From Desulfuromonas sp. (lineage in GTDB: Bacteria; Desulfobacterota; Desulfuromonadia; Desulfuromonadales; Desulfuromonadaceae): DNA of 33,842 nt. The DNA is taken from assembly GCA_028685815.1 (NCBI GenBank), contig JAQUDG010000014.1:1-33842 (forward strand). Reading direction: 5' to 3'. This document shows, in pieces, positions 1 to 33,842 of this stretch (positions within the stretch are counted from its first letter, which is position 1; every line of letters begins with the position of its first letter). The notes below the pieces were generated by a model. That model was not told the origin of the DNA, searched no databases, and was given only the letters and a program-made list of their open reading frames with translations. A program made the position numbers and the translations under genes.

Positions 1-217
1 ACATGATGGTCAAGACCAACCGCACCTTGATAGCCGGAGATACCTCTGCCGGAGTAGTTGCGGCCGTCACCCCAAAGGATATGGTAGGGATTTCCAGCGC
101 CATAGCAGTCTGCGGCGCTAGCAGCGCGATTCCAAGGGCTAGAAGAGCCGGAACCAAAAAGGGCAAAGCCAAAGCAACCAGAACTGGTATCGATTTAATG
201 CTTCTGAACACGCTCAC
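1..217 (-). CDS. fliP: Flagellar export gate protein FliP, N-terminal part (runs off left edge)
   Basis: FliP is a core inner-membrane subunit of the flagellar type III export gate (FliP5FliQ4FliR1). About 70 N-terminal residues are visible: a hydrophobic signal/membrane segment, then the family-typical stretch around EIPTISFG, TPAEV and IKVRLVLTIM, which leads into the first membrane helix of mature FliP. The gene has no ATG near its beginning. In-frame GTG codons lie at 217 and 211, both inside the end of fliO, and an AAAGAGAG purine run sits about 5 bases before the one at 217, so I chose that. Overlap with fliO by about 20 bases implies translational coupling. The rest of the gene lies left of the window. 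Confidence 0.85.
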   Translation of the reverse strand, partial: MSVFRSIKSIPVLVALALPFLVPALLALGIALLAPQTAMALEIPTISFGVTAATTPAEVSPAIKVRLVLTIM

Positions 218-698
218 ACCCACTCTCTTTAACTGCAGGGCCATCGCAATCCGCTACAGCATCTGTCATTTCCTGATGCATCAAGGTAGCAAAATCAGAC
301 TGAATATCCGATTTTGGCTCGGAGCCCGATGCGGGGGCGGAATCACGCGCGTTCCAACCTGACAACAACCGAATCTGCTCTCCGGCGGTGGAAAGAAAAA
401 AACGTCTGCCATCAACATCAACAAGGTAAAGGGCTTTTTTAGGACCTAGGTGGCGCACTGCACGCACCTCAATCTGCTGCCCATCTGCTTTGCCGGGGAT
501 CCAGCTCCGCGATTTACGCACTAGGGCATACAGAAGCAGAAACAACCCCAGCACTAACATCAGCGCGGCAAGCATCTGCAGAGTCATGGAAAAAAGGGAA
601 GGATCGCTTTTGTCTGCGACTGCAGCTAACAATGCAGGCGGAAAGACCAGAACGGACAGCACACACACAAGCAATATTTGAACAACAGCGCTGCGCAT
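195..698 (-). CDS. fliO: Flagellar biosynthetic protein FliO
   Basis: FliO is a small membrane protein that helps assemble the FliP ring of the export gate. The 167-residue product has an N-terminal hydrophobic signal-like segment, a short periplasmic stretch, a second membrane segment (about residues 38-61), then a cytoplasmic FliO domain with EVRAVRHLGPKKALYLVDVDG and FLLSTAGEQIRLL-like strands. The C-terminal third is low complexity and poorly conserved, as is usual for FliO. It starts 6 bases after fliN and overlaps the start of fliP, so it is in the fliLMNOP transcript. Identification rests on the domain pattern and gene position. Confidence 0.88.
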   Translation of the reverse strand: MRSAVVQILLVCVLSVLVFPPALLAAVADKSDPSLFSMTLQMLAALMLVLGLFLLLYALVRKSRSWIPGKADGQQIEVRAVRHLGPKKALYLVDVDGRRFFLSTAGEQIRLLSGWNARDSAPASGSEPKSDIQSDFATLMHQEMTDAVADCDGPAVKESGCERVQKH

Positions 699-704
699 CT
701 AAAC

Positions 705-1061
705 TTAGGCCAAGTTTTCAATACGTTCTGCCGGACTCACCACATCCGTTAAGCGTAGTCCCAATTTGTCATCTATAAGAACTACCTCACCGCGAGCAAT
801 CAGGCGTGAATTAACATATACATCTAGCGGTTCATTGGCTTGCTTACCTAGCTCCACCACATATCCCTCATCCATCTGGAGCAGGTCGCGCACCAACATG
901 CGCGACCGCCCTACCTCAACAGATACGTCTAAAGGGATATCAAGGAGTAAGTCTAAGTTTTTAATATTTTCCGCTCCAGTTTCAACAGTTTTAACCGCAG
1001 TATTTTCATTTTCAACCGGTGGCGCTTGCTCTTGTGTGGGTCGCTGTTCGTTTTCGGCCAT
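705..1061 (-). CDS. fliN: Flagellar motor switch protein FliN
   Basis: FliN forms the lower part of the C ring and docks FliH-FliI at the export gate. The product is 118 residues: a charged, disordered N-terminus of about 35 residues, then a single SpoA (surface presentation) domain starting at LLDIPLDVSVEVGR, with LLQMDEGYVVELGK, PLDVYVN and ARGEVVLIDDKLGLRL. This is the short, single-domain form and not the longer FliY form carrying a CheC-like phosphatase domain. A strong AGGAGG lies about 7 bases before the ATG. The gene starts 4 bases after fliM ends, so the pair is one transcriptional unit. Confidence 0.95.
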   Translation of the reverse strand: MAENEQRPTQEQAPPVENENTAVKTVETGAENIKNLDLLLDIPLDVSVEVGRSRMLVRDLLQMDEGYVVELGKQANEPLDVYVNSRLIARGEVVLIDDKLGLRLTDVVSPAERIENLA

Positions 1062-1065
1062 TTAA

Positions 1066-2052
1066 TTACCTCCTGTGGAGACGTTTTAAGATCCGCACTG
1101 CTTTTTTATTATCGCGCAAACCCGCATAAGCGCTGAATTTAGCCTGCCCCTCCACCAGCAGACGAACATTACTCTGCGGAGTGCAGTCAAGGGAAATTAT
1201 ATCACCGTTACGCAAATTAAGAATTTCACGCACGTTCAACTTTATCCGCGCCAACTCCGCTGTAACCACAACCTCCATCTGGCTAATTTCCTGCACCATA
1301 TATTCCTGCCATTGCCCAGAAGGGCGCGACATCCCCAATTCAGTTTTTAGCTTTTCGCGGATAGAATCCAGCGAACTGTATGGGATCACTAAGCGGATGT
1401 TTCCTTCAATATTCTCAATTCTGGTTTTGAAGGTTGCTACCATCATATCTGCATCAGAGGTGACAATATTAACTAAACGGGGGTTGGTCTCTACGTGGAT
1501 TAGGGATGAGTTGAGTTGCTCTATAACACTAAATGCCTTATTAAGCTCTGTGCACGTCTCCGAAAAAATATCCTTGGACAAATTAAGTTCTATCGCTGTC
1601 AGGTTGCGCTTTAACGTTGGTGTCTGCAGCCCTGACCCTCCACCGAGGATGATCTCGATCTGAGAAAAGGCTAGGTTTGAATCAAAGATAAGTAGGCCGT
1701 TTTTCTTTAGTGGGTCGATCCCGATAACTCCGAAGAGTTCGTGATTCACGCACCCCTCAATCAAGGTACCGAATTCCACATCTTGAATACTGTCGCGCAC
1801 GACGGAAACAGTGCGTTCTACCCGACTTGAAATGGAAAACGCGAGGTTTCGCGCAAAAGAATCCAGCAGGATATCAAAATTAGGCAGCCGAATACCGCTC
1901 TGGCTGCGCGACTGCACCAAGCTGAAACTGCTTACCTTTTTCGGCCTAACCGTATAGTCCGCATCGTGCGTCTCAAGTTCGACGTCAAGTGTGCCTTCGC
2001 GAACCGCCGAAAGTAGTTCCGCTATCTCTTCTTTGGATAAAATGCGTTCCAA
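1066..2052 (-). CDS. fliM: Flagellar motor switch protein FliM
   Basis: FliM links FliG to FliN in the C ring and binds phosphorylated CheY. The 328-residue product begins with ILSKEEIAELL, which matches the N-terminal CheY-P binding segment of FliM. It continues with a CheC-like middle domain containing ILGGGSG and ends in a SpoA domain (NVREILNLRNGDIISLDC). The start is a TTG at 2052 with AGGGG about 7 bases upstream. No ATG in this frame would keep the CheY-binding segment. The gene starts 9 bases after the fliL stop. Because CheY docking is retained, the downstream receiver and CheX genes plausibly act on this switch. Confidence 0.95.
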   Translation of the reverse strand: MERILSKEEIAELLSAVREGTLDVELETHDADYTVRPKKVSSFSLVQSRSQSGIRLPNFDILLDSFARNLAFSISSRVERTVSVVRDSIQDVEFGTLIEGCVNHELFGVIGIDPLKKNGLLIFDSNLAFSQIEIILGGGSGLQTPTLKRNLTAIELNLSKDIFSETCTELNKAFSVIEQLNSSLIHVETNPRLVNIVTSDADMMVATFKTRIENIEGNIRLVIPYSSLDSIREKLKTELGMSRPSGQWQEYMVQEISQMEVVVTAELARIKLNVREILNLRNGDIISLDCTPQSNVRLLVEGQAKFSAYAGLRDNKKAVRILKRLHRR

Positions 2053-2061
2053 CGCGAACCC

Positions 2062-2547
2062 CTATTGCACCACAAATTCAGTGAAGTAAATTCCCTTTAT
2101 CTTACCCTTGGTCAATATTTTATTGAGTCGGGCGATAATTTCGGCACGCAGTTGTAACTTTCCCTGCAGATCACTCAATTCCGCAAAGGTCTTATTCCCT
2201 ATAAGCAACAAAATAGCATCGCGTATCTGGGCCATCCGCTCGGTAACTTCAACGGCAGTTTCTGGGTTGTGCAGTTCAATGGTGATGGCCGCTTTCAAGT
2301 AGCGGGTCTCATTTTTATCCAAAATATTGATGATAAAATCATTTATATTCACCATTGGGCCAATGGTGGTATTCTCCCGATTTTGGGCCAGGCTGTCTGT
2401 AGCGCCAACCTCAACCCGCCCAGCAGACTTGTTCCCCACCAAGTAAGCGGCAACACCAACTGCAATGAGTAGTACTACCACCCCAAGAGCAAGGAGAATA
2501 AGCTTCATTTTTCCACCACTGCTATCTTTTTTTTCTTCATCGGCCAT
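2062..2547 (-). CDS. fliL: Flagellar basal body-associated protein FliL
   Basis: FliL is an inner-membrane, periplasm-facing protein that sits around the stator and supports torque. The 161-residue product has a short charged cytoplasmic N-terminus, one membrane helix (LILLALGVVVLLIAVGVAAYLVG), and a FliL domain with NINDFIINI, RYLKAAITIEL and IRDAILLLIGNKT, ending in YFTEFVVQ, the typical FliL terminus. A GCAGGAG sits about 8 bases before the ATG. It follows motB after a 138-base gap holding short palindromes but no convincing terminator, so it may be co-transcribed with motAB. Confidence 0.93.
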   Translation of the reverse strand: MADEEKKDSSGGKMKLILLALGVVVLLIAVGVAAYLVGNKSAGRVEVGATDSLAQNRENTTIGPMVNINDFIINILDKNETRYLKAAITIELHNPETAVEVTERMAQIRDAILLLIGNKTFAELSDLQGKLQLRAEIIARLNKILTKGKIKGIYFTEFVVQ

Positions 2548-2685
2548 TTATTTGTCTCCTGCCTAAAATCTGCCGACTGAAATCAGCTGATAAAATTTTA
2601 TGTCGCCCACGCGTGGAGTGCTCCCTTTTACTCTGCAATACATCCGCATATACTGCTACGCACAGGTTGAACTAAACCAATAAAA

Positions 2686-3426
2686 CTAGAATGGTAACTG
2701 CTCGTTTGCATCGATAAGATAAGGTAACTGCGCGCGATAGTCGCCAACACTTTCTAGGACAAACTCCACCCGCCGATTTATAGCACGATTCTCAGGGGTG
2801 TCGTTTGGGGCTATCGGGTGTTGATCTCCATATCCCACCGCCGACAGGCGATCAAGAGGCAACAAACTCTGTTCTTGGAAGAATCTCAGCACCGCGATGG
2901 AGCGCATAACCGAAAGTTCCCAGTTGCTCATATCACTACGTACAAAAGGGATATTATCCGTATGCCCCTCTATCCTTGCCTGCAGCGGCAGGGGCTCGAT
3001 CAAGCCAGCGACCTTGCGCAACACCGGGTAGGCTTCCTCTTTCAAGCGCTGCGATCCAGGGGCAAACAAAACAGCATCGTTAATGCGCAAGATAACCGCA
3101 CCCCGATCTTTGACGAGTTCGATGGAGCGATCAAGGCGAAGGCGATTGATCTGGGTTTTAATCCGGGTGAAGGTGCGTTGCACCAGATCATCCTGAATGG
3201 GGGCGATTTCAACAATGGTAGGCTGAGAAATTTTTTGCTCATCCTGGCCACCAAAGACACCAAAGGCACCTTTCAGCGACCCGGAAGCTTTATCGAACTT
3301 GACTTGATCCATACTCGCCATAGAGAGGAGCAGCACAAAAAAAGTCAACAACAGCGTAACCATGTCACTGTAAGTGACCATCCATTCCGGGGCACCAGCT
3401 TTTCTTTTTTTCTCTCTTTTTGCCAC
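2686..3426 (-). CDS. motB: Flagellar stator protein MotB/PomB
   Basis: MotB/PomB couples ion flow to rotation and anchors the stator to peptidoglycan. The 246-residue product has a basic N-terminus, then GAPEWMVTYSDMVTLLLTFFVLLLSMA. Asp21 in this single membrane helix is the expected ion-binding residue. The C-terminal half is an OmpA-like peptidoglycan-binding domain with EGHTDNIPF, NWELSVMRSIAVLRF and GYGDQHPIAPNDTPENRAINRRVEF. The start is a GTG at 3426 with GGAG about 10 bases upstream. It follows motA after about 60 bases. Whether the motor uses protons or sodium cannot be told reliably from the sequence alone. Confidence 0.93.
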   Translation of the reverse strand: MAKREKKRKAGAPEWMVTYSDMVTLLLTFFVLLLSMASMDQVKFDKASGSLKGAFGVFGGQDEQKISQPTIVEIAPIQDDLVQRTFTRIKTQINRLRLDRSIELVKDRGAVILRINDAVLFAPGSQRLKEEAYPVLRKVAGLIEPLPLQARIEGHTDNIPFVRSDMSNWELSVMRSIAVLRFFQEQSLLPLDRLSAVGYGDQHPIAPNDTPENRAINRRVEFVLESVGDYRAQLPYLIDANEQLPF

Positions 3427-3485
3427 TTAAAATCTACTCCGGAAGCACAATCTGCACATGCACATGCAACTGCTGCATAACAACT

Positions 3486-4256
3486 CTATTTTTTATTGAA
3501 ATTGCTCTGGCGCTGATTTGGGGCCACAAAGGCATGGAGACGTTGTTCCATAACGCGGGGGTTTTCCCCAGCCAAAATGGAATTCATCCCTTCAGCGATT
3601 ATGGTTTTACACAACATTTCTGACGCAGAGCGATATTTAAGTTTGCCAGCCATTGGGGAGAATAGGAGGTTAGCGGCTACTGCACCGTAGAAGGTTGTTA
3701 ACAGCGCAACCGCCATAGCGGGGCCAATAGTGGAAGGGTCATCCATGGTCTGAAGCATCTGAACCAGACCTATCAAGGTTCCAATCATCCCAAGCGCCGG
3801 AGCATACGCGGCCATGGTATCAAATATCGCCGCCCCACTTTCATGGCGCTCTTGAATAAAGTCTAACTCATGTTCGAGCATCTGCTTGAGCGATTCCGGC
3901 TCCTGACCGTCCACCGCCATTTGCAACCCCTTGAGAAAAAACGGGTCCTCAATCTGAGACATCACGGATTGGAGGGACAAAATGCCCTCTTTACGTGCTT
4001 TGGTGGCAAATTCGATCAACTGCGAGATAATATCTGCCGGATTCTGCTCTTTGACAAACAAGGTCTTTTTAGCAACGCCTATGGCGCGAAGCAATTCCTT
4101 GAAGGGATAATGCACTAGGGTCGACCCCAGAGTACCCCCGCCGACGATCATCAGCGACGCCGAGTCTATAAATAATAAGACAGACCCGCCGGTCATAATA
4201 GCCGCAATCATGAGTCCGAAAGCGGCTACGACTCCGAAAATTGTAGATAAATCCAT
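3486..4256 (-). CDS. motA: Flagellar stator protein MotA/PomA
   Basis: MotA/PomA forms the membrane ring around MotB that turns against FliG. The 256-residue product has the four expected membrane segments: two near the N-terminus, then YAPALGMIGTLIGLVQML and AVALLTTFYGAVAANLLFSPMA. A large cytoplasmic loop between them carries the charged residues for FliG contact. The short length resembles the PomA type. The gene is preceded on its own strand by the strong terminator after flgE and by about 127 bases that could hold its promoter, although I found no clear sigma-28 or sigma-54 site there. It leads the motAB-fliLMNOP unit. Confidence 0.93.
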   Translation of the reverse strand: MDLSTIFGVVAAFGLMIAAIMTGGSVLLFIDSASLMIVGGGTLGSTLVHYPFKELLRAIGVAKKTLFVKEQNPADIISQLIEFATKARKEGILSLQSVMSQIEDPFFLKGLQMAVDGQEPESLKQMLEHELDFIQERHESGAAIFDTMAAYAPALGMIGTLIGLVQMLQTMDDPSTIGPAMAVALLTTFYGAVAANLLFSPMAGKLKYRSASEMLCKTIIAEGMNSILAGENPRVMEQRLHAFVAPNQRQSNFNKK

Positions 4257-4383
4257 GTATTACACCCTGAAATCCAGCTTCATGATAGAAAATCCATTTT
4301 ACAGGCTCAGCATACTATCAAAATTTCGCCCACTTTACTACGATGGCGCGGAAGATTAAACATCTAAAAACAAACCATAAAAT

Positions 4384-4424
4384 CACAAACGGCGTCGGTT
4401 GCAAGTTAACCGACGCCGTTTGTG
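4384..4424 (-). terminator. Strong hairpin terminator between flgE and motA
   Basis: A perfect 17-bp GC-rich stem (4384-4400 against 4408-4424) encloses a 7-base loop. On the minus strand the right-hand arm is followed by ATTTTATGGTTTGTTTTT, a T-rich tail, so it should stop transcription coming out of flgE. The plus-strand side has only a short T run. Its position about 90 bases after the flgE stop suggests that motA starts a separate transcript. Confidence 0.82.
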
Positions 4425-4513
4425 TAATTTCCTATCCGCTCCGATGATCTTACATCAAGGCATCAGCCCCTTTATGGACTTGGAGCGTGGGATGCCCAAT
4501 GTCAAGAATCTGC

Positions 4514-6055
4514 TTAGCGTTTGAGGTTGATCAACTCGCCTAGAAGCTCATCGGTTGTAGTGATTATCTTCGAGTTGGCCTGAAAACCACGCTGGGTTGT
4601 GATCATCTTCACGAACTCCTGCGCTAGGTCAACGTTAGACATCTCGAGTGAGTTGGTAAATATCTTACCTACCCCAGAACCTACCGTACCTATAACCGGG
4701 GTCCCCGATGCATCACTGGATCCATACATATTATTCCCCACCTTGACCAAACCCAGCGGGTTGGAGAATTTCGCCAAGGCAATCCGAGCCAGCTTGCGCG
4801 GTTCTCCATTGGAGTAGTTGCCTAGAATATTGCCCTCAGTATCGATAGATAAACTCACCAGCATCCCGGTAGCAAAACCGTTCTGACTTTGGGAGATAAC
4901 GTCTGATTCACTCGAATATTGGGTGGCGTCAAAATCAAAAGCAATAAGCTGCCCTGCATTAGACTCGTTGTTCCAAGCCATAGCTCCTTCAAGAGTAGAA
5001 ACTCTTGGCTTCAGAGTTCCGCCTATCTTCTCCTGATCTGTTGTCAATGGATATCTATCAGGATCAGTAATAACGTCCTTAGGTGTCACGTAAAGATTCC
5101 CATTCACATCGAAATCTCTATCAGTAGCAACCAATGCCTGCCATTGCCCATCTATACTAGGGTCAGTGACAGCTGAAAAATCTGTGGTACCATATATGGT
5201 ACCACTTATATCTTTCGTATTAACCAGACGCCCCCCTGTATCAAAGGTGAGGACACTGCGCCCAACCTCGGCCCAATCCTCTGGCCACGCCGTTCCATCC
5301 GCCAAGGTAATCTCGGCCCCAGCTACTACAGTATGCGCTTCCCACTGCATATATCCTTCCGGGTTCCCCGCCGGATCGAGTTTATTAAAGTAAGTGGTCA
5401 CCAGATGTTCGCGCCCGAGGGAGTCAAAAACACGCACTGAGGAAGCATAGTTGCTGGTTTCGGAGGGATCTTTGATGCTAAATGGAGAAATAGGGAGATC
5501 CCCAGTCGTCGCATCAGGCTTGCCTAAAAAAGGAGAATTGGCATTAAGGTTGGTCATGAGGTTAATTTGGCTGGTTCCTCGAGCCGGGGAAAATGATCTA
5601 GTTTCGATCTTTAAACTGGCGACATCACCGATAGTCTCCCCAGTGTCTTCATTTAGATAGTAACCCTGAACGGCATAGCCTTCAGGGCTTACAAGGGTGC
5701 CATCTTCATCAAAATTAAATGCGCCAGCACGGGTGTAGTAGGTTGACCCCACGGTCGGATCACTCACCATGAAAAAACCGGGGCCCTCAATGGCTAAGTC
5801 GGTGTTCGACTCGGTGTTTTCGAAGGTCCCCTGACTAAAGATATTATCCACCGTGGATAATCCTACCCCTCGACCAACTTGGGAGGTACCGCCAGAACCT
5901 GAAATAGAGGCGGACATAAGATCGGAAAACACAGTGCGGCCAGACTTAAACCCGATGGTGTTACTGTTAGCGATGTTGTTACCGATTACGGTCAAGGCGT
6001 TGCCGTTGGCATTTAGGCCGCTGACGCCGCTGTATAATGCACTCTGAATTCCCAT
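4514..6055 (-). CDS. flgE: Flagellar hook protein FlgE
   Basis: FlgE polymerises into the hook that joins rod and filament. The 513-residue product starts with MGIQSALYSGVSGLNANGNA and NNIANSNTIGFKSGR, the N-terminal D0 signature of axial proteins. The middle holds the variable D1/D2 domains. It ends with NSLEMSNVDLAQEFVKMI and TTQRGFQANSK, the C-terminal D0 heptad region. AGGAGG lies about 5 bases before the ATG, a strong site fitting a high-copy structural protein. A 199-base gap separates it from flgD and contains a 7-bp inverted repeat (ACCGCAC/GTGCGGT, near 6203-6237) but no clear promoter. No flbD-like gene follows it. Confidence 0.95.
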   Translation of the reverse strand: MGIQSALYSGVSGLNANGNALTVIGNNIANSNTIGFKSGRTVFSDLMSASISGSGGTSQVGRGVGLSTVDNIFSQGTFENTESNTDLAIEGPGFFMVSDPTVGSTYYTRAGAFNFDEDGTLVSPEGYAVQGYYLNEDTGETIGDVASLKIETRSFSPARGTSQINLMTNLNANSPFLGKPDATTGDLPISPFSIKDPSETSNYASSVRVFDSLGREHLVTTYFNKLDPAGNPEGYMQWEAHTVVAGAEITLADGTAWPEDWAEVGRSVLTFDTGGRLVNTKDISGTIYGTTDFSAVTDPSIDGQWQALVATDRDFDVNGNLYVTPKDVITDPDRYPLTTDQEKIGGTLKPRVSTLEGAMAWNNESNAGQLIAFDFDATQYSSESDVISQSQNGFATGMLVSLSIDTEGNILGNYSNGEPRKLARIALAKFSNPLGLVKVGNNMYGSSDASGTPVIGTVGSGVGKIFTNSLEMSNVDLAQEFVKMITTQRGFQANSKIITTTDELLGELINLKR

Positions 6056-6254
6056 GTAAACCTCCTAAAAAAGCACGGCAGGCTATCCGTGATAATGTAT
6101 GTTTTTGCACTCTGGGCCTGCCCGTGAATTTGCCCATAGTCATCGCCACAGGTGTGGCTATTAGAATATATGTATTGTCGCTATCAATGTATGTCTATGT
6201 GGACCGCACCTCAGCACTAACTAGGTAAATGTGCGGTTCTATTCGCAGATTAAA

Positions 6255-6911
6255 TCAGCTAGACCTGACACTTTCAATCTCGGCTAGCTTATACTCCCCT
6301 GATTCAGTGACCAGAACATCCTTGCCGTCAATCAAATCAACCCCGATAACCAGACTACGGACCAACGGATGTGCCGCCACCGGATTTTCCCCATTAAAGG
6401 CGGAGATGGCCACGCTATATTTCCCCTGCGGCAGCACATTGCCACTATCTCCGGTACCATCCCATTCAACCATATGCTGCCCTGCGTGCATGCCAAGCAG
6501 TGGCTTGGTGGAAACGGTGTCCCCGGCCTCATTACGGATGTAAAGCACACCATATTCAGCCGCTTCACTCATATTATAGCCAAGCTTTACGGGCTCGCCG
6601 TTATAGGTAAACTTAGACCCTTTGGTTACCACTTCGGTGCCAATCATGGATAACGCTGATAAGCGCTGCACCTCAACAGAGGTATCCCCCATTTTACCTA
6701 GGTTGGCGTTTATATTCAGCAACTGCTCCAACGAGCTAAACTGCGCCAGCTGCGCAGTAAACTCTGTACTATCAACTGGAGCCATGGGATCTTGATTTTT
6801 AAGTTGCGCCACCATCAGGGCCAGGAAATCATCCTTACCCAGTTCATTGTGCTTGGGCGCGATGCTGCTACTTTTAAGATTACCGGAGGTCACTCCAGAG
6901 ATGTCGGCCAT
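6255..6911 (-). CDS. flgD: Flagellar hook assembly scaffold FlgD
   Basis: FlgD caps the growing hook and is needed for FlgE polymerisation. The 218-residue product has the conserved N-terminal capping segment (LGKDDFLALMVAQLKNQDPM and FTAQLAQFSSLEQLLNI), then a Tudor/FnIII-like body with a FLIL-type insert (VLYIRNEAGDTV, GMHAGQHMVEWDGTGDSG, LPQGKYSVAISAFNG). A GAGG site lies about 5 bases before the ATG. It lies 21 bases after fliK in the same direction, the usual fliK-flgD-flgE order, in which the length ruler, cap and hook subunit are made together. Confidence 0.94.
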   Translation of the reverse strand: MADISGVTSGNLKSSSIAPKHNELGKDDFLALMVAQLKNQDPMAPVDSTEFTAQLAQFSSLEQLLNINANLGKMGDTSVEVQRLSALSMIGTEVVTKGSKFTYNGEPVKLGYNMSEAAEYGVLYIRNEAGDTVSTKPLLGMHAGQHMVEWDGTGDSGNVLPQGKYSVAISAFNGENPVAAHPLVRSLVIGVDLIDGKDVLVTESGEYKLAEIESVRSS

Positions 6912-6932
6912 AACTACCTCGTTTCTTTAGTG

Positions 6933-8810
6933 TTAAACATGCACACTTAAACCACCAGCGGTAACTGCGCGTTGAGGTGCAGCTATATCCACAGCGTCTG
7001 CTTCACACTCTGCCAGCAACCCACCACTCGCAGTTCTGCCACGCTGAGTAAATGCATCGTCAGACTGGCTGTGCGCCTGATCTTCGGCACCGTTGCTCCC
7101 TAGGCTTACCTGAAAATCTTCCACGGTTACCCCTTGATCTTCCATTGCGGTACGCAATCGCGGAAAATTCTGCTCCAAGACTTCGCGCACTTGTTGATTT
7201 TGCGCTTGAATCTGCAACTTGAGCTTATCGCCCTCCATCACCATTCGAATATTGAGCTCACCTAGTTCTTCTGGGTGGAGTCTGACCGTAACCACGCTGC
7301 TGTCCCCTCGCGAGTGCAGGTTCAGATGTTGAATGGTCTGATCTACAACGCGAGCCATGGGCACGGTAGTCCCGTTTTTTAGGGTTATTATACTAGGATC
7401 GTCACTAGGGGCGGTGCTGTTGCCATGTGCCCCTTCAGCCTTAACATTAGCGGAAAAATCTGGATTCGAAACTTCGGCTAAGCCTTCTGTTCCACTGCCT
7501 ACAGACGATAGCGTTGGCGCGGCAGCAAAATTAGTAGCGGCAGACTGTGTTTCTGTGTTTTCGACCCCAAAGTTAATTCCAGTCTGCCCTTGCGGTGACG
7601 GTGTTTGTGTCTGCGGTGGTAAAAACTCGAAGATCAGAGCATCCGCGCCCTTACCATCTTGCGACTTCTGCTGCTCACGCAAACTCGAGTAGTCGACAGG
7701 CTTGTTCAACAATTCTGCGAAGCGCGGATCATCAACCTTTCCAGCAGTCTTGCTGCTCTTCGCATCATTGGAGTGCAACACGAAACCCTCAACCACTTCT
7801 GGTTGACTGACATGTGCCCTCCAATCGGAATTTACATTGGCTCCATTCTCGCCCTGGCGCATGACCTGCTCAAGCAGAGCCTGAACCTGCACTAGGGCTA
7901 TTTTACCCTCTTGACTCAGATGCATGGGAGCAACATCAATCCTAGTGGTGGCAGCAGCGCTCTCTGGTGCGTTACCTAGTGCTACCGCCAACATCTCCTG
8001 CAGTTCCTGCAGCCCTTCGACTCCCACCCGGCTTTGCAGTTGGGATGCAAGAGTATCACCTTGTGGAGATTTGTTTTGCGCTGTCCCACCCTGCTCCAAC
8101 AGTTGCAGAAACTGCTGCAGTCTTTCTGGCCTTACGCTGTTCTTCACCTGCGCAGCAAAGGATTCACCTTGCAATGCATCGCCGTGTTTATCCATGCTTG
8201 GCAGGTTTTGCAGCTCTTGCAACCCTTCGCTGCCCTGTGTCTGTGTTGCCAGGGTTTCGCCAAGGATGGCCTCGCCCTGCTCCAACAGTTGGAGCGTATT
8301 GCGAAGCGACGACTGCAGTTGCTCCCCAGCTTCGCTATTTAGCGCATTTCGCTCCACAGCCTGCAGCGCAACATACAGGGACTTTTTAAATTGAGTACCA
8401 TCGACGGGTGTACCAGGCTGGTCGCCAACAGAAGTAGCAACCTGCCCCACCTCGGAGCGAGAAGTTTGAGCAGGGTCTTGAGATTGCGCCGTATCTTGGC
8501 CCTGAACTGAGGAAGACGGGGAGGAGACCTTACCGTTGGAGGCTGCTCCATTAACAGCTTTATCGGCAACATCCCTGTCGGAGGATGCCCCCGAAGATGC
8601 AACTGCTGCTCCTGCTAAATCCTCTGTACGTCCTCTGTGCTGATTTTCTTTTGCAGGGGCACTGACCTTATTCCTGTTTGTGGCATTGCGCATTGCGGGC
8701 TCAAACGATGAAGGCGATTTACTTTTGCCCATACCCGTGTCCGAACCGGAACGCACTATGTCAGCTGAATTTATCCCTTGCATGTGTTGCATAAATGCTA
8801 AGGTTTGCAT
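6933..8810 (-). CDS. fliK: Flagellar hook-length control protein FliK
   Basis: FliK is a secreted molecular ruler that measures hook length and switches export specificity through FlhB. The 625-residue product is a long, Gln/Ser/Ala-rich, low-complexity N-terminal ruler region followed by a compact C-terminal Flg_hook domain. That domain contains VVTVRLHPEELGELNIRM, KLKLQIQAQNQQVREVLE and LRTAMEDQGV. Residues about 165-272 hold three imperfect repeats. GAGG sits about 5 bases before the ATG. It is longer than enterobacterial FliK (about 400 residues), as expected for a family in which length follows the ruler. It sits between motE and flgD. Confidence 0.92.
   Translation of the reverse strand: MQTLAFMQHMQGINSADIVRSGSDTGMGKSKSPSSFEPAMRNATNRNKVSAPAKENQHRGRTEDLAGAAVASSGASSDRDVADKAVNGAASNGKVSSPSSSVQGQDTAQSQDPAQTSRSEVGQVATSVGDQPGTPVDGTQFKKSLYVALQAVERNALNSEAGEQLQSSLRNTLQLLEQGEAILGETLATQTQGSEGLQELQNLPSMDKHGDALQGESFAAQVKNSVRPERLQQFLQLLEQGGTAQNKSPQGDTLASQLQSRVGVEGLQELQEMLAVALGNAPESAAATTRIDVAPMHLSQEGKIALVQVQALLEQVMRQGENGANVNSDWRAHVSQPEVVEGFVLHSNDAKSSKTAGKVDDPRFAELLNKPVDYSSLREQQKSQDGKGADALIFEFLPPQTQTPSPQGQTGINFGVENTETQSAATNFAAAPTLSSVGSGTEGLAEVSNPDFSANVKAEGAHGNSTAPSDDPSIITLKNGTTVPMARVVDQTIQHLNLHSRGDSSVVTVRLHPEELGELNIRMVMEGDKLKLQIQAQNQQVREVLEQNFPRLRTAMEDQGVTVEDFQVSLGSNGAEDQAHSQSDDAFTQRGRTASGGLLAECEADAVDIAAPQRAVTAGGLSVHV
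7995..8318 (-). repeat. Three imperfect repeats inside the FliK ruler region
   Basis: FliK residues 165-272 contain three degenerate units of about 30-40 residues. Each has a pattern like LLEQG, then GETLA / GESFA / GDTLA, then a short charged stretch and LQELQ or LQQF. The repeat lies in the extended ruler part, upstream of the conserved C-terminal domain, so changes in copy number could alter hook length. Confidence 0.65.
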
Positions 8811-8884
8811 GAATACCTCATTTATTTGATGCTAATAACTAAGATAGTAACTTTTCCACCTAGCTCATCTTACCGCTGTATAAA

Positions 8885-9382
8885 TCAATTCTTTTTTAAC
8901 GTCGCATATGCCGTACTTATCTGCGCTGCTTTTTCACCTTGCATGTTTTCCAGCACAGTTCCAGCGCTACGCGCCTTCATTCCTCCCAGAATCCCTACTG
9001 CGAGCTGTGTATCCAGCTCAAGCAAAATCTCTGCTGCCTGGGCAGGCTCCATACGGTTATACATCTGGCTAAGCTGATTGATACGTTCCAGCTCTTGTTC
9101 ATCCTTTTGCGCCAGCATTTTTTCGACCTGCTCGCGTAAGCGTTCCAACTGGTCGAGCTTCTTATCGACCTCACCCTGCAGGATATTTAGCTCCAACTCG
9201 CGGTTTTGCAGTTCCCGCTCTTTTTCATCCAGCAAATATCGGTTTTGCTTGAGCTCGGCAAGCAATCTGCGCTCCTCGACCGATTCGATATTGGCGGTAT
9301 CTTCCAGGGCGAAAACCCCAGCAGCACTTCCAGTCACAGCGAGGGCTACCCCACAGGCAAAAACAAAAATACGCAGTTTCAT
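8885..9382 (-). CDS. MotE-family protein (MgtE N-terminal-like), flagellar
   Basis: This 165-residue protein has an N-terminal signal peptide or membrane anchor (about residues 4-25), a long charged coiled coil (about 35-105), and a C-terminal domain with YNRMEPAQAAEILLELD, VGILGGMKARSAGTVLENM and KAAQISTAYA. This matches the MgtE-N / MotE-like domain. MotE in Sinorhizobium is a periplasmic chaperone for the stator protein MotC. Homologues beside fliJ in other phyla are usually annotated only as MotE-family, so the exact role here is inferred. Its start overlaps the fliJ stop (ATGA), showing coupling to the export genes. 74 bases separate it from fliK. Confidence 0.8.
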   Translation of the reverse strand: MKLRIFVFACGVALAVTGSAAGVFALEDTANIESVEERRLLAELKQNRYLLDEKERELQNRELELNILQGEVDKKLDQLERLREQVEKMLAQKDEQELERINQLSQMYNRMEPAQAAEILLELDTQLAVGILGGMKARSAGTVLENMQGEKAAQISTAYATLKKN

Positions 9383-9819
9383 AGGTCTTCCTCGAATTGG
9401 CGCAGGATGGTCATTTCGTCGAGCTCGTTCATCTCTTTGTGTTTTAGTTCTTGCTCCTGCTCGGCGAGTCTTTTTTCTTTAAGTTTAGCTAGCAGATGTT
9501 TATTCTGACTTGCTGCTCCAAGCTCTTCTCGGCACTCCAGAACAAAATCTTGAGCTTTTTTACGCGCCCACTCTAACTGCATAATGTGATTGCGCTGATG
9601 CTCAATGCGGTTTTCATACAACATAAATTCGTGGCTTAACATTCCCTTGGCTTGGCGCTGCTCATATTCATCGCGCAGCTCTTCTAGTTGCTGTTGCGCT
9701 GATGCATGCTCTGTACTAAGGGCTTCTTCGACCATGCGCGCCTGCGATAGCTTTTGTTGTGCCATATCTTCTAGGCGTTGCCGATGATCTAGCACGACCT
9801 GTAGCTTAAAGGGTTTCAT
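9379..9819 (-). CDS. fliJ: Flagellar export chaperone FliJ
   Basis: FliJ is a coiled-coil stalk protein that sits in the FliI hexamer and contacts FlhA. The 146-residue product is almost wholly alpha-helical and charged, beginning MKPFKLQVVLDHRQRLED and running through heptads such as LEELRDEYEQRQAKG and LEWARKKAQDFVLECREEL. Low sequence conservation is normal for FliJ, so the call rests on length, predicted coiled coil, the FKLQ.VL.HR start and position after fliI. It is separated from fliI by 124 bases without a clear promoter or terminator and overlaps motE by 4 bases. Confidence 0.88.
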   Translation of the reverse strand: MKPFKLQVVLDHRQRLEDMAQQKLSQARMVEEALSTEHASAQQQLEELRDEYEQRQAKGMLSHEFMLYENRIEHQRNHIMQLEWARKKAQDFVLECREELGAASQNKHLLAKLKEKRLAEQEQELKHKEMNELDEMTILRQFEEDL

Positions 9820-9943
9820 GTACTATTCCTCTTAAGATAAAATGAACCTGTGAAAACTATGATGAAATTGGCGGAGAGAACCGATGGTATTAATGTTTAG
9901 GCAAGTCTTCGGAACGGGGAGTGTTGCAAGAAGGAGTCTTGAA

Positions 9944-11269
9944 TCAGGCGCGTTCTTCGCTGCGTCGGTCGAGTACCAGTTTTTTCATGCTGGCAATAGA
10001 ATCTTCCAGCCGGTCCTGTTCATTCATCCCTTGGCGCAGGAACTGATTGACTGCATCGATCCGTGAGATAGCGTAGTCGATTTTAGGATTACTTCCTGCT
10101 ACATAAGCTCCAATATTAATAAGGTCTTCGGCCTCTTTATAGGTAGCCAGGATTTCACGAATACGACTGCTACTACTTAGATGTTCTTCGTCTACGATGT
10201 CGCGCATGACACGGCTCGAAGAGTGAAGAATATCAATACAGGGATAGTGGTTTTTAGCGGCGAGGGCACGTGACAGGACAATATGCCCATCAAGAATGGA
10301 ACGCACACTGTCGGCAATGGGTTCGTTCATGTCATCGCCTTCAACCAAAACGGTATAGAGTGCCGTTATGGTACCGGCCTGCTTAAAGCTACCAGCTCGT
10401 TCAAGTAATTTTGGCAGGGTGGCAAAAACCGAAGGGGTATACCCTTTTGTGGTGGGCGGCTCACCTATGGCAAGCCCTACTTCACGCATAGCCATGGCAA
10501 AACGGGTAACCGAGTCCATCATAAGTAAAACATCTTTACCTTTATTGCAGAAGTATTCCGCCAGGGTGGTAGCAACAAAGGCACCCCGCATTCGCAATAA
10601 AGGAGAACGATCTGACGTGGCAGCAAGTACTACTGAGCGTGCCAAGCCCTCCGTGCCTAGGTCGCGCTCGACAAACTCGCGCACTTCACGCCCACGCTCG
10701 CCGATAAGGGCGATGATATTGACATCTGCCCGCGCATGCTTAGCCATTGTGCCCAGCAGCACACTTTTTCCCACCCCAGAGCCGGCCATAATCCCCATGC
10801 GTTGCCCTTTGCCACAGGTGAGCATGGCATTGATTGAGCGCACACCAAGATCGAGCGGCTCGTTAATCTGCTTGCGCGCCATGGGTTCGGGAGGCAGAGC
10901 GTACAGGGGCATGTGTTTGTCAACCCGGGGCGGCTTCCCCCCATCAATGGGTAGCCCCATGGCATCGATTATCCGGCCCAGCAGAGCATCACTGCAACCC
11001 ATAGTCGCGCTACTGCGCAACACACGTATCAGGCTCCCTGGGCCCAGCCCTCTAAGTTCACCCAAAGGCATGAGCAAGGTATAACCGTCACGAAATCCAA
11101 CCACTTCGGCAGCTACGGCCTCACCAAAATTCAAAGGGAGTATTTCGCACAGTGTTCCAACCGTCGCCGATGTACAGTAACCTTCAACCACTAAGCCGAC
11201 AATCTTGGTAACCTTGCCCCAGACCTTCATGGTCTGAACCTCTCCGAGACTAGCCGGTAACGTTCTCAC
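9944..11269 (-). CDS. fliI: Flagellum-specific ATPase FliI
   Basis: FliI is the cytoplasmic F1-beta-like ATPase that feeds substrates to the export gate. The 441-residue product has the P-loop AGSGVGKS (residues 162-169), IALIGERGREV, a Walker B region around VLLMMDSVTRFAMAMRE, and the FliI-type GLAIGEPPTTKGYTPSVFA stretch. The C-terminus (SNPKIDYAISRIDAVNQFL) is typical. The start is a GTG at 11269 overlapping the fliH stop (GTGA), which indicates translational coupling. All the catalytic motifs appear intact. Confidence 0.96.
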   Translation of the reverse strand: MRTLPASLGEVQTMKVWGKVTKIVGLVVEGYCTSATVGTLCEILPLNFGEAVAAEVVGFRDGYTLLMPLGELRGLGPGSLIRVLRSSATMGCSDALLGRIIDAMGLPIDGGKPPRVDKHMPLYALPPEPMARKQINEPLDLGVRSINAMLTCGKGQRMGIMAGSGVGKSVLLGTMAKHARADVNIIALIGERGREVREFVERDLGTEGLARSVVLAATSDRSPLLRMRGAFVATTLAEYFCNKGKDVLLMMDSVTRFAMAMREVGLAIGEPPTTKGYTPSVFATLPKLLERAGSFKQAGTITALYTVLVEGDDMNEPIADSVRSILDGHIVLSRALAAKNHYPCIDILHSSSRVMRDIVDEEHLSSSSRIREILATYKEAEDLINIGAYVAGSNPKIDYAISRIDAVNQFLRQGMNEQDRLEDSIASMKKLVLDRRSEERA

Positions 11270-12003
11270 TCTGAGTGCACCATGGTTTCTTGCAGGTGAG
11301 CAAATATCTCATCAAGTTGGGTTTCGAGCGTTGCATCAACTCGCCCTGAAGGGGATTCGAGAACGCACCCACCTCTGGTCAGGGAGCCGTCGCTGATAAA
11401 TTGGATATTGCTTAAACCGCTGAGACTGGCAATAAACAGAGGCTTGTGCTCATTCAGAACTTGCATATCCTCCGGATTAACCCTGATATGAAACTCTTCT
11501 GCCTGAACCGCCGCATGTATGGTCTGCTGCACAATACGCACGATTATCTCTTTATGCTCACTTATTTCTACCTGGATGATGCGCCGCGCAATGGCCATGA
11601 CCATGTTCAGCATATCCTCGGCGCTGCGCTGCATTATACTCTCACTCTGAGTATTGAGCTTTTGAGCCGCCTGCGTCAGCGCTGTGGTGACCAGCGCTAA
11701 CTTAGCTTCCTCCTGTTTTCTCCCTGCGGCCACCCCATTCTGGTACGCTTTTTCTTCAATAGCGGCTATATCGACTGAATCAGCAGGGGTTGGGGTGTTT
11801 GAAGTTTTGGGAGCAGTCGCAGACGGCGACCCACCCTTCACATCATCCTTGGCACCTTTATTTTCTTTAACCGCAGCTCGTACAGGCTCAGCTGAAGGGA
11901 CGAATGTCCCCGGCTCTTCAGGGCTGAGTTCTTCGAGATTACGCATGCTGACACGCACATAGGAGTCTGCTTCGAGTTCACGCCAAATCTTAGACAAGGG
12001 CAT
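11266..12003 (-). CDS. fliH: Flagellar assembly protein FliH
   Basis: FliH binds FliI as a dimer and tethers it to FliN at the C ring. The 245-residue product has a variable, Pro/Ala-rich N-terminus, then a helical segment beginning AYQNGVAAGRKQEEAK (the glycine-repeat-like helix) and the conserved C-terminal domain: IARRIIQVEISEHKEIIVRIVQQ, IRVNPEDMQVLNEH and LTRGGCVLESPSGRVDATLETQLDEI. The last motif is the hallmark of FliH/YscL C-termini. It overlaps fliG by 14 bases and fliI by 4 bases. Confidence 0.92.
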   Translation of the reverse strand: MPLSKIWRELEADSYVRVSMRNLEELSPEEPGTFVPSAEPVRAAVKENKGAKDDVKGGSPSATAPKTSNTPTPADSVDIAAIEEKAYQNGVAAGRKQEEAKLALVTTALTQAAQKLNTQSESIMQRSAEDMLNMVMAIARRIIQVEISEHKEIIVRIVQQTIHAAVQAEEFHIRVNPEDMQVLNEHKPLFIASLSGLSNIQFISDGSLTRGGCVLESPSGRVDATLETQLDEIFAHLQETMVHSE

Positions 12004-13003
12004 CCCCCGACCCGCGCCCTGGGATAACTATCTGACCCTCTTCTTCGAGTTTCAAGGCTAGCTTTACGATGCTCTGCTGCATAGCCTCTACATCGGTCAG
12101 CCGCACTGGTCCCATCGCTTCAAGGTCTTCTTGAATCATCTCAGCAGCACGATTGGAAATACAGGAGAAGATTTTGCCTTTCAAGTCATCCGGCGCGGTT
12201 TTAAGCGCCATGGTGAGGGTGTCGTTATTGACTTCGCGCAAGATCATCTGCATTGCTCGATTATCAATATTGATCATGTCACTGAAGGTAAACATCTTCT
12301 TACGAATTGCTTCGGCCAGTTCAGCATCCGCGGCATCAATGCCGTCGAGCACTTTCCGATCTGCACCTTTTTCCATCCGCCCAAGGATATCAACCACCTT
12401 GTCAACGCCACCCACCTCATGTTGCTCCCTACTAACTACGCCACCTATTTCACGCATCAGAGCCTCTTCGATCTGGCTCAAAACCTCGGGCGCAACTCGA
12501 TCTATCTTGGCTATTCTAAGCGCGACCTCCGCAGTCAGATCATCGGTTAAATACTTCATAACTTTACTGGCATGCTCGGACTTCTGCGTCGACAGAATAA
12601 GTGCGATGGTCTGTGGGTGTTCATTTTCCAGAAGACTGGCCACCATGCGCGGCTGCATCGTGGCTATCGTCTCAAGGGGGCGGGTCTCAACACCGCTCAT
12701 TAATTCCTGATATATCTGGTTGGCATTTTCATCACCGGATTCGTTCAAAGCAGTACGGATAAAGTCTTTGCTTTTCACGTATTTACCGGGATTTTTTTTC
12801 TGTATGGCGCGAAACTCCTCCATCACATCAGCAGCCAGATCAGCCGGAATATGTTCGATGTTTATCATGGCCTTGCTGATGGCCCGCACCTGCCCTGTAG
12901 GCAAATCTTTAAATATTGAAGCAGTAATAGACTCCCCTAGACACAACAGCAGGACTGCGGCCTTTTCAATCCCGGTCATACGCCCAAGTTGCATGCGTTC
13001 CAC
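11990..13003 (-). CDS. fliG: Flagellar motor switch protein FliG
   Basis: FliG is the top of the C ring; its C-terminal domain meets MotA and generates torque. The 337-residue product contains the N-terminal FliF-binding domain (MTGIEKAAVLLLCLGE), the middle domain with the EHPQ motif (residues 128-131), and a C-terminal domain with MALKTAPDDLKGKIF, SNRAAEMIQEDLEAMGPVR and VEAMQQSIV. The start is a GTG at 13003 with AGGAG about 7 bases upstream; an ATG three codons later is the alternative. It lies 34 bases after fliF. Confidence 0.96.
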   Translation of the reverse strand: MERMQLGRMTGIEKAAVLLLCLGESITASIFKDLPTGQVRAISKAMINIEHIPADLAADVMEEFRAIQKKNPGKYVKSKDFIRTALNESGDENANQIYQELMSGVETRPLETIATMQPRMVASLLENEHPQTIALILSTQKSEHASKVMKYLTDDLTAEVALRIAKIDRVAPEVLSQIEEALMREIGGVVSREQHEVGGVDKVVDILGRMEKGADRKVLDGIDAADAELAEAIRKKMFTFSDMINIDNRAMQMILREVNNDTLTMALKTAPDDLKGKIFSCISNRAAEMIQEDLEAMGPVRLTDVEAMQQSIVKLALKLEEEGQIVIPGRGSGDALV

Positions 13004-13037
13004 TCATCTACTCCTGTAATAATAAAGCAGGTAAACG

Positions 13038-14612
13038 TTATTCATTGTCAGAAATCCACGACCGAATCGCCTGCGCAGGCGAATTCTCCGCTTTAAGGAT
13101 ATCTTGCCTGATCTGCTCTGCAGGATCGAGCTGGGTCTTCTTACTTCTACCAGCCGCCATCTCTGCCTCAAGTTCTTTGACCGTCTTCATGTGCTGCGTA
13201 GTTGGTTCCCCTTGTAGCGTTTTCAAGGCAGGGCGTAACACCAATAGGTACAGCAATATGGCCCCCAAACCCATGGCGGCGTATTTTAACAATGGTGAAT
13301 AAGGGGCAATACGATCCGGCCAAGTGGGTGCCATGATTTCAGGACTAGTGTAAAACTGGTTAGCCAACGCCATGGAAGTGACAGTGATTTGATCGCCTCT
13401 ACTGGGGTCGATACCAATCGCACTCTGAACCATTTTTCTGATCTCTTCGATCTCCCTGTCAGTTCTGGGCGTGGCTGAACCACCTTCGCGCTGCACCTCG
13501 CTGCCAGAATCTGCGATCAACGATTCTCCCACCAAGACAGAAACAGACAGTGAACTGATAATCCCCACCGGAGATTTCATGCGGTTAATCACTTTGCTTA
13601 TTTCGTAATTGGTGGTTTCTGCACTGCTTGAACCACTTGCTCCACTTGCTGAGTAGGCAATTTGAGGGTCACCCAGATTTGCTTCAACCCCAGGAACGCC
13701 CCCTACCCCACCCGTGTTCTGACTTTTCTGTTCGCTAATTTGCTCACTGCGCGGCACTACCGTTTTGGGGTCGTACAGCTCTTCTATCTTTTCCTTCTGG
13801 GCAAAATCAAGGGTTGCAGTCACCTTGACCAAGGAATTTGCCGGACCTAACGCACGATCAAGCATCTCTTGGGCTCGCTTTTCCAAGTGACGTTCCACGG
13901 AGCGCTGATATTCCAACATCCCCGGAGTCATGGGGCCATCGAGCCCTTCTTCGGGACGTTTGGATAACTCCTTACCGGTGGTATCCATCACGCTAACGTA
14001 GGCTGCGTCAAGACCTTCCACGCTGCCCGCCACCAGGTTTACAATCCCCTGTACCTGTTCATCTTTAAGATGTTGCCCAGGGACCATCCGCAATACAATG
14101 GAGGCTGTCGATTTTTGCTGCTGACTTTTAAATAAACGTTTTTCAGTTAGAGCCAAATGCACCCGTGCAGCCTCAACCGGAGCGAGTGATGCCACGGTAC
14201 GAGATAACTCCCCCTGCAGGGCACGCTGGTAGTTTACTTTCTGCACAAAATCGGTAATGCCCAAGCTCTGCTTATCAAATATTTCAAAGCCCACCCCACC
14301 ACCTTGCGGCAAGCCAGAGCTGGTCAGTTGCAGGCGCGTCTCGTATACCATCTCAGCTGGGATGTAAATGCTGTTGCCATTCCCGCGCAACTCATATGGA
14401 ACCTTATTATCTTTGAGCCAGACAACGATAGCAGAGGCGTCAGATTCCGTCAGATTGGCAAACAGCATCTGATGGTTTACCTGCCTGGCCTGTAGAATCA
14501 GAATGGCAAACAACGTCAGAGAAAACAGAACCACTGCCGCAAGACTTATCTTGCGTGACAACGGCCAGTCCTTAATAACGTTGAACTGATTCCATTTTAC
14601 TTCATCTGCCAT
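13038..14612 (-). CDS. fliF: Flagellar MS-ring protein FliF
   Basis: FliF forms the inner-membrane MS ring on which the motor is built. The 524-residue product has two membrane helices: LAAVVLFSLTLFAILIL-like near residues 23-42 and MGLGAILLYLLVLRPAL near 445-465. Between them is a large periplasmic region with ring-building motifs (VPYELRGNGNSIYIPAE, FEIFDKQSLGITDFVQKVNYQRALQGEL, ARVHLALTE). The C-terminal cytoplasmic tail (PAQAIRSWISDNE) is the FliG-binding segment. An 89-base gap separates it from fliE and shows no clear site. Confidence 0.96.
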   Translation of the reverse strand: MADEVKWNQFNVIKDWPLSRKISLAAVVLFSLTLFAILILQARQVNHQMLFANLTESDASAIVVWLKDNKVPYELRGNGNSIYIPAEMVYETRLQLTSSGLPQGGGVGFEIFDKQSLGITDFVQKVNYQRALQGELSRTVASLAPVEAARVHLALTEKRLFKSQQQKSTASIVLRMVPGQHLKDEQVQGIVNLVAGSVEGLDAAYVSVMDTTGKELSKRPEEGLDGPMTPGMLEYQRSVERHLEKRAQEMLDRALGPANSLVKVTATLDFAQKEKIEELYDPKTVVPRSEQISEQKSQNTGGVGGVPGVEANLGDPQIAYSASGASGSSSAETTNYEISKVINRMKSPVGIISSLSVSVLVGESLIADSGSEVQREGGSATPRTDREIEEIRKMVQSAIGIDPSRGDQITVTSMALANQFYTSPEIMAPTWPDRIAPYSPLLKYAAMGLGAILLYLLVLRPALKTLQGEPTTQHMKTVKELEAEMAAGRSKKTQLDPAEQIRQDILKAENSPAQAIRSWISDNE

Positions 14613-14701
14613 AATTCCACCATTTGCGCACGTGATCTTCTCAACCCTCGGACGTTAGCGCCCAAGGTCAGCCGGCATACCAATAAATTTCATATAACTC
14701 A

Positions 14702-14998
14702 TTATACCTGCATGCGCATTATTTCCTGATATGCATCCAGAGCCTTATTACGCATTTGTACCAGCAATCGCATGGAAATATCAGCCTCTTCCATACTCAG
14801 CATAACTTCATGCAGATTCTCCGCTTTCCCGGTCTGAAGTGCAACGGCGGCTTTGTCTGCATCCAACTGAGCTTGGTTGGTCTGTGACACCGCATCAGCA
14901 AGCATATCTGCAAACCCAGTATTGCTGGCGCTGTTTTGCGGCGCGGAGGTGGGGAACAGACTTTTAAGATGGGTATCAATTGAAATATCTTTTATCAT
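14702..14998 (-). CDS. fliE: Flagellar hook-basal body adaptor FliE
   Basis: FliE joins the MS ring to the proximal rod and is the first axial protein exported. The 98-residue product matches the usual FliE length. It contains FADMLADAVSQTNQAQLDADKAAVALQTGKAENLHEVMLSMEEADISMRLLVQMRNKALDAYQEIMRMQV (cited here as the family signature running from about residue 29 to the end), with the terminal AYQEIMRMQ box. GGGAGG lies about 6 bases before the ATG. It starts 3 bases after flgC, in the canonical flgB-flgC-fliE order. Confidence 0.95.
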   Translation of the reverse strand: MIKDISIDTHLKSLFPTSAPQNSASNTGFADMLADAVSQTNQAQLDADKAAVALQTGKAENLHEVMLSMEEADISMRLLVQMRNKALDAYQEIMRMQV

Positions 14999-15001
14999 CT
15001 T

Positions 15002-15427
15002 TTACCTCCCGATCTCAAGGGCCTTTAAGGCCATACGCTTACTTGCCTTTATGCTGGTTAAGTTCGCCTCATAGGCGCGGGTAGCCATCATCATATCGGC
15101 GGTCTCTTCAAGCAGATTGATATTGGGCATGGCCACATAACCGTTTTCATTTGCATCGGGGTGAGCGGGATCAAAATGCAGGCGGGGTTCTGCCGTATCT
15201 GTCACAATTCGACTCACGCGCACTCCCTGTGCCTGCATGGCACCGTTCAACTGCTGTTTAAAACCAGGCTGCTTGGTCTCAAACACAACCAGCTTACGCT
15301 GATAGGGCCCGCCCTGAGGCGTTCTGGTTGTTTCGATGTTGGCCATATTAGAGCTGATGGTGTCAAGACGGATTCGCTGCGCCTTCAGTGCTGATGAAGC
15401 TATATCAAACGAGTTGAATACATCCAT
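15002..15427 (-). CDS. flgC: Flagellar basal-body rod protein FlgC
   Basis: FlgC is a proximal rod subunit. The 141-residue product starts MDVFNSFDIASSALKAQRIR and continues DTISSNMANIETTRTP, the N-terminal rod signature. It ends NLLEETADMMMATRAYEANL and ASKRMALKALEIG, the C-terminal rod signature. I chose the ATG at 15427 because GGAGG sits about 5 bases before it and it begins at the family-typical MDVF; a longer frame upstream adds 14 unrelated residues. It follows flgB by about 60 bases. Confidence 0.95.
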   Translation of the reverse strand: MDVFNSFDIASSALKAQRIRLDTISSNMANIETTRTPQGGPYQRKLVVFETKQPGFKQQLNGAMQAQGVRVSRIVTDTAEPRLHFDPAHPDANENGYVAMPNINLLEETADMMMATRAYEANLTSIKASKRMALKALEIGR

Positions 15428-15490
15428 AAAAACCTCCGTATAAAAATGTTCCCAGTTTATGCGCAACATCTATTAAGTCTACCGTTTGAT

Positions 15491-15901
15491 TTACTGCCCC
15501 TGAATGGTGTACTTCAAAATGCCCATCTTCTTATTAAGCAGTTGAGTAGCCGCTTCAAAATATATCTGGTTTTTGGCCATCGCTAGCATTTCGCTGTCCA
15601 TATCCACACTGTTACGATCACCCAGCCCACTAGTATCTGGATATTCAACAATCTGGCCATTAACCTTCTCTATGGCTACCCCCTGCCTGGGCATGTGCTG
15701 GGGATGGGTACGGCGTATATTAGAATCGTTGACCGCCACCGCAGCTCTGAGTTGATCTTCAAACTCAAAGCGCTTGGTTGCATAACCAGGAGTTTCCGCG
15801 TTAGCTACATTAGCCGCAATAACCTGTTGATTTTGCATACGTAAATCGAGGCTCTTTTTAAGCACTGCGGTTGTTGAGTCAAATATTCCGATACTACTCA
15901 T
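15491..15901 (-). CDS. flgB: Flagellar basal-body rod protein FlgB
   Basis: FlgB is the first proximal rod subunit. The 136-residue product contains FDSTTAVLKKSLDLRMQNQQ and AANVANAETPGYATKRFEFE, the N-terminal axial signature, and MLAMAKNQIYFEAATQLLNKK near the C-terminus. I chose the ATG at 15901 because GGAGG lies 7 bases upstream; a TTG two codons earlier is only 1 base from that site. It starts 37 bases after the TPR gene in the same direction, so it is probably co-transcribed with it. Confidence 0.94.
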   Translation of the reverse strand: MSSIGIFDSTTAVLKKSLDLRMQNQQVIAANVANAETPGYATKRFEFEDQLRAAVAVNDSNIRRTHPQHMPRQGVAIEKVNGQIVEYPDTSGLGDRNSVDMDSEMLAMAKNQIYFEAATQLLNKKMGILKYTIQGQ

Positions 15902-15938
15902 ATCCAATCCTCCATCTTACAAATTCCGTAGCAATTTC

Positions 15939-18542
15939 TCAATCGAATCGCTCGATTTCCAAGCTCTGCTGTGCTAGGCGTTTCCAGCGCGAGTTTATAT
16001 CAGTTTCGGCAGATTCGGCCACCTGGCTTAGAAATAACCGCCCACGACTGCGCTCGCCCTGCTCGATAAGGATCGAGCCCATGCGATACATAGACGCCAA
16101 ACCATACTCCGATGTATCAACTAAGCGTTGATAATATTCTAGCGCTGCAGCCAATTGTTTTTGCGCATAAAGAGATTCTGCATAAATATAGACATCTTCT
16201 GCCAGCGCGCCACCGTCTACTCCCAGAGCACTACCCTGTGCCTCTATATTTTCTGCTACTATACGCTGAAGTTGTTGCCCTGCGGCAATAATCTCGTTCT
16301 GTCGCCACAGACGCCTAGCAGCGAACCTGTCCAGCGCAGCACCCCGTGGTCGCTTCGGTGTGGACAGTAACGTATCAGCCTCGTTTTCGCGCCCCAATTT
16401 GAGCAAAGCCATGACATAATCGAGGTACACAGATGATGCGTGCATTTCGTCATACCAAATATCACCATCCCTGAATTGCTCTAGATAGCGACGTGCGTAG
16501 GTTACAACGTTGCGGTAATTACCCTGTTCGTACAGGGCCCTAATAAGTGGAGAATATACAGGTTCAAGCTTTTCCACCTGCTTGGTAGCATCCAACACAT
16601 ATTCATAGAGCTTCACCGCCCGCGCATAAAACTCCAACTCACTAAAAACTTTCCCCAAGTTGAGTAGAAACGCATAATTGCGCTGGGTCGACACCAATAT
16701 CTCACGGTGCTGCTCTACCAGAAGCATGGCATCAAAATGTTGTTGTTCTGCTACGAGTTCTTCAATGTACGGTGGCAAAATTTCGGCCAGCAGCGCCTGC
16801 GCGTAGACTCGCAGCGGAGAAATCCGATCTATGGTCAGAAAATGTCTTAACGTAGCTACAGCCTCTTTTGCATGATGTAACAGATGATGCGTAAGTGCCT
16901 GCTTAAACTCAACCTCTGCCCTGCCCGCACGTGTAGGCATCTCGTTGAGCAATGTGGCGTAATCAGATAGGGCCTGCTCACGGCTTTCGATTCTGGGGCT
17001 TACAGCACTCAAATCGGCCAGCTTGAGCTTTGCAAGCTTGGCGGCATAACTGCCAGGCATGATTTTACCGAGCAAATTAAGGGCTGAATCGGTATTTTCG
17101 GCATGCAACATGCTCATGGCAATAAAATACCTGGCCATATCGCGCTGCTCCTGATCTTCAAGCAGATCATGCAGGTGCGAGAAAACTTCTTGCGCTTTCA
17201 GGTACTCCTTACGCGCATACAGAGTACTAGCATACGAACCAAGAGAGTAAGCAAAATCGCCCAACTCCTCAGCTGCATCAAGTTCGGCGTACAATTTCAG
17301 CGCTGCTTCAAAATCCCCGCGCTTATAGAGGGCATCGGCCCGGCGTCTTGTTACGACGCTTCCCATCTCTGACGTTGTCGCATCCAAGGTACCTAGCAAC
17401 TGCAACGCCACCTCGCTGCGTCCAAGGGCCAACTCCGCTTCTGCCTGCAACAACGTCACATATGGCTGCTGCGCCAACGCTGTATGTGCAGCAACGGCCA
17501 ACTCCAGTTCTGCCAACAGGACATGGGGCTGTTCCGCATAGAACTGCCCAGGACTACAAGTACGCAGATAGAGTTCCATCAGGGCTAGGCATTGTTCGAG
17601 TTCCGGAAAATCAAAACCGCCTACATTGCCCTGCCCTGTTACATCCGAAATAGCAGCTTTAATCCGCGCCAAAAAACCGTACGCATTGGAACAGCCCCTT
17701 TCGCGTAGCGCCATCTCGGCCAAAAGCAAATCTCGGGTAACTTTCTCGCGTAGCGAGAGCGAGGTGAACCCTACGCCAGTGTAAGCACTGCGAGCCACAT
17801 CCCAGCGTTCCGCTTCCCCAGCTTCCAGAACCTCCAGCGGGACACACTCGTGCGCAGGTACACACAGCCCGATTAGTGGAAAAGGTGGCAGAGTGTACCC
17901 CAAAGGGATATTCAACTCAACAGCGCGTTCATAGTCGCGAAAAAACTGCTCCCAATGCCCTTGATATTTTGAGGCTATCGCCTTACGACTCACACCCCCA
18001 GTAGTGCTCACGTGTAATCCACCCGGCAGCGATCTGGAAATTGCAGGACGCGAACCACTGTCCTGCTCGCGCCAGTGCACGTCCAGCACAATCTGCTTCC
18101 CCCCATCAAGCTTGTGCGCATTAACAAAGCGCGGGGGGCGGCGTAGTAAAAAAGAAAGCAACAGCCTATCAGTTGCCTCCCCCACGAGAACCCTAGCGAT
18201 AGAATCACTATCTCCGGGAGCAGGCATCTCCTCCCGCACGCGAGTGTCCAGCAATGTTATTTCAAGCTTTTGCCCCGATGTCGCCAGTGTATAAAGCGGG
18301 ACGCGATCAAAACTGAGCACTATCTTGATCATATTAACATCCTGCTCGACCTGCAACTCCTGCAACTCTGCCTGAACTGCAGCATGCGAAAGCTGACAAT
18401 GAAACAGAATGAGGGCAAAGACAAAGCACGTTGCCCCTATTGCCACGATTCGTCTGATAGCCCTTTTTTTTACTGTTCTCGTATGTGACAAAGAGAAAAA
18501 ATTCAACTTTAACAACCTTTTTATTGCCAAAGAATCAAGCAT
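15939..18542 (-). CDS. Large secreted TPR-repeat protein upstream of flgB
   Basis: I do not recognise a named family. The product is about 867 residues. It has a basic segment, one hydrophobic helix and a likely signal-peptidase site after LSHA (near residue 54), so it is probably exported to the envelope. The next 100 residues are beta-rich (MIKIVLSFDRVPLYTL, QKLEITLLDTRV, RLLLSFLLRRPP, KQIVLDVHW), reminiscent of an AMIN-type envelope domain. The rest is helical and tetratricopeptide-like, for example RADALYKRGDFEAALKLYAEL, YARKEYLKAQEVFSHL and ESLYAQKQLAAALEYYQRLV. The start is uncertain: ATG 18542 has a poor ribosome site, and TTG codons such as 18491 would give a more usual signal peptide. 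It ends 37 bases before flgB and lies behind a sigma-54 promoter, so an envelope role in flagellar assembly or placement is plausible but inferred. Confidence 0.72.
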   Translation of the reverse strand: MLDSLAIKRLLKLNFFSLSHTRTVKKRAIRRIVAIGATCFVFALILFHCQLSHAAVQAELQELQVEQDVNMIKIVLSFDRVPLYTLATSGQKLEITLLDTRVREEMPAPGDSDSIARVLVGEATDRLLLSFLLRRPPRFVNAHKLDGGKQIVLDVHWREQDSGSRPAISRSLPGGLHVSTTGGVSRKAIASKYQGHWEQFFRDYERAVELNIPLGYTLPPFPLIGLCVPAHECVPLEVLEAGEAERWDVARSAYTGVGFTSLSLREKVTRDLLLAEMALRERGCSNAYGFLARIKAAISDVTGQGNVGGFDFPELEQCLALMELYLRTCSPGQFYAEQPHVLLAELELAVAAHTALAQQPYVTLLQAEAELALGRSEVALQLLGTLDATTSEMGSVVTRRRADALYKRGDFEAALKLYAELDAAEELGDFAYSLGSYASTLYARKEYLKAQEVFSHLHDLLEDQEQRDMARYFIAMSMLHAENTDSALNLLGKIMPGSYAAKLAKLKLADLSAVSPRIESREQALSDYATLLNEMPTRAGRAEVEFKQALTHHLLHHAKEAVATLRHFLTIDRISPLRVYAQALLAEILPPYIEELVAEQQHFDAMLLVEQHREILVSTQRNYAFLLNLGKVFSELEFYARAVKLYEYVLDATKQVEKLEPVYSPLIRALYEQGNYRNVVTYARRYLEQFRDGDIWYDEMHASSVYLDYVMALLKLGRENEADTLLSTPKRPRGAALDRFAARRLWRQNEIIAAGQQLQRIVAENIEAQGSALGVDGGALAEDVYIYAESLYAQKQLAAALEYYQRLVDTSEYGLASMYRMGSILIEQGERSRGRLFLSQVAESAETDINSRWKRLAQQSLEIERFD

Positions 18543-18779
18543 CTTATAGCTGCTTGCTAAGACATTAGCGCAGTTTTTAATGCAAAACCACAAAGCATAA
18601 TGAATTGCAGATGCACAAACACTCAAGCCTTAAGTGGCGCTATACTAAAGTAACAATCCACGAGAAAAATTCATTTAACTTGTTTACCTGCGCAGCTGAA
18701 AATACAATGAAAATTCGTATATAGCAAACTTCTGTTCAATCTAATTACTCAATTTCTCAGCCTATTCCGTCCACGTACT

Positions 18780-18795
18780 TGCAAAACAGAAGCCA
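18780..18795 (-). promoter_or_regulatory. Predicted sigma-54 (-24/-12) promoter for the TPR-flagellar operon
   Basis: On the minus strand these bases read TGGCTTCTGTTTTGCA. The TGG and TTGCA elements have exactly the spacing of the sigma-54 consensus TGGCACGN4TTGCA, with GG and GC separated by 10 bases. It points toward the TPR gene and flgB, with a start of transcription expected near 18769 and a leader of roughly 225 bases. A sigma-54 activator gene is present in this window (29605-30984), consistent with flagellar control. Confidence 0.6.
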
Positions 18796-19256
18796 CTGTC
18801 TACCGACAAGTGCTTTCTACCCAAATTATTGGCAAAATACGGATAATACTCTACGCTCCTTGGCATAAACACCTTTACTTTGTTTGCGGCTGCACTTCCA
18901 ACGAGATCTCAACATGCCAAGCGTGCTCCAGCACAGTCATAATTTTGACTTTTCCTATCAAACCAAAAACATATAACTTGTATTACCGACATGCATCATT
19001 TAAAGTGCCGAACATAAAACAAAGACGTAAAATTGGGGGACTATGTAGTCTTAAATACATTCTCAGACCCTAGAAAAAGTCGCTTGATGCGCTGGCTTGA
19101 GTTGCCTAACCTTTACACTTAAAATCGCGGTTATGCTACCAATCCAGGTAACTGTTATGGCCAAACCAACGCGCTAAGGTGTGCGCTTACGCCACACAGA
19201 TCACCCCCCGGGATTTAGGCTACACGATGCGATAAAAAAATATATAATGAAAATCA

Positions 19257-19286
19257 CGAAGACCCTTAAAGCGAAGACCCTTAAAG
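19257..19286. repeat. Perfect 15-bp tandem direct repeat
   Basis: The unit CGAAGACCCTTAAAG occurs twice with no spacer (19257-19271 and 19272-19286). It lies 9 bases after a TATAAT-like box and about 290 bases upstream of cheA. Two adjacent identical 15-mers on nearly one and a half helical turns could be a protein-binding site, or a simple slippage product. Confidence 0.7.
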
Positions 19287-19577
19287 GCCGCCTAAAAGTC
19301 TCTACGTCTCTACCTGAAAAAAGGCTTTTTATTTCGCATTCGCCATTTTAGCTTACGATAGTCTGCCTCAGCTAAGAATCTAACCTGCTCGGCCCTGCTG
19401 GGCATGCCCAATTGTATTTCGCATAGATCCTTTGTTTGCAAAATACTAAGGCTAAAAATTTACTGATTTTCAGAAAAGCCCGACTTCACAGTCACTCTAT
19501 CAAGCATAAAACGCACAGCTAGGAGAGTTTCAGCGCAACAGAGCTTTATCACGCGAACCCATGAAAAGAGCTAACCC

Positions 19578-21872
19578 ATGACCGACAATTTGAGCAGCGA
19601 TCAGATAGAGATCATAGTTGACTTCGTTCAAGAAAGTCAGGATATGATCGAACAACTCGAACCCACCATCATCGAACTCGGTCAGGATGCTGACCCTGAG
19701 ACTATCAATGCTGTTTTCCGCCTGTTCCACTCCATGAAGGGCAGCGCCGGATTCCTTGAATTTAACCATATTACCAACGTAGCTCATTCGGCTGAAAACC
19801 TGCTCGACAATGTGCGCTCAGGCAAACTAAAACTCCAACCTGAGCATGTAAACCTCTTGTGCGAATCCTGCGATTTCTCCAAAGAAGCGCTGGAACACGT
19901 GTCAGAAACCTATTCTGACCACGCAATGGCAGACAAGGCCGCCGAGATGGTCGAAAAACTCAAAAACATCATGGATCCGGAGTACAAAGTAACCGACGAG
20001 CCCGATGAAGAGCCTTCTGTTGAGTCCGAGGTCGAGACAGAACCAGAGCCGGAACCCCACCATAATACCGCTGCGGTTATAAAAAATGAAGACGAGACTG
20101 ATGATTACACTCTCGACATTACTGATGAAATGGTGGAGCGCTACATCCAAGAAGCAGAAGAACTCCTTGAAGGTGCCGAGGGAGGGTTACTTGAGTGGGA
20201 GAGTGCTCCGGACAACACCGAGACCTTAAATCTTGTTTTCCGCAACATCCATAGTTTCAAGGGAAACAGCGGTTTTTTTGGCTACGCGAACCTTGAACAA
20301 CTCAGCCATAACATCGAAAACGTGCTCGACAATATCAAAAATGGTGGCTCTTTCAGGGTCGAGAATCCTTTCGAGATTCTTCTTAGTGCCATTGATGCCC
20401 TCAAAGACTGCGTAAGCAACCTTGCTAGCCACGGTGGCAAAGACCACATCGAAGGGTTGGAACACCACGTAGAGGCGCTACAGGAGCTCCCATCTCCTCG
20501 CCTAGGTGAACTTCTAGTGAAGCAGGGCCTCATCAAGGAAGAAGATGTGGAATCGGTCCTCTCAATTCAGCAGAAACCGCTGGGGGAACACCTGATACAG
20601 ATGGGCAAGGTCTCACATGAACAAATAGCCGAAAGTGTGAAGCTCCAGCATTCTGAAAAAAAAACTATTAAACCGCCGGAGCGTAAACCAACCAAAGCCA
20701 CTACACCGACTAAACGCCAAGATATCCGCGTTGACCTTACAAAGCTCGATAGCCTGATAAACCTTATCGGTGAAATGGTGATCGCTGAAAACATGCTGAT
20801 TCATAACCCTGATATAGAGGGAATGGAGCTTGAAAACTTCAACAAAGCAGCTCAGCAGATGACCAAACTGGTGCGCGAACTCCAAGAGATGGCCATGGTT
20901 ATCCGCATGATTCCGATCTCGGGATTGTTTCGCCGCATGATCCGCCTCGTACACGATATATCAGCCAAAGCAGGCAAAAAAGTTGACCTGAAACTTTTTG
21001 GCGAAGGAACCGAGGTAGATAAAACTGTTATTGAAACCATCACTGACCCCTTAGTGCACCTACTGCGGAACTCCATGGACCATGGACTAGAGCCGCCTAA
21101 AGAGCGCGTGGAGACAGGCAAAAGCGAAACCGGAATCCTCAAACTTTCCGCGTGCCATGAGGAAGGCGAAGTATGGATAACCATCGAAGATGACGGGCGC
21201 GGGCTTAATCGAGAAAAAATTCTGTCGAAAGCGATCCAAAATGGCATGATTGAGGGCGATGGCTCAGACCTACCAGACAAATATGTGTACAACCTCATAT
21301 TCCAGCCTGGATTTTCTACTGCTGATAAAATCACCGACATTTCAGGTCGTGGTGTAGGGATGGACGTAGTCAAGCAGAATTTGGAGAAGATTAAAGGCAA
21401 GATCGACGTCACCAGCGCCCCCGGCAAGGGAACCATCGTGAAACTGCGAATTCCCCTGACCCTGGCCATAATAGATGGGATGCTGGTTCGGGTCGGCGAC
21501 GTCAACTGCATTGTGCCAGTACTGGCAATACGGGAAGCATTCCGTCCTCAAGCTGACAACATCACCATCACCCCTGACAACGAGGAGCTGGTGCGGGTGC
21601 GTGAAGCGTTCCTGCCGGTGGTCAAACTCCACGAACTTCTTAGCGTAGAACCTGACAGTCGCGAGCTGATAGAGGGTATCTTGATCGTACTTGAACATCA
21701 GGACCGCTTTGTTTGCCTACAGGTCGATGAAATCATGGGACAGCAGCAGACCGTTATTAAAGGTCTGTCGGAATATATCGGCAGTGTCAACGGCTGCTCC
21801 GGTTGCACAATTCTCGGCAATGGCGATATCTGCCTGATTCTGGATGTTGGCGGTCTCGTTGAAAGACAGTAA
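19578..21872 (+). CDS. cheA: Chemotaxis histidine kinase CheA with two HPt domains and a MshEN-like insert
   Basis: CheA autophosphorylates and passes phosphate to CheY and CheB. The 764-residue product has a first HPt domain (LFHSMKGSAGFLEF, His51), an acidic linker, and a second HPt domain (NIHSFKGNSGFFGY, His225). Then come two tandem 24-residue motifs at 308-331 and 334-357 (RLGELLVKQG... and PLGEHLIQMG...) that resemble the MshE/type II secretion ATPase N-terminal (MshEN) c-di-GMP motif. The dimerisation domain follows (about 384-460), then the HATPase domain (N box LLRNSMDHGLE, EDDGRG, GRGVGMDVV) and a CheW-like coupling domain to the end. I see no clear P2 CheY-binding domain. The ATG has only a weak AAGAG site. 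It leads the cheARBD run, with cheR starting 19 bases on. Confidence 0.95.
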   Translation: MTDNLSSDQIEIIVDFVQESQDMIEQLEPTIIELGQDADPETINAVFRLFHSMKGSAGFLEFNHITNVAHSAENLLDNVRSGKLKLQPEHVNLLCESCDFSKEALEHVSETYSDHAMADKAAEMVEKLKNIMDPEYKVTDEPDEEPSVESEVETEPEPEPHHNTAAVIKNEDETDDYTLDITDEMVERYIQEAEELLEGAEGGLLEWESAPDNTETLNLVFRNIHSFKGNSGFFGYANLEQLSHNIENVLDNIKNGGSFRVENPFEILLSAIDALKDCVSNLASHGGKDHIEGLEHHVEALQELPSPRLGELLVKQGLIKEEDVESVLSIQQKPLGEHLIQMGKVSHEQIAESVKLQHSEKKTIKPPERKPTKATTPTKRQDIRVDLTKLDSLINLIGEMVIAENMLIHNPDIEGMELENFNKAAQQMTKLVRELQEMAMVIRMIPISGLFRRMIRLVHDISAKAGKKVDLKLFGEGTEVDKTVIETITDPLVHLLRNSMDHGLEPPKERVETGKSETGILKLSACHEEGEVWITIEDDGRGLNREKILSKAIQNGMIEGDGSDLPDKYVYNLIFQPGFSTADKITDISGRGVGMDVVKQNLEKIKGKIDVTSAPGKGTIVKLRIPLTLAIIDGMLVRVGDVNCIVPVLAIREAFRPQADNITITPDNEELVRVREAFLPVVKLHELLSVEPDSRELIEGILIVLEHQDRFVCLQVDEIMGQQQTVIKGLSEYIGSVNGCSGCTILGNGDICLILDVGGLVERQ

Positions 21873-21890
21873 CTTCGGGGTACCTTAGAT

Positions 21891-22760
21891 ATGAAAGCTG
21901 ATCTTCGCGGCTCTGCCATAGCCAGCGGTAGCATGATGAGCATCAGCGACAGTGAGTTCGACTCTCTGCGCGAGATGATATATACCCGCTTCGGCATCAA
22001 CCTGACAGAGCAGAAGCGTTCTCTACTGGTGGGTCGATTGCAGAAAATGCTGCGCACCCACAAGATAGAAACCTTTGAGGATTACTACCGCTATCTGGAG
22101 AAAGACACCAGTGGCAAAGCGGTAAGTGACCTCATCAACCTGATCTCCACCAACTACACCTATTTCAACCGCGAAAAGGATCACTTCGACTACTTTTTAA
22201 ACACAGCTTTGCCCCATGTATGTGAAGAAATAAAAAAGCGAGGGGAAAAAAACCTACGCGTCTGGTGCGCCGGTTGCTCCAGCGGTGAAGAGGCGTACAC
22301 CCTGCAGATGCTCATGCATGAGTACCTTGGCCCTGAATACAGTCGCTGGGATGCCGGTCTATTGGCAACGGACATTTCGCAGCGCGTGCTCGATACCGCA
22401 CTTGAAGGGATTTATCCGGCAGACAAGGTTGCATCTCTGCCGGAAAATCTGCAGCGCAAGTACTTTACCCGCCTCCCCTCTGGACAGATGCAGGTAAACA
22501 GCAAAATACGTTCACAAGTTACATTCAGGCGCTTCAACCTTATGAACACTAAGTTCCCGTTCAAGCGCCCGTTTCATATAATCTTCTGCCGGAATGTAAT
22601 GATCTATTTTGATCTGGCCACCCGCAATGCGTTAGTGCAAAGGTTTCATCAATTCCTGGAACCCAAAGGGTATTTCTTTATTGGACATTCTGAAACACTC
22701 GGGCGCGACAGCAAACTGTATAACTATATCTTACCCGCAGTGTACCAAAAGGGGAGCTAA
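21891..22760 (+). CDS. cheR: Chemoreceptor glutamate methyltransferase CheR
   Basis: CheR transfers methyl groups from S-adenosylmethionine to receptor glutamates for adaptation. The 289-residue product has an N-terminal helical domain (FDSLREMIYTRFGINLTEQK, LVGRLQKMLR) and a C-terminal SAM-binding domain with RVWCAGCSSGEEAYTL, ATDIS, and FHIIFCRNVMIYFD, ending GYFFIGHSETL. All the usual motifs are intact. A later in-frame ATG could serve as start, since the first 15-18 residues are not family-typical. It lies 19 bases after cheA and 6 before cheB. Confidence 0.95.
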   Translation: MKADLRGSAIASGSMMSISDSEFDSLREMIYTRFGINLTEQKRSLLVGRLQKMLRTHKIETFEDYYRYLEKDTSGKAVSDLINLISTNYTYFNREKDHFDYFLNTALPHVCEEIKKRGEKNLRVWCAGCSSGEEAYTLQMLMHEYLGPEYSRWDAGLLATDISQRVLDTALEGIYPADKVASLPENLQRKYFTRLPSGQMQVNSKIRSQVTFRRFNLMNTKFPFKRPFHIIFCRNVMIYFDLATRNALVQRFHQFLEPKGYFFIGHSETLGRDSKLYNYILPAVYQKGS

Positions 22761-22766
22761 CCATCT

Positions 22767-23822
22767 ATGTCCAGAAAAATTCGTGTCCTCGTAATTGACG
22801 ACTCTGCCCTCATCCGCCAGATCCTCACCCAAGGTCTTTCTCTAGATCCGGAGATTGAGGTGGTTGGGTCTGCTATCGATCCGTATATTGCACGCGATAA
22901 AATCATCCAACTGCGTCCCGATGTCCTCACTCTAGACGTAGAGATGCCGCGCATGGATGGGGTAGAATTTCTGCGCAAGCTGATGCCGCAGTACCCCCTC
23001 CCCGTGGTTATGGTTAGCTCTCTGACCCAGCGCGGCAAACAGATAACCATGGAAGCCCTAGAGGCAGGTGCGGTGGATTTTGTATCCAAGCCCACCAGCA
23101 ATGTCGCCCACGGGATGAACAGCATGCTCAGCGAATTGCGCAAGAAGGTTAAAAATGCAGCAGGTGCCAATGTCTCTCACTGGAAAAATAGAACTCCGTT
23201 GCAGCCAAACGCGCAAACCCTCCTGACAACAAGAGCTCTAGCCGAATCCACCGACAAGGTGATTGCCATCGGAGCCTCCACCGGGGGAACCGAAGCGATA
23301 AAGAAGGTGGTGTGTCAGTTCCCCGCCACCATGCCAGGAGTGGTGATTGTTCAGCACATGCCGCCAGGTTTCACCAAAATGTTTTCTGAGCGTCTAAATC
23401 AGCTCTGCGCTATGGAAGTCAAGGAAGCTGAGACCGGAGACCGTATCCGCAGTGGCAGAATTCTGGTTGCTCCGGGGGCAAAACAGCTTGAGGTTGTGCG
23501 ATCGGGCGGAGTGTACCAGGTACGCTGTGAACCGGGCGAGAAGGTAAGTGGTCACTGCCCATCGGTAGATGTTATGATGCACTCGGTGGCTAAACACGTT
23601 GGAGCCAATGCCATCGGTGTCATGCTCACCGGTATGGGTTCAGACGGCGCCGATGGGATGTTGGCCATGAAAAATGCCGGAGCACGCAACATGGCCCAGG
23701 ATGAGGCCAGCTGTGTAGTTTTTGGTATGCCCAAGGTAGCCTTCGAGAGAGGGGGAGCGGAAAAACTGGTTCCTCTGGATAAAATCGCCCCAAAAGTCAT
23801 TTCCATGTTAACGGAGAAATAA
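22767..23822 (+). CDS. cheB: Chemotaxis methylesterase/deamidase CheB
   Basis: CheB removes methyl groups from receptors (or deamidates them) when phosphorylated by CheA. The 351-residue product has an N-terminal receiver with Asp11, Asp12 and phospho-acceptor Asp57, then a linker and a C-terminal esterase domain. The catalytic triad is visible as Ser171 (GASTGGTEAI), His197 (VQHMPPGF) and Asp293 (GMGSDGADGM). Together with cheR and cheD it gives a full adaptation set, although no receptor gene lies in this window. GGGGAG lies upstream within the cheR end. Confidence 0.96.
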   Translation: MSRKIRVLVIDDSALIRQILTQGLSLDPEIEVVGSAIDPYIARDKIIQLRPDVLTLDVEMPRMDGVEFLRKLMPQYPLPVVMVSSLTQRGKQITMEALEAGAVDFVSKPTSNVAHGMNSMLSELRKKVKNAAGANVSHWKNRTPLQPNAQTLLTTRALAESTDKVIAIGASTGGTEAIKKVVCQFPATMPGVVIVQHMPPGFTKMFSERLNQLCAMEVKEAETGDRIRSGRILVAPGAKQLEVVRSGGVYQVRCEPGEKVSGHCPSVDVMMHSVAKHVGANAIGVMLTGMGSDGADGMLAMKNAGARNMAQDEASCVVFGMPKVAFERGGAEKLVPLDKIAPKVISMLTEK

Positions 23823-23828
23823 AAGACC

Positions 23829-24317
23829 ATGGGCAATATTATCCTCGGGGTGGGTGAACTTGGCGCCACCAACAACCCCGCTGACTGTGTCAAAACCTTT
23901 GCACTTGGATCATGCGTGGCGGTGATACTCATGTGTCCAAAAACCCGCACTGTCGGCATGGTTCACGTCGCGTTACCAGAATCTAGGATTAATCCAGAAA
24001 AAGTTAAAACCAGGCCAGGATACTTTGCCGACACTGGCATCCCCGCGCTACTGAAAAAAATGTCCACCTTCGGGTGTGACCCAAACGGCAGGGGTTTTAT
24101 TGTAAAACTGGCTGGTGGCGCCAGAATCATGGACCCAAACAACACCTTCAATATCGGCAAACGCAATGCATTAGCTGTTAAAAAAACCCTATGGAAGTTT
24201 TCCCTCGGGGCTGTTGCAGAGGATTTGGGAGAAACATACAGCAGAACAGTTACCGTCTCCGTGGCATCAGGTGAAACCCTGATAACCTCGCCAGGACGCA
24301 AGGACTGGAAGATTTAA
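23829..24317 (+). CDS. cheD: Chemoreceptor glutamine deamidase CheD
   Basis: CheD deamidates receptor glutamines and, in CheC/CheX systems, is regulated by binding to a CheC-type phosphatase. The 162-residue product has the catalytic cysteine in FALGSCVAV (Cys29), histidine in GMVHVALP (His46) and a threonine at position 23, matching the Cys-His-Thr arrangement of the family. It starts 6 bases after cheB with GGAG about 12 bases upstream. Its presence next to five CheX/CheC-like domains makes a CheD-phosphatase link worth considering, but CheX itself is not known to bind CheD. Confidence 0.95.
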   Translation: MGNIILGVGELGATNNPADCVKTFALGSCVAVILMCPKTRTVGMVHVALPESRINPEKVKTRPGYFADTGIPALLKKMSTFGCDPNGRGFIVKLAGGARIMDPNNTFNIGKRNALAVKKTLWKFSLGAVAEDLGETYSRTVTVSVASGETLITSPGRKDWKI

Positions 24318-24333
24318 ACTAATGGAGAAGACC

Positions 24334-25212
24334 ATGGAACAACGTGCTACGCGCGCTGACATTCTCGCGGCAATAAAAGAGATTCCTCTGCTCTCTCCCA
24401 GTGCCTCGCGTCTGCTTCAGATAGCCTCTAGAGACGACTACAATATTGACGAAATAATTGAGGTAGTCAAATGCGACTCAGCTCTGACCGCCCGCTTGCT
24501 TAAAACAGTCAATTCAGTAGCTTACGGCTTGGTACATCAAGTGACCAGTATCGAGCGTGCAGTTAGCTACCTGGGTGAACGTCTTGTTGCCGGCATTGCT
24601 CTTGAAGACAGCGCGAAAGCGGTGTTTAACAAAAAACTCGAAGGCTACGAAAGCCCCGTTGGCGAGTTATGGGAGCATGATTTGCGCACTGCCGTAGCGG
24701 CGCGCGAAATAGCCCGCCATTCCAATACAGACCTTAGCAAGGATCTGGCCTTTACCGCAGGCATTCTACACGCCATAGGCAAAGCAGTCCTCAGTGATTT
24801 TCTGCACGAATCCGCCCCAGACCTGCTGGCCAATATAGACAGTCACGATATTAGAGACTACCTTGAGGGGGAGCGGAAGATACTGGGGATGGATCATGCC
24901 GAAGCCGGCTTTGAGCTTGCTAAAGCTTGGGAGCTGCCCGAGTCGCTACAAATGGCTATACGCCATCACCACACACCGCAGCAGGCTCCAGAACAATACC
25001 GGCCCTTGGTATACGCAGTCCATCTTGGATGTATTATAGCCATGATGTCAGGCAGTCAATCTTCAGATGCTCTGCAATATCACCTCGACAAAGATTATAG
25101 CGATTATTTTAATATCACCAATGAACACATTGCCATGATATTGCTTGAAGTGAATGAAAGTGTAGAAACGATCCAGGCTGCACTTACTGAAGGCAGGGAG
25201 CAAGCAGAATGA
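24334..25212 (+). CDS. HDOD domain protein
   Basis: HDOD domains are HD-like folds, usually lacking enzyme residues, found in signalling proteins. The 292-residue product has the HDOD core throughout: IKEIPLLSPSASRLLQIA near the start, IIEVVKCDSALTARLLKTVNS, SIERAVSYLGERLV and AFTAGILHAIGKAVLSDFL. I chose ATG 24334 because GGAG sits 6 bases upstream; an ATG at 24322 has no good site. It lies in the chemotaxis operon after cheD and its stop overlaps the following receiver gene by 4 bases (ATGA), indicating tight coupling with that receiver. Its function in chemotaxis is unknown. Confidence 0.9.
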   Translation: MEQRATRADILAAIKEIPLLSPSASRLLQIASRDDYNIDEIIEVVKCDSALTARLLKTVNSVAYGLVHQVTSIERAVSYLGERLVAGIALEDSAKAVFNKKLEGYESPVGELWEHDLRTAVAAREIARHSNTDLSKDLAFTAGILHAIGKAVLSDFLHESAPDLLANIDSHDIRDYLEGERKILGMDHAEAGFELAKAWELPESLQMAIRHHHTPQQAPEQYRPLVYAVHLGCIIAMMSGSQSSDALQYHLDKDYSDYFNITNEHIAMILLEVNESVETIQAALTEGREQAE

Positions 25213-25583
25213 AGCGTATCATAATAGCCGATGACTCGGGTACAGCGCGCATGATGATAAGGCGCTGCCTTGAAATTATAGGTTTTAATGAAACTATATT
25301 TGAAGAGGCGAAAGACGGGCGTGAAGCCCTAGCCTTGATGAAGAAAAATCCGCCCGACCTTTTAGTCAGCGACCTTAACATGCCAAGCATGGATGGGGAA
25401 ACCCTGCTGCAATGGGTCAAGGCCAGCCCCAAACTGGTCAACATTCCGGTCTTGATAATATCCAGCGTCACCAACCCGGCTAAAACCGCCGAACTTAAGA
25501 AAAAAGGTGCTTTTGCAGTTATCGGCAAGCCAATAAATCCGGCACTGCTCAATGAGGCTCTTGCCCCGCTCTTACCGGAATAG
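25209..25583 (+). CDS. Stand-alone receiver (CheY-like) protein coupled to the HDOD gene
   Basis: The 124-residue product is a single receiver domain with Asp8/Asp9, phospho-acceptor Asp55 (LLVSDLNMPSMDG) and the C-terminal lysine in VIGKPINPALLNEAL. Its sequence differs from the second stand-alone receiver in this cluster (26129-26500), especially after the lysine. The gene overlaps the HDOD gene by 4 bases and is followed 13 bases later by a CheX-like gene. A likely reading is a phosphate sink, or a signal output read by the HDOD protein or removed by the CheX protein, but this is inference. Confidence 0.9.
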   Translation: MKRIIIADDSGTARMMIRRCLEIIGFNETIFEEAKDGREALALMKKNPPDLLVSDLNMPSMDGETLLQWVKASPKLVNIPVLIISSVTNPAKTAELKKKGAFAVIGKPINPALLNEALAPLLPE

Positions 25584-25596
25584 AAAGGCTATCACC

Positions 25597-26088
25597 ATGG
25601 CTAAACTCCAAAAACTGCTGGCCGCAACACTCGCGAAAGTAATCGACGAGACGCTAGAGAACATGGCCTTTATTAGCACAGAAGAGGTGGACACCGAACA
25701 AGCGCCTCTTGAGCTTGAGAACATGCGCGCAGTGTGCCTCTTGATAACTGCACCCGTAGTGATGGAGATTCGCCTAGGTATGGCAGAAGAACTGCTGCAC
25801 CAAATAGTCGAAACCATGTACACCATTGACGCTGATGATATCACGCAGGAGCAGATTGCTGATGTCCTAGCAGAAACCCTCAATACCCTGGCCGGATGCC
25901 TTATGACTGAATTGCTCCCAGCAGACCAGGCTTTTTCTTTAAGCCTACCGGAAGCAGTAACAGATGACCTGAGCACTGCGGACGACAACACCATCTTTGC
26001 GACACAGTACATGGCCGATGACTTACCCATAAGTGTCAAAATAAGCGCCGCTGCTACAGAAGAGCTTGAAAAGATACTCAAAATCTGA
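25597..26088 (+). CDS. CheX-like phosphatase (first copy, divergent)
   Basis: The 163-residue protein fits the CheX/CheC-like fold in length and has an ExxN motif at Glu93-Asn96 inside LAETLNTLAGCLMTELL, the type used by CheX to remove phosphate from CheY. It also has the trailing strand QYMADDLPISVKISAA. Outside this motif it differs strongly from the other two small CheX-like genes. I chose ATG 25597 because it follows AAAGG; a longer frame would overlap the receiver gene. It sits between two receivers, so either could be its substrate. Confidence 0.72.
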   Translation: MAKLQKLLAATLAKVIDETLENMAFISTEEVDTEQAPLELENMRAVCLLITAPVVMEIRLGMAEELLHQIVETMYTIDADDITQEQIADVLAETLNTLAGCLMTELLPADQAFSLSLPEAVTDDLSTADDNTIFATQYMADDLPISVKISAAATEELEKILKI

Positions 26089-26128
26089 GCAACATATCCA
26101 TTTAACCTGCTATCACAAGGAGAATCCC

Positions 26129-26500
26129 ATGGGCAAGCGTGTATTAATCATAGATGATTCCAGCACTATGCGAAAAATTGTATCCCGTTCACTACGTCAG
26201 GCCGGACTGGACTTTGACGAAATTCTGGAAGCAGCTGACGGGCAGGAAGCCCTTGACCTGCTGAAAACAGAAAAGGTTGATCTAATCCTCAGTGATATAA
26301 ATATGCCCAATATGGACGGGATGGAGTTTTTACGTCAAAAAAGGGAGATCGACGCCATTAAAGATATCCCCGTGGTGATGATAACAACCGAAGGTGGAGC
26401 TGACATTATTGGCGAAGCAAAAGAACTCGGTGCAGCTGGTAGCGTGAAGAAACCGTTTAAGCCAGAAACCATCAGTGATGTACTTGGCGCGTTGATTTAA
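26129..26500 (+). CDS. cheY: Chemotaxis response regulator CheY
   Basis: CheY-P binds FliM to change motor rotation. The 123-residue product has all the key residues: Asp9/Asp10, phospho-acceptor Asp56 (LILSDINMPNMDGMEFL), the Thr pair in VVMITTEGG and Lys108 in VKKPFKPE. It is closer to canonical CheY than the other stand-alone receiver. AAGGAG lies 7 bases before the ATG at 26129; a longer frame upstream overlaps the previous gene and is rejected. About 100 bases without an obvious terminator separate it from the next CheX gene. Confidence 0.92.
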   Translation: MGKRVLIIDDSSTMRKIVSRSLRQAGLDFDEILEAADGQEALDLLKTEKVDLILSDINMPNMDGMEFLRQKREIDAIKDIPVVMITTEGGADIIGEAKELGAAGSVKKPFKPETISDVLGALI

Positions 26501-26599
26501 TCTGACCCGTCTGATTTCAGTCCGAAATTGGCCAAACCACAACAGTGACATTTCCCTGTACGCAATCAGACTTGAATCTATGACCGCAGGAGACCTCCA

Positions 26600-27055
26600 G
26601 TGGAACTACAAAAACACATTACCGATGCAACAACTGAAATATTTGAAACTATGATTATGTTGGAGATCTCCGCCGGCGATCCCGTGGTAGAGAAAATAAA
26701 TAATTTTAAATGTTCAGTTTCTGGCGTTATTGGCTTAGCCGGCACCTGCAAGGGAATACTTGCCATCCACCTGCCCGATAAGGTCGCCATGTCCATTACC
26801 GGCAGCTTTCTGGGAATGGAAGTAACTGAAGTGGATGACGATGTAACTGATGCCATTGGTGAGCTAGCCAACATGGTGGCGGGCAACATAAAAATGATAC
26901 TGGATGAAGCGGGAAAAGACGTAACCCTCTCCATCCCTTCCTGCGTACATGGGGCTGAATACACTTTGGACACCGCCGCAGACTGCGAACGGGTGGTAGT
27001 TCCTTTTAACCTCGAAAGCGGCCAGTTTCTCGTGGAACTCCAGGTAAAAAACTAA
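26600..27055 (+). CDS. CheX-like phosphatase (second copy)
   Basis: The 151-residue product matches CheX well: EIFETMIMLEI near the start, GVIGLAGTCKGILAIHLPD, then DAIGELANMVAGNIKMIL with the ExxN residues Glu88 and Asn91, and the C-terminal strand FLVELQVK. CheX dephosphorylates CheY-P. The start is a GTG at 26600 with AGGAG about 8 bases upstream. It shares clear sequence similarity with the next gene (27136-27603), which points to a local duplication. Confidence 0.9.
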   Translation: MELQKHITDATTEIFETMIMLEISAGDPVVEKINNFKCSVSGVIGLAGTCKGILAIHLPDKVAMSITGSFLGMEVTEVDDDVTDAIGELANMVAGNIKMILDEAGKDVTLSIPSCVHGAEYTLDTAADCERVVVPFNLESGQFLVELQVKN

Positions 27056-27122
27056 TTAAGCGGTAAAACCCGCATAGATAGCCACGTCTCAGATGCATTA
27101 AGTAAAACAAGCGCCGCTTAAT
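27055..27122. repeat. 9-bp inverted repeat spanning the gap between two CheX genes
   Basis: ATTAAGCGG (27055-27063) pairs with CCGCTTAAT (27114-27122) around a loop of about 50 bases. The first arm begins at the stop of one CheX gene and the second ends just before the ribosome site of the next. The RNA could close into a stem that influences the second gene, but a loop of that size makes a simple terminator unlikely. Confidence 0.55.
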
Positions 27123-27135
27123 ACAGGAGTCCATA

Positions 27136-27603
27136 TTGGAAAACAACCTACAGCAACAGATTATCAATGCCACCCAGGCGGTATTCGATACCATGTTGAT
27201 GTTGCCCGTGACATCCGGAGTGGCACTCCCGGATAAAGTGTACCTTTTCAATGACAGCATATCCGGAATGTTGGGTTTTTCCGGAGACGTGCAGGGGATG
27301 CTGACTATTCACTGCCCGCAGCAAATAGCCTTTTGCATTACCGGACAACTTCTAGGGATGGAAGTCGACGGTATGGATGAGGATGTTAAGGACACTATAG
27401 GCGAAATGGCCAACATGATCCTGGGAGGCATTAAAGATGCGTTCCTCGAACGGGGAACAGACATCAGTCTGGCTGTCCCCACCGTCATGTCTGGACGCTC
27501 ATATCGAGTTAAAACAGTGGATTACGCCTCATGGACTACCGTTCCATTCTATCTTGACGATGGCGAATTTCTAGTTGAATTAAAACTCAAAACCTTGGAC
27601 TAG
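27136..27603 (+). CDS. CheX-like phosphatase (third copy)
   Basis: The 155-residue product parallels its upstream neighbour across the whole length: AVFDTMLMLPVT, GMLGFSGDVQGMLTIHCP, DTIGEMANMILGGIKDAFL with ExxN residues Glu90 and Asn93, and FLVELKLKTL at the end. The start is a TTG at 27136 with AGGAG about 7 bases upstream; no ATG lies nearby without cutting the first helix. The pair probably arose by tandem duplication and may now act on different receivers. Confidence 0.88.
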   Translation: MENNLQQQIINATQAVFDTMLMLPVTSGVALPDKVYLFNDSISGMLGFSGDVQGMLTIHCPQQIAFCITGQLLGMEVDGMDEDVKDTIGEMANMILGGIKDAFLERGTDISLAVPTVMSGRSYRVKTVDYASWTTVPFYLDDGEFLVELKLKTLD

Positions 27604-27614
27604 CAGGTACTCTT

Positions 27615-29522
27615 GTGGCAGATAAAGCAGTCGTTGATCGTGTCTTCAACGCCATTATCGAACAAACATCTGAAGAAGTTGGCGCTTTGCTCGACGCCAA
27701 TATTGTACTTGACGAGCACCAGACCAAGCTGCTGAACAAGAACCAGATTTTTGAAATAAAACGCAGCCGCTCCATCCTAAGCACCATGAAAATCAGTGGA
27801 GACCAAGAAGGTAATGCCTTTATAATTACCGCCCAAAAAGACTCCATCACTCTAGGAGGCACACTGATCATGCTGCCTCCCGATCAAATCGAAGAAAACC
27901 AGAAACAACGCATATTTGGAGGTGAAGCGGCAGACGCCTTTGGAGAAGTGGCTAACATTATTGCCGGCGTATACACCTCTGTATTTTTGGAGATGTATCC
28001 AAAAAAACTCCATTTTAAGCGTACTGATGTAAACGAGTTTATCCCGACCAAACTTGACCCAGAAGCCGACCTCCCCTTCCCTCCTGGGGTATACTTTTAC
28101 TCCAGCTGTTCAGTAAAACTTGAGAACCGGAGCTTGGAAAAGCTGGAGGTAATTGTTCCGGCACATATCTTTGGGTTGGCCCCACCACCCGAAACAGCGG
28201 AAACGGTCCAGCTGGAAGGCGCAACAACAAAAGAAGAGGACGATGCAGAAGAGATTGTAGCTGCCCCCCCTAGTAGCAGTCCTCCGAGTGCAGAGGCTAC
28301 TCCAGTTACCGAGAAGGGTCCCCAAGAACCAGAAGCTGAACCAGAAGCTGAAGAAACAAACTATATCGAACTGTCCGTAGTCGATCGAGTCCTCAAGGCC
28401 GCCATTACCCAGTGCGCCGAAGAGATCGGCACCATACTAGACATCGAAATAGAGTTAAGCACCATGAGCACCGGTTATGTTTCCAAGGAGGAGTACTTTG
28501 CTAGGCCCGGGCCTAAGTCTACCGTAACTGAAATGGAAGTAAGTGGAGATCGTGCGGGGATCTCCTACTTCATTGCCGACCTTAAAGATTCCATTTATTT
28601 TGGCGGTACCTTGGTGATGTTGCCCGAGGATGAACTCTCAAGCAGAATGACGTCCGGTGAGCTTGATGGTGAAATAGAGGATGCTTTTGGCGAAGTTGCC
28701 AACATAATCAGCGGCGGGATCGTACAGAATTTTGCTGAAATGTTCCCCCGCAAGTTTCATGTAAAAAAAGGCAACGTTGAAGCTTTTACCCCCACCAAGG
28801 TAATGATAGAAAGCCCCAAACCATTTCCAGACGCAGAATATTATAGCGTAAGTGTCAGCATGGACTGCGATACTCACGATCTGGGGCACTTAACCTACCT
28901 TGTTCCGGTAGAGTTGCTGCATCTCCCCCCAAGACCAGAACAAACTAGTTGGGGAGCATCCGCAGGTGACGAAACAACACAAAAACCGCAGACCCTTGAA
29001 ACCCCAGGCAAACCACAGAGCGGCGCTGCAAGCAAAGAAAAGACCACGCTAGAATCCGCTACTACATCAGAAAAGACTACGCCGGGGAACTCCTCAGCTC
29101 AGACCCATACTTCTAAGAGCGCAGATGCTAAAACAGCGCCCAACGAAGAAGCCAAAGAAGAGGTCGTAGCCGTTGTGTACCAAGACATCTCTGCCGCAGA
29201 GCCATATACCGTGATTCTTGGAGAATTTGGGCATAAACCGGTGCCACTGGCAGCGCACGAAAGCTTCAACTCCCTACGCCAAAATAGAGTATGTGGATCC
29301 CTGCTGATCCTCAGCAAAATTGACGACGACGCCTTTGCCCTCATAATAAAGATTCGCTCCGAAACTCCAGCAAGCCAGCCACTTATAGTCGCCGGATCAG
29401 CCTGGACTCGAAGTGCAGTGTTAAAAGCCGTCAGATACGGAGTTAATGACATCATCCCAACTCCAGCCTCTGACGATGAAATCCGTGCCAAGTTACAGCA
29501 CAATCTGAAAAATTCTTGCTAA
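27615..29522 (+). CDS. Dual CheX-like protein with C-terminal pseudo-receiver
   Basis: I know no named family with this layout. The 635-residue product has two similar units of about 185 residues. Each begins VVDRVxxAAI/FNAI...EE(I/V)G and carries AFGEVANII, giving ExxN pairs at Glu111-Asn114 and Glu360-Asn363, as in CheX/CheC. The units are joined by an acidic Pro/Glu-rich linker (about 190-250). A Thr/Ser/Lys-rich linker (about 440-525) leads to a receiver-like fold (531-635: YTVILGEFG, SLLILSKI, PLIVAG, AVRYGVNDIIPTPAS) that lacks the acidic pair and a clear phospho-acceptor Asp. The start is a GTG with a weak site. It sits 11 bases after the third CheX gene and before a sigma-54 activator that also has a pseudo-receiver. 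Confidence 0.8.
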   Translation: MADKAVVDRVFNAIIEQTSEEVGALLDANIVLDEHQTKLLNKNQIFEIKRSRSILSTMKISGDQEGNAFIITAQKDSITLGGTLIMLPPDQIEENQKQRIFGGEAADAFGEVANIIAGVYTSVFLEMYPKKLHFKRTDVNEFIPTKLDPEADLPFPPGVYFYSSCSVKLENRSLEKLEVIVPAHIFGLAPPPETAETVQLEGATTKEEDDAEEIVAAPPSSSPPSAEATPVTEKGPQEPEAEPEAEETNYIELSVVDRVLKAAITQCAEEIGTILDIEIELSTMSTGYVSKEEYFARPGPKSTVTEMEVSGDRAGISYFIADLKDSIYFGGTLVMLPEDELSSRMTSGELDGEIEDAFGEVANIISGGIVQNFAEMFPRKFHVKKGNVEAFTPTKVMIESPKPFPDAEYYSVSVSMDCDTHDLGHLTYLVPVELLHLPPRPEQTSWGASAGDETTQKPQTLETPGKPQSGAASKEKTTLESATTSEKTTPGNSSAQTHTSKSADAKTAPNEEAKEEVVAVVYQDISAAEPYTVILGEFGHKPVPLAAHESFNSLRQNRVCGSLLILSKIDDDAFALIIKIRSETPASQPLIVAGSAWTRSAVLKAVRYGVNDIIPTPASDDEIRAKLQHNLKNSC

Positions 29523-29604
29523 TAATTTAGTAAGCCGCCACAATGTTCCTTCAGTTCAAATAACCCGAATTAAATTCAAGATCCCTTTATAGAGTGAATA
29601 AACC

Positions 29605-30984
29605 TTGGCTGAATCTGTTCTGCTGAATATCAATAATGTTATTGAGCCTCAGTTGCTTGAGTTTTTAACTCAACAGCTTGGCGGCGCATTGCATCTAGCG
29701 CAGACTGCCGAACAAGCCCGCGATATTATACGCCGCCGCACAATAAAACTTTTCCTGTGCTCCCTTGGGGTAAACACACTCGAATACGCAGCTTTGCTTA
29801 AAGCGGTAAAAACCATATCGCCTGATACAGTTATCATCCTCATCGTGCCACAATCCTCCCAGGCCCCCATCAACGAGATCCTGCAAATCGGGGCACATTT
29901 TTATCTGCATGTGCCATGCAACAACGCCGAAGCTGCCGAAATCATTCAACGAGCTGAACTACATTGCAAAACCCTTAGGGCCACTAATCCTGAAAACCAG
30001 AGACCAGTAATCGATTTCCCAGGAATTATTGGCAAGAACCCGATGATGCAGCAGCTCTTTAATACAATCCGACTCCTAGCAGATGACAGCGACAGCACCA
30101 TTCTGATTCATGGCGATAGTGGCACCGGCAAAGAATTGGTTGCGCGGGCAGTACACAGCAACAGTCCTAGAAAACATAACAACTTCGTCCCCATCAACTG
30201 TGCGGCTATCCCTGAAGAACTCCTAGAAAGTGAACTATTCGGACATGTAAAAGGTTCTTTTACCGGTGCCACCGCTAACAAAAAAGGCCGACTACACCAC
30301 GCAGATGGGGGAACTTTATTTTTGGACGAAATTGGAGATATGAAACCACTGCTCCAAGCCAAAATTTTGCGCGTAATCCAGGAAAAAGAGTTTGAACCTG
30401 TAGGGAGTGTAAAAAGTGTAAAAATAGACGTCAGAATTGTTGCGGCCACCCATCGCAATCTAGAAGAGGCCATAAAAGATGGAACGTTCCGCGAAGATCT
30501 CTATTACCGCCTCAACGTTGTTCCGTTACATATTCCCGCACTGCATCAGCGTCGTGATGATATCGCTCTCTTGCTAGACACCTTTACCGAACGCTTTTGT
30601 CACAGCAAAAAAAGACCGGTGTTCAGCTTTGCCCAAAGTACTATAGAGTGCTTGCAGCAATATCCTTGGCCAGGAAACGTCAGAGAACTCGAAAATCTGG
30701 TACAACGTTTGTCCATTCTGCACACCGGTAAAATCGTATTCCCCGATGATCTACCGGAAAAATATCTGCACTCATCCAGCGACACTACACTTAACCCAGA
30801 CAGCAAAAATGGCAAAACGGATTTCAACATTCAAGTGAGTGAATTCGAGGATCGCCTTATATTACAGGCTCTTATGAAGACCGGCGGCAACAAAAAAGAA
30901 GCCGCACAACTGCTGAACCTCAAACGCACGACCTTGCTAGAAAAAATCAAGAAAAAGCGCCTTGGCAAGAGCCATAACAAATAA
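29605..30984 (+). CDS. Sigma-54-dependent activator with degenerate receiver
   Basis: The 459-residue protein is a bacterial enhancer-binding protein. Its N-terminal 120 residues have a receiver-like pattern but lack the Asp pair and have Ser53 around the expected phospho-acceptor (KLFLCSLG), so phosphorylation is unlikely. The AAA+ domain has Walker A GDSGTGKE (170-177), GSFTGA (217-222) for sigma-54 contact, Walker B LFLDEIGD and arginine-finger FREDLYYRLNV. A Fis-type helix-turn-helix ends the protein (NKKEAAQLLNLKRTTLLEKI). The start is a TTG at 29605 with a poor ribosome site. Position and the sigma-54 promoter at 18780-18795 suggest a flagellar regulator, but the target is inferred. Confidence 0.88.
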   Translation: MAESVLLNINNVIEPQLLEFLTQQLGGALHLAQTAEQARDIIRRRTIKLFLCSLGVNTLEYAALLKAVKTISPDTVIILIVPQSSQAPINEILQIGAHFYLHVPCNNAEAAEIIQRAELHCKTLRATNPENQRPVIDFPGIIGKNPMMQQLFNTIRLLADDSDSTILIHGDSGTGKELVARAVHSNSPRKHNNFVPINCAAIPEELLESELFGHVKGSFTGATANKKGRLHHADGGTLFLDEIGDMKPLLQAKILRVIQEKEFEPVGSVKSVKIDVRIVAATHRNLEEAIKDGTFREDLYYRLNVVPLHIPALHQRRDDIALLLDTFTERFCHSKKRPVFSFAQSTIECLQQYPWPGNVRELENLVQRLSILHTGKIVFPDDLPEKYLHSSSDTTLNPDSKNGKTDFNIQVSEFEDRLILQALMKTGGNKKEAAQLLNLKRTTLLEKIKKKRLGKSHNK

Positions 30985-31029
30985 CGCCCCGCAAAGAAGC
31001 GCAAAAGGGAACCCGCCGCAAGACCACAT

Positions 31030-31050
31030 AAACAAGCTGTTTGAATTTTT
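31030..31050 (+). terminator. Possible weak terminator after the sigma-54 activator
   Basis: AAACA (31030-31034) and TGTTT (31038-31042) can form a short stem with a 3-base loop, followed by GAATTTTTAATT. The stem is AT-rich and only 5 bp, so any effect would be weak. It is the only candidate before the insertion-sequence remnant. Confidence 0.3.
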
Positions 31051-31113
31051 AATTGTCAGATGAGTGCTCTGATGAAGTGTATTTTGAGCAAAACCAACTG
31101 ATCCCAGTAGTGT

Positions 31114-31139
31114 CCGGTTAGGATCTTGCAGATAACCGG
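31114..31139. repeat. 7-bp inverted repeat left of the IS30 remnant
   Basis: CCGGTTA and TAACCGG flank a 12-base spacer, followed by no T run, so it is not a clear terminator. It lies about 5 bases outside the left inverted repeat of the IS30-type element and may be a leftover of another mobile sequence or the insertion target. Confidence 0.4.
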
Positions 31140-31143
31140 CCAT

Positions 31144-31969
31144 GAATACAACTCGTAGGTGCAACTCTAAAAACTAGGTTTGAAGGATAAGCTGCGGTAG
31201 GCTCACGGCTTCTTTCACCGACCAAAGTTAGAGGAGCACGATGAGTCACTACACGCAGCTTACCCGAGAGGAACGATGCCAGATTTCTGTTTTTCAAACA
31301 GCCGGTTAATCGAAGACTCAAATTGCTAATCTCCTTGGCCGTCATAAGTCCACCATTGACCGGGAAATGGCACGCAATTGTGGCCAGAGAGGCTATCGCC
31401 CAAACCAAGCTGATAATTGCCGGCGCCAAAGCAAAGTGACTCAACGCATTAATCGCCAGAACTGGTAACGCGTTGAGCATTTACTCCGCGAGTATTGGAG
31501 CCCAGAACAAATCAGTTACTGGCTGCGACAAGAAGAAAGCATCCACGTCAGTCCAGAGTGGAGCGTAAGACCCGCTGGAGTATAATCGACAAAGCTTGCA
31601 ACCGAACAGCAAAAGAGGTCAAGGCCGTCATTGTGCGGAAGTTATTGCCGTTGGCCTCATATGTGGAGACGCTCACCTACGACAACGGCAAAGAATTTGC
31701 GCTGCATCAGGATATTGACAAAGAACTTCAGTCCAATGGTTACTTCGCACATCCCTACCATTCGTGGGAGCGCGGTCTGAATGAGAACACCAACGGGCTT
31801 ATTCGCCAATTCTTTCCGAAAGGAAAAGTTCTTACTGAAGTGACTGACGAAGAAATCCAGGGAGTGATGGATAAAATCAACAATCGCTCCAGGAAATGTC
31901 TTGGCTTCAAAACGCCTAATCAGGTATTTTTTGGAATCAACCCAACGGTTGCACTTACGACTTGAATCC
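31144..31969 (+). mobile_element. Degenerate, internally deleted IS30-family insertion sequence
   Basis: Imperfect terminal inverted repeats bound the element: 31144-31165 and the reverse complement of 31948-31969 agree at about 18 of 22 positions, with the core TCGTA[A/G]GTGCAAC. The element is only about 826 bases, shorter than the usual 1.0-1.2 kb of IS30 relatives, and its transposase is broken. The left repeat lies about 160 bases past the sigma-54 activator. I cannot see a convincing target-site duplication. Confidence 0.75.
31241..31965 (+). pseudogene. Broken IS30-family transposase
   Basis: Reading from 31241 gives an IS30 N-terminus, MSHYTQLTREERCQISVF, with a helix-turn-helix (KTQIANLLGRHKSTIDREM), but TAA stops interrupt it at 31307-31309 and 31466-31468. 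The reading continues to ISYWLRQEESIHVSPEW. At about 31558 it jumps to a different frame, VERKTRWSII, with a missing stretch of roughly 80-90 residues that would hold the first catalytic Asp. The C-terminal part is well kept: VETLTYDNGKEFALH, YFAHPYHSWERGLNENTNGL, RKCLGFKTPNQVFFG. It cannot make an active enzyme. Confidence 0.85.
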
Positions 31970-32150
31970 GCGTTCTTCAAGGTTCAGGTGCTTGTAGCTC
32001 ATAGCTAACCTCCGCAAATAGTGTGGTAACTGCTTGCGTAGTTTACACCTGAGCCTTCTTTATTGTCTCATATGTAATACTTGCATTGACCACCTGCGGG
32101 GCTATGCACTTATTATACGAATTCAGGAGATATATTTCAGAGGAGAACTC

Positions 32151-32588
32151 ATGCTGAAACGTTTGGATCACATCAATATTGTAGTCACCGATATTAACAA
32201 AGCTAAGGAATTCTTCTTCAATCTTGGCTTTAAGAAGGGGGATTCATCCGTACTTTCTGGTGAATGGATTTCAGCGATCGTAGGTCTAGACGAGGTAGAT
32301 GCGTCATACGTTTCTCTACATTTGCCTGGTTCGGAAATAGCGATTGAGCTCCTCGAATATCGCCACCCCTCCTCGAATAGAGATCCCGATATGACTAAGG
32401 CAAACCAACTCGGATTTCGCCATATAGCATTTGCCGTGAGCGATATTGAAGCGACGGTCAAGAAACTTCGACAGATGAAAGTGGAATTCCTGAGCGACAT
32501 CCAAACATATGAAAAAACTGGAAAACGCCTGGTGTACTTTTATGGGCCGGACGGGATTCTCTTAGAACTTGCCCAATATAGTTCGTGA
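32151..32588 (+). CDS. VOC-superfamily (glyoxalase-fold) protein
   Basis: The 145-residue product is a single vicinal-oxygen-chelate unit pair: LDHINIVVTDINKAKEFFFNLGF at the start and LGFRHIAFAVSDIEATVKKL in the second half, ending FYGPDGILLELAQY. The four metal-ligand positions look kept: His7, Glu66, His91 and Glu139. The substrate cannot be told; family members include glyoxalase I, methylmalonyl-CoA epimerase and resistance proteins. I chose ATG 32151 because AGAGGAG lies 6 bases upstream; the longer frame before it is not conserved-looking. It lies between two mobile elements, so it may have been acquired. Confidence 0.85.
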   Translation: MLKRLDHINIVVTDINKAKEFFFNLGFKKGDSSVLSGEWISAIVGLDEVDASYVSLHLPGSEIAIELLEYRHPSSNRDPDMTKANQLGFRHIAFAVSDIEATVKKLRQMKVEFLSDIQTYEKTGKRLVYFYGPDGILLELAQYSS

Positions 32589-32638
32589 AAAATATAACCA
32601 GAGGCAAAACAGTCAGGATTGATTGTTGCCAGAAGAAA

Positions 32639-32660
32639 GGGGTCAAGTCTGCCTTTGACC
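32639..32660. repeat. Left RAYT terminal hairpin
   Basis: GGTCAA and TTGACC form a 6-bp stem around gtctgcct. The TGA stop of the transposase gene (32643-32645) lies inside this hairpin, so the last few codons are encoded by the terminal sequence itself. Confidence 0.7.
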
Positions 32661-33623
32661 AATTTTAAGTTTTGAACAAATTTTCTTGTATAGTTTTTGC
32701 ACCTTCGCCTCACTATCCAACGCTTTTTTCATGCGCTCAATTGCAGAACTAACGGTGCTATAGTTCTCGCATCCGATTACATTGCCAATTTCAGCAAGCG
32801 TTCTTTGGCTATGTGCTCTGAGTGTATAAACAGCTAAGTCTCTTGAAAGGTTGGTAACGCCCCGTCTGGCGGTGGTTAACTCCTCTTCAGTGACCTGACA
32901 CACCTCACAAACTGCTTTGATCACTGCAGTAGCATCGACAGCGAAAACCTCTCTCCCTGCAATCTCTTTATCCTTAAGTAAAAATTCGCACCTGTTTCTT
33001 ACCTTTTTTATAAATCCTTCAGAACCAAATATCGACGGAAGATTTTTACGTGAAAAAAATTGCTGCACCTCTTCAGAATCCTGCTGATTCACAAAGGAGA
33101 GATAATTTATAAAAGCTGTTTTTCTTGTTGATGAAAACATATTCAACAGTGGCTCGCGCTGCAACCACTGCCATCGTCTTTCGTCAGCAAGATAACCTAG
33201 ATGACTACTCCATTTATACGCTTCCAACTCTGAAACTATACAGGCCTCGATAGGGTTCCGGTGGATATAGCGTAATAGTTCCAACAAATGGCTATCCTCT
33301 TCGACCAACACAGCTTTGTAGCGGCCACGGAACAATTGGCCGTCAGTGCTGTGTCTGCGATTATAACGCTGGGTGTAAACTCCGTTAAGATGGCGCATAC
33401 AACGAGACAGGTTACCGTCCGGTGTTTGCACTAATAAATGATAATGATTTGACACCAGACAATAGGCAGAGACGTTTAAGTTCCACATCTTTGCTGTGTC
33501 TTGTAATACGTTCAGGAACAGTAAGTAATCCTCTTCGTCCTGACAAATGTCCTCTCGCCGTCGCCCACGATTCATTACGTGATACCAGGCACCGGGATAT
33601 TCTATGCGTAATGGTCTCGACAT
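32643..33623 (-). CDS. RAYT (REP-associated tyrosine) transposase with DnaA-like C-terminus
   Basis: The 326-residue protein belongs to the Y1/HUH single-strand transposases. It starts MSRPLRIEYPGAWYHVMNRG, typical of RAYTs. His60-Tyr-His62 (SNHYHLLVQT) is the metal-binding HUH pair, and Tyr119 in RYIHRNP is the likely catalytic tyrosine. Residues about 230-320 form a helical domain like the C-terminal DnaA DNA-binding domain (SRDLAVYTLRAHSQRTLAEIG, CENYSTVSSAIERM). All the catalytic residues are present, so it may be active. GAGG lies about 12 bases before the ATG, a long spacing. It presumably acts on the flanking hairpins. Confidence 0.92.
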   Translation of the reverse strand: MSRPLRIEYPGAWYHVMNRGRRREDICQDEEDYLLFLNVLQDTAKMWNLNVSAYCLVSNHYHLLVQTPDGNLSRCMRHLNGVYTQRYNRRHSTDGQLFRGRYKAVLVEEDSHLLELLRYIHRNPIEACIVSELEAYKWSSHLGYLADERRWQWLQREPLLNMFSSTRKTAFINYLSFVNQQDSEEVQQFFSRKNLPSIFGSEGFIKKVRNRCEFLLKDKEIAGREVFAVDATAVIKAVCEVCQVTEEELTTARRGVTNLSRDLAVYTLRAHSQRTLAEIGNVIGCENYSTVSSAIERMKKALDSEAKVQKLYKKICSKLKIGQRQT

Positions 33624-33642
33624 GGAAACAGCTTACCTCGCT

Positions 33643-33842
33643 TCAGGCTTTAGTCAACGGCAGATTTGACCCCCTGACCTTTTTTCTTTGGTGAAAATAA
33701 GCGGTAATAAGCAACATAGCATAAAGTATTGCCCCCATCAGCCATAACAGACCATCCCAATAAGCGACGCTATAACTATAAATAAAGGCAAATAAAAGGG
33801 GACCAATGATCCCGGTAATATTGGTTAGGCTCACCAGAGTAC
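33643..33842 (-). CDS. MFS transporter, C-terminal end (runs off right edge)
   Basis: About 66 C-terminal residues are visible. They include TLVSLTNITGIIGPLLFAFIYS and WLMGAILYAMLLITAYF, two membrane helices with the LTNI.GIIGPLLF pattern found in the last part of TetA-type drug:proton antiporters of the major facilitator superfamily. The final residues (VRGSNLPLTKA) are encoded by the right RAYT hairpin and the few bases after it, so the native C-terminus seems to have been replaced by the insertion. The substrate is unknown; the rest of the gene lies beyond the window. Confidence 0.8.
   Translation of the reverse strand, partial: TLVSLTNITGIIGPLLFAFIYSYSVAYWDGLLWLMGAILYAMLLITAYFHQRKKVRGSNLPLTKA
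33653..33674. repeat. Right RAYT terminal hairpin
   Basis: GTCAA (33653-33657) and TTGAC (33666-33670) form a 5-bp stem around an 8-base loop. Its reverse complement matches the left end at all but two positions over 21 bases. It is read through by the 3' end of the MFS gene, whose TGA stop (33643-33645) lies just inside the element. Confidence 0.7.

What the first reader, a model, noticed from the sequence alone, without database searches (positions are those of the whole stretch)
25597..29522. Five CheX/CheC-type ExxN phosphatase domains in four adjacent genes
Three small CheX-like genes and a 635-residue protein with two further ExxN units lie in a run with two stand-alone receivers. The ExxN residues are visible in each (ETLN, ELAN, EMAN, EVAN, EVAN). 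One or two CheX proteins are usual in a chemotaxis cluster. No cheW, receptor or cheZ is present here, so the cluster seems weighted toward phosphate removal or signal sorting. Distinct domains may serve distinct receivers (CheY, the HDOD-linked receiver, CheB) or may have lost enzyme activity and act as sensors.
Basis: partly seen in the sequence, partly recalled or inferred. Interest (0 to 1): 0.7.

Follow-up and report, generated by a model that had tools for sequence, protein, structure and literature searches.

The report
Conserved five-site chemotaxis phosphatase cluster
A flagellar chemotaxis gene cluster carries five off-switch (phosphatase) domains in four neighbouring genes, and this is a long-conserved arrangement in its bacterial order, in which one protein appears to have doubled its phosphatase domain several separate times.

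Summary
In detail: three small CheX-family genes (ETLN, ELAN, EMAN) and a 635-residue protein with two more ExxN units (EVAN, EVAN) lie in one cheA-to-sigma54 run beside flagellar genes. It is not a local oddity. The same gene order with all five units occurs in 25 of 40 neighbourhoods read from related genomes, and class-level outgroups keep a triad, cheY-cheX-(ExxN unit + receiver-like domain), near flgB. ExxN Glu and Asn are retained in 33/33, 41/41 and 29/29 rows of the small genes and in 107 of 109 units of the large protein's family; both exceptions are the halves of one protein whose locus lost cheY and both cheX genes. The large protein is not a CheX duplicate: its units are CheC/FliY-sized with one ExxN each, followed by a receiver-like domain without phospho-Asp. 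In three families (f7, f8, f9) its halves are each other's nearest kin, so the tandem arose repeatedly or was homogenised; the window's own family is unresolved. The first CheX-like gene and its neighbouring receiver always occur together (33 both, 12 neither, 0 one). Best reading: dedicated phosphatases for separate receivers plus a bivalent CheY-P phosphatase. Activity is untested.

The parts
25209..25583 (+). RR1: stand-alone receiver (124 aa), complete phosphorylation site (D8, D9, D55, K107)
   Evidence: Pfam Response_reg 77.9 bits; D55 34/34, K107 34/34 in orthologues
25597..26088 (+). X1: divergent CheX-family protein, ExxN = ETLN (E93, N96)
   Evidence: PF13690 34.3 bits over cut-off; E93 33/33, N96 33/33; profile match to X2 E 1.7e-8 over 139 columns
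26129..26500 (+). CheY, complete phosphorylation site (D9, D10, D56, T87, K108)
   Evidence: Pfam Response_reg 98 bits; these positions 41/41
26600..27055 (+). X2: canonical CheX, ExxN = ELAN (E88, N91)
   Evidence: PF13690 91.4 bits; solved CheX/CheC-domain relatives to 3.3e-21; E and N 41/41
27136..27603 (+). X3: canonical CheX, ExxN = EMAN (E90, N93), TTG start behind AGGAG
   Evidence: PF13690 79.4 bits; profile hits CheX structures to 6.1e-29; E and N 29/29
27615..29522 (+). DUAL: 635-aa protein, ExxN unit + linker + ExxN unit + linker + receiver-like domain
   Evidence: ORF; PF13690 and PF04509 hits; homologues in 204 of 277 genomes of the class
27615..28184 (+). DUAL unit N, CheC/FliY-like with a single ExxN (EVAN)
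   Evidence: ExxN conserved in 44 of 45 N units, the exception being L114
28371..28937 (+). DUAL unit C, CheC/FliY-like with a single ExxN (EVAN)
   Evidence: 44 of 45 C units; low-confidence model whose best fold matches are CheC-like, CheX, FliM, FliY
29145..29519 (+). DUAL receiver-like domain without phospho-Asp; invariant W-T and V, A, G, P positions
   Evidence: 12 of 28 members hit Response_reg; best solved relative by profile PleD 8.4e-10; alignment with CheY and RR1
19578..21872 (+). CheA (two Hpt stretches, kinase core, CheW domain), first gene of the run
   Evidence: gene order
21891..22760 (+). CheR
22767..23822 (+). CheB
23829..24317 (+). CheD
24322..25212 (+). HDOD protein
29605..30984 (+). 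sigma-54 activator (AAA+, Fis-type HTH, weak N-terminal receiver match)
   Evidence: same strand in f1 and f16 neighbourhoods, opposite strand in most others

Best explanation
This is the flagellar chemotaxis operon of a bacterium of an order rich in such operons, with four dedicated dephosphorylating proteins in place of CheZ or FliY. CheA would phosphorylate CheY, RR1 and CheB. X2 and X3 are ordinary CheX proteins that would remove phosphate from CheY-P by putting the Glu and Asn of ExxN into its active site (mechanism recalled from CheX/CheC work, not shown here). X1 is a specialised CheX-family partner of RR1. The 635-aa protein is a bivalent member of the CheC/FliY/FliM fold group with one ExxN site per unit; its receiver-like domain lacks the phospho-acceptor and most likely docks or regulates the protein. 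Shown: domains, order, conservation, co-occurrence, tree pattern. Inferred: enzyme activity, which receiver each domain serves, and what the receiver-like domain binds.
For: Domains. Catalytic pair retained: X1 33/33, X2 41/41, X3 29/29, DUAL-family units 107/109. Both exceptions (N to K, N to D) are the halves of the protein in L114, whose locus lacks cheY, X2 and X3 and whose genome (100% complete) has no PF13690 match, unlike two relatives of the same family code that keep cheY, X2, X3 and both sites. No CheZ; FliM with a CheY-docking-like N-terminus (motif recalled) and a FliN in a 118-aa frame, so no FliY. In the class-level outgroup only cheY, X2 and the single-unit form remain, within about 3 kb of flgB-flgC-fliF. 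RR1 and X1 are found together in 33 loci, neither in 12, one alone in 0, of 45.
Against: No biochemical data. The fold model of the DUAL unit is weak (pLDDT 57.3, best Foldseek E 1.3e-3, best Z 6.1) and that of X1 failed (pLDDT 40). X1 and DUAL are far from any assayed phosphatase. RR1 and X1 are neighbours, so a single deletion could remove both; independent co-losses are few (inside f9 and inside f18, perhaps f15). The decay case is one genome, and G290 of that family code also has no PF13690 match but was not examined further.
Confidence: 0.58

Rival explanations
1. The 635-aa protein is mainly a regulator, not an enzyme: like CheC toward CheD, its units bind CheY-P and CheD and tune receptor deamidation, and the receiver-like domain is the docking part.
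For: cheD is in the operon; the unit profile matches CheC and FliY better than CheX by sequence and in the second-look structure ranking.
Against: The single-unit form occurs without cheD nearby in the five outgroup loci and the tandem form without cheD nearby in the f39 loci L112-L114. The Asn of ExxN is nearly as conserved as the Glu, 107 and 109 of 109.
Confidence: 0.2
2. Tandem units descend from one old duplication, and the halves were later made alike in each family by gene conversion.
For: Also gives the N-with-C pairing seen in f7, f8 and f9; f1, f10 and f39 halves do not pair with support.
Against: Inside f1, f7, f8, f9 and f16 the N and C clades stay apart, so no conversion is seen after the origin of each family; the neighbouring duplicates X2 and X3 show no such homogenisation; single-unit families lie among tandem ones in the operon tree.
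Confidence: 0.3
3. Plain redundancy: five interchangeable phosphatase sites kept for dose, with no division of labour.
For: All five carry the same catalytic pair; 12 of 297 genomes of the phylum sample have five or more PF13690 matches (counted by eye).
Against: X1 is a separate clade from X2 and X3 with 100/100 support, and X2 is coherent in 31 of 32 rows; X1 follows RR1 and not CheY.
Confidence: 0.15

Closest known systems
CheX (Pfam PF13690; Thermotoga maritima 1xko, Borrelia 3hzh)
   Same: X2 and X3: length, one ExxN, whole-domain profile match
   Different: Two copies side by side plus a divergent third (X1); no assay
CheC / FliY (1xkr, 2f9z, 4hyn)
   Same: DUAL units: length near 190 aa, best sequence-profile matches and high structure ranking
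   Different: One ExxN per unit instead of two; no FliN domain; receiver-like C-terminal domain
Desulfuromonas AOP6_0888-0878 and BQ4888_RS06735-06680 clusters (PMC8235581, section 7 read)
   Same: cheX, cheC, cheD, cheA, cheB, cheR and no mcp, next to flagellar genes, in genomes counted with three cheX; called a unique type there
   Different: Described as containing cheW; no domain analysis, tandem units or receiver-like domain in that section. That it is the same cluster is my inference
Geobacter alpha-group che cluster (PMC2577667, passages read)
   Same: che genes with an HD-domain gene and no mcp
   Different: Described with cheW, only in Geobacteraceae, and not close to flagellar genes; one cheX per genome reported

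Membership tests
CheX (X1, X2, X3) | PF13690 match over the curated cut-off | tested here: met
   34.3, 91.4, 79.4 bits against 27
CheX (X1, X2, X3) | one conserved ExxN | tested here: met
   33/33, 41/41, 29/29
CheX (X1) | CheX fold | tested here: inconclusive
   model failed, pLDDT 40; profile match to X2 only
CheX | CheY-P phosphatase activity, dimer | not testable with these tools
   needs purified protein
CheC (DUAL units) | CheC-like fold | tested here: inconclusive
   the top 29 Foldseek rows are CheC-like, CheX, FliY or FliM, but E 1.3e-3 at best, TM-scores at most 0.42 in these rows, model pLDDT 57; Z at most 6.1
CheC (DUAL units) | two ExxN sites per unit | tested here: not met
   one ExxN per unit; no ExxN in the first helix of either unit of the window protein (sequence; weak alignment to CheC)
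FliY | C-terminal FliN domain | tested here: not met
   the only two FliMN_C matches of the genome are at window 738-950 and 1081-1293, in FliN and FliM
Receiver domain (DUAL C-terminus) | homology to receivers | tested here: met
   12 of 28 members match PF00072 (the window's own does not at E 0.01); profile hits PleD 8.4e-10
Receiver domain (DUAL C-terminus) | phospho-acceptor Asp | tested here: not met
   the column of CheY D56 holds no conserved Asp in the 41 DUAL-family rows, as I read the alignment by eye
Geobacter alpha-group cluster | cheW in the cluster | tested here: not met
   cheA and cheR are 18 bases apart here and no other CheW match lies on this contig than CheA's own; present in 14 of 31 relatives

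The most novel reading that the evidence does not exclude
The 635-aa protein represents an undescribed class of CheC-family phosphatase, (one-site unit)-(one-site unit)-(phosphate-blind receiver), that became bivalent by separate tandem duplications in at least three lineages, repeatedly rebuilding within one chain the two active sites that CheC has natively and CheX gets by dimerising; its receiver-like domain positions it at the flagellar switch or on its own units, and the cluster pairs each receiver with its own phosphatase.
Probability: 0.4. Interest if true: 0.68.

Novelty: new variant of a known kind. Interest (0 to 1): 0.5.

Why it matters
It gives a natural system in which several receivers share one operon and seem to have their own phosphatases, so cross-talk control by dephosphorylation, usually studied on the kinase side, can be tested directly. 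The recurrent doubling of one unit, with both sites kept, suggests that two linked ExxN sites matter for function. The genome in which both sites decayed after loss of cheY and cheX from the locus is a ready-made comparison.

Tried and rejected
Considered and rejected: (1) five degenerate sensor domains: rejected because the catalytic pair is conserved. (2) DUAL as a duplicated CheX: units are longer and match CheC/FliY/FliM better. (3) DUAL as FliY: no FliN domain, ordinary FliM and FliN present in the window. (4) One old duplication inherited cleanly: all N as one clade and all C as one clade rejected, AU p 5.7e-16 and 2.3e-5 on 56 rows, 1.7e-5 and 9.4e-5 on 78 rows. N and C were fixed by position beforehand, but the tests were chosen after seeing the tree.

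Results against my reading: for the window's own family (f1) the halves do not join in the tree; holding them together is not rejected either (p 0.169). f10 and f39 are unresolved and f16 is weak (95/61; 93/58). Within-protein N-to-C identity in f1 (34.9%) is no higher than across families. hhalign of DUAL units to X2 covers only 40 columns. DUAL units against Pfam one by one: 22 of 36 members reach CheX at E 0.01, and the window's unit C alone is under the cut-off (20 bits). Sigma-54 promoter pattern: 15 matches against 22.5 expected, so nothing. The structure job for X1 gave nothing usable. No fold search was run for X1 or the receiver-like domain.

Rows dropped: trees left out near-duplicate loci (six; nine; 12 tandem proteins and one partial single form). 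L101 and L103 were left out of the RR1/X1 count for lack of operon context; L105 repeats L052's place. In L050, X1 was first hidden by an overlapping frame and recovered by profile. Neighbourhoods are 40 picked by me, mostly one to a few per genus, out of 204 genomes with a match, so 25 of 40 is not a random-sample frequency.
Full report
What is there. The window carries, on the + strand, cheA (19578-21872), cheR, cheB, cheD, an HDOD gene, a stand-alone receiver (RR1, 25209-25583), X1 (25597-26088), cheY (26129-26500), X2 (26600-27055), X3 (27136-27603), the 635-aa gene (DUAL, 27615-29522) and a sigma-54 activator (29605-30984); upstream on the - strand are flagellar genes including fliF, flgC, flgB, fliM and fliN. 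CheX (PF13690) is reached over its cut-off by X1, X2, X3 and DUAL. The genome has no CheZ match, 9 CheW-domain and 11 MCP-domain matches, a CheC-like match on another contig and one further weak CheX match on another contig.

Each ExxN unit spans about 190 residues. The profile of 36 such units finds FliY (4hyn, 3.4e-4) and CheC (1xkr, 2f9z, 0.006) before CheX (0.14). A model of unit C built from four sequences is weak (pLDDT 57.3), yet the 29 best Foldseek rows are all CheC-like, CheX, FliY or FliM, and the second look ranks FliM (Z 6.1) and FliY (5.7) over CheC (4.4) and CheX (3.0). CheC has two ExxN sites per chain (recalled); these units have one each. The last 125 residues are receiver-like: 12 of 28 relatives reach Response_reg and the profile finds PleD at 8.4e-10, but the phospho-Asp column holds no conserved Asp, and W-T, V, A, G, P are invariant instead.

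How common it is. DUAL homologues occur in 204 of 277 genomes of the class. Of 40 neighbourhoods that I chose across families, 25 have cheA-cheR-cheB-cheD-HDOD-RR1-X1-cheY-X2-X3-DUAL with the tandem form; 26 have the tandem form and 14 a single-unit form of about 350-400 aa. In the five class-level outgroup loci only cheY-X2-single form remains of the cluster, followed in L061 by a TPR-type gene and flgB-flgC on the same strand. Strong X1 matches (E 2.5e-42 or better) are in 75 of 136 genomes of the order. In a second class three genomes (family code f39) have the tandem form. In a phylum-wide sample 170 of 297 genomes have a CheX match and 12 have five or more, counted by eye.

Are the sites alive? 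Glu and Asn of ExxN are kept in 33/33 X1, 41/41 X2 and 29/29 X3 rows and in 107 of 109 units of DUAL and its single-unit kin (45 N, 45 C, 19 single). The two exceptions are both halves of one protein (L114, genome G327): Asn became Lys in one and Asp in the other. In that locus cheY, X2 and X3 are missing between cheA and DUAL, and the genome, given as 100% complete, has no PF13690 match, whereas G547 and G362 of the same family code have 3 and 4. This is one case, but it is what one expects if the sites act on the CheY of the cluster.

Sorting. RR1 and X1 are both present in 33 loci and both absent in 12 of 45; none has one alone. Four of the 12 (L048 and L102 in f9, L052 in f15, L104 in f18) still have HDOD, CheD, CheY and X2, while relatives inside f9 and f18 have both. 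The other eight (five outgroup loci and three of f39) lack HDOD and CheD nearby too. This points to X1 as the partner of RR1, with the caution that neighbours can be deleted together.

History of the tandem. With 30 tandem proteins and 18 single ones, the N and C halves are sister clades inside f7 (98/94), f8 (98/94, 15+15 rows), f9 (98/92) and, weakly, f16 (95/61); f1, which holds the window, and f10 are unresolved. Adding f39 leaves this unchanged for f7, f8 and f9. Holding all N halves or all C halves as one clade is rejected. The neighbouring gene pair X2/X3, in the same operons, shows one old split instead (X2 coherent in 31 of 32 rows), so the pattern is not a general effect in these operons. 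In the operon tree, tandem and single states need at least two changes, with f9 beside single-unit families (100/99). Within each family the N and C clades stay apart, so repeated duplication on family stems is simpler than repeated conversion, but I cannot exclude conversion.

What is known. PMC8235581 (section 7 read) reports, for two Desulfuromonas strains, a cluster upstream of the flagellar genes with cheX, cheC and cheD (three cheX in each genome), calls it a unique type and leaves its function open. PMC2577667 (passages read) describes Geobacter clusters and one cheX per genome. PMC3543383 (section 18 read) places a che system among flagellar genes of Pelobacter carbinolicus. PMC10542144 (passages) mentions CheA-CheC/CheX fusions in Leptospirae. 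The tandem unit plus receiver-like architecture, its spread, and the RR1/X1 pairing did not appear in the search listings; most subscription papers, including the 2008 review of CheC-type phosphatases (not held), could not be read, so this is not a claim that it is unpublished.

Verdict. Real, conserved, and a new variant of a known kind rather than a new kind. The surprise is less the number five than the separate history of the large protein and the pairing of X1 with RR1.

Noticed in passing
window 19578-21872 (CheA residues 308-355): CheA carries a stretch over the cut-off of the NCBIfam model for MshE-type cyclic-di-GMP-binding domains (44.7 bits, cut-off 38), seen by eye in many but not all orthologues. 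A possible second-messenger input to the kinase.
   Followed up: partly
window 29605-30984: The sigma-54 activator's N-terminal receiver match is weak (20.9 bits, under cut-off) and the usual phospho-Asp seems absent by eye.
   Followed up: no
L114 (genome G327): Flagellar-linked locus that lost cheY, X2 and X3; both ExxN sites of its tandem protein lost the Asn.
   Followed up: partly
L101 (genome G087) 4140-5520: Single-unit form next to an X3-like remnant with no cheA, cheY or X2 found in the 18 kb read; a broken or rearranged cluster.
   Followed up: no
L006 3000-3162: The closest named relative (MAG labelled Geobacteraceae bacterium) has its tandem protein's frame disrupted near the C-terminus, by mutation or assembly error.
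   Followed up: no
window 15939-18626: An 895-aa TPR gene stands between flgB and cheA; a TPR gene keeps this place in many neighbourhoods and lies between the single-unit form and flgB in the outgroup locus L061.
   Followed up: partly
window 32643-33623: By eye a transposase of the REP-associated/IS200-like kind (recalled, no family search run); 31495-31965 looks like an integrase remnant but has no Pfam hit.
   Followed up: no
L040 5815-6315 and 13 other loci: A cheW-like gene lies in the cluster in 14 of 31 relatives but not in f1, f7, f10, f16 or L058.
   Followed up: yes

What the first reader, a model, noticed from the sequence alone, without database searches (positions are those of the whole stretch)
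27615..29522. Dual CheX-like protein fused to a pseudo-receiver
Two tandem CheX-like units, an acidic linker, a Thr/Ser-rich linker, then a receiver-like fold without phospho-acceptor residues. CheX normally works as a dimer, so a covalent tandem could be a built-in dimer. A non-phosphorylatable receiver could compete with real receivers or anchor the protein. I know no characterised protein with this layout.
Basis: partly seen in the sequence, partly recalled or inferred. Interest (0 to 1): 0.72.

Follow-up and report, generated by a model that had tools for sequence, protein, structure and literature searches.

The report
Tandem CheX phosphatase with pseudo-receiver tail
This gene encodes a flagellum-linked protein in which two enzyme units that should switch off the swimming signal are joined to a 'dead' signal-receiver domain; it occurs in nearly every flagellated relative sampled, and its doubled enzyme part appears to have arisen several times over, which suggests a dedicated, unstudied motor-side control protein.

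Summary
ORF 27615-29522 encodes two CheX-like units, each with an intact D-x3-E-x2-N active-site motif, two low-complexity linkers and a C-terminal receiver fold that has lost its phospho-acceptor Asp, T87 and Lys.

It is a conserved family, not an oddity. The pseudo-receiver profile finds one copy in 139 of 194 genomes of the class, matching presence of FliG in 190 of 194 (phi 0.95). In other orders of the class it is a single-CheX protein in cheY-cheX-THIS-TPR-flgBC-fliEFGHI. In the window's order it ends the flagellar che operon beside a sigma-54 activator. One origin of the tandem is rejected (p-AU 2e-11): the CheX unit was duplicated several times, or homogenised after duplication.

No receiver in the family keeps the Asp. 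The most conserved part is helix alpha4 with an invariant W-T. Two nearly complete genomes lost the partner cheY and cheX yet keep the protein; in one, both catalytic Asn are gone while the pseudo-receiver stays intact.

Best reading: a CheY-P phosphatase with a built-in dimer, docked at the flagellum by a phosphorylation-independent receiver, working like FliY without a FliN domain. Activity and docking partner are inferred.

The parts
27615..29522 (+). Tandem CheX-like / pseudo-receiver protein, 635 aa, GTG start
   Evidence: homologues
27615..28178 (+). CheX-like unit 1, residues 1-188
   Evidence: Pfam PF13690; profile vs CheX E 4.3e-9; alignment A2
27945..27956 (+). E111-x-x-N114 active-site motif of unit 1
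   Evidence: invariant columns; motif list
28179..28364 (+). Acidic, Pro-rich linker, residues 189-250
   Evidence: sequence; poorly aligned in relatives
28365..28934 (+). CheX-like unit 2, residues 251-440
   Evidence: Pfam best stretch 347-375; profile vs CheX E 3.7e-7 and vs unit 1 100%
28692..28703 (+). E360-x-x-N363 active-site motif of unit 2
   Evidence: invariant columns; motif list
28935..29159 (+). Thr/Ser-rich linker, residues 441-515
   Evidence: sequence
29160..29510 (+). Pseudo-receiver domain, residues 516-632; no Asp57, Thr87 or Lys109
29403..29411 (+). W597-T598-R599 after beta4, start of helix alpha4; W and T invariant, R nearly so
25552..26088 (+). CheX-like protein (CheX0) in the same operon, motif AETLN intact
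26066..26500 (+). CheY, complete receiver; presumed substrate
26600..27055 (+). Canonical CheX (CheX1)
   Evidence: E 3.7e-26
27136..27603 (+). Canonical CheX (CheX2)
   Evidence: E 2.2e-22
29605..30984 (+). Sigma-54 activator next door, itself with a degenerate receiver
19578..25583 (+). cheA-cheR-cheB-cheD-HDOD-receiver, first part of the same operon
195..18626 (-). Divergent flagellar operon: TPR-like, flgB, flgC, fliE to fliN, fliO, motA, motB

Best explanation
The protein is a flagellum-associated CheY-P phosphatase. Each CheX-like unit carries the Glu/Asn pair that CheX, CheC and FliY use to hydrolyse CheY-P. Two units in one chain replace the homodimer that a single-unit protein would form. 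Flexible linkers join them to a pseudo-receiver that cannot be phosphorylated; it keeps the receiver fold and a strongly conserved alpha4 face and so acts as a fixed docking domain. It would hold the phosphatase at the flagellar motor or basal body and create a local CheY-P sink, as the FliN domain does for FliY. Shown here: architecture, both motifs, loss of the phospho-site across the family, strict link to flagella, gene neighbours, non-single history of the tandem, survival of the protein without cheY/cheX. Inferred: phosphatase activity, intramolecular pairing, identity of the docking partner.
For: D-x3-ExxN kept in every unit of 58 of 59 homologues (the 59th, L048, lost only the leading Asp and keeps ExxN), and invariant in A2. 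Encoded with CheY and CheX in the loci read, apart from two decayed ones. Presence matches FliG in 190 of 194 genomes, Fisher p 2e-42 before any correction for relatedness. In 24 fetched loci of other orders it sits in cheY-cheX-THIS-flgB..fliI, nearly always with a ~700-aa TPR-like gene between. Pseudo-receiver: Asp57 absent in 62 of 62, beta5 Lys lost in all 35 of the own order but kept in 17 of 24 of the others, alpha4 the most conserved element (mean entropy 1.06 bits; 1.5-2.9 elsewhere), unlike CheYs where alpha1, beta1 and beta3 are most conserved. All unit-1 copies as one clade rejected, p-AU 2e-11. G049 and G252 lack orthologous cheY and cheX but keep the protein; in G252 both Asn are lost while the WTR region is intact. 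The same phylum has CheX-CheX-FliN and CheX-FliN proteins, an independent tandem CheX on a motor-docking domain (FliN part read by eye).
Against: No activity or binding data. AlphaFold models were unusable (pLDDT 36 and 43), so the built-in dimer is untested. The operon already has three other CheX-like proteins, so a further phosphatase looks redundant. Retention without CheY shows a role beyond CheY-P hydrolysis. The pseudo-receiver could equally dock on CheA, receptors or a pole protein.
Confidence: 0.5

Rival explanations
1. The pseudo-receiver is an intramolecular pseudo-substrate: it occupies the CheX active sites and is displaced by CheY-P or another signal, so it regulates the phosphatase rather than localising it.
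For: Receiver and CheX are natural binding partners (established knowledge); long flexible linkers allow it; the pseudo-receiver never occurs without a CheX unit in the loci read.
Against: Phosphatase contact in CheY centres on the active-site face, which is the eroded part here, while alpha4 is the conserved part. In G252 the CheX motifs decayed but the receiver did not.
Confidence: 0.15
2. The protein regulates the neighbouring sigma-54 activator, its pseudo-receiver standing in for the degenerate or missing receiver of that activator and coupling flagellar gene expression to CheY state.
For: Within 260 bp of an NtrC-type gene in nearly all loci listed for the window's order and family f39 (one without a recognised one, L100); that activator has a degenerate receiver in the window's family and is short (335-395 aa), apparently receiver-less, in others; the adjacency persists in G049 and G252 after loss of cheY/cheX.
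Against: In 24 loci of other orders the activator is not adjacent, yet the protein tracks flagella just as strictly.
Confidence: 0.15
3. The protein is a scaffold or assembly factor of the flagellum; the CheX motifs are kept mainly for fold or CheY binding, not for catalysis.
For: Persists in two flagellated genomes without the partner cheY/cheX (fli genes in L118).
Against: The Glu/Asn pair is kept wherever CheY is next door, which is hard to explain without catalysis; decay in G252 goes with loss of CheY.
Confidence: 0.15

Closest known systems
CheX (PF13690), Thermotoga/Borrelia type
   Same: Family match, one D-x3-ExxN motif per unit, encoded with CheY
   Different: CheX is a stand-alone ~155-aa homodimer; here two ~190-aa units are in one chain with a pseudo-receiver, and canonical CheX genes lie beside it
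FliY (CheC-like domain plus FliN, C-ring phosphatase)
   Same: Phosphatase domain with a C-terminal docking domain and a flagellar locus; NCBIfam weakly matches FliY models in some relatives
   Different: No FliMN_C domain; the docking domain is a pseudo-receiver; FliM and FliN are separate genes here
CheX-CheX-FliN protein of the same phylum (L153)
   Same: Tandem CheX plus C-terminal adaptor
   Different: Canonical CheX units and a FliN-like adaptor; not homologous over its C-terminus
Pseudo-receivers (PleD second receiver, FrzS-type and other atypical receivers)
   Same: Receiver fold without phospho-site; NCBIfam aligns this domain to PleD 142-274
   Different: None known to me is fused to CheX; this family has its own invariant W-T just after the Thr87 position
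Flagellar che cluster of Desulfuromonas AOP6/2873T (PMC8235581)
   Same: Very likely the same operon: 11 locus tags, with cheC, cheD, cheX, upstream of flagellar genes
   Different: Described only at cluster level; this protein's architecture was not described in the passages read

Membership tests
CheX (PF13690) | Profile match above curated cut-off | tested here: met
   31.9 vs 27 bits, 2 stretches; profile-profile 96.0% and 92.9%
CheX (PF13690) | Active-site ExxN helix | tested here: met
   Invariant in both units
CheX (PF13690) | CheX fold and dimer | tested here: inconclusive
   AlphaFold model pLDDT 36
CheX (PF13690) | CheY-P phosphatase activity | not testable with these tools
   Needs biochemistry
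Receiver (fold) | Sequence-profile relation to receivers | tested here: met
   CheY E 5.5e-6; 22 of 29 relatives match Response_reg, window copy alone does not
Phosphorylatable response regulator | Asp57, Thr/Ser87, Lys109 | tested here: not met
   No Asp57 in 62 of 62; Thr87 and Lys109 replaced in all 35 of the own order
FliY | C-terminal FliN (FliMN_C) domain | tested here: not met
   No FliMN_C match
CheC | Two ExxN motifs in one ~200-aa domain | tested here: not met
   One D-x3-ExxN motif per unit

The most novel reading that the evidence does not exclude
A previously unrecognised core accessory protein of the flagellum in this bacterial class: a pseudo-receiver serves as its motor-docking module, giving a FliY-equivalent built from different parts, and the phosphatase half has been turned into a covalent dimer several times independently.
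Probability: 0.4. Interest if true: 0.72.

Novelty: new variant of a known kind. Interest (0 to 1): 0.55.

Why it matters
Where CheY-P is destroyed (at the motor or at the receptor array) shapes chemotactic signalling. A protein that appears to pair CheX units covalently and to dock them with a dead receiver gives a clean system to test localised dephosphorylation, to test what pseudo-receivers do, and to study repeated evolution of a covalent dimer. It is nearly universal in the flagellated members of its class (the nearest named record is a Geobacteraceae MAG), and I found no description of it.

Tried and rejected
AlphaFold: the tandem with two sequences (pLDDT 36.3) and the receiver alone (42.9) gave unusable models. 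Viral contigs held no relative; genome contigs gave one (L031, whose reading frame breaks inside the pseudo-receiver). The weak pseudo-receiver hits in L119-L122 are a kinase, NtrC regulators and a CheY. A single ancestral tandem was rejected in its simple form; gene conversion between units in several lineages is not excluded. 'Pseudo-receiver as decoy for real receivers' was set aside because the protein survives loss of the neighbouring CheY. Locus tags recalled for Geobacter sulfurreducens found no paper and are not used.

Full report
Observation. The ORF at 27615-29522 is real and the described layout is right. Each of two ~190-aa units carries D-A-F-G-E-V-A-N, the ExxN helix of CheX/CheC/FliY phosphatases. 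Between and after them lie two low-complexity linkers. The C-terminal ~117 residues are a receiver by profile comparison: the family profile hits CheY and other response regulators in the PDB with E down to 5.5e-6, and profile-profile comparison with the neighbouring CheYs gives 96.5%, while unrelated pairings give below 1%. The window copy alone does not match Pfam Response_reg, but 22 of 29 relatives do.

Pseudo-receiver. In 62 family members the Asp57 column never holds Asp (two hold Glu), while all 48 neighbouring CheYs do. Thr87 is Gly or Ala in all but one (Ser). The beta5 Lys is lost in all 35 of the window's order but still present in 17 of 24 members of other orders, so the erosion looks stepwise: Asp first, Lys later. 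Helix alpha4 with its preceding loop, carrying an invariant Trp-Thr (usually Trp-Thr-Arg), is the most conserved element (1.06 bits), whereas in real CheYs alpha1, beta1 and beta3 are the most conserved. In CheY the alpha4-beta5-alpha5 face is the partner-binding face (established knowledge), so a fixed docking role fits.

Family and neighbours. The pseudo-receiver profile finds one copy in 139 of 194 genomes of the class. FliG, sought in what appear to be the same 194 genomes, is present in 141. Comparing the two lists by hand, 138 have both, 52 neither, 1 only the protein, 3 only FliG; the four exceptions are fragmented assemblies (Fisher p 2e-42, phi 0.95; not corrected for relatedness). 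In other orders of the class the homologues are single-unit (334-393 aa) and the fetched loci read cheY-cheX-THIS-TPR-flgB-flgC-fliE-fliF-fliG-fliH-fliI, with small differences in what was recognised. In the window's order the protein closes the operon cheA-R-B-D-HDOD-receiver-CheX-CheY-CheX-CheX-THIS, which in the window is divergent from the flagellar operon that begins with a TPR-like gene and flgB, and lies beside a sigma-54 activator. Outside the class it is rare: three genomes of one family (dual form, also beside TPR-flgB) and one distant single form in a cheX-THIS-cheY cluster. Taxon names are not given by the tool; L031, from a 'Geobacteraceae bacterium' MAG, is the nearest named record.

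History of the tandem. In a tree of all units, unit 1 and unit 2 of families f5, f8, f15 and f19 pair within their own family. Holding all unit-1 copies together costs 79 log-likelihood units (p-AU 2e-11), and starred branches force at least 3 label changes. Either the unit was duplicated several times or the two units were homogenised in several ancestors; the branch lengths between units argue against recent conversion. One reverse event is visible: in G049 the single-unit protein begins as unit 1 and continues as unit 2 of its dual-form relative L036 (crossover near residue 30).

Natural experiments. G049 (99% complete) has FliG but no ortholog of the flagellar cheY, cheX or cheA; G252 (100%) lacks cheY and cheX orthologs and has fli genes. 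Both keep this protein. In G252 both catalytic Asn are replaced (N to K, N to D) while the pseudo-receiver's WTR region is intact. In the loci with an adjacent CheY the Glu/Asn pair is kept. This ties the CheX motifs to CheY, and the protein plus its pseudo-receiver to the flagellum. Two cases only.

Parallel designs. The same phylum contains CheX-CheX-FliN (L153) and CheX-FliN (L156), the FliN parts being read by eye, and a related CheX-like unit followed by a region that reads by eye as a CBS pair (L165, L167). A phosphatase carrying an interchangeable C-terminal adaptor, with a tandem CheX arising again in L153, is therefore a recurrent design. This supports reading the pseudo-receiver as an adaptor.

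Mechanism. Most likely a CheY-P phosphatase with an intramolecular dimer, held at the flagellar motor by the pseudo-receiver. Catalysis, pairing and docking partner are inference. Rivals: intramolecular pseudo-substrate; regulator of the sigma-54 activator; scaffold role.

Known or new. The domains are known; the combination, its near-perfect link with flagella and its repeated tandem form were not found described. The Desulfuromonas cluster was noted as unique but not analysed at protein level in the passages read (PMC8235581). Tran et al. 2008 (PMC2577667) list one cheX per Geobacter genome and do not, in the passages read, mention such a protein. Many subscription papers, including the main CheC/CheX review, were not held.

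Noticed in passing
25552-29522: One operon encodes five CheX-like domains (CheX0, CheX1, CheX2, two units of this protein), all with an intact ExxN motif, against two stand-alone receivers.
   Followed up: partly
29605-30984: The neighbouring sigma-54 activator has a degenerate receiver; in several relatives it is short (335-395 aa) and apparently receiver-less, which recalls FleQ/FlrA-type flagellar regulators (from memory).
   Followed up: partly
15939-18626: TPR-like protein at the head of the divergent flagellar operon; its counterpart sits directly after the CheX/pseudo-receiver gene in other orders of the class. Role unknown.
   Followed up: partly
L153:888-2495: CheX-CheX-FliN-like protein of 535 aa: tandem CheX on a C-ring-type domain.
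   Followed up: partly
L165:7283-8455 and L167:7020-8183: CheX-like unit followed by what looks by eye like a CBS pair, between cheY and a CheA gene; the neighbouring CheX has an N-terminal extension that may be a degenerate receiver.
   Followed up: no
L117:3526-5280, L118:5035-6972: CheA-like proteins with Hpt and HATPase domains but no CheW domain found, upstream of this protein in family f39.
   Followed up: no
31495-31965 and 32643-33623: By eye, an integrase/transposase fragment and a REP-type transposase downstream of the operon.
   Followed up: no
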